Of a stretch of DNA of 64,000 nt, positions 1 through 64,000 are shown in pieces. Both the position numbers and the translations under genes were made by a program. This DNA is from Candidatus Gastranaerophilales bacterium (lineage in GTDB: Bacteria; Cyanobacteriota; Vampirovibrionia; Gastranaerophilales; Gastranaerophilaceae), in NCBI GenBank assembly GCA_944326685.1, contig CALVEV010000001.1, positions 1 through 64,000 of the forward strand, read 5' to 3'. The number at the start of each line of letters is the position of its first letter. Positions within the stretch are counted from its first letter, which is position 1. The notes under the pieces were generated by a model. That model had not been told where the DNA came from. It worked only from the letters and a program-made list of their open reading frames with translations, and searched no databases.

Positions 1-12
1 TTATAAATAAAA

Positions 13-1221
13 TTAAGCAATAATTTTATCTACAACACCAGCACCAACGGTACGTCCACCTTCTCTGATAGCGAATCTCATACCTTCTTCGATAGCTACA
101 GGAGCGATTAATTCAACTTCCATAACAACGTTATCACCAGGCATTACCATTTCGCCGTCAAATTTGATAGAACCAGTTACGTCAGTTGTTCTGATATAGA
201 ACTGAGGACGATATCCTGGGAAGAATGGAGTGTGACGTCCACCTTCATCTTTTGTTAAAACGTAAACGTTAGCAGTAAATTTAGTGTGCGGGTGAATAGT
301 ACCAGGTTTTGCTAAAACTTGACCACGTTGGATTTCAGTTTTATCAACACCTCTTAATAAAGCACCTACGTTATCACCAGCTTGACCTTGGTCTAATGAT
401 TTACGGAACATTTCAACACCTGTAACAGTTGTTTTCTTAGTTTCGCCAAGACCAACTAATTCTACTTCGTCACCAACTTTAACAATACCACGTTCAACAC
501 GGCCAGTAGCAACTGTACCACGACCTGTAATTGAGAAGATATCTTCAATTGGCATTAAGAATGGTTTGTCTAAATCACGTTCTGGAGTTGGGAAGTAAGA
601 ATCGATTGCATCCATTAATTCCCAAATTTTATCAACCCATTTATCAGCTCCACGTTGAATTGTTGGGTTAGCTTGAACTGCTTCTAAAGCTTTTAAAGCT
701 GAACCGTGGATGAATGGAATGTTATCGCCATCAAATTCATATGATGATAATAGTTCTCTAACTTCCATTTCTACTAATTCTAGTAATTCTGGATCATCAA
801 CCATATCACATTTATTTAAGAATACTACTAAGTTAGGAACACCAACCTGACGAGCAAGTAGAATGTGTTCACGAGTTTGAGGCATTGCACCATCTGTTGC
901 TGCAACTACTAGAATTGCACCATCCATTTGAGCAGCACCAGTGATCATGTTTTTAACATAGTCAGCGTGGCCTGGGCAGTCAACGTGTGCATAGTGTCTT
1001 GTAGCTGTTTCGTATTCTACGTGAGCTGTAGAAATGGTTATACCTCTTGCTTTTTCTTCAGGAGCAGCATCGATTTCATCGAATTTTTTTAATTCTGCTT
1101 GTCCTGCTGCAGCTAATGTAGCTGTAATAGCAGCTGTTAATGTTGTTTTACCGTGGTCAACGTGGCCAATTGTACCTACGTTAACGTGTGGTTTCGTACG
1201 TTCATACTTTTCACGTGCCAT
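13..1221 (-). CDS. tuf: Elongation factor Tu
   Basis: GTPase that delivers aminoacyl-tRNA to the ribosomal A site. The 402-residue product carries the P-loop GHVDHGKT at residues 19-26, DCPGH at 81-85 and NKCD at 136-139, followed by the two beta-barrel domains, ending VVDKIIA. Length is close to the family norm of about 394-409. The start is supported by an AAGGAG ribosome site about 10 nt upstream. A TTGACA-N16-TAGAAT promoter lies about 70 bp upstream, so the gene can be transcribed on its own here. The following gene is outside the window. The sequence style ([15 protein letters not shown]) resembles cyanobacterial EF-Tu, and this is one reason for the lineage guess. Confidence 0.98.
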
Positions 1222-1289
1222 GAGATTAATCTCCTTTTCTCTTCATGTATTACTACGTTAACTTTTTTTACTAAGTTACTCTTATCACT

Positions 1290-1317
1290 ATTCTATACTC
1301 TCAAACAATATTGTCAA
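1290..1317 (-). promoter_or_regulatory. Promoter of tuf
   Basis: On the minus strand TTGACA (1312-1317) is followed after 16 nt by TAGAAT (1290-1295), close to the sigma-70-type consensus. It leaves a leader of about 60 nt before the tuf start. Confidence 0.6.
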
Positions 1318-1444
1318 TCCTATAAAAAACACATAACACCTATGTTATGGATATGTTCTTGTTTTTTAATGTAAAGAATTTGTTACATGCTACATGTATA
1401 AATAGCAATTTTTTATTCTATATATACTTTATATATACATAAGC

Positions 1445-1450
1445 TATAAT
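1445..1450 (+). promoter_or_regulatory. -10 box of the 1465 gene
   Basis: A perfect TATAAT stands 14 nt before the chosen ATG. No good -35 box is visible in the AT-rich stretch upstream. Confidence 0.4.
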
Positions 1451-1464
1451 AAATGAGGTCTATC

Positions 1465-1848
1465 ATGAATTCATTCGGAAATGCTGCTCTTACTGGGCTC
1501 GCTTGGGGAGCTGCAGATTTATCAAACATAGTATTTGGAGGACTAACCTCATACGGAATGTACCGTAGCGGTATAGATCCATTTAATACTTTATACGTAA
1601 ATTTAGATAGTCCTAGTGGTTTTTCTTCTTGGGCACATCCTTCTTACGCATCAAAAGTTAATGTAGAACTTAATGCTCAAGGGATTGATACTACATTTGC
1701 CCCGTTAGCATCTGCTATTACTAACCCATTTAGTGGTGGTTTATTTGGTGGCGGAATTTTTGGGTATGGGTTCCCTACTTCAACTTTTGTAACCTCTACT
1801 ACGTATTTACCACTTGGTGCTAAACCAACTATTGGTTTTTGGGCTTAA
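1465..1848 (+). CDS. Small glycine/aromatic-rich protein of unknown function
   Basis: I do not recognise this 127-residue protein. It is rich in Gly, Ser, Thr, Phe and Tyr, with no charged domain and no clear catalytic motif. Runs such as NPFSGGLFGGGIFGYGF near residues 92-108 suggest a flexible or aggregating, possibly surface or envelope, protein. An ATG at 1453 is also in frame, but I chose 1465. The TATAAT at 1445-1450 would start transcription near 1457, and GAGG at 1455-1458 sits 6 nt before 1465. It stands alone between tuf, read the other way, and hydG. Confidence 0.6.
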   Translation: MNSFGNAALTGLAWGAADLSNIVFGGLTSYGMYRSGIDPFNTLYVNLDSPSGFSSWAHPSYASKVNVELNAQGIDTTFAPLASAITNPFSGGLFGGGIFGYGFPTSTFVTSTTYLPLGAKPTIGFWA

Positions 1849-1909
1849 CTTAAAGGTCTTTACATTTACTCTTCAAGTAATACCATGTTGTATATAAGAG
1901 GAGTGAATA

Positions 1910-3328
1910 ATGTATAATCCTAAATCAAAATTAGCCGAAGAATTTATTTGTGATGCTGAAGTTCTTGAAACTTTAGATTATGCTGAGAAAAACAAAAACA
2001 ATGTAGAAGTTATTGATAAAATACTTGAAAAAGCTCGTCAAATGAAAGGTTTAACTCATAGAGAAGCATCTGTTTTATTGGCGTGCGAACTTGAAGATAA
2101 AAACAAAGAAATTTTCAAATTAGCAAATGATATTAAACAAGCATATTATGGGAATAGAATTGTTTTATTTGCTCCTTTGTATTTATCAAACTATTGTGTA
2201 AATGGTTGTGTATATTGCCCTTATCATGCTAAAAATAAACATATTCCTCGTAAAAAAATGACACAAGAGGAAATAAAAGCAGAAGTTATTGCATTACAAG
2301 ATATGGGACATAAAAGATTAGCGATTGAAACAGGTGAAGATCCTGTTAATAATCCAATTGAGTATGTTTTAGAATCATTAAAAACTATATATAGTGTTCA
2401 TCATAAGAATGGTGCAATAAGACGTGCAAATGTTAATATTGCCGCTACTACAGTTGAAAATTATAGAAAATTAAAAGAAGCTGGGATTGGTACTTATATT
2501 TTATTCCAAGAAACTTATCATAAAGAAAGATACGAAAACTTACATCCAACAGGGCCTAAACATAATTATGCATATCATACAGAAGCTATGGATAGAGCTA
2601 TGGAAGGAGGTATTGATGATGTTGGATTGGGTGTTTTATATGGATTATCAACATATAAATATGAATTTGCTGCATTATTAATGCATGCAGAACATTTAGA
2701 AGCTGTTTATGGTGTTGGACCTCATACTATAAGTGTTCCAAGAATTAGAAAAGCTGATGATATTGATCCGTCTGCTTTTGAAAATGGTATTGATGATGAT
2801 ACTTTTGTTAAAATTGTTGCTTGTATAAGAATAGCTGTTCCATATACAGGTATGATTGTTTCTACAAGAGAATCAAAAGAAGTTAGAGATAGAGTGTTGC
2901 ATCTAGGAGTTTCACAAATAAGTGGCGGTTCTAAAACAAGTGTTGGTGGATATTCTGAACCATCAGAAGAAGCTGAAGAATCTGCTCAATTTGATGTAAC
3001 AGATAGAAGATCTCTTGATGAGGTTATTCATTGGCTTTTAGAATTAGGTTATGTTCCTAGTTTCTGTACTGCTTGTTATAGAAAAGGTAGAACTGGTGAT
3101 AATTTCATGGATGTTTGCAAGGCTAAAAATATCCATCATTTCTGTCATCCTAATGCAATATTAACTTTGAAAGAGTATTTAGAAGATTATGCGTCTGATG
3201 AAACTAAAAAAGCAGGGGACAAATTAATTGAAAGAGAGATTGAACAAATCGAAGATGATATAATGAAAGAAAAGGTTAGAGAAAATCTCAAAAAAATAGA
3301 ATCAGGACAACGTGATTTCAGTTTTTAG
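1910..3328 (+). CDS. hydG: [FeFe]-hydrogenase maturase HydG
   Basis: Radical SAM tyrosine lyase that makes the CO and CN ligands of the H-cluster. The radical SAM motif CX3CX2C is C96, C100 and C103. The C-terminal motif typical of HydG is exact: CX2CX22C at C386, C389 and C412, the site of the auxiliary cluster. The 472-residue length is normal. The start is supported by AAGAGGAG 8 nt upstream. It heads a run hydG-bioB-DUF1643 on one strand. HydE, HydF and the hydrogenase itself are not in this window. Its presence implies a fermentative, hydrogen-metabolising anaerobe. Confidence 0.95.
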   Translation: MYNPKSKLAEEFICDAEVLETLDYAEKNKNNVEVIDKILEKARQMKGLTHREASVLLACELEDKNKEIFKLANDIKQAYYGNRIVLFAPLYLSNYCVNGCVYCPYHAKNKHIPRKKMTQEEIKAEVIALQDMGHKRLAIETGEDPVNNPIEYVLESLKTIYSVHHKNGAIRRANVNIAATTVENYRKLKEAGIGTYILFQETYHKERYENLHPTGPKHNYAYHTEAMDRAMEGGIDDVGLGVLYGLSTYKYEFAALLMHAEHLEAVYGVGPHTISVPRIRKADDIDPSAFENGIDDDTFVKIVACIRIAVPYTGMIVSTRESKEVRDRVLHLGVSQISGGSKTSVGGYSEPSEEAEESAQFDVTDRRSLDEVIHWLLELGYVPSFCTACYRKGRTGDNFMDVCKAKNIHHFCHPNAILTLKEYLEDYASDETKKAGDKLIEREIEQIEDDIMKEKVRENLKKIESGQRDFSF

Positions 3329-3350
3329 AGATTAGAATAAAGGGATAAAA

Positions 3351-4274
3351 ATGGAAGCAGTATTAGATAAACAACAATTAATAGATTTATATAACAAAGA
3401 TTTAGATGAATTATTAGAAATATCTTCAAAATATATGTCTAATAATATAGAATTTTGTTCATTAGTAAACGCAAGAAACGGCAAATGTTCACAAAATTGT
3501 CGTTATTGTGCTCAAAGTTCTCATTATAGAACAGATATCGAAGATTATCCTTTAATATCTGTTGAAGAAGCTAAAAAGGCTGCTATAGAATCAAAATCAC
3601 ATGGTGCATTTAGATTTGCAGTTGTAACTAGCGGAAAAAGTCCTGATGAAGAAGATTTTGATAAGGTTGTAAATCTAATCAAAGGTGTTAATGAAATTGA
3701 TGGAGTAAGAAGTTGTGCTAGTATCGGTATTTTAACAGAAGAACAAGCTAAAGCTCTTGCTGATGCAGGACTAAAGAGATTCCATCATAATATTAATACA
3801 TCTGAAAGCTACTATCCATCAGTTTGTACAACTCACACTTGGCAGGATAGATTAAATACTTGTAAATTAGTTAAAAAATATGGCATGGAGTTATGCTGTG
3901 GTGTAATTCTTGGAATGGGTGAGTCTGTTGAACAAAGAGTTGAAATGGCTTTAGAATTAGCCGAAATTCAACCTGAATCTATCCCTATTAATATTTTAAT
4001 GCCAATAGAAGGAACTCCTTTTGAAGGATACCTTGATAAAATTGATGAAGAAAATGTTTTAAGAACTCTTGCTATATTTAAAATAGCGAACCCTAAATCT
4101 GTTTTAAGATTTTGCGGCGGTAGAATGAGATTATCAGAAGAAAATCAAGAATTGGCTTTAAGAACTTGTGTTGAAGGTATTTTGACAGGTAACTATTTAA
4201 CAACAACAGGGAAAACTACTGAAGAAGATATCAAAACTGTTGAGAAATTAGGTAAAAATCTTTTGGAGAACTAA
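3351..4274 (+). CDS. bioB: Biotin synthase (anaerobe-type variant)
   Basis: Radical SAM enzyme that inserts sulfur into dethiobiotin. The CX3CX2C motif is C46, C50 and C53. HHNINTS (145-151) matches the family's YNHNLDT region, and GMGES and PINILMPIEGTPF are typical. Aligned by eye to E. coli BioB, C122 and the C182/C183 pair match Cys128 and Cys188, and R253 matches Arg260. The position of Cys97, a ligand of the sacrificial 2Fe-2S cluster, is A90. An extra cysteine, C255, lies beside R253. This fits the recently described type II BioB of obligate anaerobes with a different auxiliary cluster. HydE, a relative, was considered, but the substrate-region motifs are those of BioB. It follows hydG by 22 nt with its own AAAGGG ribosome site. 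Confidence 0.88.
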   Translation: MEAVLDKQQLIDLYNKDLDELLEISSKYMSNNIEFCSLVNARNGKCSQNCRYCAQSSHYRTDIEDYPLISVEEAKKAAIESKSHGAFRFAVVTSGKSPDEEDFDKVVNLIKGVNEIDGVRSCASIGILTEEQAKALADAGLKRFHHNINTSESYYPSVCTTHTWQDRLNTCKLVKKYGMELCCGVILGMGESVEQRVEMALELAEIQPESIPINILMPIEGTPFEGYLDKIDEENVLRTLAIFKIANPKSVLRFCGGRMRLSEENQELALRTCVEGILTGNYLTTTGKTTEEDIKTVEKLGKNLLEN

Positions 4275-4924
4275 TGGAAAAAGAAGTAAAAGAAATCAGC
4301 AAAAAATTCGATAACAGTAAAACAATTCTACTACCTAAAGAATTAAATTCTGATTGTTATGCAATTTATTCTAAGGAAGAATTTGATGATGCTGATGATG
4401 AGCTTTTAGTTGATGGCAAGGCTTATAAACATAGATTATATTTCTATAAAAAGAATCCTCAATCAACTTCAAATAAAGTTTTGACTTTTATTCTATTTAA
4501 TTCAGGAACATTAAATCACAATAAACAAGATGTAATAATTGAAAACTGTTTGCACATTGCAGGTAAGGAATATGGCGCTATTGAAATATTTTCAATATTT
4601 ACATTAAGAACATTGGATAAGATTGATTCTGTTTCAGAAAATGCAATATTAGATGCAGTAAGAGCTGATTTATCAAAAAATGATATTGTTTTGGCTTACG
4701 GGGATAAGCTAGATAGAACAGAAAAATATTTTTCTATGACTGATGAAGATTTAGATAAAATTAATAAAGTATGTGAGATAAAGATTAAAGAACTTTTGAA
4801 TTTCTTATATTCAGATAAGAAGCGCAAAGGAAAAATATTTGTGTTTGGTTTAACAGAATCAGGCAACCCTAAATCAATTTTAGACTACGAACCTGAAAAG
4901 AAGTGTTTGACTGAGTTTAGATAA
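4274..4924 (+). CDS. DUF1643 family protein
   Basis: The 216-residue protein matches the DUF1643 pattern: a core strand VLTFILFNSGTLN, then EIFSIFTLRTLD, the strand DIVLAYGDKL, and a C-terminal KIFVFGLTESGNPKSILDY, which corresponds to the family's C-G-T-G-P-HPL ending. Biochemical function is unknown. The start codon overlaps the bioB stop (TAATG), so the two are translationally coupled. The last 34 bp of coding sequence (4886-4919) recur almost exactly at 5846-5879. The gene end therefore marks the left edge of an inserted segment. Confidence 0.7.
   Translation: MEKEVKEISKKFDNSKTILLPKELNSDCYAIYSKEEFDDADDELLVDGKAYKHRLYFYKKNPQSTSNKVLTFILFNSGTLNHNKQDVIIENCLHIAGKEYGAIEIFSIFTLRTLDKIDSVSENAILDAVRADLSKNDIVLAYGDKLDRTEKYFSMTDEDLDKINKVCEIKIKELLNFLYSDKKRKGKIFVFGLTESGNPKSILDYEPEKKCLTEFR
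4886..4919. repeat. Left 34-bp direct repeat bounding an inserted segment
   Basis: Positions 4886-4919 and 5846-5879 match at 32 of 34 bases in the same orientation (differences at 4894/5854 and 4903/5863). The left copy is the 3' end of the DUF1643 gene. Confidence 0.85.
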
Positions 4925-4937
4925 GTTAATTATTAGG

Positions 4938-4968
4938 TTGACATTAATAAAAATATAGTAAATAATAT
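4938..4968 (+). promoter_or_regulatory. Promoter of the candidate antitoxin RNA
   Basis: TTGACA (4938-4943) stands 19 nt before TAATAT (4963-4968). The stretch ATAGTAAATAATAT is shared with the promoter of the small RNA at 8910, and TATAGTAAA with the opposing promoter at 5200-5215. Confidence 0.5.
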
Positions 4969-4973
4969 ATATA

Positions 4974-5054
4974 CAGGGTGACAGGTTGCCAACCTGCCAA
5001 ATGCCCTAGAGAAGTCTCAATGGTTCTTATCTTTTATGGTAAGAGCCATTTTTT
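4974..5054 (+). ncRNA. Candidate antisense (antitoxin) RNA of a par/Fst-like locus
   Basis: About 80 nt, from the promoter just upstream to an intrinsic terminator. It begins CAGGGTGACAGG and folds a hairpin CAGGTT-GCC-AACCTG (4982-4996) inside an AGGG/CCCT stem. It ends in the stem ATGGTTCTTA (5020-5029) / TAAGAGCCAT (5040-5049) followed by six T. It is antisense to the last nine codons and stop of the 26-residue ORF at 5027-5107. It also carries GAAGTCTCAA (5011-5020), complementary to a loop in that ORF's leader (5140-5149). No SRP, 6S or tmRNA signature is present. Confidence 0.55.
5020..5054 (+). terminator. Intrinsic terminator of the antisense RNA
   Basis: A 10-bp stem (one G-U pair), 5020-5029 with 5040-5049, and a loop of 10 nt followed by TTTTTT. 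The U-run is only on the plus strand, so the end of the opposing mRNA is not fixed by it. Confidence 0.75.
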
Positions 5055-5107
5055 AATATGTATAAAATCAATATTAGCAAAATTAATGTTAAATTGATAT
5101 TCTCCAT
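5027..5107 (-). CDS. 26-residue hydrophobic peptide, candidate type I toxin
   Basis: The ORF encodes MENINLTLILLILILYILK followed by NGSYHKR. This is a polar N-terminus, one short membrane-spanning stretch of Leu/Ile (about residues 6-18) and a basic tail, as in type I toxins of the Fst/TxpA/Ldr kind. A very strong ribosome site, AAGGGGG, sits 6 nt before the ATG. The GG and preceding bases of that site lie in a long leader stem, UAGAAAGG (5117-5124) pairing with CCUUUCUA (5172-5179). The full-length mRNA would therefore be poorly translated. The 3' part of the ORF is covered by the antisense RNA on the plus strand. The ORF is too short for ordinary gene callers. Function is inferred from architecture only. 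Confidence 0.55.
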   Translation of the reverse strand: MENINLTLILLILILYILKNGSYHKR

Positions 5108-5195
5108 ATTAGACCCCCTTTCTAGTCAGGAACTAACCCGAAGTCTCAACATTATTGTCTGCTAGTTCTTTTAGAAAGGACATCTTTTACCCTGT
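5108..5195 (-). promoter_or_regulatory. Structured leader of the candidate toxin mRNA
   Basis: Read on the minus strand from about 5195. An 8-bp stem (5172-5179 with 5117-5124) masks part of the ribosome site. A 6-bp inner stem GAACUA/UAGUUC (5163-5168 with 5130-5135) follows. The loop holds UUGAGACUUC (5140-5149), complementary to the antisense RNA. Confidence 0.5.
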
Positions 5196-5199
5196 ATTA

Positions 5200-5205
5200 A
5201 TTATA
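5200..5205 (-). promoter_or_regulatory. -10 box of the candidate toxin mRNA
   Basis: TATAAT on the minus strand, preceded by TATAGTAAA and followed 4 nt later by ACAGGGT. The same blocks in the same spacing form the opposing antisense promoter. The -35 region is weak. Confidence 0.45.
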
Positions 5206-5255
5206 TTTACTATAATAATTCATAATCTTAAAATTTAAAAGAAAAATATAACATT

Positions 5256-5462
5256 CTATTCTTTTTCAAACTTAATTTTATAACCAAGTATTTCACAAAT
5301 TAAAATTATTTCTTCAAATTTAATTGTCTTTCTTGAAAGTTTTTGGGATAAATTATGCATAGAATAATTTTTCCCTGTACGCTTTGTCATTTCCTCCGCA
5401 ATTTTTGTTAGGGTTACATTTTCTAGTGCTAATAATGATTTTATATTTTCTCGTAAATTCAT
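5256..5462 (-). CDS. Small HTH-type regulator-like protein
   Basis: The 68-residue protein has the helical pattern of a short XRE/lambda-repressor-like domain: LTKIAEEMTKRTGKNYSMHNLSQKL looks like the helix 2-turn-helix 3 region, followed by ICEILGYKIKF. It lies inside the inserted segment next to the candidate toxin locus. Two 14-bp direct repeats (5507-5520 and 5527-5540) in the intergenic space upstream are possible binding sites. No start-site signal is strong. It could control the segment's genes, but this is inference. Confidence 0.6.
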   Translation of the reverse strand: MNLRENIKSLLALENVTLTKIAEEMTKRTGKNYSMHNLSQKLSRKTIKFEEIILICEILGYKIKFEKE

Positions 5463-5472
5463 ACTATTTATA

Positions 5473-5501
5473 TTGACATAGATATGTAATGTTGTTAATA
5501 T
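5473..5501 (+). promoter_or_regulatory. Promoter of the 5581 gene
   Basis: TTGACA (5473-5478), then 17 nt, then TAATAT (5496-5501). Transcription would start just before the two 14-bp repeats. Confidence 0.5.
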
Positions 5502-5506
5502 GTTAA

Positions 5507-5540
5507 ATATAAAGCTGATTAATTATATATAAAGCTGATT
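5507..5540. repeat. Two 14-bp direct repeats, possible operator
   Basis: ATATAAAGCTGATT occurs at 5507-5520 and again at 5527-5540, one 20-bp period (two helical turns) apart. They lie between the divergent HTH gene and the 5581 gene. Confidence 0.55.
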
Positions 5541-5580
5541 GTATGTAAAAAAAATTAATATTTTTATTATTAGAGGTAAT

Positions 5581-5826
5581 ATGCATAAACAAGAGAAATT
5601 AATAAGTCCTATTAAACTTAAAATTATTGAAATTAGCGAAGAATTACACATAATATTGGAAAACATAAAAGGATTGAATGATATTCTGCTTCAATATTCA
5701 GTTGATAATATATACGAAAATGAAACAGCAGTATTAACTCTTATAACAGTAATTAATGAAAAAATTAATTTGTTTTATGATTCATATGATAAATTTGAAA
5801 ATTTATTGTATAAAGAGGATTTTTAA
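5581..5826 (+). CDS. Small helical protein of unknown function
   Basis: The 81-residue product is not recognised. It is predicted mostly alpha-helical, with long amphipathic stretches such as KLKIIEISEELHIILENIKG and a C-terminal NLFYDSYDKFENLLYKEDF, and no Cys or His cluster. I chose the ATG at 5581, which has AGAGG 5 nt upstream, over an upstream in-frame start at 5539 inside the repeat region. It lies within the 926-bp inserted segment and ends about 20 bp before the right boundary repeat. Confidence 0.5.
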   Translation: MHKQEKLISPIKLKIIEISEELHIILENIKGLNDILLQYSVDNIYENETAVLTLITVINEKINLFYDSYDKFENLLYKEDF

Positions 5827-5844
5827 ATGCAGTTATAAATAAAT

Positions 5845-6831
5845 TTACGAACCAGAAAAGAAATGTTTGACTGAGTTTACACAGTTATAGAATTTTGAAA
5901 CAGTTTTTTCTGTTAGTTTTCCCCAGTTAATCCAATGTTGTGGGAATTGTTTTGTGTAATTTGATTTTGGATAATTTTCAGTATCTAAAAATTTATTTTC
6001 ACAAAGATTTGGTTTTAAAACTCCATTTTTATCAAACACTAATGACATTTCACCAAATGAATCTAAGTTAGCACCAAAATTTTTATCTTTTGCAAAGCCT
6101 GTTGATGCAATTTTTACAGGTTCCCCTCTTTCTGATGTTTCCCAACGGTTTGTTTGTCTATGGTCGTGTCCACCTATAATGACATCAATCCCACCTATTT
6201 TTGAAAACTCTTTATAATAATCAATATCATGTCTGTCATACTTGCCATGTCCTGAATATTCTCCTGTGTGAGCTAATAGAACAATTTTATTAACTCCTTT
6301 TGATTCAAGGTTAGTTACTTCTTGTCTTATGGTTTGGATTGATTCTTGAAGGTCTTTTGTTTTGATATTTTCATTATCTTTTCTTTTTAATCTAGGTTTA
6401 AAATCAACAGGAGCAAGCCCAATTATTCCGATATTGTTTACAACTTTTACATCTGTAATTTGATTTTTAAGAGGATTTTCACTTGTGTAATAAACATTTG
6501 TTCCTACAAATTTGTTTTCTAATCCATATTTTTTTATTGATTTGCTAAGTCGTTTTCCTTTTTCTAGATCTCTGTTTCCTGTTGCGGTTGCATCTACATA
6601 ATCTTTAACAAAATTAGATACAATTCTTTCGTTTTGTGGGAATCGATTGAACATATCACCAGCTGCAAGTGTAAGATTATTTTCGTTAGGATGAGATTTA
6701 TAAAACTCATCTCGAGCAGTGATAAATGAATCGATATTGTTTGTATTCTCGTGAATATCGTTAAAATGCACAATATTAACCCTATCTAAGGGTTGAGGTT
6801 TGTGTCTAAATTGTAACCAGATATCTGTCAT
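5845..6831 (-). CDS. Metallophosphoesterase, 5'-nucleotidase-like, with altered GNH motif
   Basis: The calcineurin-like phosphoesterase fold shows HFNDIHE (D25, H27), AAGDMFNR (G58-D59), LLAHTGE (H188) and GGHDH (220-224), as in the UshA/5'-nucleotidase and 2',3'-cyclic phosphodiesterase group. The usual GNHD/E motif reads GNRD at 85-88, so the catalytic histidine is an arginine; the protein may be impaired or changed in specificity. There is no signal peptide, so it should be cytoplasmic, unlike UshA. Its 328 residues are the catalytic domain only. The last 11 codons lie in the 34-bp boundary repeat. Confidence 0.8.
   Translation of the reverse strand: MTDIWLQFRHKPQPLDRVNIVHFNDIHENTNNIDSFITARDEFYKSHPNENNLTLAAGDMFNRFPQNERIVSNFVKDYVDATATGNRDLEKGKRLSKSIKKYGLENKFVGTNVYYTSENPLKNQITDVKVVNNIGIIGLAPVDFKPRLKRKDNENIKTKDLQESIQTIRQEVTNLESKGVNKIVLLAHTGEYSGHGKYDRHDIDYYKEFSKIGGIDVIIGGHDHRQTNRWETSERGEPVKIASTGFAKDKNFGANLDSFGEMSLVFDKNGVLKPNLCENKFLDTENYPKSNYTKQFPQHWINWGKLTEKTVSKFYNCVNSVKHFFSGS
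5846..5879. repeat. Right 34-bp direct repeat bounding an inserted segment
   Basis: Second copy of the repeat at 4886-4919. Here it is read antisense as the last 11 codons and part of the stop of the metallophosphoesterase gene. The likely history is two convergent genes with overlapping 3' ends, split by a 926-bp insertion that duplicated the overlap. Confidence 0.85.
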
Positions 6832-6873
6832 ATTGGTATAAAACTAATAATCGTAATTTTTTGCTATTGGTGC

Positions 6874-6879
6874 TAAAAT
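6874..6879 (+). promoter_or_regulatory. Extended -10 box, leaderless CDF gene
   Basis: TGC plus TAAAAT ends exactly 6 nt before the ATG at 6886, so transcription would begin at or next to the start codon. No Shine-Dalgarno is present. The same arrangement occurs at 21316 and 34023. Confidence 0.5.
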
Positions 6880-6885
6880 CAAGTT

Positions 6886-7773
6886 ATGACAGAATATGAT
6901 ATTTTAAAGAAAAATACAGCTAAAATTTCACTATTTTCTAATTTAGCTTTAATAATTATCAAATTTATTGCAGGCTTTGTTTCAGGATCTGTAAGTATAA
7001 TTTCTGAAGCATTACATTCAATGAGTGATTGTTTAGCATCTTTTATTGCATATTTTGCAGTAAAAAAATCTGCAAAGTCTGCGGATAAACATCATCAGTT
7101 TGGACATGGAAAATATGAAGATTTATCAGGATTAATAGAAGGGGTTTTGATTAATCTTGCTGCGCTTTATATTCTTTATGAGGCTATCAATAAAATTATT
7201 ACAGGTGATTTTGTTGTTGATAATGTTTTAGTTGCTGCAGGAGTAATGTTTTTATCTGTGGTTGTGAATATAGTTGTAAGTACAATTTTATTCAAAGTTG
7301 CAAAGAAAACAGGTTCAATAGCTTTATATGCAGATGCAGAACATTTAAGAACAGATATTTATACCTCACTTGGCGTTGCATTAGGTATGATATTGATTAA
7401 ATTAACTGATATTCATATTTTAGATTCAATTATTGCAATAATTGTAGCAGTAATGATATTCCATGCAGGTTTGGTTTTGTGTCACAAAGCTGTTGGGAAT
7501 CTTTTAGACGAAGGGTTACCGGAAGAAGAAATAAGTAAAATAAACGATATTGTTAAATCATTTAAGGATGATGGTGTTTATGAAATGTGTAAGATTAAAA
7601 CAAGAACATCAGGTCCTAGAAAAAATATTGAACTAGTAATATATGTAAAAGGTTCAATGACCGTAAAAGAAAGCCACGACATATGTAACAAAATAGAAGC
7701 TTGCTTAAGAGCAGAATTTGGCGAAGTAGATGTAATGATACATATAGAACCTAAATGCAATGCAATGACCTAG
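6886..7773 (+). CDS. Cation diffusion facilitator (divalent metal exporter)
   Basis: Proton-coupled exporter of Zn, Fe, Mn or similar ions in the inner membrane. The two metal-site motifs HxxxD are present, H44-D48 in TM2 and H153-D157 in TM5. A HHQFGHGKYED segment (69-79) lies between TM2 and TM3. Six TM segments are visible. A cytoplasmic C-terminal domain (about 208-290) has the usual ferredoxin-like pattern. At 295 residues it is full-length, of the FieF/CzcD type; the exact metal cannot be told. It appears to be leaderless. A four-tract G-rich run begins 3 nt after the stop. Confidence 0.92.
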   Translation: MTEYDILKKNTAKISLFSNLALIIIKFIAGFVSGSVSIISEALHSMSDCLASFIAYFAVKKSAKSADKHHQFGHGKYEDLSGLIEGVLINLAALYILYEAINKIITGDFVVDNVLVAAGVMFLSVVVNIVVSTILFKVAKKTGSIALYADAEHLRTDIYTSLGVALGMILIKLTDIHILDSIIAIIVAVMIFHAGLVLCHKAVGNLLDEGLPEEEISKINDIVKSFKDDGVYEMCKIKTRTSGPRKNIELVIYVKGSMTVKESHDICNKIEACLRAEFGEVDVMIHIEPKCNAMT

Positions 7774-7775
7774 TA

Positions 7776-7811
7776 GGGGATAAAGGGGTAAAAGGGGTGA
7801 ATGTATTGGGG
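7776..7811 (+). other. Four G4 tracts, potential G-quadruplex
   Basis: GGGG runs at 7776-7779, 7785-7788, 7794-7797 and 7808-7811, spaced 5, 5 and 10 nt, in the 3' untranslated region of the CDF gene. This is striking in so AT-rich a sequence. Confidence 0.6.
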
Positions 7812-7846
7812 TTAAATTCGCTTTACCTATTGAATTTCTATAAAAC

Positions 7847-7875
7847 TTAACAAACAATGTAATTTTTGCTATAAT
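7847..7875 (+). promoter_or_regulatory. Promoter of the GIY-YIG gene
   Basis: TTAACA (7847-7852), 17 nt, TATAAT (7870-7875). It shows that the upstream in-frame ATG at 7874 is not the start. Confidence 0.65.
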
Positions 7876-7894
7876 GCCTTTGAAAGGTGGAAAT

Positions 7895-8803
7895 ATGGCA
7901 AACGATTGTATTCAGCTTTTAATAATGAAAGAATACCAAAATTTAAAAATGGCTGAAGCTTCTAATTGGGATGGAGTTGCATATATAGGAAAACGAAAAC
8001 ATATTTCTTACCTTGCTAAAATTGAACAATTGCAAAATCCTGGAGTTTATTTTTTATTAGGCAATAATAATACAACAGGCGAAAAAACTTTATATATTGG
8101 AGAAACAGAAAATATTACAAATAGATTACAAACTCATTCTTGTGATAAAAAAAAGGAATGGTTTGAAGATTTTATAATATTTACATCTAAAAAAGGTGAT
8201 TTGAATAAAGCTCATGTAAAATATATTGAAGCGGTTTTTATAGAATTGGCAAAAGAAAATTTAACTACAATAAATCTTGATAATAGTGTTACTTCTCATA
8301 GTAAAAAAGATGGGAAATTACAAGCTTTTGATTTAGCAAAGGCAGAGGGTTTTCAGGAAAAAATGATATTCATATTAAATAATCTAGGCTTAATTGATTT
8401 TGTAAAAACGAATAAAGAAAAACAAGAAATTAAGCAGAAAAATATTTTTTATCTTCCATTAACACAAAATAGAATTGATAAAAGTGGAAATATTGTAACT
8501 GCTAAAATGGTAATTACTGAAAATGGTTATATGGTTTTAAAAGGTTCTTATGTTGAATCAGAAGAACGTGCTCCAAGTTTTAAAAAACATATCTATTATA
8601 AAATTAGAAAAAAACTTGAAAATGATAATCTTTTTGTAAAGTCAGATATTGAAGGATTATGGATAACAAAAGAAGATATTCCGTTTAATTCTTGCTCTGC
8701 TGCAGCTGCAACCATAAAAAATAGGGCAACCAATGGTAGAACAGAATGGAAGTTATCTGATGGTACTACTTTAAACGATTATGAAAATAATTGTAATTTA
8801 TAA
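7895..8803 (+). CDS. GIY-YIG nuclease domain protein with DUF4357-type tail
   Basis: The 302-residue protein has the GIY-YIG core: GVYFLL (50-55), LYIGE (66-70) and the conserved Arg at 78 in NRLQTH. The C-terminal region (about 225-300), with FKKHIYYKIRKKLENDNLF and a final CSAAAATIKNRATNGRTEWKL, resembles DUF4357. Such proteins are often called restriction or homing-like nucleases, but their targets are unknown. I chose the start at 7895, preceded by AAGGTGG, because the -10 box overlaps the earlier ATG. It stands alone; the neighbouring gene is convergent. Confidence 0.8.
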   Translation: MANDCIQLLIMKEYQNLKMAEASNWDGVAYIGKRKHISYLAKIEQLQNPGVYFLLGNNNTTGEKTLYIGETENITNRLQTHSCDKKKEWFEDFIIFTSKKGDLNKAHVKYIEAVFIELAKENLTTINLDNSVTSHSKKDGKLQAFDLAKAEGFQEKMIFILNNLGLIDFVKTNKEKQEIKQKNIFYLPLTQNRIDKSGNIVTAKMVITENGYMVLKGSYVESEERAPSFKKHIYYKIRKKLENDNLFVKSDIEGLWITKEDIPFNSCSAAAATIKNRATNGRTEWKLSDGTTLNDYENNCNL

Positions 8804-8874
8804 TTAAATATAATTATTTTTTATAAAAATAGTTAATATATTTGCTTTTATTTATAATAATAGTTCATATACCA

Positions 8875-8905
8875 TTGACTTTTTATACAAAATAGTAAAT
8901 AATAT
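8875..8905 (+). promoter_or_regulatory. Promoter of a small structured RNA
   Basis: TTGACT (8875-8880), 19 nt, TAATAT (8900-8905), including ATAGTAAATAATAT as in the antisense-RNA promoter at 4938-4968. Confidence 0.5.
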
Positions 8906-8909
8906 AAGT

Positions 8910-8968
8910 ACGTCGAGACTGCGTCGTTTTTGCAGGATTGAGTGAAAACTCAGCTCGACGTCTTTTTA
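8910..8968 (+). ncRNA. Compact structured small RNA with its own terminator
   Basis: About 59 nt. The outer stem ACGTCGAG (8910-8917) pairs perfectly with CTCGACGT (8954-8961). Inside are two hairpins: CTGC/GCAG (8919-8922 with 8932-8935) and TGAGT-GAAA-ACTCA with a GAAA tetraloop. CTTTTTATTT follows, so the outer stem can act as an intrinsic terminator on the plus strand. A promoter-like element directly precedes it. It could instead be only the terminator of the GIY-YIG gene, but the promoter and three-way-junction shape argue for an independent RNA. I do not recognise the family. Confidence 0.5.
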
Positions 8969-8969
8969 T

Positions 8970-9728
8970 TTAAATCCAAGTTTGTTTAGGATTCTTTATA
9001 ATACCATACCCATCAATATTTCCTGTTTTTGGATTTTTTCTTATAGAGTCTTTTATTAAATTAAAAAATTTATCATCGTTTTTTTCATATTTTCTATATA
9101 TTGCACCTGCAATTAAATCTGCATATTGAATTCCTGTACTCATATCTGATGGAGCAATAAATAATCCTTCAATTATATTTTGATAATTTGAATAAACATC
9201 ATCATTAGAATCTACTAAACTTGCGTGAACTTTTCGTAATTTTTGGTCATCTTGTGGACCTCTATGGTCACAAACAATAATTCCATTAACTTTATCACCT
9301 ACTGTTCTTGATAAATCTTGTAAATAATATTGAAATCTTTCGGATAATCTTTTATAGGAATTTGCATATAAATCATCAATATTATTAATGTAGCTTGTAC
9401 TATATGCACTATTCACATTAGTAACAACGCTTATAATTTTAACTGATTTATATTTAGTTATATTGTGAAATAATTCTTTTCTTAAATTTTCTTTTTGTTC
9501 AGCAGTTAAATGTCTTATAGTATTTTCTTCATCTTTATTATTAGGAGCAAAGTATCTCCATTTAATTTCATGGTTAATATTATATTTTTGTTTAATTTGT
9601 TTTAATTCTCCATTTATATCGTGCCAATGTTTTTCAGGAATAGATAATCCTCCTAGTACAAAATATTTTGAATGCTTTTTGTTTGGAGGAGGAACAGTTC
9701 CTGATTCATCTATAAAAAATATTTGCAT
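8970..9728 (-). CDS. DUF3800 domain protein
   Basis: The 252-residue protein starts MQIFFIDESG, the N-terminal hallmark of DUF3800 (Asp7, Glu8), and shows the later motifs IIVCDHRG (about 163-170) and a C-terminal GIQYADLIAGAIYRKYE (about 207-223). The conserved acidic residues suggest an RNase H-like metal-dependent fold, but no activity is established for the family. DUF3800 genes are frequent in phage and accessory regions. Here it sits among a GIY-YIG protein and unknown genes. It converges on the small RNA at 8910. Confidence 0.8.
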   Translation of the reverse strand: MQIFFIDESGTVPPPNKKHSKYFVLGGLSIPEKHWHDINGELKQIKQKYNINHEIKWRYFAPNNKDEENTIRHLTAEQKENLRKELFHNITKYKSVKIISVVTNVNSAYSTSYINNIDDLYANSYKRLSERFQYYLQDLSRTVGDKVNGIIVCDHRGPQDDQKLRKVHASLVDSNDDVYSNYQNIIEGLFIAPSDMSTGIQYADLIAGAIYRKYEKNDDKFFNLIKDSIRKNPKTGNIDGYGIIKNPKQTWI

Positions 9729-9781
9729 AATTTTTCTCTATTTATTAATGTTATTGTTAGTTATTAAAATAAATAAATTAT

Positions 9782-10513
9782 TTATTTTAAAGATTGTTTA
9801 TTTTTTTGTTTTTCAACTCTTTTTAAAATATTATTTTTAATAATGATATTATTATTTTGTTTTTTTTCAAAACAAGGCATATAAACTAAATTTCGATAAT
9901 ATTTAGAATTATTATTTGATAAATATTGTGGATAATTTAATTCAATATATTTATGAATATATTCTGCTCTATGTGTTCCATTAGGAGAAGCAGCCCAAAA
10001 TTCACTCCAAGCTGAATTTGCATCTCCAGACATTCTAAGAGCTAATACTTCTAATGCTACTGGATTATAACCAGCATTGACTAAATATTCAATAGATATT
10101 AAATCTGCAACATGAAAATCTCCTCTAGTCCAAGAATTATAAAATGGTGATGTAATTATTCCTAAGCCACATACAAAACTTTTCCATTGGTTTATTGTTA
10201 TATCACCTGACTCTGAACGTGCTATAACTAAAGCTAATAAAGCGGCAATTAAATCATTATTTTCAGCTATAGATAAGGCTCCACTAGGGAAATTTATACT
10301 ACCATTGTTGGTAACATATACATTTTTTTCAGTATTAATTGATGGAGTAAATATATAATTCTTTTTAAAATTATTATTTTTTCTAAGATTATTTAGTACA
10401 GGTTCAACACGCTTTGTAATATCATTTACTGTATCTATAGATGTAGTACTAGCAAAACATACACCACTACTAATCATCAACATAAAAATAATAAATAAAA
10501 ATATCTTTTTCAT
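9782..10513 (-). CDS. Secreted M48-peptidase-like protein without the catalytic site
   Basis: A signal peptide covers residues 1-21 (ending VCFA). The body resembles the M48 family: NFPSGALSIAENNDLIAALLALVIARSE stands where the membrane proteases have the strand plus HELAH helix; FHVADLISIEYLVNAGYNPVALEVL matches the EAD-x-AVxxLxxAGYdP helix; and THRAEYIHKYI matches the THP...R end. The HExxH motif and the third zinc ligand are both lost, so it is probably not a protease. It is 243 residues long and acts outside the cytoplasm. The family assignment is by pattern and moderately sure. Confidence 0.55.
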   Translation of the reverse strand: MKKIFLFIIFMLMISSGVCFASTTSIDTVNDITKRVEPVLNNLRKNNNFKKNYIFTPSINTEKNVYVTNNGSINFPSGALSIAENNDLIAALLALVIARSESGDITINQWKSFVCGLGIITSPFYNSWTRGDFHVADLISIEYLVNAGYNPVALEVLALRMSGDANSAWSEFWAASPNGTHRAEYIHKYIELNYPQYLSNNNSKYYRNLVYMPCFEKKQNNNIIIKNNILKRVEKQKNKQSLK

Positions 10514-10598
10514 ATAATCTCCATTCTTTTATAATAATTATAGCAGTTTTTTCTTTTTTTACAATAATTTATGATTAAACATAATTAAAAAATATTAT

Positions 10599-11828
10599 TT
10601 ACCCCTTTACCCCTTTAAATACTAGAGATGTATTTATTCCTCCGAAGGCGAAGTTGTTGGTCATTACATATTGAGTTTCGATATTTCTTCCTGTTCCTAC
10701 GATATAATCCAAATCACCACATTCAGGATCTATATTTTCTAGGTTTAAATTAGGTGAGAACCAGTTATTGTTCATCATCATTATGCTTAAAATTGCTTCA
10801 ATAGCACCACAGGCTCCTAGGGTATGACCTGTATAACTTTTTATTGAACTTATTGGAACTTGTCTTTTGAATGCTCCGTATGTTGCTGTTGTTTCTGCAA
10901 TATCACCGTTTTTAGTTCCTGTTCCGTGCGCATTTACATATCCTATTTCATCTGATGAAATATTTGCATCTTTTATTGCTTTTTCCATTACGATTTGCAT
11001 TGTTTCTGAATTAGGGTTTGTTATATGTGTTCCATCTGTATTTGTTGCAAATCCTACTATTTCAGCATAAATTTTTGCTCCACGATTTTTTGCGTGTTCG
11101 TATTCTTCAAGGATTAAAGTACCTGCGCCTTCACCTATAACAAGTCCGTCTCTATCTCTATCAAATGGCGATGGAGTTAAATTAGGAGTATCATTTTTTT
11201 GACTTGTTGCATACAAAGTATCAAATACTCCAATATGAGAAGGGCATAATTCTTCAGCTCCTCCTACTATCATAACATCTTGATGTCCGTATTTTATTGC
11301 TTCATATCCCATTCCAATACTTAAAGAACCTGAAGTACAAGCAGTTGAAGAAGGCAAAAATCTACCTTTTGTTTTTAGATATAGTGAAATATTTACCCCT
11401 GCTGTTTGGGACATTAGTTTTATGTATGAACCTGAATTTAAGCCTTTTAGTTCGTTTTCAAATTCAACCATATAAAAATCTTTTATAGGAGACATTGAAC
11501 CACTTGATGAACCGTATGAAACACCTGTTTGTCCGTTAGTTATTATGTCATCACCTAGTAATCCTGAATCAATAAAAGCATTTTCTGCTGTTCTTACTGC
11601 CATTATTGAAATAGGTCCCATTGTTCTTGTGACTTTTCTTGTAAAATGTTCAGGGATTACAAAATCTTTTACCTTTGTACAAAGTCTTGTATGCATATTT
11701 TTGATATTATCAAGAGTTGGCCAGTATTCAACACAATTTTGATATGTTTTTAGTCTTTCAAATGCTGATTGTGTTGAACTTCCTAAAGGACTTGTTAAGT
11801 CCATGCCTGTAACTACAACTCTTCTCAC
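10599..11828 (-). CDS. apeR: Beta-ketoacyl-ACP synthase of an aryl polyene-type cluster (ApeR-like)
   Basis: FabF-type condensing enzyme of 409 residues. Catalytic triad: C164 in STACTSGS, H301 in NAHGTGT and H335 in SYTGHTLG, with K330 just before. FAFGGINTSLVF closes the fold. It is last in a four-gene minus-strand operon (KS, dehydratase, KR, KS). Its start overlaps the ketoreductase stop by one base. In studied APE clusters this second KS elongates the polyene. The final codons (KGVKG) are made of an iterated AAGGGGTA motif seen at other gene ends here. Confidence 0.85.
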   Translation of the reverse strand: MRRVVVTGMDLTSPLGSSTQSAFERLKTYQNCVEYWPTLDNIKNMHTRLCTKVKDFVIPEHFTRKVTRTMGPISIMAVRTAENAFIDSGLLGDDIITNGQTGVSYGSSSGSMSPIKDFYMVEFENELKGLNSGSYIKLMSQTAGVNISLYLKTKGRFLPSSTACTSGSLSIGMGYEAIKYGHQDVMIVGGAEELCPSHIGVFDTLYATSQKNDTPNLTPSPFDRDRDGLVIGEGAGTLILEEYEHAKNRGAKIYAEIVGFATNTDGTHITNPNSETMQIVMEKAIKDANISSDEIGYVNAHGTGTKNGDIAETTATYGAFKRQVPISSIKSYTGHTLGACGAIEAILSIMMMNNNWFSPNLNLENIDPECGDLDYIVGTGRNIETQYVMTNNFAFGGINTSLVFKGVKG

Positions 11829-12559
11829 TAATACATACCCCCATTTACTGATATTACTTGTCCTGTAATGTATGAGGCTGCATCACTTAGTAAGAAATTT
11901 ATCACTCCTGCAACTTCTTCAGGTTTTCCAAATCGTTTCATTGGAATCATATTTATTACTTGTTCTTTTGGTAAATCAATTGTCATATCAGATTCTATAA
12001 CACCTGGGGCGACACAGTTTACTGTTATTCCTCGTTTTGCAACTTCAAGACTTAGGGCTTTTGTAGCGCCTATAATTCCTGCTTTAGATGCACTATAATT
12101 TACTTGTCCTCTATTGCCTGAAAGTCCTGATATTGATGAAAGAGTTATTATTCTGTTCTTTTTCTTGCTTTGAATCATAGGCATAATAAGGGGTTTCATA
12201 ACATTATAGAATCCGCCTAAATTTGTGTTTATAACACTGTCCCATTCTTCATCTTCCATTGCAGGAAGTACATTATCTCTTGCGATTCCTGCATTTAAGA
12301 CAACACCATAATAGACTCCGTTTTTTTCAATATCATCTAGCAAAACTTTTTTTGTTTCTTCACGATTAGAGATATCAAATTGAAGTATTCTTGCGGTGTT
12401 CCCGATTTCTTCATTTACTTCTTTTGCTTTATCAATATTCTTGTTACAGTGCAAAACAACATTATAACCTTGATTTGCCAAATATATTGCAGTTGCTCTG
12501 CCTATTCCTCTACTTGAGCCTGTTATTAGTACTTCTTTATTCTTTAATTCCATTTTCAA
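11828..12559 (-). CDS. apeQ: 3-oxoacyl-ACP reductase of the APE cluster (ApeQ/FabG-like)
   Basis: Classical short-chain dehydrogenase. The NADP-binding TGSSRGIG is at 13-20, NAG at 88-90, and the catalytic set is S141, Y154 and K158 in NYSASKAG. The C-terminus ITGQVISVNGGMY is typical of FabG. It should reduce the beta-keto group after each condensation. The start given is a TTG, with AAAGG 5 nt upstream; an ATG at 12553 is the alternative. It overlaps the dehydratase gene by 23 bp, so the genes are coupled. Confidence 0.88.
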   Translation of the reverse strand: MKMELKNKEVLITGSSRGIGRATAIYLANQGYNVVLHCNKNIDKAKEVNEEIGNTARILQFDISNREETKKVLLDDIEKNGVYYGVVLNAGIARDNVLPAMEDEEWDSVINTNLGGFYNVMKPLIMPMIQSKKKNRIITLSSISGLSGNRGQVNYSASKAGIIGATKALSLEVAKRGITVNCVAPGVIESDMTIDLPKEQVINMIPMKRFGKPEEVAGVINFLLSDAASYITGQVISVNGGMY

Positions 12560-12995
12560 TTAAACCTTTCGCATCATCGCTTTGATATACATTCAATGTT
12601 GCAGTTGCACATTCTTCTCCGTTTTTATCATAGATAAAACATTCAAAAGAAACTATTCCATCGCCATTGAACATTTCCATTACTTTTGTTTGGTATGTTT
12701 CATTTAGTTTGAATAAATCTATTGAATTGTTATACATTCTTGTTCCAAGCAAGAAACCAATTTTAGGTTCTTCTTGATTGTTTCTGTAATATGAGTATGC
12801 GGCAATTGTTTGTGCCATAAATTCAATACCTACAAGAGAATTTACTCCTTTTAGTTTTTTGTTATAAAAAACCATATCCTCTTTTATTGTAAATTCACCT
12901 TTTAGATATTTTTCATCAAGATTAATTTCTAATACTTTATCAATCAATATCATTGGGTGATTATGTGGAAGTATTTTTTCTATTTCATTAATCAT
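12537..12995 (-). CDS. apeP: Hotdog-fold dehydratase of the APE cluster (ApeP-like)
   Basis: This 152-residue protein has the FabA/FabZ-like signature LPHNHPMILIDKVLE, with the likely catalytic H13, and GIEFMAQTIAAY (57-68), which resembles the central helix of FabA/Z. It would dehydrate the 3-hydroxyacyl-ACP to the enoyl form. In characterised APE systems the ApeP-type enzyme works with an ApeI-type partner. The partner here would be the C-terminal domain of the fusion protein at 16380-17915. It is one base from the preceding ketosynthase gene. Confidence 0.8.
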   Translation of the reverse strand: MINEIEKILPHNHPMILIDKVLEINLDEKYLKGEFTIKEDMVFYNKKLKGVNSLVGIEFMAQTIAAYSYYRNNQEEPKIGFLLGTRMYNNSIDLFKLNETYQTKVMEMFNGDGIVSFECFIYDKNGEECATATLNVYQSDDAKGLIENGIKE

Positions 12996-14105
12996 TTATT
13001 TATTCCCAATTATCATTATAGCATTAGCTCCACCAAAACCAAAAGCATTCGTCATACATATTTTAGTTTCTTTAGGTGGGTTTGAAATATTTATTTTTTC
13101 AATTTTATCATCATATTCATTATCAAATTTATGAGGATAAAATCCTCCTTTATCAATCAAAGCACAGCAAAGAGCTGTTTCAACACTTGCGGCAGCTCCA
13201 AGACAATGACCTGTCATTGCTTTTGTTGATGATGAATATGTGTTTTTGAAATATTTTGATACTGCTTTTACTTCTGATAAATCGTTTGCAACTGTTCCTG
13301 TTCCGTGCAAGTTTATATAATCAATATCTTCAGGTTTTAGTCCAGATTGTTGAAGTGCAATTTCGATTGCTCTTATTGCTTGAATACCTTCTGGATCAGG
13401 AGTTGTTGAATGGTATGTATCAGTGGTTTCTCCAATACCTAGAATATTTATACCTTCGGCATCTTTTTCTACAGTAAATATTGCAACACCTTCTCCGATG
13501 TTTATCCCTTTTCTGTTTTTGCTTAGAGGGATTGTTTTTTCATTAGATAAAACTTCTAAAGAAGTAAAACCAAACAAAGGAACTTTAGATAACATATCTG
13601 TTCCTGCAACAATAACTGCATCTGAAAGATTGCTTTTTATAAGATGTTCTGCAATAGAAAATGCTTTAATTCCTGATGTACAAGCTGTTGAAACACCTGC
13701 TGCGTAACCTTTTAACCCTAAAAATTCTTTTAAAAATAATGCAGAATTACCTATTTCTGATTGGGTTTTGTTTTTAGAATATTGATATTCTTCAACACCA
13801 GTATTTGTTGTTGCAACAACTACACCAATTCTTTTGTTTCCATATTTTTTTATCAATGAATCAATATATTCTTTTAACGGTTCATAACATTCTATAAGTA
13901 AACGATTACATTTAATATCATAATCAGGATTTGAGATTTTTATATTATTATCTTCAACTTCTCCAACGCAAAGAGTTTTGCCTTTTATAATATCATTCCT
14001 GAGTGAAAACTTATTGTTATTTCCAAGAATAGCGTTTTCGTATACCTCGTCAATATTACGACCTAGATTACAAATGCAATTGTATTTAGTAATAGTGATG
14101 TTCAT
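12996..14105 (-). CDS. apeO: Beta-ketoacyl-ACP synthase of the APE cluster (ApeO-like)
   Basis: The 369-residue condensing enzyme has C142 in STACTSG, H267 in NLHGTGT, K295 and H300 in KAMTGHCLG, and an ending FGFGGANAIMII. It is first in the minus-strand operon and divergent from the ApeC-like gene, with only 28 bp between the starts. In known clusters ApeO pairs with the ApeC chain-length-factor-like protein, and the divergent arrangement fits co-expression. A ribosome site AAAGAG precedes the ATG. Confidence 0.83.
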   Translation of the reverse strand: MNITITKYNCICNLGRNIDEVYENAILGNNNKFSLRNDIIKGKTLCVGEVEDNNIKISNPDYDIKCNRLLIECYEPLKEYIDSLIKKYGNKRIGVVVATTNTGVEEYQYSKNKTQSEIGNSALFLKEFLGLKGYAAGVSTACTSGIKAFSIAEHLIKSNLSDAVIVAGTDMLSKVPLFGFTSLEVLSNEKTIPLSKNRKGINIGEGVAIFTVEKDAEGINILGIGETTDTYHSTTPDPEGIQAIRAIEIALQQSGLKPEDIDYINLHGTGTVANDLSEVKAVSKYFKNTYSSSTKAMTGHCLGAAASVETALCCALIDKGGFYPHKFDNEYDDKIEKINISNPPKETKICMTNAFGFGGANAIMIIGNK

Positions 14106-14133
14106 AATTTCTCTTTTGTAATATCATATTAGC

Positions 14134-14697
14134 ATGAAAACTTTCAATATCGAGAAGTTCCATATTATAAAAGGTGATGATATAGATGTTTCTTTTCTTC
14201 CAATGATGGTTAGAAGAAAGTTAAGTAAGCTTGATAAAATAGTTTTTTCTTTATTAGAAAATATTTATCAAGAAGATGTTGATAATATAATTTTATCCTC
14301 ACAGTATGGTGAATTTGATAGATTAAATGAAATAATTTCTCAATACACAGAAGAAAATATGGTATCACCAATAAAATTTTCAGCATCTGTTCATAATTAT
14401 TCTGTCGCAGCATTTTCTCAGATGAAAAAGATTACAAATGCATACAATGCAATTTCAGCTGGTAAAGATTCCCTAGCAACAGGAATAATTTCTGCAATTA
14501 TTCAAGAGAATACAAAAACTTGTATGTGCTATGCAGATGAAATTGGAATTGGGTTAATAATATCAACAAAAGAAAATGGGGAATATACATTTTCTCAAGA
14601 AGATTGCGAAGCTGAACCAATAGAAGAATTTATCAAATTTTTAAACAAAGAAAAAAATACTTGGGAAAGTGGATTAGGAGTGTTTAAAAGATTATGA
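14134..14697 (+). CDS. apeC: Beta-ketoacyl synthase-like chain-length factor (ApeC-like)
   Basis: The 187-residue protein resembles the short ketoacyl-synthase N-domain family (PF13723 type): NIILSSQYGEFDR, then SASVHNYSVAAFSQ, then AYNAISAGKDSLATGIISAI. The last stretch aligns with STACTSG of active synthases but has no nucleophilic cysteine, as expected for a chain-length-factor partner rather than an enzyme. It opens the plus-strand APE operon and overlaps the next gene by 4 bp. No Shine-Dalgarno is seen, and AT-rich -10-like boxes lie immediately before the ATG. Confidence 0.7.
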   Translation: MKTFNIEKFHIIKGDDIDVSFLPMMVRRKLSKLDKIVFSLLENIYQEDVDNIILSSQYGEFDRLNEIISQYTEENMVSPIKFSASVHNYSVAAFSQMKKITNAYNAISAGKDSLATGIISAIIQENTKTCMCYADEIGIGLIISTKENGEYTFSQEDCEAEPIEEFIKFLNKEKNTWESGLGVFKRL

Positions 14698-15437
14698 TTA
14701 AATTATTCCGTTCATTATCTGTATTAATATGTTTTGCAGTATTTGGAATTGGGGCGTTAATTATTAGTTTTTTAATTTTCCCTTTTATAAAATTATTCTT
14801 TAGAGGTAAAAAACAAAAAGATTGTTTCGCAATAATTATAAGAAAATCTTGGAGATTTTTTACAAGATTAATGGAATGGTTTGGAATAATAAAAGTTCAT
14901 ATCAAAGATATTGAAAAATTAAAAAATATAGAAAATAAAGTTATTGTATCAACTCATCCAAGTTTTATTGATATTGTAATCTTGATAAGTCTTATTCCTA
15001 AATCAGTTTGTTTTGCAAAAAAAGAATTGATGAACAATATTTTTATGAAAAATATTATAAGAAATATTTGTATATCAAGTGGGCTTGAACTTGAAGAAAT
15101 GGTAGATGTTACAAAAAAATATTTAGATAATGGTTATAATATAATAATTTTCCCAATGGGGCGTCGTCATAAAAAAGATGAATACCCTAAAATCAAAAAA
15201 GGTGCAACTGTTGTTGCAATGAATGCAGATAAAAATATTCAGCCAATAAAAATAACAAATGATTATGATTTTCTCCAAATAGGTCAATCTATTTTAGATG
15301 CAGGAGATAAAACAATTAATTATTATATAGAGCCACTTGAAGAAATAAATATCAAAGATTTTGAAAATCCGGACAGAGTTACTATGAGGAAAGAAATTAC
15401 AGACTCGATTGCAAATACTCTATATTGTAAAAGTTGA
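14694..15437 (+). CDS. apeD: Membrane glycerol-phosphate-type acyltransferase of the APE cluster (ApeD-like)
   Basis: LPLAT/PlsC-family acyltransferase of 247 residues. An N-terminal TM segment spans about 10-34. The HX4D motif is H88-D93 in STHPSFID. A motif III-like FPMGRR replaces the usual FPEGTR. It probably attaches the polyene chain to a lipid or glycolipid anchor at the inner membrane. It overlaps the ApeC-like gene by 4 bp and is followed by the two ACPs. Confidence 0.75.
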   Translation: MIKLFRSLSVLICFAVFGIGALIISFLIFPFIKLFFRGKKQKDCFAIIIRKSWRFFTRLMEWFGIIKVHIKDIEKLKNIENKVIVSTHPSFIDIVILISLIPKSVCFAKKELMNNIFMKNIIRNICISSGLELEEMVDVTKKYLDNGYNIIIFPMGRRHKKDEYPKIKKGATVVAMNADKNIQPIKITNDYDFLQIGQSILDAGDKTINYYIEPLEEINIKDFENPDRVTMRKEITDSIANTLYCKS

Positions 15438-15468
15438 AGATTATATTTTTTTATTGTATAAAACTATT

Positions 15469-15726
15469 ATGGAATTGAAAGAAGAAATAAAAGATTTAAT
15501 TATTAAATCATTAGATTTAGAAGATTTAACAGTAGAAGATATAAAAGATGACGAGCCATTATTCAATGATGGATTAGGGCTTGATTCTATTGATGCATTA
15601 GAAATTGGTATGGCTTTGCAGAAGAAATATAATCTTAAACTTTCTTCTGATAAAGAAAAAAATGCTAAGCTTTTCTACTCGGTTAATACATTAGCAGAAT
15701 TTGTGGAGTCTAATAAAAATGCCTGA
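15469..15726 (+). CDS. apeE: Acyl carrier protein 1 of the APE cluster (ApeE-like)
   Basis: The 85-residue ACP has the phosphopantetheine serine in GLGLDSIDALEIG (S at residue 43). I chose the ATG at 15469, since longer readings would run back into the upstream gene. No clear ribosome site is visible and the 31-bp gap to the acyltransferase is T-rich. It overlaps the second ACP by 8 bp. Confidence 0.82.
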   Translation: MELKEEIKDLIIKSLDLEDLTVEDIKDDEPLFNDGLGLDSIDALEIGMALQKKYNLKLSSDKEKNAKLFYSVNTLAEFVESNKNA

Positions 15727-15973
15727 ATTAACAACTGATGATATTTTTCAAATACTAAAAGGGATACTTGTAGATGATTTTGAAGTACCTCCTGAAAATG
15801 TTTTGTATGATGCAAATCTATTTGAAGATTTAGATTTGGATAGTGTTGATGCGGTTGATTTGGCTGTAAGGCTTCAACAATATACAAATAAAAAAATTCC
15901 GCCTGAAAACTTTAAAGAAATTAGAACTATTAAAGATGTTGTAATGGCGATAGATAAGTTGTTGCAAGAATAA
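15719..15973 (+). CDS. apeF: Acyl carrier protein 2 of the APE cluster (ApeF-like)
   Basis: The 84-residue ACP carries the serine in DLDLDSVDAVDL (S at about residue 42). A second dedicated ACP is a hallmark of APE clusters, one for the starter and one for the growing chain. The start at 15719 overlaps the stop of ACP 1, and its own stop overlaps the next ATG (TAATGA). Confidence 0.84.
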   Translation: MPELTTDDIFQILKGILVDDFEVPPENVLYDANLFEDLDLDSVDAVDLAVRLQQYTNKKIPPENFKEIRTIKDVVMAIDKLLQE

Positions 15974-16386
15974 TGATAAAAAGATTAAAACCATTATTTC
16001 CTATAATGATAACTCTAACTGTAATTGGAGTATTTTATTATACAAGATTAAATTCATTAAAATTTTATCCTGTATTAATGAATTTTGTATTCTTTATGTT
16101 GTTTTTCATTTCATCTTTTCAGGAAGAAACAGTTATACAAAAAATTGCTCAAAAACTTGATGGGGAATTGATTCCGGAATTAGTTAATTATACGAGAAAT
16201 TTAACTTATATTTGGGTAGCTATAACAGGTATTAATTTATCTATGTCTATTCTAACCTTGTTTTATTCAAATAAAATTTGGGCATTATACAATGGATTCA
16301 TTTCATACTGCTTAATTGGTTTAACTTTTGCAATCGAATATCCAATTAGACTTTGGTATAAAAGAAAGGTTGGAGTTAAGTGCTAG
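15973..16386 (+). CDS. apeG: Four-TM membrane protein of the APE cluster (ApeG/COG4648-like)
   Basis: The 137-residue protein has four TM segments, about 8-24, 34-52, 74-96 and 102-122, and a loop QEETVIQKIAQKLDGELIPELVNYTRNLTYIW that matches the small COG4648 membrane protein found in APE clusters. Its biochemical role is unknown. The position between the ACPs and the AMP ligase is the conserved one. It overlaps the ligase gene by 7 bp. Confidence 0.7.
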   Translation: MIKRLKPLFPIMITLTVIGVFYYTRLNSLKFYPVLMNFVFFMLFFISSFQEETVIQKIAQKLDGELIPELVNYTRNLTYIWVAITGINLSMSILTLFYSNKIWALYNGFISYCLIGLTFAIEYPIRLWYKRKVGVKC

Positions 16387-17915
16387 ATAATGATAATGTT
16401 GTTTTCTTAATTCATAATGGAGAGAAAATAACATATAAAGAATTTAAGTCTGTATTAAAAAAACAGATGAGTCATATCAAAAAACTTAACCCTAATCAGG
16501 TCGTTTTATGCGGCGATGATACTTTTGTATTTTTAGTAAACTTATTCAGTTGTATTTATTTAAAAATTAATGTTGTTATAATTTCTGATAAAACAAAATT
16601 GCAGTATACAGAAGGTTTGTTTATAGATGAAATTTTTGATTCTAAAGATGAAGTTGAATTAGAAGCAATTAACCAAGATTATGTTATTAATTTTCTAACA
16701 TCAGGAACAACTTCTACTCCTAAAATGATACCTGTTGCAATAAAAAACTTGATTGCAGAAGCTCAAGATATGTCAGAAATTTATGACTTTTCAAAAGCAA
16801 CAGAGTTTTTGACTTCATCAACATTAGCTCATCATTATGGATGTACTGTATGTTTATTTTTACCAATGGTTTTAGGTATCCCAATAAATACAACAAGAGT
16901 AGTTTATCCTCAGGACTTATCTTCAGAAAATTCTGTATTTGTTTCAACGCCTGCATTTTTAAGCCGTATGGTTAAATATAATATTATTCCTGCAAATAAA
17001 CCTTTGTTAATTACATCTGCGGGGGCTAAGTTAGAAGAAAAAGATTTTGATGAATTATTAAACTATACAGATGTTATTGATATGTACGGTTGTACAGAAA
17101 CAGGTGTTCTTTGCTACAAAACAAAACCTGATATGCTACACCAATTATTAAAACGAGTTGAAATCAAAGATGATATCGTAAAAGCACCTTATATGGTATT
17201 TGAGGAGTTTCAACTTCCAGATAAAATTGTCCAAACATCTGATGTGATAAAAATAATTTCAAGAAAAGATAGAGTTGTAAAAATTCAAGATGAAAGAGTT
17301 TCATTAACTGAGTTAGAAAAATTTGTTAATGAGATTGATTTTGTAGAAAAATCTTACTGTGACAAAATTGGCGAAAAAGTTGGATGTCTGGTTGTCTTAA
17401 ATAAAGAAGGACAAGATAAATTTATTCAAAATGGAATGAAGCAAATTATCAAAGATTTAAAACAACTTCTTAAAGATAAGAGTAAAATCATTCCTCAAAA
17501 ATGGAAATTTGTTGATGAAATTCCTAAAAATTCTTTTGGAAAAATATACAGAGATTATATTTTAGAATTATTTGATATAAATTTAACACTTCCTATTATT
17601 ACGAAAAGAGAACAAACAAATTTAAGTTTGATTTTCCATAGGGATAGTAATTTCTTTAAAGGTCATTTTGATAATTACCCAATAGTTCCTGGGGTTGTTC
17701 AGCTTTATTATGCAGCGTTTTATATTAAAGAATTATTTGGATACGATATAGGTATGGGACAATTAAAGAAAATTAAATTCTCTAATTTGATAGTTCCTGA
17801 CAAAGAAATTGATTTGATTTTTACAGAAAATGAGAATTCAATTTTGTATAAATATCAAAAAGATGATAAAGTATATTCAAGTGGACAATTCCCTAAAATA
17901 AACATTTTTGAATAG
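16380..17915 (+). CDS. apeH: AMP-dependent acyl ligase fused to a hotdog dehydratase domain (ApeH-ApeI fusion)
   Basis: The N-terminal adenylating ligase has LTSGTTSTPK (106-115), YGCTETG (236-242) and the C-terminal catalytic K388 in PKNSFGKIY. It should activate the aromatic starter acid and load an ACP. Residues about 415-511 form a second domain, with FHRDSNFFKGHFDNYPIVPG containing H429 of the FabZ-like hotdog family. This is the ApeI-type dehydratase that is often a separate gene. The start codon is GTG at 16380. At 511 residues the fusion has no sign of a frameshift. Confidence 0.83.
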   Translation: MLDNDNVVFLIHNGEKITYKEFKSVLKKQMSHIKKLNPNQVVLCGDDTFVFLVNLFSCIYLKINVVIISDKTKLQYTEGLFIDEIFDSKDEVELEAINQDYVINFLTSGTTSTPKMIPVAIKNLIAEAQDMSEIYDFSKATEFLTSSTLAHHYGCTVCLFLPMVLGIPINTTRVVYPQDLSSENSVFVSTPAFLSRMVKYNIIPANKPLLITSAGAKLEEKDFDELLNYTDVIDMYGCTETGVLCYKTKPDMLHQLLKRVEIKDDIVKAPYMVFEEFQLPDKIVQTSDVIKIISRKDRVVKIQDERVSLTELEKFVNEIDFVEKSYCDKIGEKVGCLVVLNKEGQDKFIQNGMKQIIKDLKQLLKDKSKIIPQKWKFVDEIPKNSFGKIYRDYILELFDINLTLPIITKREQTNLSLIFHRDSNFFKGHFDNYPIVPGVVQLYYAAFYIKELFGYDIGMGQLKKIKFSNLIVPDKEIDLIFTENENSILYKYQKDDKVYSSGQFPKINIFE

Positions 17916-17924
17916 GAGCTTGTT

Positions 17925-18374
17925 ATGATAAAAACGACAACATATATTGATGTTCAGTTTTATGATTTAGATCCGATGAATATTGTCTGGCATGGGAATT
18001 ATATAAAATATTTAGAACAAGCTCGTTGTGAAATGTTTGATAAAATGAATTATTCATATATGGATATGTATAATGACGGCTTTATGTATCCTATTGTCAA
18101 AATGGATATGAAATATATTAAGCCATTAAATTTTGGCGACAGAATTAGGATAGAATGTGAATTGGAAGAAATTGAGCCATCAATTATAATAAAATACACA
18201 ATTTATAATGATAAAACTGATGAAAAAATATTCACAGCAAAATCAATGCAAATGTGTGTTGAAGTTAAGACTAATAACGCAATATATAATGTTCCTAAAA
18301 ATATGAAAGAAAAAATAAAAGAATATGAAAAATTTATTGAAAATAATTCTAATAATGATATTAACAACAAATAA
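17925..18374 (+). CDS. apeK: 4HBT-type acyl thioesterase (ApeK-like)
   Basis: Hotdog thioesterase of the 4-hydroxybenzoyl-CoA/YbgC type, 149 residues. The signature YDLDPMNIVWHGNYIKYLEQAR places the catalytic acid at D16 and a conserved His at 23. It should release or edit acyl chains. The AGGAG 7 nt before the ATG is one of the clearest ribosome sites in the operon. Its last 50 bp overlap the LolA-like gene, an unusually long overlap. Confidence 0.82.
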   Translation: MIKTTTYIDVQFYDLDPMNIVWHGNYIKYLEQARCEMFDKMNYSYMDMYNDGFMYPIVKMDMKYIKPLNFGDRIRIECELEEIEPSIIIKYTIYNDKTDEKIFTAKSMQMCVEVKTNNAIYNVPKNMKEKIKEYEKFIENNSNNDINNK

Positions 18375-18837
18375 TGTTCTAGCATCAGATGTTTTTTCTC
18401 ATCCATCTTGTGCCAGATGTGTTATGAATTCTATTCCTGATTTTGGAAACAATGTAAGATGCAAATTTACCCAAACAAAAACAATACCAAATTCTCCTGT
18501 TGTTTTAAACTCAGGCGGAGATTTTGTTTTTGATAAAAATAGAGGTGTTATTTTTTATACAAAATATCCTGTTAATATGACAACTGCTTATAATCGAAAT
18601 GAACAAGTTAATAAGATAATTAATGATATTGTAAATAGAAATTATTCATCTTTAGAAAAGAATTTTGATTTTTATTTTGTTAAATCTAATCATTGGGAAT
18701 TGGGGTTAGTTCCTAGAAATTCTCAAATGAAAAGATATGTCAAAAGATTATATATATCAGGCGATAACAAAATTAATGTAATAGAAATAAAAAATGTTGA
18801 TGGAAGTTCAACAAGAATTAATTTTAAGGAAAGCTAA
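18325..18837 (+). CDS. apeL: LolA-like periplasmic carrier (ApeL-like)
   Basis: The 170-residue protein begins with a signal peptide (1-20, ending VLAS). Then come CKFTQTKTIPNSPVVLNSGGDFVFDKNRGVIFYTKYP, the FxQ...G.f.f.kP.rl pattern of LolA-family lipoprotein carriers, and a C-terminal beta-strand region. It should carry the lipidated polyene through the periplasm. It overlaps the thioesterase gene by 50 bp and the MMPL gene by one base (TAATG). Confidence 0.75.
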   Translation: MKNLLKIILIMILTTNNVLASDVFSHPSCARCVMNSIPDFGNNVRCKFTQTKTIPNSPVVLNSGGDFVFDKNRGVIFYTKYPVNMTTAYNRNEQVNKIINDIVNRNYSSLEKNFDFYFVKSNHWELGLVPRNSQMKRYVKRLYISGDNKINVIEIKNVDGSSTRINFKES

Positions 18838-20855
18838 TGAAAAAGGCTATAACTTTAATTTTAATATTTTTTGTTGGGTTAGTTTATGTATTTATAAATA
18901 AACCTTCTTTTGAAACAGATATTCTAAAATCTATTATAAAAGAAGATGCGCAAACCAAAGTTTTAATTGATTTAAACAAAAAAGTTAATTCTGATATAAG
19001 TGTAATTTTTGAATCTGATGATTCTGTTGTATTGAAACAGGAGCAGGAAAAATTTTGTAAGGAAATTGTCGATAAAAAAGCAGGGAATATAATTTCAACA
19101 GATGAGTCAAGTTATTTGTCTAAACTTAATAGCAACCCTAAAATTTTCTTAACTTATAAAACAAGAGAATTATTAAAACAGGGTAAATATTCAGATATTC
19201 AAAATAATAGTCTTATGCTTTTATATAATCCTATGGGGATTCCAATAGTTAGCGTAGAAAAAGATCCATACTTATTTGTAACAGATTTTATTCAAACAAA
19301 TTTTAATAATAGTTTTTATATGAATGACAAATTCTATTCAATAATCAAAGTTAAAACACAAGATGTTGGAAAAATAATTTCTATTGCAAAACATTATAAT
19401 ACTTATTTGTCAGGGACACCAGTTCATTCATACAAAACAGCAAAATTATCATCTATTCAGATAAATATATTCTGTATTCTAGCGGTATTATTTGTAATAT
19501 TTTTGTGTAGCTATATGTTCTCATCTTACAAAATATTTTTTGCAATAATGATGAGTATATTATTTGGCTTTGGTTGCGGATATATTGGAACATCTTTAAT
19601 ATTTAATCAAATCCATATTCTGACAATGGTATTTGCAACAACATTGATAGGGATTGGTATAGATTATTCACTCCATTATTATTCACATAAAATACACGAT
19701 AAAATATTTTACAAAAACCTAACATCTTCAATGCTTACAACAATAATAGCATTCGCTCTTTTATTGATTCCAAATATTAATTTATTAAACCAAATATCTG
19801 TGTATACAATATTTGGACTTATTGGAGTTTATTTATTTGTGTTATTTATATTTCCTATCTTGCCATTTGAAGCTGGGAATATAAAAGAAGATTGTCCTCA
19901 AATAAAGATAAATAAAAAAGTATTTTATATAATAACTTTAGGCTTAATTATAATAGGTTTTTCTCAGCTAAAATTTGATGACAGTATAAAAAATCTTTAT
20001 ACTCCAAATAAATCATTGGCAAAAGCCGAAAAGATAAACCAACAATTAGTTAATCCTGAAAATAAAGATATATGTTTTATAATTGTTCCAAATCAAGAAA
20101 AAGAAGAAATTATAACAGATATTTTGAATAAAAATAATGTGAATTATATTTCAGGAACAAAGTTTGTTCCAACAACTGAAAGACAAAAAGAGAATATAAA
20201 CCTTGTTAATAATTTGTATAAAAATAATTTAGATAAATATGCAACTTTCTTAACTAAAGAGCAAATATCAAATATAAAACAAGAAAAATCCAGTTTGATT
20301 AATGATTTTGATTACTCATCTTTTAAATTAGATGATAACAGATATTTTATTCTAGCTTATGATTTAGATAAATCTATTTTGGGAAATATCAATGATATTC
20401 AAATAGTTAATATTCAAAAAGATGTTTCAGAAAATTTGTATAAATGTAGAAAAAATATTGAGCCTGTGATTCCAATACTATTTTTATCTTTGATATTATT
20501 TTTATCAATTTTGTATGGCAAAAAATCTCTAAAAATAATTATTCCGCCAATTCTAGGTGTATTAATAAGTATTGCAATTACTCAAATATTTAAAATCCCT
20601 GTGAATGTTTTTACAATCCTTACTGGATTTTTGATAATAGGTTTTACAATAGATTATTCTATTTTTAAATCTAGTGGAGGTAAAAATTCTAATATTGCAG
20701 TATTGTTAGCTTGTGCATCAACTGTATTTTCATTCTTTCTTTTGATATTTGCAGGTTTCAAACTTATAAGTACATTAGGATTGATGTTATCAGTTGGAAT
20801 AATTGCCTCATATATTTCAAGCTGTGTGCTATTTGACGATACTGATAAAATATAG
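18837..20855 (+). CDS. apeM: MMPL/RND-type exporter (ApeM-like)
   Basis: The 672-residue protein has the two-fold MMPL layout: TM1 at 4-20, a periplasmic domain to about 200, five TM segments (about 205-345), TM7 at about 362-378, a second periplasmic domain, and a final TM bundle from about 545. The conserved GIGIDYSLHY in the first half and GFTIDYSIF in the second mark the paired TM4-like helices. It probably moves the lipid-linked polyene across or out of the inner membrane. The last 202 bp are overlapped in antisense by the phosphopantetheinyl transferase gene. Confidence 0.85.
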   Translation: MKKAITLILIFFVGLVYVFINKPSFETDILKSIIKEDAQTKVLIDLNKKVNSDISVIFESDDSVVLKQEQEKFCKEIVDKKAGNIISTDESSYLSKLNSNPKIFLTYKTRELLKQGKYSDIQNNSLMLLYNPMGIPIVSVEKDPYLFVTDFIQTNFNNSFYMNDKFYSIIKVKTQDVGKIISIAKHYNTYLSGTPVHSYKTAKLSSIQINIFCILAVLFVIFLCSYMFSSYKIFFAIMMSILFGFGCGYIGTSLIFNQIHILTMVFATTLIGIGIDYSLHYYSHKIHDKIFYKNLTSSMLTTIIAFALLLIPNINLLNQISVYTIFGLIGVYLFVLFIFPILPFEAGNIKEDCPQIKINKKVFYIITLGLIIIGFSQLKFDDSIKNLYTPNKSLAKAEKINQQLVNPENKDICFIIVPNQEKEEIITDILNKNNVNYISGTKFVPTTERQKENINLVNNLYKNNLDKYATFLTKEQISNIKQEKSSLINDFDYSSFKLDDNRYFILAYDLDKSILGNINDIQIVNIQKDVSENLYKCRKNIEPVIPILFLSLILFLSILYGKKSLKIIIPPILGVLISIAITQIFKIPVNVFTILTGFLIIGFTIDYSIFKSSGGKNSNIAVLLACASTVFSFFLLIFAGFKLISTLGLMLSVGIIASYISSCVLFDDTDKI

Positions 20856-21301
20856 TTGTCTAATTTGTAACTTATAGATTTATCCTTTAGTCCTGATTTA
20901 ATTCTTGCTTCATAATCAGTCCAGAGTTGATAAAATTGGTTTGAATTAACATCTTTTTCAAGATTATAGTGATTTAATATTGATTTAAAATCTCTATCTC
21001 TAATTTGTTCAATATCAACTCCAATAGGAGTTTTTGATAGAGCAATCATTACATAATTTTTAGAATGCGAAATACTAAAACTTATATCTTTATCTAAACA
21101 GGGTTTTCCAGTTTTATCAATTGAGATATTATATTCTTTTATTCCATAAAATTTGTTTAAACAAAAATCTACTAGAAATCTTCCTAAAGAATGTTGAAGA
21201 AGTTTTTTTTCATTTTTTATATCTTTTTGAGCAAAACTAAGGATTTGTGATTTGTTGTTAGAGTTTATTATATTATCAATATTTGCAAGAACTACTTTCA
21301 T
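20654..21301 (-). CDS. Sfp-type 4'-phosphopantetheinyl transferase
   Basis: This enzyme would attach phosphopantetheine to the cluster's ACPs. It shows GKPCLDKDISFSISHS (65-80), GVDIE (94-98) and WTDYEARIKSG (127-137). The last normally reads WTxKEAxxK, so the lysine of KEA is a tyrosine here. Residues about 150-215 are encoded on the antisense of the MMPL gene and do not look like the usual Sfp C-terminal strands, so the natural stop seems to have been lost. The functional core probably ends near residue 155. Confidence 0.78.
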   Translation of the reverse strand: MKVVLANIDNIINSNNKSQILSFAQKDIKNEKKLLQHSLGRFLVDFCLNKFYGIKEYNISIDKTGKPCLDKDISFSISHSKNYVMIALSKTPIGVDIEQIRDRDFKSILNHYNLEKDVNSNQFYQLWTDYEARIKSGLKDKSISYKLDNYILSVSSNSTQLEIYEAIIPTDNINPNVLISLKPANIKRKNENTVDAQANNTAILEFLPPLDLKIE

Positions 21302-21303
21302 GC

Positions 21304-21309
21304 TAAAAT
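21304..21309 (+). promoter_or_regulatory. Extended -10 box, leaderless acyltransferase gene
   Basis: TGC plus TAAAAT ends 6 nt before the ATG at 21316, with TTGCAA 15 nt upstream. No Shine-Dalgarno is present. Confidence 0.5.
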
Positions 21310-21315
21310 TCTAAC

Positions 21316-22212
21316 ATGAAGAAAAAATGGTATCAGATAAAAGAACGTTCAGCAGGGATAAAGCGTTTAAAAGTAACTTGGTTTATATATAAATTATTGG
21401 GAAGAAAGCCGGTTGAATGGATTGCTTGGTGGGTTGGATTAATTACATTTTTATCCTCAAGAAGTTTAAGAGAGTATTCCAAAATATATTTTGATACCTT
21501 GTATAAATATACAAATAATAGAAAATATAAACCTTCTTTTATAAACTCATTTAAGCATATTTTATCTTATTCATTATCATTGGTTGATAAGTTGGAAGTA
21601 TATGGAAATACAACCAAATTAAATTTTGAGATAGAAGATAATGAGTTAAAACAAGAACTAAAAAATAAAGGTATATTTTTTATCGTTACTCATACAGGAA
21701 ACATTGAACTTATGAGAAATTTAATGATGAAAAAGAACCATAAAAAAGTGAATATTTTTATGCAAAAATCCCATTGTGAAAAGTTCAATGATTTTATAAA
21801 TACCCTATCAAAAACACAAGATATATCAGTTTATCCTGTTGAAGAAATAGGAATTGAAACAGCTATCGATATAAAATCAAAGCTTGAAAATGGTGAAATT
21901 GTATTTATGTCAGGTGATAGATTATCTGCTCAAAATACAAACAAATGTTATGATGCAACTCTTTTAGGTAGAAACGTCAAAATGCCCCTTGGGACATTAA
22001 AGTTTGCATTAATGATGGATAGCCCAATTTATATGCTGGCATGTTTGAAAGAAAAGAATAATAATTTTATAGTTAAATCATCAAAATTCAATAGAGATAA
22101 TTCTCGCAGTGATAATTTAGAAAACCTTCAAAAAAGTTTTGTAGAATTTTTAGAAAAAATAACTCTAGAATATCCTTATCAGTTTTATAATTTTTATGAT
22201 TTTTTTGAATAA
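21316..22212 (+). CDS. LpxL/HtrB-family lipid A-type acyltransferase
   Basis: The 298-residue inner-membrane-associated acyltransferase has the HX4E motif at H126-E131 (THTGNIEL), then FMSGDR (about 203-208) and KMPLGTLKFAL, as in the LpxL family. The missing long N-terminal TM is replaced by a short hydrophobic stretch (33-48). Such an acyltransferase is part of many APE clusters, where it may add the polyenoic acid to the glycolipid head group. It could also act in lipid A synthesis. It lies just after the APE genes but on its own leaderless-type promoter. Confidence 0.8.
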   Translation: MKKKWYQIKERSAGIKRLKVTWFIYKLLGRKPVEWIAWWVGLITFLSSRSLREYSKIYFDTLYKYTNNRKYKPSFINSFKHILSYSLSLVDKLEVYGNTTKLNFEIEDNELKQELKNKGIFFIVTHTGNIELMRNLMMKKNHKKVNIFMQKSHCEKFNDFINTLSKTQDISVYPVEEIGIETAIDIKSKLENGEIVFMSGDRLSAQNTNKCYDATLLGRNVKMPLGTLKFALMMDSPIYMLACLKEKNNNFIVKSSKFNRDNSRSDNLENLQKSFVEFLEKITLEYPYQFYNFYDFFE

Positions 22213-22217
22213 TATGA

Positions 22218-22223
22218 TATAAT
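22218..22223 (+). promoter_or_regulatory. -10 box of the 22266 gene
   Basis: TATAAT 42 nt before the chosen ATG. It starts transcription downstream of the alternative ATG at 22224, supporting the start at 22266. Confidence 0.5.
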
Positions 22224-22265
22224 TTGCTCAATACAATTATTATTTTGGTAAGTTTTGAGGTAAAT

Positions 22266-22763
22266 ATGAAAAAGCAATTAGCACTATTTATTATGTTGGC
22301 AATCTTGTTGCCTAATTTATCTGTTTTTGCAGAAACATCTGATAACACAACAGAAGTTGTTGCACCAAAATGGGAAGATTATATCCCAACAAAATATCAG
22401 AATCCAAGAAAATTTAGTAGAGGAAAAACAATAGGTGAACTTGCAACAGGTATTGTATTAACCGAACTTTTAATAACAGCTCCTATTGGAATTCCAATGA
22501 TTGTTCATTCGACTACAAAAATGAAAAATATAAATTATTATCATAAAAAGATAAAATTTGAAAATGGCTTAGCAGAAGCAGAAAAAATACAGAATCCAAA
22601 AGATAAAGAATTATATTATCAAAATCTATTAAATGATTGTGATATGACAGTAGAAGATAAAATTAAACAAGAAAAAAAACAAGCTAAGATAGATAAGAAG
22701 ATTGCAAAAAAAGAAGCAAAAGAACAAAAGAAACAAGAAAAATTAGAGTCTGAAGAAATTTAA
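22266..22763 (+). CDS. Secreted or membrane-anchored protein with lysine-rich coiled-coil tail
   Basis: Unrecognised. A signal peptide covers residues 1-22 (ending VFAET). A second hydrophobic stretch lies at about 60-85 (IGELATGIVLTELLITAPIGIPMIVH), and a C-terminal region rich in Lys, Glu and Gln looks like a coiled coil. It is 165 residues long. The start has GAGGTAAAT before it. It could be a periplasmic partner of the TolC-like protein that follows, but nothing in the sequence proves this. Confidence 0.6.
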   Translation: MKKQLALFIMLAILLPNLSVFAETSDNTTEVVAPKWEDYIPTKYQNPRKFSRGKTIGELATGIVLTELLITAPIGIPMIVHSTTKMKNINYYHKKIKFENGLAEAEKIQNPKDKELYYQNLLNDCDMTVEDKIKQEKKQAKIDKKIAKKEAKEQKKQEKLESEEI

Positions 22764-22813
22764 ATTGTAATAGCTATTTGTCTATAAAATTTTTTATCAT
22801 AAAATAATATTAT

Positions 22814-24100
22814 ATGAAGAGATTTATTCTGGCAGTATTATTAATGTTTAACATTTGCTTGGCATCATACGCAATTGTTGATCCAAGTGAGCTTGCTCAT
22901 TCTGAAACAGATAGACATAAAATATCTTTAGAAGAAGCAATGAATCTAGCATTGGAAGGTAATATTGAGCTTCAAGAACAAAGAAAAGATTTAGGAATCT
23001 CTCAAAATGATGTAAAAAAAGCTAATGCTCTAAGAAACCCACAATTCCAATCAAATTTATTAATGGGGCCTATTGCCAGAGGTAATTCCAGTCAAATCGG
23101 TATAACATTACCTATTGAAATTACAAAACGTGGAGCAAGAAAAAAATCTGCACAAGCAGAACTTTCATACACCCAAAATAAAATTAAAGATTATGAATTT
23201 AAGCTAAAATTAAGAGTTAGAATATCTTATTTCAATTTGCTTGTTGCAAAATCTGAATTAAGAATTTTAGAAGAAAGACGAGATTTATTAGAAGATTTAT
23301 TAGATATTGCTAAGAAACGTCCAAAATCTTCACCTAACTATGAAATAGATGTTCTTCAAGCTGATATGAGATTGAAGAAACAATTAGTACAAATAAATAG
23401 AGCTCAAGCAGATATCAGAACTGCTCAATATAATTTTAATAAAGTTCTTAATTTAGCAAACAATCCAACTTTGTATGATGCAAAAGAAGATTCAATTTTC
23501 AGTAAAGAATTCTTTACTCAATTGAGCTTACCTGATTATACAGAATTAGAATCAGTAGCATTTAAGAACCGTTATGATATCAAAATGGCTGAAGATAAAG
23601 TTCAAAAAGCTAAAAGAGATATTACAGTTGCTGTAAGACAAAGAGTTCCTGATTTGTATTTATCAGGTGGTTATGCGTTCGCACATGATGGTACTCCAGG
23701 TGCTTATGTTGGTGCTGGTTTTGATATCCCATCATTATATTTGTATAATCCTGAAATTAAAAATGCAAAATTAGAATATGAAAAAGCACAATTGGAATAC
23801 AATTCAATTATTAATATTACAAAAAATGTTATTCATACCAATTATGATAAATTTGTAATGGCTCAAGAAAATGTTGAACATTATAAAGATATTTTAGACG
23901 AATCAAGAAAAATTCTTAATTTATCAAAACAAAGATACCAAAAAGGTAATACAGTATTAACTAACTTAATCGTTGTAGAACATTCTCATCAAGAATTGTT
24001 GAACGAGTTTATTGACGCAATGCGAGTTTACTACAATTCTTATATTGCACTACTTCAAGAAATAGGACTTGATAACTTCACTATTGATGTAGATTTATAA
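22814..24100 (+). CDS. TolC-family outer membrane efflux protein
   Basis: Outer membrane channel component of export systems, 428 residues. A signal peptide covers 1-21. Two repeated helical modules of the OEP family follow, for example ISLEEAMNLALEGNIELQEQRKDL (first repeat) and LESVAFKNRYDIKMAEDKVQKAKRDI (second), each followed by helices with the LYLSGGYAF-type strands. It is close to the CusC/TolC type in length. It might serve as exit route for the APE exporter, but it may belong to any pump. The -35/-10 pair TTGTCT-N16-TAAAAT ends 8 nt before the ATG, so the transcript may be leaderless. Confidence 0.85.
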   Translation: MKRFILAVLLMFNICLASYAIVDPSELAHSETDRHKISLEEAMNLALEGNIELQEQRKDLGISQNDVKKANALRNPQFQSNLLMGPIARGNSSQIGITLPIEITKRGARKKSAQAELSYTQNKIKDYEFKLKLRVRISYFNLLVAKSELRILEERRDLLEDLLDIAKKRPKSSPNYEIDVLQADMRLKKQLVQINRAQADIRTAQYNFNKVLNLANNPTLYDAKEDSIFSKEFFTQLSLPDYTELESVAFKNRYDIKMAEDKVQKAKRDITVAVRQRVPDLYLSGGYAFAHDGTPGAYVGAGFDIPSLYLYNPEIKNAKLEYEKAQLEYNSIINITKNVIHTNYDKFVMAQENVEHYKDILDESRKILNLSKQRYQKGNTVLTNLIVVEHSHQELLNEFIDAMRVYYNSYIALLQEIGLDNFTIDVDL

Positions 24101-24143
24101 AATATTAATTATTGTAAAAGATTTGACCAGTCACAAAATATAT

Positions 24144-24172
24144 TTGAGAAAAAAACATGTTTATACTACACT
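24144..24172 (+). promoter_or_regulatory. Promoter of rpsB
   Basis: TTGAGA (24144-24149), 17 nt, TACACT (24167-24172). The leader before the AAAGGAG ribosome site is about 80 nt and contains short hairpins such as AGGA-GTA-TCCT near 24200. Autogenous control by S2 is possible but not shown. Confidence 0.5.
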
Positions 24173-24269
24173 ATAAATGGTTACACTGGTTCGATAGGAG
24201 TATCCTAGTCTTAAAAAAGATGGAACAGGTAGCCCGTAGTAAAGTACATTAAGATAAAGGAGAAATGCT

Positions 24270-25049
24270 ATGGCAGTAGCATCAATGATTGAATTATTAG
24301 AAGCAGGCGTTCACTTCGGACACCAAACACAACACTGGAACCCAAAAATGAAACAATACATCTATGGGGCTAGAAATGGTATTTATGTTTTAGATTTAAG
24401 AAAAACAACAGATTTATTAGATAAAGCTTACGAAGTAGTAAGAGAATACGCTGCTAAAAACAAAAACATCTTATTTGTTGGAACTAAAAAACAAGCATCA
24501 GAAGTTGTAACAGAAGAAGCAAAAAGAGTAGGTGCTTATTATATCAACAGAAGATGGTTAGGTGGTATGTTAACTAACTTTGAAACAATCAGAACAAGAG
24601 TTAACAAATTAAGAGAATTAGAAGATTTCATCTCTAGCGGCCACGTAGAAAAATTACCTAAAAAAGAACAAGCACAAATTTCAAGACAAGTAACAAAATT
24701 AAGCAGAACATTAGGCGGTATCAAAGAAATGAGAGGTCTACCTGATTTAATTTTTGTTGTTGACCAAAAGAAAGAAGCTATCGCAATTGCAGAAGCAAAC
24801 AAATTAAACATCCCAGTTATTTGTTTAGCAGATACAAATGCAGATCCTGAAGGAATTGATTATATTATCCCTGGTAACGATGATGCTATTCGTTCAGTAA
24901 AATTAATCACTTCAAAATTAGCAGATGCAGTTCTTGAAGGAAAACAACTTAAAGAAGCAAAAGCTAACACAGGAAAAATTGAATCAATTAAAGCAGAAGA
25001 TGCAGGTGTTGTTGAAGAAGCAAAATCTGAAGAAACTGCAAACGTTTAA
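24270..25049 (+). CDS. rpsB: 30S ribosomal protein S2
   Basis: The 259-residue protein starts [37 protein letters not shown], the S2 signature, and contains [12 protein letters not shown] and [12 protein letters not shown]-type motifs ([27 protein letters not shown]). It is a structural protein of the small subunit. AAGGAG lies 9 nt before the ATG. A terminator-like hairpin separates it from tsf, so the two share some but not all transcription. Confidence 0.97.
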
Positions 25050-25061
25050 TTAATAAATTTA

Positions 25062-25090
25062 AAGAGCGAGGTTATTCCTCGTTCTTTTTT
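25062..25090 (+). terminator. Terminator or attenuator between rpsB and tsf
   Basis: A stem AAGAGCGAGG (25062-25071) with CCTCGTTCTT (25077-25086), one G-U pair, followed by T residues, placed in the 67-bp gap. Confidence 0.75.
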
Positions 25091-25116
25091 AAAATATTAG
25101 AAGGAGAAAATAGTAA

Positions 25117-25980
25117 ATGAACGTTACAGCTACAATGGTAAAAGAACTTCGTGACAAAACTGGTGCTGGTATGATGGATGCTAAAAAAGCATTAGTTGAA
25201 GTAGACGGAGATATGGAAAAAGCTATGGAAGTACTTCGCCAAAAAGGTATCGCTTCTGCTGAAAAGAAAATGGGCAGAATCGCTGCTGAAGGTAGAGTAG
25301 AATCTTATATTGATGATTCTTGTGGTGCAGTTATTGAGCTTAACTGTGAAACAGACTTCGTTGCTAAAAACGAAGAATTCATCGAATTAGCAAAAGGTTT
25401 AGCTGAAATGGTTGCTAAAATGAACCCAGCTGACGTTGCTGCTTTAGAAGCTTTAACTTGCCCTAAATGTGGTAAAGTTGTTTCTGAAGTATTAAAAGAA
25501 AAAATCGCTTCTATCGGTGAAAAAATCACTATCAGAAGATTTGCTAGATACGAAGGTAATGTAGCATCTTATATCCACAATGGTAAAATTGGTGTTTTAC
25601 TTGAAACATCAGCTGCTGATGCTGAATTAACAAAAGATATTTGTTTACACATCGCATCTTGCGCACCTGAATTCGTTTCAAGAGCTAGCATTCCTCAAGA
25701 AGTAATTGCTCACGAAACTGAAATCGAAATGGGTAAAGAAGATTTAGCTAAAAAACCTGAAAATATCAGAGCTAAAATCGTTGAAGGTCGTGTTAATAAA
25801 TTAATGGCTCAAAAATGTTTATTAGAACAACCATTCGTTAAAAACCCAGATATGACTATTGAACAATTAATTTCTGGCAAATTAGAAATCGTTAAATTTG
25901 AAAGATTTGTTCTTGGTGAAGGTCTTGAAAAACGTAACGAAAACTTTGCTGATGAAGTTATGAACCAAATCAAAAAATAG
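25117..25980 (+). CDS. tsf: Elongation factor Ts
   Basis: Nucleotide exchange factor for EF-Tu, 287 residues. It has the N-terminal UBA-like segment VKELRDKTGAGMMDAKKAL and the hallmark CETDFVAKNEEF (77-88). Residues 115-118 (CPKC) form a CxxC knuckle within the core that is absent from E. coli EF-Ts; with only two cysteines its metal binding is uncertain. AGAAGGAG precedes the ATG. It is followed by a strong terminator. Confidence 0.97.
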   Translation: MNVTATMVKELRDKTGAGMMDAKKALVEVDGDMEKAMEVLRQKGIASAEKKMGRIAAEGRVESYIDDSCGAVIELNCETDFVAKNEEFIELAKGLAEMVAKMNPADVAALEALTCPKCGKVVSEVLKEKIASIGEKITIRRFARYEGNVASYIHNGKIGVLLETSAADAELTKDICLHIASCAPEFVSRASIPQEVIAHETEIEMGKEDLAKKPENIRAKIVEGRVNKLMAQKCLLEQPFVKNPDMTIEQLISGKLEIVKFERFVLGEGLEKRNENFADEVMNQIKK

Positions 25981-25999
25981 TTGAATATTTTAATAATTG

Positions 26000-26036
26000 A
26001 AAAAGCGATAGGTAAAATATTTATCTATCGCTTTTT
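26000..26036 (+). terminator. Terminator of tsf
   Basis: Stem AAAAAGCGATAG (26000-26011) with CTATCGCTTTTT (26025-26036). The T-run on the plus strand serves tsf. The symmetric A-run could also serve the gene on the minus strand. Confidence 0.85.
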
Positions 26037-26063
26037 ATTACTTTGTTTTTATTTTAATTTAAT

Positions 26064-26723
26064 CTATTCCCCTTCTGCTAAAGGTAAGCCTTTAGCATCA
26101 TATGATACTTCTTTTTGAATAGCATCATTATAATTTTTAGATACCCTAATTCCTTTCTCATTATAATTTATACGCCTTATATTATTATCTTTTATTATAT
26201 CTTTTGCATTCGCAATGCATTTATTATCGTCATATGCTTTTAAATGTTCTACTGATAAAAGTTTTTTCCCTTCTTGTGAATAATATTTAGAAGTAGACAT
26301 ATCGAAATTAATTTGATCTAAGTAATTATCAAGTTTTTTAATATTAATATATTTTTTACCATTAGCAGGATTTATTGCACGTGAAACAGTTTTTTTCCTA
26401 GTTTTTATAACTTTACCATTTTCAAAAACTTCCATAATTGTTGTTTTTGAGCCATCTTTATTCTTAATAACTTTTTTTACAACTTCTTTTCCATCAGCCA
26501 ATGTTCGTTTAGTAACATTTTGAGCTTTACCCCATAATTTTCCTTTAGTTAAAAGTCCACCAATAACAATTGCCGAAAGAGCTATTGCACCTAGCCCTAC
26601 TTTGGTTGCTGTACTCATTTCTTTATTTGTGGATTCAACTTTTTTATCTGTATTAGTCTTATTATCTTTTGGTTGTTGAACCTGCATGCCAGCCTGCACA
26701 TAATTATTTGAAACTGCTGTCAT
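26064..26723 (-). CDS. Single-TM protein of unknown function
   Basis: Unrecognised, 219 residues. A polar, Lys/Thr-rich N-terminus (1-40) is followed by one TM segment at about 42-60 (VGLGAIALSAIVIGGLL) and then a basic region with beta-repeat-like pieces such as GSKTTIMEVFENGKVIKTRKKTV and YNEKGIRVSKNYNDAIQKEVSYDAKG. These resemble short YD/MORN-like hairpins but are too few to assign. AGGGG lies 10 nt upstream. It shares the short membrane-anchored style of several lineage-specific genes in the window. Confidence 0.55.
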   Translation of the reverse strand: MTAVSNNYVQAGMQVQQPKDNKTNTDKKVESTNKEMSTATKVGLGAIALSAIVIGGLLTKGKLWGKAQNVTKRTLADGKEVVKKVIKNKDGSKTTIMEVFENGKVIKTRKKTVSRAINPANGKKYINIKKLDNYLDQINFDMSTSKYYSQEGKKLLSVEHLKAYDDNKCIANAKDIIKDNNIRRINYNEKGIRVSKNYNDAIQKEVSYDAKGLPLAEGE

Positions 26724-26840
26724 AAATTTATTCCCCTATAATCTTAACTTATATAAATATAAAAACACTGCAATATTATAAATTGCGGAAATAAAAATAA
26801 TATGTAAAGATTATTAAACAATATCTAATAATTTAAAAGA

Positions 26841-26869
26841 ACGAGCTGCAAACACAGCTCGTTTTAATA
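26841..26869 (-). terminator. Terminator of the 26908 gene
   Basis: ACGAGCTG (26841-26848) pairs with CAGCTCGT (26855-26862). On the minus strand the stem is followed by TTCTTTT. Confidence 0.7.
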
Positions 26870-26907
26870 ACCCTATATGAAAATTGTAATATTATATAAA
26901 ATGACTA

Positions 26908-28818
26908 CTAGCCTCCAAACACTTTGAAACCTTGTTCAACGTGCTTATCTACTACTTTTTTAACAGCTTCCATTTCATTCTGGAGTGCTGATTGTTCAGT
27001 ATTTAACTGTTCAAGCCTTAGTTCTAAATTTCTATCCTGAGCTTGAATAATTTCTGTTTTAGCATTTATATCTGCTATAGCCTTGTCATATTCTTTTTGA
27101 TCATAATTATATTTATTAACTGCATCATTATAAGCAGCCTCATCTATTATTGTTTCAACATTTAGTGTATAAACAACTGAATCATCTTCAAATTTAACTG
27201 TTGAAAATCTACCAGAGCCATCAGTATCTAACAATGCTTTTTTAGTTTCTGAAACTTTTGTATTCAAATATGTCGCATGATAATAAGCTAGCTTATCTTG
27301 TTGACCATCAATACCATTATCAGCAATTGAATCTTCATCATAAGCACTAGTTGCTGATTTTTCTAAATCAAATACTGTTGTGTAATATTTTACCCCATCC
27401 TTTTCAAAAGAATAAATTCCACCAATGTATTCTCCTGCTGCGTCAAAACATTTTGCAAAATTTTCTGCTGAAGCAGTACTTCCATTAGGACCTTTCATAT
27501 CCTTTATAATTTGCTGAATTTCAGTAGAGATTGTACTATCTTTTTTATAATCATCTTGAGATAATAAAGTTAACTTACTATTCCCAACTGCAGTATAATC
27601 TTTAAAAGTCGGAGAATATTTTGCAGTATCAATTGGTAATTTAGAGCCAACAATCATAGTCTTTAAATCAGCTTCTTTAGCATAATTACCATCTTCATCT
27701 TTGAAATATACAGTTTTTGAATTACTTGCCAAAACTGTTTTATCTTTATGGTCTAATGAAGTTTGAGATTGCTTTATTTCATTGGCACTTATATAATTTC
27801 CATTTGCATCTTTATAGAAAGAATCATTTTTATCATAATCCGTTCCATAAACTTTTATAAGTTCAGCTTCTTGTGCAGCATCTGTTGTATCAACTTTGTT
27901 ATAAACCGTTTGAGTATTAGTAACTTTATCAATATCAGATGTTGTAGCACCGTTTGTACCGTCAAGATTTATAGCATACTGTTCTGTAGTAGTTGATTTA
28001 TAATATTTATTTTCAGCAACACCGCCTGCTTTTACTTTAGCGACATCGGCTTCAAAATCTGTACCATAGATTGCAAGCATATTTTTGTACTGTTGGTCAT
28101 CAACATCTAAAGTATTCAAATCTACAGGAGCATATGTTTGACCACCATATGTATAGTTAGAACCTGCTTGAACAAAAGATGTAAGTGCCACACCTGCATT
28201 TTGAACAGAAGTCTGAATATCAGTATAGGTATAAGTATCAGCTACATCATTATAGCTAAAATAATCTGCAACCAGATTTGTTCCTGATATTGCATTAATT
28301 TTCATTCTGTCCAATGAATTATTGTTGTCCACCGGCCTGAACGTATGTTTATAGTTGTTGCTATCTGTGATAATGTAAGACCCATTGCCGGTCTGAGTCG
28401 GAGGAAGTAGAGCTTTTACATAGAGCTCTTTGTGATTTTTAGCTGGATCATAGGAGTACTTGTCTGTTTTTACAGCCTGTACTTGTGGGTCATTCATCAA
28501 TTTTTTAGACCCGGTGTAAACTTTTTCATAGTGATAAGATGTTACTACATAGTTATATTCAGAGTCAGAATCACCTATTTGATAATAATTTTCTAAAACT
28601 GAATCATTAATACCATCACTATAAGAATATTCTAATTTAGTAAAATCAGTTGAAGAAGGAGCTGTTGGAACCTGCATTCCAAGCATTTGATTAAACAAAT
28701 CTGCTGTTTGGTTCGCAAGAATTAAACGAGATTGGTTAATCTGTTGACCTTCATATTCAACATTACTTTTTCTCGCTGTTAAAGCTATATATCTTGCTTG
28801 TGAGGCAGCCATTCCCAT
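26908..28818 (-). CDS. Large surface/filament-like protein of unknown function
   Basis: The 636-residue protein has a conserved-looking N-terminus (MGMAASQARYIALTARKSNVEYEG and on to QINQSRLILANQTADLFNQML) that is helical and reminiscent of the termini of flagellin/hook-associated proteins. The middle is a long Asp/Tyr/Thr-rich beta region. A C-terminal coiled coil (about 570-630, with AQDRNLELRLEQLNTEQSALQNEMEAVKK) is followed by a Gly-rich end. There is no signal peptide, so any export would need a type III-like or other route. It could be a partner of the FliD-like protein at 49.8-60.8 kb. I would not assign a function. Confidence 0.5.
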   Translation of the reverse strand: MGMAASQARYIALTARKSNVEYEGQQINQSRLILANQTADLFNQMLGMQVPTAPSSTDFTKLEYSYSDGINDSVLENYYQIGDSDSEYNYVVTSYHYEKVYTGSKKLMNDPQVQAVKTDKYSYDPAKNHKELYVKALLPPTQTGNGSYIITDSNNYKHTFRPVDNNNSLDRMKINAISGTNLVADYFSYNDVADTYTYTDIQTSVQNAGVALTSFVQAGSNYTYGGQTYAPVDLNTLDVDDQQYKNMLAIYGTDFEADVAKVKAGGVAENKYYKSTTTEQYAINLDGTNGATTSDIDKVTNTQTVYNKVDTTDAAQEAELIKVYGTDYDKNDSFYKDANGNYISANEIKQSQTSLDHKDKTVLASNSKTVYFKDEDGNYAKEADLKTMIVGSKLPIDTAKYSPTFKDYTAVGNSKLTLLSQDDYKKDSTISTEIQQIIKDMKGPNGSTASAENFAKCFDAAGEYIGGIYSFEKDGVKYYTTVFDLEKSATSAYDEDSIADNGIDGQQDKLAYYHATYLNTKVSETKKALLDTDGSGRFSTVKFEDDSVVYTLNVETIIDEAAYNDAVNKYNYDQKEYDKAIADINAKTEIIQAQDRNLELRLEQLNTEQSALQNEMEAVKKVVDKHVEQGFKVFGG

Positions 28819-28906
28819 AGGGGTTTTCTCTTCTTCTTTCTTTTTACTTACTACTCACATATCATGTTACAAGGGTTTTATACACTATTCAAGGGATATA
28901 ATAGAT

Positions 28907-28946
28907 ATTTTATACTTTAGATGGTGGAATTTTATACTTTAGTATA
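28907..28946. promoter_or_regulatory. Repeated and palindromic operator-like sites
   Basis: ATTTTATACTTTAG occurs at 28907-28920 and 28929-28942, a 22-bp period. The second copy runs into the palindrome TATACT-TT-AGTATA (28933-28946). The sites lie 90-130 bp upstream of the 28818 gene and next to the HTH gene at 28969. Confidence 0.5.
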
Positions 28947-28968
28947 ATTCAAAAGAGTGTATATATTA

Positions 28969-29178
28969 TTAATTTGTATCTCTAATGAATTCCGTCAAAT
29001 CGCACCCAAGAGCGCCGATAATTTTTATAATTTCAAGAATAGGTGGTTTATATCGACCTTTTTCAAATCTGATATATTTTCTAAGCCTCATACCAAGCAA
29101 GCTAGCAAATTGTTTTTGCCTAAACTTTCTTTTCCTAATTTTGAGAATCTTTTTCCGAAAAAAGTCTGAGTTATACAT
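28969..29178 (-). CDS. XRE-type HTH regulator
   Basis: The 69-residue protein is one lambda-repressor-like domain: RKFRQKQFASLLGMRLRKYIRFEKGRYKPPILEIIKIIGALGCDLTEFI shows helix 2-helix 3 and the conserved hydrophobic helices 4-5. It probably binds the repeats just downstream (28907-28946), controlling the 28818 gene or itself. It is divergent from a second XRE gene at 29288, with 109 bp between. Confidence 0.7.
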   Translation of the reverse strand: MYNSDFFRKKILKIRKRKFRQKQFASLLGMRLRKYIRFEKGRYKPPILEIIKIIGALGCDLTEFIRDTN

Positions 29179-29287
29179 AGTTTATTACTTATAATTTAAT
29201 TTATCATATTCATATTGAATAATATAATCAACAATATGAATATGATATACCGTAGAAACATTTTTGTCAAATAAATAGAATAATAGT

Positions 29288-29515
29288 ATGGTAATTGATT
29301 TAAAAAGTTTGGCAAAAAATTTTGCAAAGAAGGTGAAATTAGAACGAGTAAAAATGGACATTTCACAAGAAAAACTTGCAGAATTAGCGGGATTAAATAG
29401 AACAACAATAAGTGCGATAGAGAGATGTAAGATGTCCCCAACATTGGACACAGTAGGTAGTTTGGCAAATGCTTTTGGTTTAACAATCGAGGAAATGTTC
29501 AATTTTAATTTTTAA
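29288..29515 (+). CDS. XRE-type HTH regulator
   Basis: The 75-residue Cro/C1-type domain has ISQEKLAELAGLNRTTISAIERCKMSPTLDTVGSLANAFGLTIEEMF, a textbook helix-turn-helix with the Q-x3-A...G...T/S-x-I-x3-E pattern. It stands alone as a small regulator; targets are unknown. Start choice is uncertain, as no clear ribosome site precedes the ATG. Small XRE genes of this kind often control mobile or toxin modules. Confidence 0.8.
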   Translation: MVIDLKSLAKNFAKKVKLERVKMDISQEKLAELAGLNRTTISAIERCKMSPTLDTVGSLANAFGLTIEEMFNFNF

Positions 29516-29574
29516 TTGGATATTTTTCTTTGAATTGGATAATTTTTACACCGAGTTGCAATCAGCATTGCACC

Positions 29575-29745
29575 CTATTTACTTATAATAGGTATAACCA
29601 TTGCATATTCATACAAGGATGCATTTTGTGATAATTTTATACTTGCAAGTATTACTATTGTAAGTAAACAAAAAATAATTATTGGTAAAAAATCAAAAAA
29701 TAAAAATGCGAAAATAAATTTTATCCAGTAATTCTTTTGTTCCAT
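29575..29745 (-). CDS. 56-residue membrane peptide
   Basis: A short ORF missed by the usual length limits. It encodes MEQKNYWIKFIFAFLFFDF and continues with one or two TM segments (about 8-34) and a polar end. The ribosome site AAGGGG sits 6 nt before the ATG, as good as any in this window, so it is likely translated. Function is unknown. It belongs to a run of small membrane-protein genes up to 30838. The rest of the 29516-29864 interval shows nothing else I can support. Confidence 0.5.
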   Translation of the reverse strand: MEQKNYWIKFIFAFLFFDFLPIIIFCLLTIVILASIKLSQNASLYEYAMVIPIISK

Positions 29746-29864
29746 TTCATACCCCTTAATAATTTTATATTAATACAAATATAGTCATATATATTAATAT
29801 ATTTTCAATTAAAAACAGTAAATATATTATAAATATCTAAAAATTATGTTATAATATAATAATT

Positions 29865-30284
29865 ATGAAGGATATGATTAAACAATTATATCAAAGGTTT
29901 ATTTCCTTAAAATCTATGTGGTGGACGCATGTTCTATCTATTTTGACAAACATTTTTTTTATTCCGTATTTTATATTGATAATTATTAATATAATTATCA
30001 ACATTATTATATGTTTTACAAATGGTAGTGGAATTAAAGAATACTCAATTTTAAATGGTATAATATCAATTATTTTTATTATTATATCTTATGGAATAAT
30101 AATGCCAATCACTCTTGTAGTTTTTATTACAGAAATGTTTACATCTTTTAAATTAGTAGTAAAGAATAAAATTTTGATAAAAAATCCTGTTTACCATACA
30201 TTTTGGCTTACAGGATTTATTATATTTATTATAAATATGTTAATTATTTTTATTTTAAGACTTAAATATTGTTTGGGATTTTAA
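29865..30284 (+). CDS. Small multi-TM protein of unknown function
   Basis: Unrecognised, 139 residues with three or four TM segments (about 20-45, 62-90 and 112-135) and a short basic N-terminus. TATAAT boxes at 29850-29855 and 29855-29860 stand just before the ATG and no ribosome site is visible, so the transcript may have almost no leader. The very high Ile/Phe content and AT-richness make it hard to tell a real gene from open AT-rich sequence, but length and topology favour a gene. Confidence 0.5.
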   Translation: MKDMIKQLYQRFISLKSMWWTHVLSILTNIFFIPYFILIIINIIINIIICFTNGSGIKEYSILNGIISIIFIIISYGIIMPITLVVFITEMFTSFKLVVKNKILIKNPVYHTFWLTGFIIFIINMLIIFILRLKYCLGF

Positions 30285-30346
30285 TTGGTATATGTAAAAT
30301 AAATGGTTGCAATTCCCCTGCTAACTGTTGATGATATATACATTTA

Positions 30347-30838
30347 TTAAGATTTTATGAATTTGCGTAAAAAAGAAATAGCCATAAATAACCATAAATA
30401 TGCAAATAATAAGTTTATATAGCTATAAATATTTATGTTCTTAGGTAATATAATAAAAATGGAATATATGGAGCAAATAAATATTAATAAATGAATCAGT
30501 AATAATAATTTACTTTTTGAGAGTAAATATGAGAAGAATAATATTCCGTTTGCAACAAAAAAATAAGGGATTGGAAACAGAATTAAAAAACCACCTAATC
30601 CAAATGTTATTGATGTAGGATTTTCAATATTGTGTAATTGATATAATGTAACATTGTTATAGCAATGATAAAAATAAAATACTATCCAAAAAAGAAATAT
30701 ATTAATAAAAATTGTTGTAAAAATAAGATTTAATAGATTTAACTTTTCAGGAGTATTTTTATTTTTTATAAATATAAATACTCCTAATGTAATTAATGGT
30801 ATTGATAATAGTAAATTGTATATAATATTTTGTATCAT
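30347..30838 (-). CDS. Small multi-TM protein of unknown function
   Basis: Unrecognised, 163 residues with about five TM segments and few polar loops. It converges on the 29865 gene; a long imperfect inverted repeat (AATAAATG ... CATTTATT) in the 62-bp gap may serve as a two-way terminator. No ribosome site is clear. Confidence 0.5.
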   Translation of the reverse strand: MIQNIIYNLLLSIPLITLGVFIFIKNKNTPEKLNLLNLIFTTIFINIFLFWIVFYFYHCYNNVTLYQLHNIENPTSITFGLGGFLILFPIPYFFVANGILFFSYLLSKSKLLLLIHLLIFICSIYSIFIILPKNINIYSYINLLFAYLWLFMAISFLRKFIKS

Positions 30839-31028
30839 ATTGTAATTATATAATAGAATTTTATATTTTTTATTTTAAATTGAATAAATATATAATATTT
30901 TTTTATAATATTTTCTTCTTGTAATAAATATGCAATATTATTAGCAAGTGTTGTAAAATCGTGTTTAGTTGTCCCAAATTGCACCTTACTAACTCATTAT
31001 TAAATTGTTAAGCTTTTATCATAATTCA

Positions 31029-31057
31029 TTGACTCTATTTTATGCTTTTCTTACAAT
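31029..31057 (+). promoter_or_regulatory. Promoter of the 31211 operon
   Basis: TTGACT (31029-31034), 17 nt, TACAAT (31052-31057). It leaves a leader of about 145 nt. The rest of the 30839-31028 interval is AT-rich with no gene that I can support. Confidence 0.65.
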
Positions 31058-31063
31058 TTTCAT

Positions 31064-31210
31064 GAGGAAATGGAGTGAATATCTTCAGCTGTGCCGCAGC
31101 CGTAATAGCCGGAATACTCAAATTTTGACAATGTTTCGTCGCAAAACATTGTAGGCAAAGGGGTAAATGAAAGAGTAGAAAATTTCTACGTAACTGACAC
31201 AAGGAGCATT
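31064..31210 (+). promoter_or_regulatory. Structured 5' leader of the 31211 gene
   Basis: The leader is far less AT-rich than its surroundings. It holds a perfect hairpin ACAATGTTT/AAACATTGT (about 31127-31151), GTAGAAA/TTTCTAC (31173-31187) and an AAAGGGGTAAATGA motif (31158-31171) that recurs at 41577. AAGGAG (31201-31206) precedes the GTG start. Role unknown. Confidence 0.4.
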
Positions 31211-31930
31211 GTGAGTTTAGCAGTATCAGCAATACAAGCATCAGGAGTACGTTCAGGGCTATGTCCGCATGGTCTGCCACCTGGAGCTTGCCCTATATGC
31301 TCAGGTATGGGCGGGGGCTCAAACAAAGTTGTGACTGCCGATTTCTCTGCTAAACCAGGTGAGATGAGTTGGAACGAATGTGCTGCTATTGGTGCGTTTC
31401 TTAAATCACTACAAAATGCCAGAATGGCGAGAGAAGCTGATTATCAACACCAACTTGTTGCGATTGCTCAGTTCCAAAATAATATGGCTAAAATGGCTGC
31501 TAATTTGCAAACTTTTATCCAAAATATGAGCCAATCACCACTTACTAGACCTATTGCGTATGTTGCTCAAAACGTTTTACTTCCTGTGGTGAATTTTATG
31601 AAAGATTTACCGGTAAAATTCTTACAAATGACTGCTAATATTGGACAAAAATTAGCTGATATTTCTGATAAGTTAGCGGCAATTTATGGTGAACTTAAAG
31701 CTGCTATGGATAAGAAATTCTCTGATTTTGCTAAGAAAGTTAAGAAGAAAATTATTTCTATATTTGAAATATTTAGTTCTAATAATGAATCAACAGACGA
31801 TGAAAAAATATTAGCATACCAAAAACAACTTAACAAAATACAATCATTTCTCGAAGGAATAAACAAAGAACTCACCCATAAATACAAACAAATGGTTGAG
31901 AAAGATGTCGAAACTTCCTTATCTGCATAA
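31211..31930 (+). CDS. Protein with CPHGxPPGxCPIC motif and helical body
   Basis: The 239-residue product has a cysteine knuckle near the N-terminus (CPHGLPPGACPICSGMGGG, about 18-36) that could bind zinc through three Cys and a His. A long amphipathic helical region with coiled-coil character follows and ends in a Lys-rich tail. The start is GTG with AAGGAG 4 nt upstream. I do not recognise the family. It starts a three-gene run (31211, 31955, 33517) that appears lineage-specific and envelope-related. Confidence 0.55.
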   Translation: MSLAVSAIQASGVRSGLCPHGLPPGACPICSGMGGGSNKVVTADFSAKPGEMSWNECAAIGAFLKSLQNARMAREADYQHQLVAIAQFQNNMAKMAANLQTFIQNMSQSPLTRPIAYVAQNVLLPVVNFMKDLPVKFLQMTANIGQKLADISDKLAAIYGELKAAMDKKFSDFAKKVKKKIISIFEIFSSNNESTDDEKILAYQKQLNKIQSFLEGINKELTHKYKQMVEKDVETSLSA

Positions 31931-31954
31931 CCAACAAATAGAAGGAATTAGATA

Positions 31955-33466
31955 GTGAATATTTATCAAGATCTAGAGGCACAACGATTACATAGAAACC
32001 AAACCAGAACACAAATCAAAACATCAAATTTAGTTAAAGAAGGAGTATTGGTAAATTCCAATGTTCCATTAAACGATTCTTACAATTCGATGTTGATTTC
32101 TGACTCAGTTGAGATGCCTAACAAGTTGTATGAAAGAAATACAAAAAAAGAAAAAGGTTTACTCCCAATAGCAGCAGCGACAACAGGATTCATGGGGTTA
32201 GTTGCGGCAGGAACTGCACTTTTAGCAAAGTCTGCGAAAGATACTGTAAATGTTGATTTAGCAAAAAAACTTCCTTCTATGACAAGAAACGTTTGTATAA
32301 ACGAAGAAATCAATCAAGCAATATATAGAATGGTTGCATCTCCTAGTAAAAAGGCAACAAAGGCAATGCTTGGTGTTGCAGCTATTTCATCAATGGGATT
32401 TATGGGCAAAACCTTCTGTGATGGGTTTAGAGATGTTTGGGTGAAGAAAAAAGAAGCTGATATCCATAAAAACTTACAAGAAAATCTTATCGCAGTAGAA
32501 ACTCAATCTTTTGCAGGCAAATTACAGATTAATAGAAGTCTTTTAGCTGAAAAGGCAAAAGAATTTTCAAAGGTCTTGGCTGAAAACCCAGAAACGGCCG
32601 AAAACTTCAAAAGTCATCATATCCATTTCAAATCAAATAAGCCTAAAGATACTAATAACAAAAAACAAAAATCTTCATTCCTCAAAAATCTAGGTTATTT
32701 TGCTCTAGGGGCTGTATCTTTAGCTGCAATTACAGGTTTTGGATATATTTCGATGAAAAATATTCGAAAAAGTGTTTCTTCGATGAAAGAAGGACGTGAA
32801 AAGGTTAAAGAATCAATCAATTTTATAATTGAAAGTATGAAAAATCATTCTGCAGAAACTCTTGGGGTTGAAGGACACAATGAAGCAAAAAAATTAAATA
32901 GTAATAACATAAAAAATCTGCTTGTATCAATGGACGCAACCCCTGAAGAAGTTGCAGAAACTGCTAAAAAAATGCACTGGCATAATGATGAACAACAAAA
33001 AGAATTTATTGAAGATACATTATTCACTATAAGAAAATCAACAGAAAAAGCTAACAGTGCTCTTGGTGGTTCAGGTGAAGACAGAAACACTTTCTATTCA
33101 CATGTAAATGATTATACAGCATTCTTCTATAACTGGATGCTTGATTCATCTAACAAACAATTCAAAAGTCTTTTCTTAGGAATAACAGGAGCAACTGCTG
33201 CAACATATTTAGGTAAAACAACAGGAGAAGCTATAAAAGATGTTCAGGTAAAAAAATATAATGCAGAAACTGAGCTTTCTCTACAACAAAGACTTGTTGC
33301 AACAGAATTAAGAAACTTCAAATCTAAAAAAGAAGCATCTATTCAACCATTATGTGATGAATTTTACAGACAAAAAGATAATGGCAAGCCTAAAGAAGAA
33401 CTAAAGGTTATGGCTGATAGTATATTAGGAGAAATCAAAAACGGTCCTCCTTATGTATATTCATAG
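31955..33466 (+). CDS. Multi-TM/coiled protein of unknown function
   Basis: The 503-residue protein has hydrophobic Gly/Ala-rich segments at about 69-92 (LLPIAAATTGFMGLVAAGTALLA), 138-152, 243-262 (YFALGAVSLAAITGFGYISM) and 405-422, separated by long helical polar regions. The start is GTG with GAAGGA 8 nt upstream. The first and last hydrophobic parts are each followed by a similar piece (FCDGFRDVWVKKKEADIHKNLQ versus GEAIKDVQVKKYNAETELSLQQ), a possible internal duplication. The stop runs into TAGGGGTAGGGGTAAA. Confidence 0.55.
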   Translation: MNIYQDLEAQRLHRNQTRTQIKTSNLVKEGVLVNSNVPLNDSYNSMLISDSVEMPNKLYERNTKKEKGLLPIAAATTGFMGLVAAGTALLAKSAKDTVNVDLAKKLPSMTRNVCINEEINQAIYRMVASPSKKATKAMLGVAAISSMGFMGKTFCDGFRDVWVKKKEADIHKNLQENLIAVETQSFAGKLQINRSLLAEKAKEFSKVLAENPETAENFKSHHIHFKSNKPKDTNNKKQKSSFLKNLGYFALGAVSLAAITGFGYISMKNIRKSVSSMKEGREKVKESINFIIESMKNHSAETLGVEGHNEAKKLNSNNIKNLLVSMDATPEEVAETAKKMHWHNDEQQKEFIEDTLFTIRKSTEKANSALGGSGEDRNTFYSHVNDYTAFFYNWMLDSSNKQFKSLFLGITGATAATYLGKTTGEAIKDVQVKKYNAETELSLQQRLVATELRNFKSKKEASIQPLCDEFYRQKDNGKPKEELKVMADSILGEIKNGPPYVYS

Positions 33467-33516
33467 GGGTAGGGGTAAAATATATCCAAGCTTAATCACA
33501 AATTAAAAAGGGAAAA

Positions 33517-33975
33517 ATGATAAATTCACCGGTATTTAGACAATTCAAGCAACAACAACATTTCAAGCCGATAGAACTTCCAAACGAGAATCGGAATTAT
33601 TGTCTTGTTGATAAAAATAAGGTAGATTTCTACGTAAATCAAAGAGAAAAAGCTCTACCTCAGCTTGAAAATATTCTAAAAAAATCTAACGATGAAAAAG
33701 AGGTTACAGAAACCTTGTATATCGTTGATCAAATGATAGATAGCGGTGTCAAAGGTGTTGATAAAATGTATCCGACACTATCAAGATTTAATGATACAAA
33801 ATCACCTAATATCCAAACGTTTTTAGCCGGGATTTATCGTAAAACAAAAGTTCCTGATGCCTTTGGTCCTTTATGTACAATGCTTATACAAAACTCCATA
33901 AACCCGCCTAAAACACCTCAATATTTTAATCCAAATGAAGAAATCGGCGGAGCTATTTTAAGTTATTTGGCATAA
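33517..33975 (+). CDS. Small helical repeat-like protein of unknown function
   Basis: Unrecognised, 152 residues, mostly helical, with LENILKKSNDEKEVTETLYIVDQMIDSGVKGVDKMYPTLSRFND suggesting HEAT-like helix pairs. No signal peptide or TM. AAGGG lies 7 nt before the ATG. It closes the run started at 31211 and is followed by the lptC promoter. Confidence 0.55.
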   Translation: MINSPVFRQFKQQQHFKPIELPNENRNYCLVDKNKVDFYVNQREKALPQLENILKKSNDEKEVTETLYIVDQMIDSGVKGVDKMYPTLSRFNDTKSPNIQTFLAGIYRKTKVPDAFGPLCTMLIQNSINPPKTPQYFNPNEEIGGAILSYLA

Positions 33976-34010
33976 AATATTAAATTCTTTTATTTGATTT
34001 ACCCCTGTGC

Positions 34011-34016
34011 TAAAAT
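34011..34016 (+). promoter_or_regulatory. Extended -10 box, leaderless lptC
   Basis: TGC plus TAAAAT ends exactly 6 nt before the ATG at 34023, with no Shine-Dalgarno. Confidence 0.5.
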
Positions 34017-34022
34017 ATTTTT

Positions 34023-34673
34023 ATGGAAGTGATAAAGAATTTTCTAAAAAAGTTGGATAGAAGATACTTTTCTCGTTTGCAAAAAAAACAAAAAATCTAT
34101 TTAGGTGTTTTTGTCGGTATTGCAGCAGTTTTATTTTGGGCATTTATTAGTGCAGGAGTTATTACCCATAACTTTAACAGAAATATTTTAAAGGGAAATA
34201 CTGATCAACAAGAATTAGATGTTAAAAGCATGATTTTGACTGAATCTAAAGAAGGTCAAAAGTCTTGGGAAATTTATGGGGAAACAGGTGAATATTCAAG
34301 TGACCATAAAATTGCAACATTAAATAACTTAATCGGGAATTTTTATAAAGATAATAAAGTTAATATGAGTTTCCAATCTTCAAAAGGAACTTATAATGAA
34401 GAAACTCATAACATAGATTTGTATGAAAATACTTATGTTGTTTTAGAAAATGACATAACGGTAACTGCAGATCACGTTACATATTATAGTGATTCTAAAA
34501 TTATTACTGCAAATGGACATGTTAAAATCAACAGACAAGGTACATTTATTGCAACAGCTGATGAGGCTGTTGTAAATTCTGATTTTAGTACATTTAAAAT
34601 AAAAGGACATACACAAACAAATATATATGAATCTAAAGATTCAAAAGGGGCAACTGCTTCGAAAGGGTTATAA
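34023..34673 (+). CDS. lptC: LptC-like LPS export protein
   Basis: The 216-residue protein has an N-terminal TM anchor at about 25-47 and a periplasmic beta-jellyroll region. SWEIYGETGEYSSDHKIATLNNLIGNFYKDNKVNMSFQSSKGTYNEETHNIDLYENTYVVLENDITVTADHVTY is the repeated LptC/LptA pattern (structure, un-protonated strands, then 'G.Y......v.l...v'). It would pass LPS from the inner membrane complex to LptA. The stop overlaps the lptA start by one base. It apparently starts from a leaderless promoter. Confidence 0.8.
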   Translation: MEVIKNFLKKLDRRYFSRLQKKQKIYLGVFVGIAAVLFWAFISAGVITHNFNRNILKGNTDQQELDVKSMILTESKEGQKSWEIYGETGEYSSDHKIATLNNLIGNFYKDNKVNMSFQSSKGTYNEETHNIDLYENTYVVLENDITVTADHVTYYSDSKIITANGHVKINRQGTFIATADEAVVNSDFSTFKIKGHTQTNIYESKDSKGATASKGL

Positions 34674-35662
34674 TGAATAAAAGAAAATTTTTAACGATAA
34701 TATCATTACTATTTTTATTTTTGAGCGCTGTAACTATTGGTTCAGACTTAATTATTGAATCAAGAACTCAAACTTATTCTGAAAAAGATAGCTTAATTAA
34801 ATTTTTAGGCGACGTAAAAGTTCGTTATGATGATATTACAATTGTCGGGGATAAAGCTGATGTATCAGTAACGAAAGATAATAAACTTGATACAGCAACA
34901 TTCCATGATAAGCCGTATGCTTTTCAAATCCAAAATAACAAAAAAAGAGAAGTTAAAGCTAATATAATGAAATTTTCGTTATTAACAAAAGTATTAAGAG
35001 CAGAAGGTAACACCCAAACAATTGTTACTGAAGGTAAAACACCTATTGCTATTATAAATGCGAATGAACAAGAATATGATACAAATACAAATGTAATGAC
35101 TGCAACCGGAACTGTATCTATAAAATATCGTGATATGACAGCTTTTTCTGATAAAGCAATTGTTAGAACTGATAAAAGTGGTAATGTAAAAAGACTTGAT
35201 TTGGTAGGTCATGCAAAGATTAACCAAACTAAAAACCACGCTCAAGCTGATCATTTTATTTATACAATGGATACAGAAGAAATGGTTGCAATTGGAAATA
35301 CTGTTACTACAACAGTAACAGATAATGGTTCTGAGTTTAAAGTTACTGCCAGATATCAGCAGTATGATAAAAAGAACAATGTCTTTATGGGTAGTGGTAA
35401 TGTTCAAGTTTATTATCAAGATTATTATGCAAAATCTCCAAAGATGACTTGCTATCCTGATAAAACTACTAATAAAATTAATGAAGTTTATATGACAGGT
35501 CGTTCTATGATTCGTCAAGATTATAAAGAAATTCACGCTGATAAGATAAAAATAATAGTTGATCCTAAGAATTTTGAAGCAGTAGGAAATGTTAAAACTA
35601 TTATTAAAGATATTGATTCAAATACAAAAGATAAAGATGGAAAAGACGGAGGATTCTTATAA
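34673..35662 (+). CDS. lptA: LptA/OstA-like periplasmic LPS transport protein
   Basis: The 329-residue protein has a signal peptide (1-23) and a long series of OstA-type strand repeats, for example YSEKDSLIKFLGDVKVRYDDITIVGDKADV and YDTNTNVMTATGTVSIKYRDMTAFSDKAIV. At 329 residues it is longer than E. coli LptA (185), with roughly two copies of the domain, as in several non-proteobacterial diderms. It would bridge the periplasm. It is coupled at both ends: one-base overlaps with lptC and with the TPR gene. Confidence 0.8.
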   Translation: MNKRKFLTIISLLFLFLSAVTIGSDLIIESRTQTYSEKDSLIKFLGDVKVRYDDITIVGDKADVSVTKDNKLDTATFHDKPYAFQIQNNKKREVKANIMKFSLLTKVLRAEGNTQTIVTEGKTPIAIINANEQEYDTNTNVMTATGTVSIKYRDMTAFSDKAIVRTDKSGNVKRLDLVGHAKINQTKNHAQADHFIYTMDTEEMVAIGNTVTTTVTDNGSEFKVTARYQQYDKKNNVFMGSGNVQVYYQDYYAKSPKMTCYPDKTTNKINEVYMTGRSMIRQDYKEIHADKIKIIVDPKNFEAVGNVKTIIKDIDSNTKDKDGKDGGFL

Positions 35663-36429
35663 TGACAGCAAAAACGGATTCTGCTTTAGAATTTTATAAA
35701 CAGGGTAAATATAAAGAAGCGATTGACGTTTTTAGTACTATATTAGAGCATGATGAAGGTAATGCTGAAGTTTATAATAATATGGGATTATGCTATGCAA
35801 AGTTGAATGATTTTGAACAGGCTGAGAAGGCATATAACAAATCAATAGAACTTAATCCTACTATTCCTCAGGCATATATTAATTTGTCAGATTTGTATTA
35901 CAAGAATAACGAATTAGGAAATTCTATCGGAACATTAGAGCGTGGAACTTATGAAATGGAAGATAATATGGTTCTAGCTCATATGCTAGCAAGGGTTTAT
36001 CTTGATGATTCAAGATATGATATGGCGATTGTTGAATTAGAAAAAGTTTTAGATAAAGAACCTGAAAATTATGATGCTTACTATGATTTAGGTAGAGTTT
36101 ATTTTGAACTTGGAGATTATGAAGCTGCGATTAGTAATTTTGAAAACGTTATAGAATACAAAGAAGACAACGAATTTTTATATTACTATCTTGCTCAATC
36201 TTATGAAGGAAACAACGAAATTGATAAAGCGATTTCTAATTATTTAAAAGCTGTAACTGTTAATACTAAATTTGCAGTTGCTTATAAAAAATTAGGTGTT
36301 TTATTCTTAGCAAGAAATGATTTTGAAGATGCTATTGAATATTTTGAAGATTATATGAATTTAGATATTCCTGATGAAGAAAAAGAAAATATTAAAAAAC
36401 TTGTTGAGAGAATTAAAGCAAAATTATAA
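35662..36429 (+). CDS. TPR repeat protein
   Basis: The 255-residue protein consists of about seven tetratricopeptide repeats, such as AEVYNNMGLCYAKLNDFEQAEKAYNKSIELNP and YDAYYDLGRVYFELGDYEAAISNFENVI. No signal peptide or TM is seen, so a cytoplasmic scaffold is likely. It is within an operon with lptA upstream (one-base overlap) and dprA downstream (3-bp gap). Its partner is unknown. Confidence 0.9.
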   Translation: MTAKTDSALEFYKQGKYKEAIDVFSTILEHDEGNAEVYNNMGLCYAKLNDFEQAEKAYNKSIELNPTIPQAYINLSDLYYKNNELGNSIGTLERGTYEMEDNMVLAHMLARVYLDDSRYDMAIVELEKVLDKEPENYDAYYDLGRVYFELGDYEAAISNFENVIEYKEDNEFLYYYLAQSYEGNNEIDKAISNYLKAVTVNTKFAVAYKKLGVLFLARNDFEDAIEYFEDYMNLDIPDEEKENIKKLVERIKAKL

Positions 36430-36432
36430 ATT

Positions 36433-37521
36433 ATGAATACAAAATATTGGGTTGCTTTATCTTCAATAGAATCTTTAGATTCAGTATTTATCCAAAAGAT
36501 TTATGAGTATTTTGGGGATATTGAGCGTGCTTATAATGCTTCAAAAACAGAACTTTCTAATATTGAAGGTTTGAGTGTAAAAAAGACAGAATATTTTTTA
36601 GAAAATAGAACAAAACAAAATATTGATGAAATATATGATACAGTAGAAAAACGAGGAATAAAAGTTTTAACATTCGATGATGAAAGATATCCTAAAATGT
36701 TAAAAGAAATTTCAAATCCTCCTATGGTTTTGTATTACAAAGGTGATTTATTTTCTTGCAATTTAGACAAAACTTTAGCAGTTGTCGGTTCAAGAAGAGC
36801 AAGCTTTAATGGTAAAGAAAGCTTAAAGAAAATACTTAACGGTCTAGGCGGTACAGATATTTGTATTGTGTCCGGACTAGCATCAGGAATTGATACTTTA
36901 TCTCATCAACTGGCAATAGATAATAATTTAAAAACGATAGGTGTTATCGCAAGTGGATTTGATTTTACTTATCCAGCATCAAATAAAAAATTATATGAAG
37001 ATATAATTAATGGAAATGGAGCAATAGTTACAGAATATTATCCAACATTTGAACCTTTAAAATATAGGTTTCCTCAAAGAAACAGAATCGTATCAGGTCT
37101 ATCTTATGGGACATTGGTGGTAGAGGCTGCATTAAAAAGTGGAGCTTTAATAACTGCAAATGTTGCATTAGAACAGGGTAGAGAATTAATGTGTATCCCA
37201 GGTCTTATTACTAACCCTAATACAGAAGGTATTTATAAACTATTAAAAACTGGTGCAAGTTTGATAACCGAATCAGAAGATGTTTTGAATGCATTAAATT
37301 GGGAAATTATAAAAAATAATGACAATTTTGAAGAATCAGATGATTTAAGCATTGACGAGAAAAAAATTCTTTATACAATAAATATAGAGCCAAAGAATTT
37401 TGATGAAGTCCAAAATGAAACTAATATCCCAACAAATGATTTGTTGGTTTTATTAACAACCTTAGAACTAAAAGGGAAATTAGAACAAATAGTTGGCGAT
37501 AGGTATGCCATAATAAGATAA
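36433..37521 (+). CDS. dprA: DNA processing protein DprA
   Basis: RecA loader for incoming single-stranded DNA in transformation, 362 residues. It has an N-terminal SAM/HhH-like region (1-75), then the Rossmann fold with AVVGSRRAS (about 115-123), SGLASGIDTLSH (about 150-161) and RFPQRNRIVSGLS (216-228), and a C-terminal winged-helix-like DML1 domain. It is between the TPR gene and topA, the topA side being a common DprA neighbourhood. Confidence 0.93.
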   Translation: MNTKYWVALSSIESLDSVFIQKIYEYFGDIERAYNASKTELSNIEGLSVKKTEYFLENRTKQNIDEIYDTVEKRGIKVLTFDDERYPKMLKEISNPPMVLYYKGDLFSCNLDKTLAVVGSRRASFNGKESLKKILNGLGGTDICIVSGLASGIDTLSHQLAIDNNLKTIGVIASGFDFTYPASNKKLYEDIINGNGAIVTEYYPTFEPLKYRFPQRNRIVSGLSYGTLVVEAALKSGALITANVALEQGRELMCIPGLITNPNTEGIYKLLKTGASLITESEDVLNALNWEIIKNNDNFEESDDLSIDEKKILYTINIEPKNFDEVQNETNIPTNDLLVLLTTLELKGKLEQIVGDRYAIIR

Positions 37522-37532
37522 GAGGAAAATTA

Positions 37533-39851
37533 ATGAGTCCTGCAGCGACTAAAAAAGAAGAAAAAGAAGTTAAAATGAAAGCTACAAAGTCATCAAAAAA
37601 ATCTGATGACAATGGAAAAGTTTTGGTTATAGTTGAGTCGCCTGCAAAATCTAAGACCATTAAAAAGATTTTAGGCTCAAATTATCAAATTGAAGCTAGT
37701 TTCGGGCATATTAGAGATTTTCCTAAAAATGTTTTAGGATTTGATGTAGAAAAAGATTTTGAACCATCATTTATTATTATTCCTGAAAAGAAAAAAGTCG
37801 TTACTAAATTAAATGAATTAGCTAAAAAATCAGATAAAATTTTACTGGCTTCCGACCCTGACCGTGAGGGAGAAGCAATCGCATGGCACGTTAGACAAGT
37901 TTTGAATGTGCCTGATGAGAAAATTTTTAGAATAGAGTTTAACGAAATTACTCCAAAGGCTGTTAAATATGCAGTTGAACATTCTCGCCAAATTGATATG
38001 GATAGAGTAAAAGCTCAACAAACAAGACAAATTTTAGATAAGCTTGTGGGGTATAAATTATCACCTGTTTTATGGAAACAGTTAGGAAATTACCACTTAT
38101 CAGCAGGTAGAGTTCAATCTGTTGCTTTGCGTATGATATGTGAAAGAGAAGATGAAATTGAAGCATTTGTACCTGTTGAATATTGGTCAGTTACTGTTAA
38201 GTTAGAAAAAGATGGTAAATTATTTGATGCTGAACTTGTTAAATTTGAAGATGAAAAAATAGAAATCGAAAATGAAGAACAAGCTCAGAAAATAAAAGAA
38301 TATTTAGAAGATAAAACAAGAGAATACATTGTTTCAAAAATTACAAACAGAGAAACAAAACGTAAGCCAACAGCTCCTTTTATTACATCAACATTACAAA
38401 GAGAAGCGAGTTCAAAGTTGGGTTATGGTGTTTCTAAAACAATGCAAATTGCTCAAAAATTGTATGAAGGTATTGAGCTTGAAGAAGGTTCTGTTGGTTT
38501 AATTACTTATATGAGAACTGATAGTGTGAGAATATCTGATGATGCTCAGGCTATGGCAAAAGATTTTATTATTAATAATTATGGAGAAAAATATTATCCT
38601 GAAACTCCTAATAATTATGTAAAAGCAAAGAAAAATGTTCAAGATGCTCACGAAGCAATCAGACCTTCATATCCAGAAAGAACTCCAGAAAGTATAAAAA
38701 AATATTTAACTCCTGAACAATATAAGTTATACAAATTAATTTGGAACAAGTTTATGGCATCTCAAATGTCAAATGCTGTCGTTGCAAATAAATCTGTTGA
38801 AATAACTTGTGGAGATTATACTTTAAAAACAGGAACAAGTAAGGTTTTATTTGATGGATTTTTAAAATTATATAACGATTCAGATGATGCAGAAGAATTA
38901 TCTAAAATCCCTGATTTAAATAAAGATGACAAATTAGAGTACAAAGAAGTTTTACCAAAACAACATTTTACTCAACCACCTCCAAGATACAGTGAAGCAT
39001 CTTTAGTTAAGGCTTTAGAAGAATATGGAATCGGTCGTCCATCTACTTACGCATCAATTATTACTAAAATCCAGACTCGTAAGTATGTTGAAAAGCAAGA
39101 CAAGGCTCTTGTTCCAACATTCTTAGGCAGAACTGTTTCTAAACAATTAGTAAGCCAATTTACTGATATAATGGACTACGCATTTACGGCAGGAATGGAA
39201 GAAAAGCTTGATAAAATTGCCGATAAAAAAGCTGTTTGGAATAAAGTTTTGAAAGAATTTTATGACCCATTTATGGATAACGTAAATGATGTAATGGCAA
39301 ATGCAGGAAGAATTAAGATAGAAAGCGATGTTACTTGCCCTAATTGTGGTAGAAAAATGCTTATTAGAACAAGTCGTTTTGGAAGCCAGTTCTTAGGGTG
39401 TTCAGGCTATCCTGAATGTAAAACAATATTACCAATGAATGTTAGTGGAGAAAATCCTCAACCAGCAGAACCCGAAAAAGCTGAAGAAAAATGCGAAAAA
39501 TGCGGTGGAGATATGATTATCAAGACAGGTCCATATGGTAAATATCTTGAGTGTCTATCATGCCAGAATAGAAAAAGCTTTGTAAAATCAACAGGCGTAA
39601 CTTGTCCAAAATGTGGCCAAGGACAAATTGTTGAAAGAAAATCAAAATATGGAAAAGTATTCTATGGCTGTAACAAATACCCTGATTGTGATTTTGTATT
39701 GTGGAACGAACCAACAGGAGATATTTGTCCAGAGTGTAAATCTTTGATTGTAAAAAGAATTACAAAAAATGGTGAAAAGTTAGAATGTTCAAATCGTTCT
39801 TGTAATTATAAACCTGAAGAAAAAAAAGAAGGTGATGATAACAATGTATAA
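37533..39851 (+). CDS. topA: DNA topoisomerase I
   Basis: Type IA topoisomerase, 772 residues. The Toprim domain has VIVESPAKSKT (E35) and ASDPDREGEA (D108, D110, E112). The catalytic tyrosine is in GLITYMRTDS at about residue 326. Four C-terminal zinc ribbons follow, beginning CPNCGRKM, CEKCGGDM, CPKCGQGQ and CPECKSLI. The first 25 residues are a Lys-rich extension. AGAGG precedes the ATG by 7 nt. It overlaps aroE by 8 bp at the 3' end with the start I chose. Confidence 0.96.
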   Translation: MSPAATKKEEKEVKMKATKSSKKSDDNGKVLVIVESPAKSKTIKKILGSNYQIEASFGHIRDFPKNVLGFDVEKDFEPSFIIIPEKKKVVTKLNELAKKSDKILLASDPDREGEAIAWHVRQVLNVPDEKIFRIEFNEITPKAVKYAVEHSRQIDMDRVKAQQTRQILDKLVGYKLSPVLWKQLGNYHLSAGRVQSVALRMICEREDEIEAFVPVEYWSVTVKLEKDGKLFDAELVKFEDEKIEIENEEQAQKIKEYLEDKTREYIVSKITNRETKRKPTAPFITSTLQREASSKLGYGVSKTMQIAQKLYEGIELEEGSVGLITYMRTDSVRISDDAQAMAKDFIINNYGEKYYPETPNNYVKAKKNVQDAHEAIRPSYPERTPESIKKYLTPEQYKLYKLIWNKFMASQMSNAVVANKSVEITCGDYTLKTGTSKVLFDGFLKLYNDSDDAEELSKIPDLNKDDKLEYKEVLPKQHFTQPPPRYSEASLVKALEEYGIGRPSTYASIITKIQTRKYVEKQDKALVPTFLGRTVSKQLVSQFTDIMDYAFTAGMEEKLDKIADKKAVWNKVLKEFYDPFMDNVNDVMANAGRIKIESDVTCPNCGRKMLIRTSRFGSQFLGCSGYPECKTILPMNVSGENPQPAEPEKAEEKCEKCGGDMIIKTGPYGKYLECLSCQNRKSFVKSTGVTCPKCGQGQIVERKSKYGKVFYGCNKYPDCDFVLWNEPTGDICPECKSLIVKRITKNGEKLECSNRSCNYKPEEKKEGDDNNV

Positions 39852-40683
39852 ATTAGGAATAATCGGTTATCCTTTAGGTCATTCAATATCTGCAGTAATT
39901 CAAAAAGCAGGATTTGAATCACTAAATTTAGATGCAAGTTATGAAGTTTTAGAAACTCCACCAGAAAACTTAATCGATAGAATCAAATTCTTAAAAAGAA
40001 ACGATTTTAACGGATTCAATGTTACAATCCCTTTAAAAGTTCCTGTATCATTATTTGTGAATGATATTGATGATGATGCAAATATTGCAGGTTGCGTAAA
40101 CACTGTAAAAATAGATTCTGATAAAAATTTCTTTGGCTATAATACAGATATTTATGGATTTATGACTGCAATTCCTAAAGATGCAGACTTAAAAGGTAAA
40201 AGTGGGGCAATTTTAGGAACAGGTGGTGCGTCTCGAGCAGCTGCAGTTGGCTTAGTTAGAAAAGGGATTGAAGAAATTGATTTTTATACAAGAAATATAA
40301 TTAATTCTCAGCAATCAATTAACTATTTGAGAGCTAAATTCCCAACAATAAAATTTGAAGCACATCAAATACAAAATGCTAGAGATTTTTCTAAATATTC
40401 AATATTAGTGAATGCAACTCCAATAGGAATGAGAGGGTTTGCAATGGATGAAACTCCTGTAGAATATGGAGCATTACAAACTCTTAAATCTGATTCTATT
40501 GTGTATGATATTGTTTATAATCCAATGGATACAATATTACTTAAATATGCTAAAAAGTTGAATTTACAAACCGTTGAAGGCTTAGATATGCTAATTTACC
40601 AAGCCGAAAAAGCAATCAATATATGGACAGGAAAATCTCCAGATGTTCAAACTATGAAAATTGCTGCACTAAAAGCATTATAA
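39844..40683 (+). CDS. aroE: Shikimate dehydrogenase
   Basis: NADP-dependent reduction of 3-dehydroshikimate in the aromatic amino acid pathway, 279 residues. It shows GYPLGHSISAVIQ, FNGFNVTIPLK (the substrate-binding NVTIPxK lysine), AGCVNTV and the cofactor-binding GAILGTGGASRAA. I start at 39844 rather than 39832 because MYKLGIIGYPLGHS is the natural N-terminus and AAGGTG precedes it. In the APE context the pathway could supply chorismate-derived aromatic starters, but the genes are far apart. Confidence 0.94.
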   Translation: MYKLGIIGYPLGHSISAVIQKAGFESLNLDASYEVLETPPENLIDRIKFLKRNDFNGFNVTIPLKVPVSLFVNDIDDDANIAGCVNTVKIDSDKNFFGYNTDIYGFMTAIPKDADLKGKSGAILGTGGASRAAAVGLVRKGIEEIDFYTRNIINSQQSINYLRAKFPTIKFEAHQIQNARDFSKYSILVNATPIGMRGFAMDETPVEYGALQTLKSDSIVYDIVYNPMDTILLKYAKKLNLQTVEGLDMLIYQAEKAINIWTGKSPDVQTMKIAALKAL

Positions 40684-40690
40684 TGTAAAA

Positions 40691-41158
40691 TTATCTATTC
40701 TCTATATAATCTACCGTTTCTTTGTGTATTGATTTGTTCGCAAATTTCATACATCTTTGTTGGTTTTCACTTAATTCAGGATTTTTACTACTTTCTCTAG
40801 TTAATCTTGCTAAGAATGTCATAAGAGGAAGTTTCTTATCATCGTTTACAATCAAATCTTTATTATTAAGTTTAAAAGTTGATTGTTTTACTTTATCTTC
40901 AGGAACGTCAAATCTTTTTAAATGGAATTCTACTGTATCAGGATTATCTTTATTTATAAACATTGCTGGAGTACGTTTTAAATAATCACTTAGATCTTTA
41001 CCTTGTGCATCATCAGTAAGTTTTGCAGAAATTTTAAGTTCAGTATAAAACTTTTCACCCTGTTTATATTCATTATTAAGGCTTTGATAAGTTCCAAATT
41101 GTTTATATTGTTTTTTTAATATTTTTATATTGTTTATTCCTTTAAAACTAACGTCCAT
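40691..41158 (-). CDS. Lineage-specific protein beginning MDVSFKGI
   Basis: Unrecognised, 155 residues, no signal peptide or TM. It mixes beta (KFYTELKISAKLTDD, TVEFHLKRFDVPED) and helical (LMTFLARLTRESSK, ENQQRCMKFANKSIHKETVDYI) segments. The start is supported by TAAGGGTG 6 nt upstream. The short MxxSFKG opening suggests one of a family of small proteins in this lineage, from general recall rather than a search. Confidence 0.6.
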   Translation of the reverse strand: MDVSFKGINNIKILKKQYKQFGTYQSLNNEYKQGEKFYTELKISAKLTDDAQGKDLSDYLKRTPAMFINKDNPDTVEFHLKRFDVPEDKVKQSTFKLNNKDLIVNDDKKLPLMTFLARLTRESSKNPELSENQQRCMKFANKSIHKETVDYIENR

Positions 41159-41236
41159 AATTCACCCTTATAATCTAATTACATTAAATATAACTCCTCT
41201 AAAAAATAAATTTGCTATATGTTATAATAAGCATAT

Positions 41237-41309
41237 GCTGGAATGGCACAGTTGGTAGCGCAACTGATTCGTAATCAGTAGGTCGGGGGTTCGATCCCCC
41301 CTTCCAGCA
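41237..41309 (+). tRNA. tRNA-Thr (anticodon CGU)
   Basis: Acceptor GCTGGAA (41237-41243) pairs with TTCCAGC (41302-41308), discriminator A. The anticodon arm ACTGA-TTCGTAA-TCAGT gives CGU, which reads ACG. The T-arm is GGGGG-TTCGATC-CCCCC. CCA is not encoded. TATAAT at 41223-41228 is a likely -10 box. Two tandem repeats follow that each end in the tRNA's 3' tail. Confidence 0.95.
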
Positions 41310-41311
41310 GG

Positions 41312-41579
41312 TAAAAGTTTGGAAATATAAAGTTGAAATAATGGGAATTTGAACCCCAATTGTTTACTTCGTAAACAACGGGTGTTCTCCCCTCTCACAA
41401 AACAATACTTAATTGTTTTGTTCGGCAGAGTCCCCTTCCAGCAGGTAAAAGTTTGGAAATATAAAGTTGAAATAATGGGGATTTGAACCCCAATTGTTTA
41501 CTTCGTAAACAACGGTGGTTCTTTCCTCTCACAAAACAATACTTAATTGTTTTGTTCGGCAGAGTCCCCTTCCAGCAGG
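41312..41579. repeat. Two tandem 134-bp repeats ending in tRNA-Thr 3' tails
   Basis: Units 41312-41445 and 41446-41579 are nearly identical. CCCCTTCCAGCAGG occurs in the tRNA end (41298-41311) and at the end of each unit (41432-41445, 41566-41579), so the period is exactly 134. Each unit holds hairpins TTGTTTAC-TTC-GTAAACAA and AAAACAAT-ACTTA-ATTGTTTT, and a tRNA T-arm-like GGGGTTCAAATCCCC on the minus strand (second copy perfect). No ORF of note. AGGGGTAAATGA follows the last unit. Nothing else is seen up to rlmH. Confidence 0.85.
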
Positions 41580-41618
41580 GGTAAATGAATAATATTGAAT
41601 AAACATATAATTTTTTTA

Positions 41619-42089
41619 TTATTTATGATATGTTTCATTTTTTGATATTTTAAAAGCTCGATATATTTGCTCTATCAATATTAAGCGTGTAAATTGATGT
41701 AAAAATGTCATCTTCGAAAGACTTAGTTTTAAATCAGACATATCCCTAACTTTTTTTGACAATCCACAAGATGAACCTATTATAAATACAATCTCAGAAA
41801 CTCCAGTATTTGTTATTTCTTCTAGTTTTTTAGAAAATTCAACAGAATCATATTGCTTACCTTCAATTTCCATTGTGATTACATAACTTGATGGTTTTAT
41901 ATTGGCAATAATTTTTTCTGCTTCCATATCAAGGACTTTTTCTGTTAGATTTTCATCTTTAATCTCTATTGGTTGAAGTTCACATATTTCAATATTTACA
42001 TAAGGACGCAATCGTTTAAGGAATTCATCTATTCCTTCCTTTAAAAACTTTTCTTTTATTTTCCCTAATGCAATTATTTTTATTTTCAT
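41619..42089 (-). CDS. rlmH: 23S rRNA pseudouridine-1915 N3-methyltransferase
   Basis: SPOUT methyltransferase, 156 residues. The C-terminal knot FIIGSSCGLSKKVRDMSDLKLSLSKMTFLHQFTRLILIEQIYRAFKISKNETYHK is the RlmH signature, ending in the typical YHK. N-terminal strand MKIKIIALGKIKEKFL is also typical. The second glycine of the usual IGG is Ser. It converges on the tRNA repeats. Confidence 0.95.
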   Translation of the reverse strand: MKIKIIALGKIKEKFLKEGIDEFLKRLRPYVNIEICELQPIEIKDENLTEKVLDMEAEKIIANIKPSSYVITMEIEGKQYDSVEFSKKLEEITNTGVSEIVFIIGSSCGLSKKVRDMSDLKLSLSKMTFLHQFTRLILIEQIYRAFKISKNETYHK

Positions 42090-42176
42090 AAAACAATAAT
42101 ACCACTTAATTACCTTATATGGTAATGTTTGAGTTCAAATTATGAAGTAAATTTTATTAGTGTGGGGGATAAAACC

Positions 42177-42749
42177 ATGAAAAAATATCCAATACTAATA
42201 TTATCTTTTTTATTAACATCATCTATTTCTTTTGCCGATTTTATTCAATTTGGAATGCCATATTATCCATATAATGATTGGGCATATAGAAATAGTATGA
42301 ATAGAGAAATTAATGAAACTATTAATGAAATGAATAGAACAAACAGTTGGGAAAATCCTTATGCCGATAATGACAGAGGACTTATTTCAAATTTCTTTAA
42401 GAAAAAAAATTATGATGACAAATATTCTAGAGGGAAAATGGATGAAGCTGATATTGAATATTTGTTATCTAAAATGGAGAACAAAAGATTTGGACAAACT
42501 TATTCTAATTTAGATATCGATAATCGATTAGATAGACTTGATTCTCAAATGTTTGGAGCAATACAATCAGGGGATTATAAAACGAGATTAAATCGACTTA
42601 AACATGCATTTGCTGCAGAATCATCCAGAAGCTACAAAACTAAAACAAGCAAACTAAACAATTTTAAAGAAATGTTCTCATCAGGATATCCAACAAGCAT
42701 TCCTGCAAGTAGTGATTATTATTCTTCATTAAATGGGATGTTCTGGTAA
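42177..42749 (+). CDS. Secreted protein of unknown function
   Basis: The 190-residue product has a signal peptide (1-20, ending SFAD). It has polar regions rich in Asn, Tyr and Arg, and two similar segments (DIEYLLSKMENKRFGQTYSNLDIDNRLDRLDSQMFG and the following KTRLNRLKHAF), which recall short repeats of the kind EKxxFGxxYxxxxxxxRLxRLExxxFG seen in some secreted proteins. I start at 42177, after GGGGG, rather than at 42129. Function unknown. Confidence 0.6.
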   Translation: MKKYPILILSFLLTSSISFADFIQFGMPYYPYNDWAYRNSMNREINETINEMNRTNSWENPYADNDRGLISNFFKKKNYDDKYSRGKMDEADIEYLLSKMENKRFGQTYSNLDIDNRLDRLDSQMFGAIQSGDYKTRLNRLKHAFAAESSRSYKTKTSKLNNFKEMFSSGYPTSIPASSDYYSSLNGMFW

Positions 42750-42763
42750 TATATAAAAAAAAT

Positions 42764-42780
42764 GGGCAGATTTTCTGCCC
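42764..42780 (-). terminator. Two-way terminator between the 42177 gene and trpB
   Basis: GGGCAGA (42764-42770) with TCTGCCC (42774-42780). The minus strand follows with A then eight T, best for trpB; the plus strand has only TTT. Confidence 0.75.
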
Positions 42781-42805
42781 TTTGGTGTTATATTATATGT
42801 GTTTT

Positions 42806-44008
42806 TTATTTTAATGGATAATTTTCCATTACAAATTCAATATCCTTATCCCCTCTACCTGATAAGTTAATAAGGATTTTTTCGCCTTTATTTATTTCTG
42901 CTAGTTTCAAACCTAAAGCTACTGCATGTGAACTTTCAAGTGCAGGTATAATTCCTTCTAACCTTGATAATTCATAAAATGCACTAATAGCTTCCATGTC
43001 AGTTATCGTTTCATAATTTACTCGTCCAATTTCCTTTAAGTAACAATGCTTTGGTCCAACTCCAGGATAATCCAGACCACTTGCAACTGAATATGCGTTT
43101 GCTATATTTCCTTCATCATCTTGTAATAATAAACATTTAAACCCATGTAAAATTCCTTCTTTACCATAAGTTAAACTTGCAGCATTTTCTCCTAATTTTT
43201 CACCTTTTCCTAAAGGCTCTGCACCATAGATTTTTACGGATTCATCATCTAAAAATCCACTAAATAAACCGATAGAGTTAGATCCCCCACCAACGCATGC
43301 AACTATATGATCAGGTAACATACCTGTCATATCAAGCATTTGTTGTCTAGCTTCGCGACCTATTATTGATTGAAAATGTTCTACCATCATTGGAAACGGA
43401 TGCGGTCCTACAACAGAACCTATTGCATAAATTGCGGTTTCATATTCTTTTGAATAAGCAATAAATGCTTCATCAACAGCTTCCTTTAAAGTTCTAGTTC
43501 CGCTTTTTACTGGAATAATATTTGCACCTAGTATTCTCATTCTATCTACATTAGGTTTTGCCTTCTCAATATCAATTTCACCCATATAGATATCACATTC
43601 CAAACCCATTAAAGCCGCTGCTGTTGCAGTTGCTACACCATGTTGTCCTGCACCTGTTTCAGCAATTATTTTTTTCTTGCCCATTCTTTTTGCAAGAAGA
43701 GCTTCTCCTAGAGAATGATTAATTTTATGAGCTCCTGTATGGTTTAAATCTTCTCTTTTTAAATAAATTTCAGCACCATATTTTTCTGATAAATTTCTAG
43801 CATGGTATACAGGGCTTGGACGTCCAACATAATTTTTTAACAAATCATTTAATTCTTGATTGAATACAGGATCATCTTTTATTGCTAAAAATGCTTCTGT
43901 TATTTTATTAAATTCAGCCTTCAAACCTTCTGGTAAAAATTGACCGCCAAATTTCCCAAAAAATCCTTCTTCTGTTGGTAATACATTATTTGTTATTTTT
44001 GTTTCCAT
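42806..44008 (-). CDS. trpB: Tryptophan synthase beta chain
   Basis: PLP enzyme joining indole and serine, 400 residues. The PLP lysine is K95 in [25 protein letters not shown] and [12 protein letters not shown] (phosphate-binding loop) are present, as is the [14 protein letters not shown] region. No trpA or other trp gene is adjacent. It lies two bases after trpR in an apparent trpR-trpB operon and is presumably repressed by tryptophan through the operators upstream. Confidence 0.96.
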
Positions 44009-44010
44009 AA

Positions 44011-44274
44011 TTATTTCTCCTTTATCAATTTACTCACAATAGCGTTTTTATCTTTTAAAATCCTTGAACCTCTTGTTACTTTGCAAAGACTAACATTAAG
44101 TTCTTTTGCAATATCTCTTTGGGTTCTACCATCAGACAGCATTTTCAAGATACGCCATCGTTTTGATAAAGTTTCAACTTCTGCAGGTGTAAGTATTTCT
44201 GTTAAAAAATTAAACACATCTACTTCAGAATTAATATTATTAATAAGTTTTGATATTTCTTGTATACTATTCAT
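44011..44274 (-). CDS. trpR: Trp operon repressor family protein
   Basis: The 87-residue protein matches the TrpR/YerC family: [49 protein letters not shown] aligns with E. coli TrpR from [20 protein letters not shown] to ATITRGSNSLK, covering the helix-turn-helix. Being directly before trpB makes a tryptophan repressor role likely, though YerC-like relatives without tryptophan binding exist. It probably controls its own operon by the two 20-bp palindromes at 44285-44340. Confidence 0.85.
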
Positions 44275-44284
44275 ATTTGACCTT

Positions 44285-44340
44285 TGTTTCTATTTATAGT
44301 AACAAGATAAACTAAATATTTGTTTCTGTCAATAGTAACA
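44285..44340. promoter_or_regulatory. Two palindromic operators upstream of trpR-trpB
   Basis: TGTTTCTATTTATAGTAACA (44285-44304) and TGTTTCTGTCAATAGTAACA (44321-44340) are 20-bp imperfect palindromes, 36 bp apart. Half sites TGTTTCTAT and ATAGTAACA match at 8 of 9 in the first. They fit the TrpR dimer-pair mode of binding. Confidence 0.65.
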
Positions 44341-44350
44341 CAGGTAATTT

Positions 44351-44379
44351 TTGAAATAATTTTAAAAAAATGTTACATT
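44351..44379 (+). promoter_or_regulatory. Possible promoter of rpmE
   Basis: TTGAAA (44351-44356), 17 nt, TACATT (44374-44379). The leader has a hairpin TCCAAG (44455-44460) with CTTGGA (44469-44474), a possible L31 control element. Confidence 0.35.
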
Positions 44380-44494
44380 ACTAATAGTAAGATTACATGA
44401 ACACTTGCATGGAAAAATTTTAGAGATAAAATAAAAGAAGTCGAAAATAAATTGTCCAAGTTTGGAATCTTGGATGTATAGAAAAGAGGTAACC

Positions 44495-44695
44495 ATGAAA
44501 AAGGGAATCCATCCTGATTATAAAAAAACTGTTATCAAATGTGTATGTGGTAACGAAATAGAAACAGCATCAGTAGTAGACAATCTAACAGTTGAAATTT
44601 GTAACAACTGCCACCCATTCTACACTGGTCAACAAAAAATCCTTGACTCTGAAGGTAGAGTTGAAAGATTCAAAAAACGTTACGGACAAAAATAG
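44495..44695 (+). CDS. rpmE: 50S ribosomal protein L31 (zinc-binding type)
   Basis: The 66-residue L31 starts [19 protein letters not shown] and ends FKKRYGQK. Four cysteines, C16, C18, C36 and C39, form the zinc site, so this is the zinc-containing form. I start at 44495, which has AGAGGTAACC upstream, rather than at 44462. A strong terminator follows. Confidence 0.96.
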
Positions 44696-44720
44696 TAACA
44701 GATTGGTTAAGATTTTACAA

Positions 44721-44755
44721 AAAAGACTTGAGATCAAATTCTCAAGTCTTTTTAT
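44721..44755 (+). terminator. Terminator of rpmE
   Basis: AAAAGACTTGAG (44721-44732) pairs with CTCAAGTCTTTT (44741-44752), loop of 8, followed by T. Confidence 0.9.
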
Positions 44756-44805
44756 ATTTTGTAATATTTTAGCAATACAAAAAAAAATAAATACTTATAT
44801 ATAAT

Positions 44806-45477
44806 ATGGGAATTATTAAAGTATTAAATCAAAAAACAAATACTATCTTGAAGAACAAACTTGTTCATAATAAACCAAGAAAACAATTTATAAATCTAAA
44901 TAGAATAGATAAAACACCTCCGACAGATACTGTTGAATTAACAGTTAATAAAGATACATTAAAAAAAATAAAGGATATTGCACCCAAAACAACTAACTAT
45001 TCAAATGAAGCTATAAATGTATCAACTCTCTCTGACGGAAAATATTATAATATATGTGTAAACAAAGGTAAAAATGTTGCATCCTCAAGCTGTCATATTG
45101 ATACTTATTTTGACGATGAAGTAATTTTCCCCAAAGAATATACCAATAATGATGGAAATATTACAGGCTTATACGTTACTAACGTAGTAAGTACAGGAGG
45201 AGGAATGGGTACAGAAGCAATGAAACAAACTGTACTACTTAGTCAAAAATTAGGACAAAAAGGAAAAGTCTTTTTAGAAGCAGCTATTCTTGATAAAACC
45301 AAAGGTTCACCTGTCCCATTTTATACAAAATTAGGTTTTTTACCTGTAGATAAATCACTAACACAAGAAATACAAAAAGGTATGGAAAGTTTAGCAAATA
45401 CTGGTAAATATACAGGACCAACAACTGCAGTTATGTATTTACCTTTAGATAGAGTTAATTCATTACTCGCTAAATAA
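44806..45477 (+). CDS. GNAT-fold-like protein with basic N-terminal extension
   Basis: The 223-residue protein has a weak N-acetyltransferase pattern: ITGLYVTNVVSTGGGMGTEAMKQTVLLSQK (119-148) resembles the acetyl-CoA-binding strand-loop-helix (motif A, V..xxGGMGT), and SPVPFYTKLGFLPVD (168-182) resembles motif B. The first about 65 residues are basic and disordered. No ribosome site is seen and TATAAT (44800-44805) abuts the ATG, so the annotated start is unsure. Substrate unknown. The assignment to the GNAT superfamily is tentative. Confidence 0.5.
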   Translation: MGIIKVLNQKTNTILKNKLVHNKPRKQFINLNRIDKTPPTDTVELTVNKDTLKKIKDIAPKTTNYSNEAINVSTLSDGKYYNICVNKGKNVASSSCHIDTYFDDEVIFPKEYTNNDGNITGLYVTNVVSTGGGMGTEAMKQTVLLSQKLGQKGKVFLEAAILDKTKGSPVPFYTKLGFLPVDKSLTQEIQKGMESLANTGKYTGPTTAVMYLPLDRVNSLLAK

Positions 45478-45546
45478 TTCTCTTAATAATTTTACATATC
45501 CTCTTTTTCTTGTTAATATAGTTAAAAGACAAAGAGGGGGTAGGAT

Positions 45547-46257
45547 ATGGAAAATAGTAACAAGCCACAGGTTAAATTAATTGCAAAACCAGATAATTTA
45601 TTGAGAACAATTTATACAGCTTGTAGAACTTGTTATAGTGCTGATTCTCCATTAAATATTTTTGATTGTGATGCTGATGAAGAAAAAATGCTTAAATTAA
45701 TAAGCAGAGTTGTTTCATCAGGTCATTATTCAACAATTGAACATATACAAGTTAGTTTTGCAATCTCTAATGTTTCAAGAGCTTGTACACACCAACTTGT
45801 AAGACATCGCCATATGTCTTTTTCTCAAAAATCTCAAAGATATGTTAAAGAAAAAGGTCAATTTGACTATATTATCCCTCCAACTATTGATAGAAACCCT
45901 GAATTGAAAGCTAAGTTTGAAGAATTTATGGGTGAAATTTCTAAGAAATATCTTGAATTTACTGAAGCTGGTATTCCTGCTGAAGATGCAAGATTTGTTC
46001 TTCCAAATGCAACTGCAAGCTCAATGGTTGCATCTTTGAACTTAAGAGAACTTATTCACCTTGCTAATTTAAGATTATGTACAAGAGCTCAATATGAAAT
46101 TCGTCTTTTAGTAAAAGCTATGTGTGATGAATTAGTGAAAGAGGAGCCTTGGTTAAAAGATTATCTTGTTCCAAAATGTGAAAGATTAGGATTCTGTGAC
46201 GAAGATAAATGTTGTGGCAGAATGCCTAGAAAAGAGGAAGTTTTGAATGTTAAATAA
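45547..46257 (+). CDS. thyX: FAD-dependent thymidylate synthase
   Basis: Makes dTMP from dUMP with methylene-THF and FAD/NADPH, 236 residues. The ThyX motif RHRHMSFSQKSQR spans 86-98 (RHRx5SxxSQR form). FVLPNATASSM and LRELIHLANLRLCTRAQYEIR complete the fold. AGAGGGGG lies 7 nt before the ATG. A Cys-rich end (CDEDKCCG) is unusual, with three Cys in eight residues. It overlaps the next gene by 11 bp. Confidence 0.95.
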   Translation: MENSNKPQVKLIAKPDNLLRTIYTACRTCYSADSPLNIFDCDADEEKMLKLISRVVSSGHYSTIEHIQVSFAISNVSRACTHQLVRHRHMSFSQKSQRYVKEKGQFDYIIPPTIDRNPELKAKFEEFMGEISKKYLEFTEAGIPAEDARFVLPNATASSMVASLNLRELIHLANLRLCTRAQYEIRLLVKAMCDELVKEEPWLKDYLVPKCERLGFCDEDKCCGRMPRKEEVLNVK

Positions 46258-47365
46258 AACAAAATACAAATTGTATATTTGTTTTAGCTTAGTAACAATT
46301 TTATTTATAACGACTCTGTTTGTATTTAAGCCTGTTATAAAAATGGCTGAATTATATACTCTGTTTGCAAGAGTATCTCCTGATACATTAAAACCTGTAT
46401 TAGATTTTGGAAATGCTAATTTTATCCTGCCCACAGCTGTTCCAATCATGCCTAATGTTAATTTTTCTAATTATCCATTAATTCTAGATTTAGGATTATG
46501 TTTTTGGGGAGTATTTTTAATTAGTTTATTTTTATTTATTATTCCAAATGTTTTTATAAGCACATCTCTTTCATTAATTGTTATATTTACTTTTGCACTT
46601 GGTGCAATTTTTATGAGTAGAATTCATAATGTTTGGATTCCCATTGTATGGCCTTTATTAATCCAATTATTTATATTCACAATTATGCTTTCTGCAAGAG
46701 TTTACTTAAAACAAAGCAAATTAATAAACTCAATTAAAATATTTGGTTATGATATAAATTTATTTCCAAATTCAATACCATTTATAAAAAATATTGTTCA
46801 ACAACCTAAAAAAACTGATATAACAATGGCTTATTTTAAAATTAAAATACCACAAGCATATATGGATGAAATCTATTCAAATTCTATAGTATATAAAGTT
46901 AATGAATATTTTAAAGTTGTTATAGATGGTTGCTTAAAACACTCAGGCATTATTGATAAAACAAGTAATAATATTATCCAATGTTATTGGATTGGAAACA
47001 ACCATGCTTTAGATGCACTAAAAGCAACGATAGAAATAAATGATATTCTCAAAACTAAACAAGATAATATCAAAGTATCATGTGGTATTGCGACAGACAA
47101 ATCTATTTTTGCTATTTTAGGCTCTCATAATTTTTCGAACTATACTGTATTAGGTAATGTTACAGAAGTTGCAATAAGGCTTGAAAATGCCTGCATATTC
47201 CATAATTCTAGCATTTTAGTATCAAATAATACGTATAAGTTATTAAAAGATAAAATTATGTTCAAGCATAAAGGAATGGCTAATATAAATGGATTCAAAT
47301 CACAAGTAGATTTTTATGAACCTATTCATTTTATAAATAATAAAAAGGAATACCATAATGATTAA
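46247..47365 (+). CDS. Membrane protein with degenerate class III cyclase domain
   Basis: The 372-residue protein has TM segments at about 9-27, 84-103, 109-130 and 133-152, as in CHASE2-type adenylate cyclases, but the extracellular domain is very short. The C-terminal half keeps KVSCGIATDKSIFAILGSHNFSNYTVLGNVTEVAIRLENAC, which resembles the GIhtG....G..G.....dYt.iG..VN.aaRLe part of class III cyclases. The N-terminal metal-binding FxDIxGFT part is not present, so it is probably not an active cyclase. It overlaps thyX by 11 bp and the RqcH-like gene by 8 bp. Confidence 0.65.
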   Translation: MLNKTKYKLYICFSLVTILFITTLFVFKPVIKMAELYTLFARVSPDTLKPVLDFGNANFILPTAVPIMPNVNFSNYPLILDLGLCFWGVFLISLFLFIIPNVFISTSLSLIVIFTFALGAIFMSRIHNVWIPIVWPLLIQLFIFTIMLSARVYLKQSKLINSIKIFGYDINLFPNSIPFIKNIVQQPKKTDITMAYFKIKIPQAYMDEIYSNSIVYKVNEYFKVVIDGCLKHSGIIDKTSNNIIQCYWIGNNHALDALKATIEINDILKTKQDNIKVSCGIATDKSIFAILGSHNFSNYTVLGNVTEVAIRLENACIFHNSSILVSNNTYKLLKDKIMFKHKGMANINGFKSQVDFYEPIHFINNKKEYHND

Positions 47366-48965
47366 TTTTGATTATCTTACTCTTGTAGCTTTTTTAGAAG
47401 AAAATATTGATTTTTTAATAGGTTCAAGATTGCAAAAAATCCAACAACCGACAAGACGTGATTTTATTTTTTCTTTTAGAAATTTATCCGAATCGAAAAA
47501 ATTATATATAAATATTAATCCATCACTATTTCATCTATGTTTTGTAACAGAAGAAAGTTTAAAAAAACGTGATATTACATTCCCTAAACAACCACCTATG
47601 TTTTGTATGCTATTAAGAAAGTATATAGAAAGTGCTAAAGTATTAGATGTAAGAGTTCCTCATTATGAAAGAATTTTAGAAATAGATTTTAAATCATCGA
47701 ATGAATTTGACGAAAATATAAATTTAACACTTGCAATCGAAATGATGGGTAAATATTCTAATATAATTCTTTATAATTCTGATACCAAAATTATATTAGG
47801 CTGTGCTCATAATGTAGGTGCAGAAAAAAGTAGAGAAAGAGAGGTCTCAGGCACTTTACCATATATTTACCCCCCAAAACAAGGTTATAAGACAGATATT
47901 TTAAGATACAATGGAGAAATTAATTATGATACATTAAACCAAAACTTTTTAGGAATATCTAAAAGTTTTGAAGAAATGGTCAAAGGTTTACCTTTAGAAA
48001 AAATAAAGGATTATATAGAAGGTTGGGGGAAATGTAAGATTACACCTGCAATAGATGGTGATAAATATTGTATTTATTCAGAGCTTCTTGATAATCCTAT
48101 GATACAAGATAGTGTGTCTTCAATGATTGATAATTATTATTCCAATATTCAAGAAAAAACAATTTTTAAACAATTATTCCTAAAGCTTAAAAATATAGTA
48201 AATGCAAAATATAAAAAAGTCTCAAACAGTTTGAAAAAAATTAATTATCAAATATCTAAAAAAGATAAAGGTGAGATGTATAAAAAATATGGAGATTTAA
48301 TTTTATCCAACATATACAATGGTGAAGATTATTCTTCTGAAATAAAAGTTACAGATTGGGAAACAGGTGAAGAAATAAAAATTCAATTAGATGATACAAA
48401 AACATTAAAAGAAAATTCACAAAGATATTATAAATTATTTGCAAAGTCAAAAGATTCAAGAGGGAAATTAGAAGAATTACAGCTTGAATTATATAATGAA
48501 AAAAGTTATCTTGAACAAATTATTTATACTATTGATAATGCCGATAGCTTGGCAGTATTAAGAGATATTGAACATGAAATATCAGATAACAACAAAAAAC
48601 AAGAAAAGAAACCAGATGATTCAGAAATTGAAACAACTGAAATCAACGGATTTAAAGTTTATATAGGTAAAAATAATCGCCAAAATGATTTGATAGTATC
48701 AAAAATATCAAGAGGTGAGGACTATTGGTTCCATACTCAAAATACCCCAGGGTCTCATATATTACTAAAGGTACCTGATTCTAATGAACCTGATGAGAAA
48801 ACTATATATGAATGTTGTAAATTAGCAAAAAAATATTCCTCAGCAAAAGATTCTACAAAAGTTGGTGTTATTTATACTAAGCGTAAATTCTTAAAGAAAC
48901 CACCTGCAGCGAATTTGGGTTACGTAACATACAAAAATGAAAAAGAAATAATAGTTTCAGAATAA
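47358..48965 (+). CDS. rqcH: RqcH/NFACT family protein
   Basis: The 535-residue NFACT protein binds stalled 50S-peptidyl-tRNA complexes in ribosome quality control and is also annotated fibronectin-binding protein (FbpA). It has the NFACT-N domain (1-180; GSRLQKIQQP, FRNLSESKKLYININPSLFH), a HhH/coiled-coil middle, and NFACT-R (about 432-530) with INGFKVYIGKNNRQNDLIVSK and FHTQNTPGSHILLK. The start gives MINFDYLTLVAFLEEN, typical. A terminator follows the stop. Confidence 0.92.
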   Translation: MINFDYLTLVAFLEENIDFLIGSRLQKIQQPTRRDFIFSFRNLSESKKLYININPSLFHLCFVTEESLKKRDITFPKQPPMFCMLLRKYIESAKVLDVRVPHYERILEIDFKSSNEFDENINLTLAIEMMGKYSNIILYNSDTKIILGCAHNVGAEKSREREVSGTLPYIYPPKQGYKTDILRYNGEINYDTLNQNFLGISKSFEEMVKGLPLEKIKDYIEGWGKCKITPAIDGDKYCIYSELLDNPMIQDSVSSMIDNYYSNIQEKTIFKQLFLKLKNIVNAKYKKVSNSLKKINYQISKKDKGEMYKKYGDLILSNIYNGEDYSSEIKVTDWETGEEIKIQLDDTKTLKENSQRYYKLFAKSKDSRGKLEELQLELYNEKSYLEQIIYTIDNADSLAVLRDIEHEISDNNKKQEKKPDDSEIETTEINGFKVYIGKNNRQNDLIVSKISRGEDYWFHTQNTPGSHILLKVPDSNEPDEKTIYECCKLAKKYSSAKDSTKVGVIYTKRKFLKKPPAANLGYVTYKNEKEIIVSE

Positions 48966-48966
48966 A

Positions 48967-49000
48967 AAATAAGGTCAACCTTTTCAGATTGACCTTATTT
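48967..49000. terminator. Two-way terminator between rqcH-like and rpsT
   Basis: AAATAAGGTCAA (48967-48978) pairs with TTGACCTTATTT (48989-49000). It is symmetric with A and T runs, so it can serve both convergent genes. Confidence 0.8.
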
Positions 49001-49014
49001 TATTTAAGCATTTA

Positions 49015-49281
49015 TTACTTAGCTAATTTTTTAATAGCAAGAGTTAATCTTGATTTTTTTCTAGCAGCAGTATTTTTGTGTAAAATACCTTTAGAAACAG
49101 CTTTGTCACAAAGTTGATAAACTTTAGATAAAGCAGAATTTAAAGCTTCTTTATCTTCACCATTTGCAAGTTCTAAAGCTTTTTTAGTTGCAGTTTTGAT
49201 AGAAGATTTGAAAGCTACGTTTCTTTGTCTGTTAGCTTCTGCGATTAATACTCTTTTTTTAGCTGACTTAATATTTGCCAT
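49015..49281 (-). CDS. rpsT: 30S ribosomal protein S20
   Basis: The 88-residue S20 reads MANIKSAKKRVLIAEANRQRN at its start and ends KSRLTLAIKKLAK. AAAGGTG lies 8 nt upstream of the ATG. Confidence 0.96.
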   Translation of the reverse strand: MANIKSAKKRVLIAEANRQRNVAFKSSIKTATKKALELANGEDKEALNSALSKVYQLCDKAVSKGILHKNTAARKKSRLTLAIKKLAK

Positions 49282-49353
49282 TGTTTTTCACCTTTCTATA
49301 TTGTACTGAGTTAAAACGTTTAATGACGACGTCAACTCATTGGTGAGGATGTG

Positions 49354-49382
49354 AGTATAATTATTTTAACTCAAAAAAACAA
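49354..49382 (-). promoter_or_regulatory. Promoter of rpsT
   Basis: On the minus strand TTGTTT (49377-49382), 17 nt, TATACT (49354-49359). A 9-bp inverted repeat GAGTTAAAA/TTTTAACTC flanks this region, but one arm would lie upstream of the transcription start. Confidence 0.5.
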
Positions 49383-49407
49383 ATTACAACAGAAAAATTA
49401 AGAAAAC

Positions 49408-49686
49408 TTAAGCAATAGTATTAAGTTTATGTTGTTGTTTCATTTCTTGTTTCATTTTAGCTTCGCATTGTTTTTTCCATGCAGAAGCAACTTGATACAT
49501 AAATTTGCTCTTAGCAGCAGAAACACTATTTTTAACATCTTGTTGATGTAAGGCATTGAATGAAGTTTCACCAGCACGAGAAGCTCTAATCATACTAAGA
49601 TTATTTTGATTATTCTGCATCATAACCATGCCTGCATTATGTTGCATTGCGATTGCTCTAAATGATGAAATTGCTGAAACTAACAT
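49408..49686 (-). CDS. Small Met/Gln-rich helical protein of unknown function
   Basis: The 92-residue protein, unrecognised, is helical and rich in Met, Gln, Asn and Ala, with a C-terminal KKQCEAKMKQEMKQQHKL. The N-terminus is mildly amphipathic (MLVSAISSFRAIAMQHNAGMVMM). There is no signal peptide cleavage motif. It lies between rpsT and the giant gene. A similar SAxSxFR opening is seen in other small proteins here (31211 starts SLAVSAIQASG), but I cannot show homology. Confidence 0.55.
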   Translation of the reverse strand: MLVSAISSFRAIAMQHNAGMVMMQNNQNNLSMIRASRAGETSFNALHQQDVKNSVSAAKSKFMYQVASAWKKQCEAKMKQEMKQQHKLNTIA

Positions 49687-49818
49687 ATAAATATACCCTT
49701 CACGTGCCTAAAATTGTACCACATAATTAATATTTTAGCAACTAGCTAGGCTACTAATTTTAATTTTTGTTACTAATAATTTTATAATATTTCAAAATAA
49801 CACGTAAAATAAATTAAA

Positions 49819-52800
49819 TTAATTAGACAAGAAGTTAACATATGAATGTTGCATTTTACCAATTATCGATTCCATCAAACCAAATTTAGCTTCTAATTTT
49901 TGTCTATATTTTATAAGAGCAGCACTTTGAGCCTCTATTTTATCTTGTAAATTTGAAATATTTTTATTAATTCTATTTTCAGTAGTTCCAATATAACCAG
50001 AAGAACTAAGAGCGTTATCAACAATTTTACCCATTTGTAATAAAATACCAGGTTTATCAGTTGTTCCTGATAATAAAATTTTAACTGAATCAGAATCATC
50101 TTCTAATGCTTGCATAAATTTTTCTTTATCTATAACAAGAGCTGCAACATCTGTTGATATATCATTTGATGCTTCACCAGTTGTAATACCTACAGCAGCG
50201 AGATTTTTATATACATAACTTCCTGCAAGAGATGATGTAACAAGTCTTTTCAAATTATTTTTTATTAACTTCAACATTGTATCATGTGCTAAATCAGTAC
50301 TTCCTGATAATTCTTTTTCAAGGCCTTCTATCAAAGTATTATAAGAATCAATTATATCTAAAACAGCATTATAAATACTATCATCATCTTGTTCTACAGT
50401 TATAGTTGTGCTTTCACCTTTAGAAAGACCTTTTAAATTAATTGTTAAACCTTTTATTTTTGAAATATCACTAGTAATGATGTTAGATGAAGATGTAACT
50501 GTTGTTCCATTTATTCTTACTATTGCATTTTTACCTAATGTTTGAGCTGAAGTAACAAGGGATTCAACACCATTAACAGTTTCAGTAAAGCCCATAATAT
50601 CAGTAAAGTTACTATCTCCACTTTCTATATTAATTAAAGACTCACCAGTAAGAGTAGATTGAAGAACCAAAGTTCCTGATAATGAATCCCAATAAGCAGA
50701 AGCATAAGCTTTATCTGATGCATTTATTTGTTTGATTAAACTATTAAGAGTTGTAGTTGAATCAATTGTAAAAGTTGCATCTCCTATTGTAAAGCTTCCT
50801 TCGGTTATATTTCCTGCTTTAAATAATCCAGCTTCTGTTATCAATGAATTAATATTTACTTTGTATAATGCTCGAGAACCTTCTATATTAGATTCTGATT
50901 TTTGAGTTAAATTTGCAATTGTTGCAAAATTAGTTTTATCATTAGACGCACCTATAACTAATTTTTCACCACCAACCATTTTAAAAGCAATAATACCTGT
51001 ATTTTTATCTGCAGTTGGATTTTTAACAATATTGCCATCTGTATCTAGGAAACCTGCTTCGATTGTTTTACCAGTTTTAGCCGCAACTTCTACAACAATT
51101 TTATCAAATAGAACCTCAAAAGAATCATTTGAATTAACATTTACAGTAGCTTTAACACCATCTACATATAGACTTAATTCGCCATCTTTAATATTTACTG
51201 TACTTAATTTAGTATTTCCATCTGCAAAATTTGCAACAGATGTTATAACATCTTCTTGATATGTTAGACTTGATGAACTAGTAGCATATTTATCAACATT
51301 TGTAGTTACTAAATTAAGAGTATCTTGAATACCAGAAGTTCCACCTGTAATAGCGAAACCATCAACACCATTATCAATTCTTATTACACCATCTTGAATA
51401 ACAGCATTAACACCTTCTTTTTGCAATTTTTCAAGCAATGAACCTACTGTTTCAGTAGAAGATATGTTAATAATATGTTGGGTTTGGTCAGGACCATTTC
51501 CAGTTGTAAAGAAAAGAGATCCTTCTGCAATAAATCCATTTTTATCAAAGTCTGATAACAACATATCCTCAGTTATTAAACCAGATGTTACACCTGTATC
51601 CCAATGGATAATTTGAGAATCATAATCTCCTTGATTAATATTAGCTAAGCCGAGCTTTTGAACAACATCACTTGTTCCATCTGCTAGTTTGATTTGTCCA
51701 TCGGAACTCAATTTTATATATGTTTCACCAGTTGGTTTAGTTACAATAGAACCATCAATACCATATACTTTAATTGCACTAAATAGTTGACCAATTGTAG
51801 TATTTTCATCAATTAAAATACCACTAGTTAATATATCTGAACCATCAAGAATATTCAAATACCCACTAGAAACACCAAGACTAGATAGCTTTGTATTTTC
51901 ATCAATATTTTCAGTTGTATTAAATCTTATAGGGTCAGAAATATAACCTGTATCAATATTGTTATATGCTCCACCTTGCATTAAGTAATTACCTAAAGCT
52001 CCTCCTAATGCAAAGGTATGATCATCACTTCTAAAAGAGACTTTTCCATCTGCATCAACATTAAGTTCAATGCCATAAACCGCAAATGTATCAGCAATAT
52101 CTTGTAAAGTATCTGTTTCTAAGAATGACAATGAATATTGAGTATTACCATCTACTGTCAACCTTATAACTCCACCATCTTCAAATCCCATTGAGGCAAC
52201 AGTATCATCCATACTTAATTTATTAGTATATTTTAATGAACTAGAAGATGAATTTACATAAGGAAGATCTACAATCAATGGCTCATCTGTTACATATTTT
52301 TTATCAGTATTTACATAACCAGTAGATCCAGATGTCAAATAATTACCTAAATCTCCTGTAAATATAAATGAATGTTCCTTGCTACTAATTGTTAAAGCAC
52401 CATTTGTATTATTTATTGCAACATTTATTCCTAGTGTTTGAAGAGAATTAATAATATTTTGAAGGGTATCATTGGCACTAAATGAAATAGATTTTGTTTC
52501 TGTTCCATCAAGAATCATATTTAATTCTGCACCATCTTTAAATCCCATTTCTGCTAGTGTTGAATTTGTAGTCAATTTTGAAGATGTTTGATTCCAATTA
52601 GTAAGTTTAAACTTAGAAATCATATTAGATGAACCATCTATTAATGAATAACCATCTGCAGAAGATATAGAAACTTTCCCTGATGCATCAACACTCATAT
52701 TAAAACCATAAGGTTTTAATGTATTTGTTATTTGTTCTATAGTCATAGAATTATCAACATCTATAGAATTAATAACATTTCCATTGGTATCAACAACATA

Positions 52801-55800
52801 TACTTGACCATTTGTTATTCCAATATTTGCAAGAATTGAATTGTTATTAATTACATTTGTTTTTTGATATGACAAATCTTGGGAAATAAATTCGCTATCA
52901 AAATTTGTATATGTTGGATTATTACCTTGTAATATATTTCCAATATTTCCAGCTAAAGTAAAAGTTTTGTCATAACTAGTTGCAGATATAACACCATTAG
53001 ATATACTCATATTTATACCTAATGCAGCTAAATCATCCATTATTGTTTGAACACTATCAGTAGAATCATAATCAAGATTTATAACTTGTGACTCACCAAT
53101 TACAACTCTTAATGTACCACCAGCATTAGATTTCAACAAATCAGCAACAGTTGAATTTGCTGTAATATTTTGTTTATTTGATTTATATGTTAAAGCAGTA
53201 TGGCTTTCATAACCTTTTATATTATTTTGATAACCTGTAGAACCTTTTGTAAGAGCAGATGCTAAATCACCAGAAAATACAAAAGAATGAGAATTACTTG
53301 TTGCAGTAAATTTACCATTTGCATCAACAGAAGCTGTAATACCAACTGCATTTAATGAATTTATAATATCTTGGATAGAATTTTTAGCACCAAAATCAAA
53401 ATTCATTTGGGTTGTACCATCAAGTAATAAATTAAGAGTAGAGCCGGAAGAGAAACCTAATTGCTCAAGAGTTGTTGCAGTTGTTAATTTCCCTGTTGTA
53501 GCAGTCCAAGTATCAAGTTTCAAAGCCGAAACAAAGTTTGATGAACCATCAACAAGTTTATTTGGAGTATTAGAACTAATTGTTACTTTTTTATTTGCAG
53601 TATCTAAAGATAAAGTAAATCCATATGCTGATAAGGTTGATTTTATTTGATCAAGAGTTTTTGAACTATCAATATTAATACTACTTAGGAAATTCCCATC
53701 AGCATCTAAAATATTTATTGTACCATCTTTTATGCCAAGATTTTCTAACACAGTTGTATTAGTTAATGGAAGTGTAATTTGATTATTTATGCCATTAGAG
53801 ACATATTCATTCGGAGTATTTTCTACTGTGAAATTATCTCCCAATAGTGCCTTAGCTAAATCTCCTTGCATTGATATATTTTTATCACTATTTACAGAGA
53901 ATACACCATCAGCAGAAACTTCGGCGTTAACCCCATAATAAGCCAAATCATTTATAACATCATTTAATGTATCATCTTTATCATAAGATAGATTATATTG
54001 AACACCATCAACCATTAAGTTAATAGATCCGCCTTTACCTGTACCAATTAGCTCACTAACTTTAGTTGTTTCAGCCAATTTAACATATCCGATTGTTTTT
54101 GTTGCATTCGCATATGATGATGTACTGCTTGATGAAGAATTTTTTAATAAAGTATCAAATAACTCCCCTTCAAAAGATATTCCTGCAGAATCATATACTT
54201 CTATTTTTAGTTGGTTTCCAGAATAACTAGCATTTACTCCTCCAACCGAATAATTTAAATAATAAATTAAATCTTCAAGGGTTGAACCTGAATAAAATGT
54301 TTTAGTATAAGTTTGTCCACTTTTTTTAATTGTTATAGAATTCTCTGCTTTTGATGTAATTGATTCTAAAGTTGAACGAAGTTCTGCTGTTTTCATTTTA
54401 TATTTTTCATGATTAGGCATATTTGATTCTATCCAAGAAGAAGTTTTTGCTTGAACACTACCTTGATTAACACTACCATGCATTGAAGAATCATAAACAC
54501 AACTATTGTCTAATGCATAACTTGTAGAACCATAAAAAGCACCATAGTTTGTTCGACCTCCAACAACCCCCATTGCATATGATGAAGTAATAGAGTTAGT
54601 ATTATAACCAACAAAACCACCAAGGGCTAGATTATTTGCACCAACCATGCCGCTAACATTAGATTTAGAATAAGAGTCACTTATAGTACCATTATTACTT
54701 CCGACAAATCCACCCAAGAAAATGGTATCATAAACCATAGTCCCATATGAAGATAAATATATGTTATTATTAGCATAAGATTGATAAATGGTGCCAAGAT
54801 TATTACCAACTAGTCCTCCAATAACATTCATTCCACGACTAGTATTATTGTTATATTGTTCTATGGTAACAGAATCAGAAAAAGAATAATTAATACGACT
54901 TGCACTATCCAATTCGCCAACTAACCCGCCAGCATACATATTCCCTGAAAAAGTTGACCCGGAAGAAATACTAAAATAACCATTGTTTACATAGCAATTA
55001 TTAATATAAGATGTCCCTGATATTCTACCCACCAAACCTCCAACATAAGATGTTGAAGATGGGGTAATGGAAATATTAATATTTTCGACTCCTAAATCAT
55101 CTATTCTTGCATTTTGAATAACTCCAAAAATACCTGCTGTATTATTAGGTGCTGATGTTATACTTACATTTTTTATAATATTACCATTAGCATTTAAAGT
55201 CCCTTGAAATGGATTAGAAGATGTCCCTATTGGAGTAAAATTTACTCCACTCATATCTATATCTTGGTTTAATATAAAAGTAGCACCCTGTGTTGAAATC
55301 CCACTATTCACTTTCTCTGCTAATGATATTAAATCTTCTTTAGAACTTATAGAATAATAATAAATATTATATTGAGAAAAATCTGATACACTTGATACAG
55401 GTAAAATATAAGGAGCTCCAACATAACTCGTAGAATGAATAAATGTTAATCCAGATGCTTGAATATTAGATGAAGTGATAACCATATCAGAAGTAGTATT
55501 TGTTGTTAAATTTAGTGCATCTGCGAGATTTCCTGTTACGTATCCTCCACTTATAGATAAATTAGAACCATTCATCTTAGCATATTCAACACCAGAAGTT
55601 CCATAATAACTATTAAGCTTGCTATTTATTGCAGAAACCCAATTATTAAATGTTGCTGTATTTTTGCCTCCAGATAGAGAATATGAACCATTAGTTGAAT
55701 CTGATAAAATTAGAGTGCCATCTGAAGCATATAGATTATATGTAAAATCTGATGAGTTAGGATTTGTTGATGCAGTACCTCCATTTAGTACCGAATCAAT

Positions 55801-58800
55801 TGTAGTTGAACCTGTTGCAGTAACAGTATTAGCATTAGTTTTTTGAGTATGAGTAATTGAACCTTGATTACCTAATAAAGCTCTTGCTACATTACCAGAT
55901 ATAGATACATTTTCTTCACTAGTAGCAGTAAATTCTCCACTAGAAGATAATGAGGCAGTTACTCCATATGTTCCTAAATCATCTATAACATCTTGAATTG
56001 TATCAGTAGAACTATAACTAAAGTTTATCTGAGTACCATTTACAGTAAGTTTTAAAGAACCTCCATCAACGCTACCTAATAATTCTCCAATTTTAGTACT
56101 TGTTGTTATATTACTTCGCTTGTTATAAGTCAATGTTTTTGAATTATTTTCTGTTTTATTAATATTCGTAGAAGTATATTCCGGAAGTAGAACATCTGCC
56201 AAACCTCCTGATAAATATAAATTAGTATCTGTATTACTTGATACTGTAAATTGGTAATTTGAATTTGAGTAACTAGCATTAACTCCCGGTATATTATTCA
56301 AATAATTTATAACATCTTCTAAGGTATCAAATCGGTCAAAAGTTTTGGTATGAGTAACTCCACCTACAGATACATTTAATGTTCTACTTTCATCAGAATG
56401 TAGTCCCATTCTATAAAGTTCTGTTGGATGATATGAACTAGTAGGATTACTAGTTGTATAATGATGTATTTTATCTTCTAAATAAACATTAGTAGCTTTT
56501 GTTAATCCTGTTGTCTCAACTGTTTGATCATCACTAATAGTATTCTTTACATAACACAAAGAAAAAGTTGGAGAATATGTTATAGGAATAGCATAAAAAC
56601 TACCTTGTTTAAGATTTGAAACAGAAGTAGTATGAGGCGATATATATGAATATATAGATGTATATTTTCCTCCTTGAGCTGCTGCAAGGACTCCTCCAAG
56701 TTGAGCAGTATTTGAAATATTATTCGCAGTAACATCTCCTGATATATATGCGTTACTTATCTTAACATCTCGCCCAGCATTAAAAGCAGCAAAACCACCT
56801 ACAACTGCATTTTTTGCTTCATTAATTGTAATATTTGTGTCAACTTGAATATTATTAAAAGTTGAAACATCAGCAAGATCATAGGCGGTTTCTCTCCAAC
56901 CTATAATACCGACTACCCCTCCTGCATATATTAAAGAAGTCTTTGTAGTTAGTGTTTGTGTATTAATATCAACATCAACATATATATCGCTAATATTAGA
57001 ATTCCTTACTGCCCCTACTAAACCACCTATAGAAAGCCTTAAAGAACTAAAATTTTGATTATTGTAACTAATGTTTCCTCCATCAACTACACAATTACTA
57101 ATTGTAGACTCATATGAATTACCTACTAATGTTCCCAAACCATGAGCTGTAGTTGAGCTAATACCAGTAATATTTATTGAAACATTTTCAAGTCGAACAT
57201 CTTTAACTACTGCGTATCCTATTGACCCAAATAACCCAGTACCTGAATCTTTTAAATTAAAATCCTTAGAAGCATTTATACTTGCATTTGATATAGTATG
57301 TCCTCCGCCATAAAAATTTCCTTGAAAAAACGCTCCGTTATCATTGCCAATAGGGTCAAATGATATTCCGCTCATATCTATATCATTTTTTAATACAAAA
57401 GTAATACCAGATGTTGAATTTTTTGCATTAACCAATTCTGATAATTTAACCAAATCTTGAGCATCATATATCCCGTAAACAGCTCCTGGAGTCAAAGCAG
57501 AGAAATTGGAAAGTTTTTGTAAGCTTACATTTTCATATTGCGTATCTACAGCTGAAACAAAACCTTTAAACTTATTATACTCAATCTCTGTACTAGTTAA
57601 TTTTATACCACTAACAGATGATGAAGTTGTTAATCCTAATGAATTAGCTATATTACCTGTAATATAACCACCTGTTATTTTTAAAGAATTACCTTCTAAT
57701 GTTGCATAATTTACACCTGAGGTACCATAATAACTATTTAAAGAAGAATTTATTGCATTAATAAATGTTCCTATTGTTGCTACATTATTCCCTCCTGACT
57801 TCGAATAAGTCCCAGAATATGCAGTTCCAGTAATTTTATTCCCATAGCTATCATATAATGTATATGTATAATTACTACTACTTGGAGATGAAACAAACTG
57901 CCCATTATTAATTATATAATCAATATATGTATTACTTGTAACAGGAGTTTCAACACCAGATTCAATACTACCATTACTAGATATTGTCGTACTATAACCT
58001 GAAGGGATATATGTTATTGCAGTATTACTTGAAATTTCAGTTTTAGTCCCAGTTTCTTTTAACCCTAAACTGTTAACTAAACTTCCTGATAAACTAACAC
58101 CTTCAATATAAATTTTACCATCAGAATCAATTCGCATAGAGCCACCTGCAGCTTCTATGTCAGCTTTGATTGTTGCTAATGTATCTGTTAATTGATAAGT
58201 TTTAGATACTCCATCATTAATTGTTAATGTTGGGGTTCCAATATTAGGAATATCACTAAGCTTTGTAGTCATCGATGCTACAACATTAGAAATAGGAGTT
58301 AATTCTCCACTACTTGTTGATGTAGTTTTTGTAACGACAGTAAGGTTTCCACTTGATATTGTTGTGCCTGATATTGTTGGTGATAGATTTAAAATATCAA
58401 CAATATCGCCACTTAAAGTTACTCCTTGAACACTTATAATACCGTTTTCAATTTTTGCAGAACCACCAGCTGCCTGAATATCTGCTAATATTGTACTAAT
58501 TTTAGTAGTATTCGCATATGTTTTATTTGTAGCATTTATTGATAGACTTTTATTTGTCGTAACACCTAAATCTTTCAATGTATTTTCAGCTGTCGCAACA
58601 TTTTCTACACCACCAACAGTGATTGCAGTACCACTTGTCATTTCTGTACCTTGCCCAATAGCACTTAAACCTAACGCAGTAAGTAATGATCCAGAAAGTT
58701 TAACCCCTTCTATAGATATAGTATTATCATCATTTATTTTAAAAGTTCCACCTTGGGCGGTTATTAAATTACTTATGCTTTGTAGAGTAGAATCCTTTGT

Positions 58801-60765
58801 AATTGTTTGAGAAGTTCCACCATTTATAGATAATGTATAATTTGATGTAGTACCAGTAATATCACCTATTTTAGAAGACATTGTTATATTATTATCAACT
58901 GATTCTTCTACTCCACCAGTTCCAGTAGAAGATGAATTTGTTATTATAGATAATGCGCCTGATGTAATTGATGTTCCTTGACCAGTTGCTTCAAAACCTA
59001 ACAATCCAGCTAATGTTCCACCTAATGTCACTCCTGAAACATTCATAATACCATCTTTGAATTCAACTGTACCACCTGCGGTTTTGATATCTTGAATTAC
59101 AGTATTTAATGTTGTAGTTTTATTATATGTTTTTGTACTACCATCAATAATTAGTGTTTGATTAGCAACTGCTCCTAAATCTTCTAAAGTAGTTGATATT
59201 GTTGCAGCTTCTTGATAATAATCAGTTTTTGATGTCATACCCAATTGGGTTGCTAATGTACCTGTTATATATCCATCATCTATTTTTATTTGTTGGGTAT
59301 TTTCATCAAAAGAAGCATTTAACCCAAAACCTTTTAATTGATTAATAAAATCATTAATTGTTATATTTTGATTATTATTATTAATAACTCCTACTTGAGT
59401 ACCATCTGATTTATACGCAGTGTAAGCCATTGCGGAGGTTACACCTAATTCTGATAACAAAGTATCTCCTGTAGCTTTATATGTTACAGTATGCGCATTA
59501 CTAGTTAATGTTGTTCCGCCTTTTGTTACCTCTAAACCTAGTGCATCAATTAAAGTTCCTGAGATTTCGACACCATTAGTATCAATCTCTATTACACCAT
59601 CTGAATCAATAGACATATCAACACCTTTTGCATTTAATAAATCTTTTACTGTTTGCAAGGTAGTTGTTGTCCCTAAATTATTACTAGCTCCATCAATAAC
59701 TAATGTTTTTGTTGATGTAATACCAATATCAGCTAATGTTGTTGTAAAATCTGCAGCATGACCTTTTTGGAATGTCAAATTTTGGCTTTCCATTATAGTA
59801 CGTTCTTCAACATCACCTAAGTTTAATGCTTCCTTAATATTTGAACCACCTGATACAGATTCAATAACAGCTCCACGAATTGTTATATTACCTTGAGTAT
59901 CTATAGATGCTTCTTCTGCATTAACATTTGTACTTTTTAAATAAGATAAAAATTGTCCCAAAGTATTAATTGTTGTTGATGTAGATGTTCCTTGTTTTTG
60001 TATTGTATAATTTGTTCCACTTTTAGTAATTGTATGAGTAGCGCCTTCTATTTTAATATCACCAGCAGTAACACCTAATTTATATAATTCGGTATCAGAA
60101 GTAGCATATACTAAAGACCCTGAAATTACTCCAGATACATTTGTATCTTGAAGTTTTAATGCATTTTTTAAACCTGTACCACCATCGTTTATATTACTCA
60201 CTGCAGTATTTACAGTAAATGTACTCTTTTTTTGATTGAAAGATGCAACGACACCAACATTACTAAATTTTTCGATTAATGATTTTATTGTATCATTTTC
60301 AGAAATATTAAAAGATTTACTGTTTACTGTAATAGTACCAGTCTGAACTCCTAAAGTTCCTAATGTAGTATCTAAAGTAGCAAATTGAGTAACCGAATCC
60401 TTTTGACCACTTGTTGCTTTAGTTGATGTAGCTAATTGATCAACTAATACATCATAACTTTGACGAGCTGCTTCTGTAGTTGCTGTAGCCGTAACTATAT
60501 TCGTATTTGAAGATGTTGCCAAATTCTGCATGAATAAATCCATTGAAGGAATTCCAAATTGAGAATCTGTTATCTTCTGTAATGTTGCTTGAAAACTTGA
60601 AAAATATGATTTTATACCATTAACAACATTTAATAATTCTTGTTGTGCTTTTTGCTCCTCTTGCAAGCTAGTTAATGTAGTAGATTTTACAGACACTAAA
60701 GATTCTATCCATGACGCAGTATCTAATCCTGATGATAAACCACTAAATGTAATTGTACCAGCCAT
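49819..60765 (-). CDS. Giant FliD-like surface protein with hook-IN-like repeats and two GLUG blocks
   Basis: A 3,648-residue open frame without interruption. Residues 1-110 match the FliD N-terminal domain (TFSGLSSGLDTASWIESLV), and about 3400-3648 the FliD C-terminal domain, ending in coiled coil (NRINKNISNLQDKIEAQSAALIKYRQKLEAKFGLM). Between them I count about 24 beta-rich repeats of 75-110 residues of the Flagellin-hook-IN kind, such as TLEDLGAVANQTLIIDGSTKTY...TVEFKDGIMNVSGVTLGGTLAGLLG. Two GLUG-rich blocks interrupt them, about 1087-1455 and 1793-2128, each starting TF[VI]L-DIDMSG. Ordinary FliD is 400-900 residues. No signal peptide is seen, so export would need a flagellar-type or related system. 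GGAGG lies 4 nt before the ATG. Filament cap, giant adhesin or both are possible. No other flagellar gene is in the window. Confidence 0.85.
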   Translation of the reverse strand: MAGTITFSGLSSGLDTASWIESLVSVKSTTLTSLQEEQKAQQELLNVVNGIKSYFSSFQATLQKITDSQFGIPSMDLFMQNLATSSNTNIVTATATTEAARQSYDVLVDQLATSTKATSGQKDSVTQFATLDTTLGTLGVQTGTITVNSKSFNISENDTIKSLIEKFSNVGVVASFNQKKSTFTVNTAVSNINDGGTGLKNALKLQDTNVSGVISGSLVYATSDTELYKLGVTAGDIKIEGATHTITKSGTNYTIQKQGTSTSTTINTLGQFLSYLKSTNVNAEEASIDTQGNITIRGAVIESVSGGSNIKEALNLGDVEERTIMESQNLTFQKGHAADFTTTLADIGITSTKTLVIDGASNNLGTTTTLQTVKDLLNAKGVDMSIDSDGVIEIDTNGVEISGTLIDALGLEVTKGGTTLTSNAHTVTYKATGDTLLSELGVTSAMAYTAYKSDGTQVGVINNNNQNITINDFINQLKGFGLNASFDENTQQIKIDDGYITGTLATQLGMTSKTDYYQEAATISTTLEDLGAVANQTLIIDGSTKTYNKTTTLNTVIQDIKTAGGTVEFKDGIMNVSGVTLGGTLAGLLGFEATGQGTSITSGALSIITNSSSTGTGGVEESVDNNITMSSKIGDITGTTSNYTLSINGGTSQTITKDSTLQSISNLITAQGGTFKINDDNTISIEGVKLSGSLLTALGLSAIGQGTEMTSGTAITVGGVENVATAENTLKDLGVTTNKSLSINATNKTYANTTKISTILADIQAAGGSAKIENGIISVQGVTLSGDIVDILNLSPTISGTTISSGNLTVVTKTTSTSSGELTPISNVVASMTTKLSDIPNIGTPTLTINDGVSKTYQLTDTLATIKADIEAAGGSMRIDSDGKIYIEGVSLSGSLVNSLGLKETGTKTEISSNTAITYIPSGYSTTISSNGSIESGVETPVTSNTYIDYIINNGQFVSSPSSSNYTYTLYDSYGNKITGTAYSGTYSKSGGNNVATIGTFINAINSSLNSYYGTSGVNYATLEGNSLKITGGYITGNIANSLGLTTSSSVSGIKLTSTEIEYNKFKGFVSAVDTQYENVSLQKLSNFSALTPGAVYGIYDAQDLVKLSELVNAKNSTSGITFVLKNDIDMSGISFDPIGNDNGAFFQGNFYGGGHTISNASINASKDFNLKDSGTGLFGSIGYAVVKDVRLENVSINITGISSTTAHGLGTLVGNSYESTISNCVVDGGNISYNNQNFSSLRLSIGGLVGAVRNSNISDIYVDVDINTQTLTTKTSLIYAGGVVGIIGWRETAYDLADVSTFNNIQVDTNITINEAKNAVVGGFAAFNAGRDVKISNAYISGDVTANNISNTAQLGGVLAAAQGGKYTSIYSYISPHTTSVSNLKQGSFYAIPITYSPTFSLCYVKNTISDDQTVETTGLTKATNVYLEDKIHHYTTSNPTSSYHPTELYRMGLHSDESRTLNVSVGGVTHTKTFDRFDTLEDVINYLNNIPGVNASYSNSNYQFTVSSNTDTNLYLSGGLADVLLPEYTSTNINKTENNSKTLTYNKRSNITTSTKIGELLGSVDGGSLKLTVNGTQINFSYSSTDTIQDVIDDLGTYGVTASLSSSGEFTATSEENVSISGNVARALLGNQGSITHTQKTNANTVTATGSTTIDSVLNGGTASTNPNSSDFTYNLYASDGTLILSDSTNGSYSLSGGKNTATFNNWVSAINSKLNSYYGTSGVEYAKMNGSNLSISGGYVTGNLADALNLTTNTTSDMVITSSNIQASGLTFIHSTSYVGAPYILPVSSVSDFSQYNIYYYSISSKEDLISLAEKVNSGISTQGATFILNQDIDMSGVNFTPIGTSSNPFQGTLNANGNIIKNVSITSAPNNTAGIFGVIQNARIDDLGVENINISITPSSTSYVGGLVGRISGTSYINNCYVNNGYFSISSGSTFSGNMYAGGLVGELDSASRINYSFSDSVTIEQYNNNTSRGMNVIGGLVGNNLGTIYQSYANNNIYLSSYGTMVYDTIFLGGFVGSNNGTISDSYSKSNVSGMVGANNLALGGFVGYNTNSITSSYAMGVVGGRTNYGAFYGSTSYALDNSCVYDSSMHGSVNQGSVQAKTSSWIESNMPNHEKYKMKTAELRSTLESITSKAENSITIKKSGQTYTKTFYSGSTLEDLIYYLNYSVGGVNASYSGNQLKIEVYDSAGISFEGELFDTLLKNSSSSSTSSYANATKTIGYVKLAETTKVSELIGTGKGGSINLMVDGVQYNLSYDKDDTLNDVINDLAYYGVNAEVSADGVFSVNSDKNISMQGDLAKALLGDNFTVENTPNEYVSNGINNQITLPLTNTTVLENLGIKDGTINILDADGNFLSSINIDSSKTLDQIKSTLSAYGFTLSLDTANKKVTISSNTPNKLVDGSSNFVSALKLDTWTATTGKLTTATTLEQLGFSSGSTLNLLLDGTTQMNFDFGAKNSIQDIINSLNAVGITASVDANGKFTATSNSHSFVFSGDLASALTKGSTGYQNNIKGYESHTALTYKSNKQNITANSTVADLLKSNAGGTLRVVIGESQVINLDYDSTDSVQTIMDDLAALGINMSISNGVISATSYDKTFTLAGNIGNILQGNNPTYTNFDSEFISQDLSYQKTNVINNNSILANIGITNGQVYVVDTNGNVINSIDVDNSMTIEQITNTLKPYGFNMSVDASGKVSISSADGYSLIDGSSNMISKFKLTNWNQTSSKLTTNSTLAEMGFKDGAELNMILDGTETKSISFSANDTLQNIINSLQTLGINVAINNTNGALTISSKEHSFIFTGDLGNYLTSGSTGYVNTDKKYVTDEPLIVDLPYVNSSSSSLKYTNKLSMDDTVASMGFEDGGVIRLTVDGNTQYSLSFLETDTLQDIADTFAVYGIELNVDADGKVSFRSDDHTFALGGALGNYLMQGGAYNNIDTGYISDPIRFNTTENIDENTKLSSLGVSSGYLNILDGSDILTSGILIDENTTIGQLFSAIKVYGIDGSIVTKPTGETYIKLSSDGQIKLADGTSDVVQKLGLANINQGDYDSQIIHWDTGVTSGLITEDMLLSDFDKNGFIAEGSLFFTTGNGPDQTQHIINISSTETVGSLLEKLQKEGVNAVIQDGVIRIDNGVDGFAITGGTSGIQDTLNLVTTNVDKYATSSSSLTYQEDVITSVANFADGNTKLSTVNIKDGELSLYVDGVKATVNVNSNDSFEVLFDKIVVEVAAKTGKTIEAGFLDTDGNIVKNPTADKNTGIIAFKMVGGEKLVIGASNDKTNFATIANLTQKSESNIEGSRALYKVNINSLITEAGLFKAGNITEGSFTIGDATFTIDSTTTLNSLIKQINASDKAYASAYWDSLSGTLVLQSTLTGESLINIESGDSNFTDIMGFTETVNGVESLVTSAQTLGKNAIVRINGTTVTSSSNIITSDISKIKGLTINLKGLSKGESTTITVEQDDDSIYNAVLDIIDSYNTLIEGLEKELSGSTDLAHDTMLKLIKNNLKRLVTSSLAGSYVYKNLAAVGITTGEASNDISTDVAALVIDKEKFMQALEDDSDSVKILLSGTTDKPGILLQMGKIVDNALSSSGYIGTTENRINKNISNLQDKIEAQSAALIKYRQKLEAKFGLMESIIGKMQHSYVNFLSN
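53840..57938. repeat. Two adjacent blocks of a segmental duplication inside the giant gene
   Basis: Block A (about 55862-57938) and block B (about 53840-55815) share the same order: a LNSYYGTSGV module, GLUG block, a THTKTF/YTKTF module with TLED, and a GGSxxL hook-IN repeat ending in ALLG. See GGYITGNIANSLGLTT versus GGYVTGNLADALNLTT. The protein similarity is far from identical, so the duplication is old. Confidence 0.7.
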
Positions 60766-60908
60766 TAGACCTCCAAATTGTCATTAGTACGTGATAGTTT
60801 TACAACAATAAACTAGCATTATTCATTCCATAATAAAAATTTTATACAGTATTTATAATATCCTTTATATATCTGCCGCTACTTATCTATTTATTTGGAA
60901 TAAATGAG

Positions 60909-60929
60909 CCATAAATATTCTATTTATGG
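60909..60929. repeat. Perfect 8-bp inverted repeat between the giant gene and the TPR gene
   Basis: CCATAAAT (60909-60916), ATTCT, ATTTATGG (60922-60929). It is an operator- or structure-like site in the 263-bp divergent region, where I found nothing else clear except AT-rich -10-like boxes. Confidence 0.4.
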
Positions 60930-61028
60930 TATATATCTATTATATCACTATTCCCCATTTTTTCAAGCCTTATCTAAATAAATGTTAAGTTTTCCACAAG
61001 ATATTCTATTTAGTATAAAATATTTATT

Positions 61029-62156
61029 ATGAAAAGATCTTTTAAAAAGTTTTTTAAATTCTTATTTATATTACTATTATTAGCTGGTTTATTTTTTGGT
61101 AGAGATTATGTCAGAAAATACGTTATAAATAGAATTCTTGGGGTGTATTATGTATACAAAGGGGATAGAGCCTACCACAAGCATAAATTAGCATATTCTA
61201 TAGAATATTATAATAAAGGATTAGAGTATTTCCCTAGCCATTATACTGCTTGGTATAATCTTGGAAATATTTATGTTGTTTATGAAGATTATTATTCTGC
61301 TGTTCAAGCTTATAAAAAAGCAATTGAATATAATCCTAGATACACCTTAGCTAGAATGAATCTTGGAATTATTGAAGCCGAAAAATTAGGAAATTTTGAT
61401 GAAGCAATAAACCAATACAATGCTATTATTAATCTAAAAAATAAAATCTGGGCTGTTCCGTTTCTTTTTAGTAATAAGAAAAGCTCAAAACAGAATATTG
61501 GACTCGCATACTACAATAGAGGACTTGCTTATCGCGGGAAAGCAATGTTTTTAGCAGAAGATGATAGAGAGTTAGAAATTGGATTTTTAAAACAGGCAGC
61601 TGAATCATACGAAAAATCTCATAAAATATTAAGAAAAAACTCTGATGTAGTATTTAACTTAGCACTAACATACCATTTAATGGGCAACTACAGAGATGCT
61701 GGAATAAATTACTGTAAAGCAATATACCTAACCCCTATGAATTATGAAGCACATTATAATTTAGCAATATTATTAAAACGATTGAAACGATACAAAGACT
61801 CTGTAGATGAATTAGAAAAAGCTTCTTTACTATTATCTTTTAGAGATGGTGAAGATGGACGTTCTTCATATGTATTTGGAATATTATCAGACGCATCTCA
61901 TTTATATGCAAAATATGGTGCCAACGAATTAGGTACTAATATGGATATTTACGATACTGATAATCAAGATGTTAATGTTAAAAAGAAAAAGAAGAAAAAA
62001 AAGAAACATACTGAAGATGATGATATAAAATTCAATTATTCGACAGGTAAAATTGTTCCAGCAGAAGAAATGAGCAAAACTATGATGCAAACATTTAAAG
62101 TTTGTGCTGGAATGGATTATTTTAAACACGAGGCTCCAGACGATGAAGAATATTAA
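61029..62156 (+). CDS. Membrane-anchored TPR protein
   Basis: The 375-residue protein has one N-terminal TM helix (about 8-24), then several tetratricopeptide repeats, such as YTAWYNLGNIYVVYEDYYSAVQAYKKAIEYNPRY and YEAHYNLAILLKRLKRYKDSVDELEKASLL, and a Lys-rich segment (KKKKKKKK at about 318-325). The -10-like TATAAAAT stands 7 nt before the ATG with no ribosome site, so a leaderless mRNA is likely. It overlaps the next gene by 14 bp. Confidence 0.85.
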   Translation: MKRSFKKFFKFLFILLLLAGLFFGRDYVRKYVINRILGVYYVYKGDRAYHKHKLAYSIEYYNKGLEYFPSHYTAWYNLGNIYVVYEDYYSAVQAYKKAIEYNPRYTLARMNLGIIEAEKLGNFDEAINQYNAIINLKNKIWAVPFLFSNKKSSKQNIGLAYYNRGLAYRGKAMFLAEDDRELEIGFLKQAAESYEKSHKILRKNSDVVFNLALTYHLMGNYRDAGINYCKAIYLTPMNYEAHYNLAILLKRLKRYKDSVDELEKASLLLSFRDGEDGRSSYVFGILSDASHLYAKYGANELGTNMDIYDTDNQDVNVKKKKKKKKKHTEDDDIKFNYSTGKIVPAEEMSKTMMQTFKVCAGMDYFKHEAPDDEEY

Positions 62157-63549
62157 TGAACTTGATATGTTAATGAATTTTTCTAATCTGATTAATTCGG
62201 CTTCTGATATTTTTTCTATTGCTTCTAATATAAAACAATATTATAGAGGTCTAAAAGAATTTAATATTTTATTTTATGATTATTCTTCTAAAAAATTGAA
62301 AGATGTTATTAATAACTTTTCTCCAATTGAAGATATGTACGATGAAACAGCAATTGGAGTTTTATATTCTAACTTCTTAAAATTATCAAATTGCGATTTT
62401 ATAATTGATAATAAAGAGTATTACAAACTTAGTTTTAATGAAGAAATATCTTCTAAAGTATTATTAATACCATTAAAAATGTCAGATTCTATATATGGAA
62501 TGATTGAATTAAGATTTAATGAAAATAAAGTATATAATTATAAAATTATAAATGCACTTAATATTTTTGCAAATCAACTTTTACTATTTATACAAAATAC
62601 TTTATTAAAAGAAAAATTACAACTTAATTATGATTTTTATGACTCCTTAAAAAATATTGCAAAAATTATTGAAACTCAATATGAATTAAATTATATTATC
62701 CCATTAATTGGAGAAATGATAGATAAATTTGTATCTAATCATTTAATATATATATTTATAAAAAATGGTTCAGAATATAAATTATTTTGGCCAAATGCTT
62801 GTAGAGATAAAGGAGTAAATGAACTAATCAAAAAACTCAAAACCGATTACTTAATATCAGAAGATAGGAAAATAGGAATTTTCCCATTAATTACAGAAAA
62901 AGAAATTCTAGGTTGTATCGTAGCTCATAGTACAATTGATAAATTAACTCCAGATGATATTGAATATATCAACCAATTAACAAAACAATCTTCTATAACT
63001 ATAGAAAGAGCCAACACATATGCTGAAGTATTAAAACATGCAACATTAGATGCTTTAACAGGTTTAAACAATAGACGTCAATTTGAAATTCGTTTAAAAC
63101 AAGAATATGCAAGTGCAAAACGTCAAAAGCACTCATTATGTGCAATGATGATTGATATTGATTTCTTTAAAAGTATTAACGATACATATGGGCATGCTAT
63201 TGGGGATAAAGTTTTAAAATCAGTTGCTAAGATAATAAAAGAACAACTACGGGAATATGATATTCCTTCTCGTTATGGTGGCGAAGAATTTTGTATATTA
63301 CTTCCTCAGACAAAAATAGAAGAAGCTAACATTGTTGCTCAAAGATTAAGAACAGCAGTTGAAAAAAGTGTTGTAGAAGTTTCTAATGAAAAAGAATCTC
63401 AAAATAAAAAAATAAATGTTACAATAAGTATAGGTCTATCTCAATTAAATAAAACAGATATAGCTGACGATTTATACAAAAGAGCTGATAGAGCTTTGTA
63501 TGAAGCAAAAGAAAGAGGCAGAAACAGGGTTGTAGTATATGAAGAATAA
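62143..63549 (+). CDS. GAF-GGDEF diguanylate cyclase
   Basis: Makes cyclic di-GMP from two GTP, 468 residues with the start at 62143. The sensory N-terminal part (about 15-290) looks like one or two GAF-like domains: LLIPLKMSDSIYGMIELRF and IGIFPLITEKEILGCIVAH. The C-terminal GGDEF domain has the active site RYGGEEF (379-383 for GGEEF), preceded by an allosteric I-site RxxD (REYD, five residues before). LTGLNNRRQFE and the helix YEAKERGRN are typical. It is coupled to the TPR gene upstream and to tsaE downstream by short overlaps. Confidence 0.92.
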   Translation: MKNINELDMLMNFSNLINSASDIFSIASNIKQYYRGLKEFNILFYDYSSKKLKDVINNFSPIEDMYDETAIGVLYSNFLKLSNCDFIIDNKEYYKLSFNEEISSKVLLIPLKMSDSIYGMIELRFNENKVYNYKIINALNIFANQLLLFIQNTLLKEKLQLNYDFYDSLKNIAKIIETQYELNYIIPLIGEMIDKFVSNHLIYIFIKNGSEYKLFWPNACRDKGVNELIKKLKTDYLISEDRKIGIFPLITEKEILGCIVAHSTIDKLTPDDIEYINQLTKQSSITIERANTYAEVLKHATLDALTGLNNRRQFEIRLKQEYASAKRQKHSLCAMMIDIDFFKSINDTYGHAIGDKVLKSVAKIIKEQLREYDIPSRYGGEEFCILLPQTKIEEANIVAQRLRTAVEKSVVEVSNEKESQNKKINVTISIGLSQLNKTDIADDLYKRADRALYEAKERGRNRVVVYEE

Positions 63550-64000
63550 ATCTTATAAAAAGATATGTAAATCATTAGACGATACAAGAGTCTTAGCAAA
63601 AAAATTCGCATCACTTGTTCCAAACGGATGCTTTGTTAACCTATTTGGAGAAATCGGGGCAGGGAAAACCGCATTTGTACGTTTAGTTGCAGAAGCTCTT
63701 GATATTAAAGAAAAAGTTACAAGCCCAAGTTTTACTATTTTGAACGAATATCATACAGGTAATATTCCTATTTACCATTTTGATTTATACAGATTAGAAA
63801 ATGAAGGTGTTAAAACAATTACTGATGAGTTAAGAGAATATTCATCAGGGAAACAATTAACATTTGTTGAATGGGCAGAATTTTCACAAAACGAAATTCC
63901 TTTTGATAGAATAGAAATAAATGTAACTTATGATGATGAAGATAATAGATGTTTTGAATTTACATCACAAGGTGCTGGCATGGAAAAAATTATAGAAGGA
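63539..64000 (+). CDS. tsaE: TsaE, tRNA threonylcarbamoyladenosine ATPase (partial, continues beyond the window)
   Basis: P-loop ATPase of the t6A tRNA modification complex. The first 154 codons lie in the window and the gene is cut by the window end. The Walker A motif GEIGAGKTAF (about 37-46), SPSFTILNEYHTG, HFDLYRLE and FVEWAEF are all TsaE features. The start overlaps the GGDEF gene by 11 bp. Confidence 0.93.
   Translation, partial: MKNKSYKKICKSLDDTRVLAKKFASLVPNGCFVNLFGEIGAGKTAFVRLVAEALDIKEKVTSPSFTILNEYHTGNIPIYHFDLYRLENEGVKTITDELREYSSGKQLTFVEWAEFSQNEIPFDRIEINVTYDDEDNRCFEFTSQGAGMEKIIEG

Follow-up and report, generated by a model that had tools for sequence, protein, structure and literature searches.

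On the minus strand of the window, which comprises the whole 64,000-nucleotide stretch of DNA analyzed here, we identified an open reading frame that begins with ATG, contains zero internal stops, and encodes a protein of 3,648 amino acids with the ends of the flagellar filament-cap protein FliD (Table 1). The intact 10.9-kb frame remarked on in the first-pass annotation was found open over all 3,648 codons, and an ortholog of exactly 3,648 aa was encountered in a second genome (G002), where the gene order around it is the same (ThyX, unknown gene, NFACT, giant, TPR). The genome of the window (G000; 2.13 Mb, 99.97% complete, 5.2% contaminated) belongs to Candidatus Gastranaerophilales, within the non-photosynthetic Melainabacteria. 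Its close relatives are Candidatus Gastranaerophilales MAGs, and other matches were derived from yak colon, goat colon, and roe deer rectum.

Table 1. Features of the giant FliD paralog and its upstream region, in window coordinates.
Feature	Residues	Coordinates	Strand	Evidence
Promoter-like site TTGAAA-N16-TATAAT		60932..60966	-	167-201 bases upstream; extended form unique in genome
Shine-Dalgarno GGAGG		60770..60774	-	sequence; also in G002 ortholog
Giant FliD paralog		49819..60765	-	3,648 aa, predicted 384 kDa, pI 4.5; same-length syntenic ortholog in G002
FliD_N (D0/D1 N-terminal half)	12-114	60424..60732	-	PF02465 E 1.9e-14
N-side array, 8 FliD D2/D3-type modules	129-900	58066..60381	-	module profile
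Weak divergent module	963-1043	57637..57879	-	sub-threshold profile match, E 0.2
GLUG beta-solenoid block 1	about 1063-1440	56446..57579	-	block profile; Pfam Glug E 0.0041, Peptidase_M26_N E 8.4e-4, both under cut-off
Two modules between GLUG blocks	1446-1630	55876..56430	-	E 7.3e-17, 1.2e-22
Weak divergent module	1650-1751	55513..55818	-	sub-threshold profile match, E 0.91
GLUG beta-solenoid block 2	about 1776-2110	54436..55440	-	Pfam Glug E 7.5e-10, 5 motifs; AlphaFold model
C-side array, 10 modules	2127-3150	51316..54387	-	module profile; AlphaFold model of 2325-2830
Two modules = canonical FliD D2/D3	3181-3380	50626..51225	-	BLASTP colinear over 3176-3647, 38% identity; modules at 3181, 3309
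FliD_C (C-terminal D0/D1)	3411-3639	49849..50535	-	PF07195 E 1.2e-33

The neighbours scanned in the window encode ThyX, NFACT, a TPR protein, a GGDEF protein, LptC, an LptA/D-like protein, DprA, a topoisomerase, and shikimate dehydrogenase. As the first-pass annotation had noted, no flagellar gene was found among them, and the nearest flagellin on the same contig (C1:113249) is about 52 kb from the giant; the canonical fliD likewise lies outside any flagellar operon. The TPR protein and the GGDEF diguanylate cyclase are encoded by a gene pair divergent from the giant (window 61029-63549), and a link between this pair and adhesion control is possible. Elsewhere in the window, one stretch (9000-24100) contains ketoacyl synthases, an AMP-binding/ApeI-like dehydratase fusion, and an outer-membrane efflux protein, and resembles an aryl-polyene cluster or a similar one of the fatty-acid type. 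The promoter-like site of the giant resembles the sigma-70 sites upstream of canonical fliD in these genomes, and the G002 ortholog has kept both a TATAAT-like element and the GGAGG in its upstream region. No sigma-28 type motif was found upstream of the giant, and control by sigma-28 was rejected on this basis; the upstream site has the appearance of an ordinary sigma-70 promoter.

Both termini scored above the Pfam curated cut-offs, with 54.5 bits against 24.8 for FliD_N (PF02465) and 116.9 bits against 25.4 for FliD_C (PF07195); the corresponding whole-genome searches gave 62.8 and 122.7 bits. The FliD-type ends that had been claimed for this protein, and on whose detection by profile searches the earlier reading had been made to depend, are therefore present. 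Flagellin_N and Flagellin_C were absent among the Pfam matches of the whole giant protein. It was noted that the giant is 6.2 times as long as the canonical FliD (588 aa) of the same genome; the first-pass annotation had given four to nine times the length of a normal FliD. When the two were aligned by BLASTP, only two colinear blocks were recovered (38-44% identity): residues 1-180 of the giant aligned with the N-terminus of the canonical protein, and residues 3176-3647 with its remainder. A PDB sequence search with the whole giant returned no match, and the canonical FliD query does match solved FliDs.

The region between the two ends had been described as about 24 beta-rich, hook-IN-like repeats. 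Using a module profile that was seeded from the giant's own repeats and iterated over eight giants (significance at E<0.01), we recovered 22 significant modules of ~79 aa with a median spacing of 105 aa, together with 2 sub-threshold modules, in agreement with that count. The proposed identity of the repeats held in part: they are beta-rich and of the FliD D2/D3 head type, but the match to Pfam Flagellin_IN (19 bits) remained under its cut-off of 22.7. Canonical FliDs hold two such modules by the same profile. Comparison of the module profile with canonical FliD by HHalign gave a probability of 98.4% (E 3.7e-14) at residues ~141-223 and a weaker match (E 4e-6) at the second canonical site, ~243-328.

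Structure prediction pointed to the same domain. The AlphaFold model of residues 2325-2830, computed from a 37-row alignment (pLDDT 71, pTM 0.30), would correspond to a flexible string of beta-alpha domains, and it matched D2-D3 of E. coli FliD (5h5v) with a Z of 8.4 at 2.6 A over 96 residues. FliDs came first in its structure match list, and FliDs and flagellins filled the top rows. A Z of ~8 is middling when taken alone; these top-row matches and the agreeing sequence profiles nevertheless support the prediction that the module is a FliD head domain. The modules share a mean identity of 25% (maximum 47%) and no DNA-level tandem repeats were found in the giant gene, so the array appears to be old. 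An assembly artefact, frameshift read-through, and recent slippage were rejected as sources of the long frame on account of the same-length syntenic ortholog, the lack of DNA tandem repeats, and the 25% module identity.

Two GLUG blocks had also been reported, and both were recovered, block 2 strongly by Pfam and block 1 more weakly by Pfam and located with a block profile. Glug was weak when the whole giant protein was scanned with Pfam, and Peptidase_M26_N matched the GLUG blocks at E 2.7e-4 to 8.4e-4, under cut-off. The AlphaFold model of residues 1760-2130 (24-row alignment; pLDDT 86, pTM 0.87) consists mainly of short strands, and matched the beta-helix of IgA1 protease with a Z of 28-32 over ~284 residues. 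The next structure matches, at a Z of 17, were largely glycan-active beta-helices and tailspikes. The likeness to beta-solenoid surface adhesins was weaker, with a Z of 15.9 for PfbA of S. pneumoniae and a match to SRRP of L. reuteri in the Foldseek list only. The giant is thus similar to the M26 IgA1 proteases in its GLUG motifs and in fold, but differs in that its solenoid sits on a flagellar protein and in that the zinc site is missing: no HExxH zinc-protease motif was found in the 26 giants checked. A protease reading of the GLUG region was ruled out on this ground, and because of the missing motif a binding role is likelier than a cleaving one.

Judged from profiles and alignments, the window protein is a FliD paralog in which ~3,000 residues have been inserted at the head (D2/D3) position, and the insert consists of ~20 extra copies of FliD's own head domain and two central GLUG beta-solenoids.

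We surveyed 333 genomes of the family for further giants and found those of the main clade in three genera only (g1, g25, and g30). Complete giant frames range from about 2,000 to 6,603 aa, canonical FliDs are mostly 470-625 aa, and the lengths are bimodal. The longest giant (G004; 6,589 aa from a GTG start) brings the family up to eleven-fold the canonical length. As far as the assemblies allow, giant carriers also hold a canonical FliD, and two giants in one genome are common (G003, G007, G307, and G341). In a tree of 105 C-terminal regions, 41 giants grouped together in a single clade (100/99), with the canonical FliDs of these three genera next to it, which implies one duplication before the genera split, followed by retention. 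Misbinning of the contig, a concern given the 5.2% contamination, was rejected by the shared synteny in G002 and by the position of the giant among its genus mates in the tree, and a phage origin was rejected since no relative of the giant was found in the viral contigs searched. No giant was found in two of the eight species of the window's genus (G001 and G005; 97% and 93% complete), both of which have a canonical FliD, so the giant is either dispensable or was missed by assembly in these species. The retained canonical FliD and these two flagellated species suggest that the giant is not needed for flagellin polymerization. In genus g34, one genome (G040) carries two very divergent FliD-like ORFs of >1,300 aa and about 3,012-3,022 aa (L050 1-3901 and 4348-13386). 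The larger sits on a very long branch apart from the main giant clade and is apparently an independent enlargement.

A shared plan was evident when modules and GLUG blocks were mapped over 26 giants, 13 of them with GLUG. The GLUG-bearing giants run from a FliD N-end through 4-14 modules, 1-8 GLUG blocks, and 9-18 modules to a FliD C-end. The GLUG blocks, which are sometimes interleaved with modules, were central in 13/13 of the GLUG-bearing giants mapped; compared with random placement among the modules, per-protein permutation gave p values from <0.001 to 0.05, the relatives not being independent of one another. In genus g1, every complete giant has exactly 12 modules after its last GLUG block. 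Where GLUG is lacking, as in g30 mainly and in part of g25, the center of the giant is low-complexity and Thr/Ser-rich or unassigned.

We then compared the rates of change in G000 and G002. The giants share 62% amino-acid identity (dN/dS 0.21), the canonical FliDs 90% (0.066), and the neighboring NFACT proteins 95% (0.041); these ratios are rough because dS is near saturation. Giant dN/dS spans 0.15-0.21. The strong selection that the first-pass annotation had read from the intact frame was borne out as purifying selection, but only of a moderate degree, with a dN/dS of about 0.21 versus 0.066 for canonical FliD. Along the giant, identity falls from 92% at the N end (residues 1-128) to 71% in the N-side array, 37% in GLUG block 1, and 40% in GLUG block 2, and rises to 61% in the C-side array and 87% in the FliD tail. 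A middle trough was also noted in two other ortholog pairs. On these comparisons, the giant is an old paralog beside canonical FliD and is subject to purifying selection; its ends are conserved and its middle changes fast.

The earlier reading had also been made to depend on flagellar or type III-like export genes, and these were found in the genome: G000 encodes the flagellar export gate FlhA (E 1.1e-263), 9 Flagellin_N matches, rod/hook-type proteins, and two FlgK, in addition to the canonical FliD. According to Soo et al. (PMC4040986), a full set of flagellar genes is present in only part of the Gastranaerophilales, and in agreement with this, FliD_C was found in 54/98 genomes and flagellin in 57/98, largely the same genomes. 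The two FlgK genes of G000 are in tandem (G000:C21:55434-60957), each followed by a weak Flagellin_N match that is probably FlgL. Most genus g1 genomes have FlgK in two copies, and the other genera that were sampled have one. We rejected the idea of a second complete flagellum equipped with junction proteins of its own, since a double FlgK does not track with the giant: wherever FlgK was found in giant carriers of g25 and g30 it is single, and the giant is missing from two species that have FlgK twice. A second FlhA-type gate (G000:C35:45815-47791 and relatives) is present in almost every member of the family, even where FliD or flagellin is lacking, and may serve a non-flagellar export system.

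The flagellins of these genomes were varied as well. A 617-aa flagellin of G000 carries a GLUG insert (G000:C18; L160 2411-4264; E 1.8e-10). The protein encoded beside it (L160 790-2109) starts MGM(S/A)ASQAR.L.LTAR..N.E.EGQQINQQRT, and the same start was noted in a protein adjoining the 6,589-aa giant FliD (L040 1977-3929). Giant flagellins of 1,222-1,402 aa were found in the genus mates G007 and G001 (L159 2426-6604, L161 2258-6283, L162 2207-6415, and L163 1685-5352), and those scanned gave weak RTX-like matches between Flagellin_N and Flagellin_C. Further giant flagellins were found in G341 (2,619 aa), G058 (2,238 aa), and G023 (3,249 aa), and they also occur in genera without a giant FliD.

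The nearest known system is the FliD/HAP2 cap itself, with which the giant shares the N- and C-terminal domains, head modules of the D2/D3 type, colinear homology, and the setting of a genome that encodes flagellar export and filament proteins. The giant differs in being six-fold longer (up to eleven-fold in relatives), in having 22-24 head modules rather than 2, in its central GLUG solenoids, in being a second gene beside the canonical cap, and in its faster evolution. The chain of C. jejuni FliD doubles back into a v-shape, so that its two termini lie in the leg and the D2-D3 head is the part farthest away; the protein also carries an extra D4 domain postulated for adherence (PMC7316729). 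It resembles the giant in having additional material in the head region, but here a single domain has been added to the cap protein itself, and in the giant an array of ~3,000 aa is carried by a paralog. Giant flagellins (PMC6248924) are likewise flagellar subunits with conserved ends and an enlarged surface insert with internal duplications. They differ in forming the filament in thousands of copies, the giant FliD being of the cap type, which in known FliDs is present in few copies at the tip, and the giant FliD is several times above the thousand-residue threshold used for them (PMC6248924). For P. aeruginosa and C. difficile, canonical FliD has been implicated in binding to mucin or mucus, though direct mucin binding by P. 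aeruginosa FliD was not shown, and Pelotomaculum FliD binds methanogens (PMC4009794).

From this examination, we favor, with a probability of about 0.58, the reading of the giant as a duplicated filament-cap protein (FliD/HAP2) rebuilt as a long flagellar tip adhesin. A flagellar or filament-tip adhesin had been proposed in the first-pass annotation, and that proposal is supported in part: the protein is FliD-derived, has long repeat arrays, and occurs in a genome with flagellar export and filament genes, and the adhesin reading is strengthened by the central GLUG solenoids and by the conservation gradient. The FliD ends would direct export of the giant via the flagellar type III gate, and the protein would be seated at the filament tip alone, mixed with canonical FliD, or replacing it. 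Because FliD folds back with both termini in the leg, a head insert must go out and return; the two module arrays may therefore form the outgoing and returning limbs of a hairpin arm, a geometry that we infer, given the modest confidence of the array model (pLDDT 71, pTM 0.30). The GLUG solenoids at the far end would then form a head that binds mucus glycans, the surfaces of the host, or neighboring microbes. The conservation gradient fits such an arm, anchored at the tip of the filament and ending in a distal head that diversifies. Against the tip adhesin we count that no sigma-28 promoter was recognized, that the gene is far from flagellar genes, that no giant was found in two of the eight species of the genus, and that GLUG is absent in many g25 and g30 giants.

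Alternatively, the giant might be a FliD-derived adhesin that is exported by the flagellar gate and then released, or bound along the filament or extracellular matrix, and is not seated at the tip. FliD ends would in principle suffice as an export address, canonical FliD is kept for capping, and the frequent presence of two giants per genome also speaks for this arrangement, which we nevertheless regard as unlikely: the filament-inserting terminal D0/D1 segments are the most conserved parts of the protein (92% and 87%), which suggests that seating is still selected. It is more improbable that the giant is a special assembly cap for very large flagellins, with a bigger head giving room for folding and polymerization. 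Giant flagellins are a known kind (PMC6248924), and genomes with giant FliDs encode large flagellins (889-1,481 aa, and 2,619 aa in one case), but giant flagellins also occur without a giant FliD in G001 (1,346 aa), G005 (1,371 and 1,393 aa), G058 (2,238 aa), and G023 (3,249 aa). A pairing of giant cap with giant flagellin was rejected, as the two do not track, and GLUG heads and a fast-evolving center would be unexpected in a folding chamber. That the giant is a substrate of the second FlhA-type gate, as part of a non-flagellar system, seems very improbable; the near-universal presence of this homologue in the family would allow it, but every giant in the genomes checked occurs alongside flagellin, canonical FliD, and the flagellar FlhA. 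A repeat gene that has no function and is decaying or expanding neutrally, to which the widely varying lengths and a dN/dS three times that of canonical FliD might point, is hardly credible and is disfavored by frames of 2,400-6,600 aa open in many species of three genera, by a dN/dS of 0.15-0.21, by the 12 C-side modules of every complete genus g1 giant, and by a single clade that has been retained from a time before the genera diverged.

Returning to the tip adhesin, a more far-reaching and tentative possibility, in which we place rather little confidence, is that the flagella of some gut Melainabacteria have an interchangeable tip, in which giant FliDs of 2,400-6,600 residues, following the ordinary cap or sitting next to it, would extend several hairpin arms with diversifying solenoid heads as a long-range grappling organelle. 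As part of this possibility, the GLUG-bearing flagellins of the same genome would make the shaft sticky too. In the open literature, most subscription journals being outside the search, we found neither giant FliDs nor any FliD of Melainabacteria described. What is new here, as established from sequence comparison, is a family of giant FliD paralogs of single origin that has been kept beside canonical FliD.

FliD sits where the flagellum first meets a surface, and ordinary FliDs are suspected mucus adhesins. The family would be unexpected for specialists on flagellar assembly and on gut Melainabacteria, and it raises the questions of how so long a protein passes through the flagellar channel, whether caps are mixed or swapped, and what this uncultured gut lineage grips. 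The giant family would show that a dedicated adhesive flagellar tip has evolved by multiplying the cap's own head domain.
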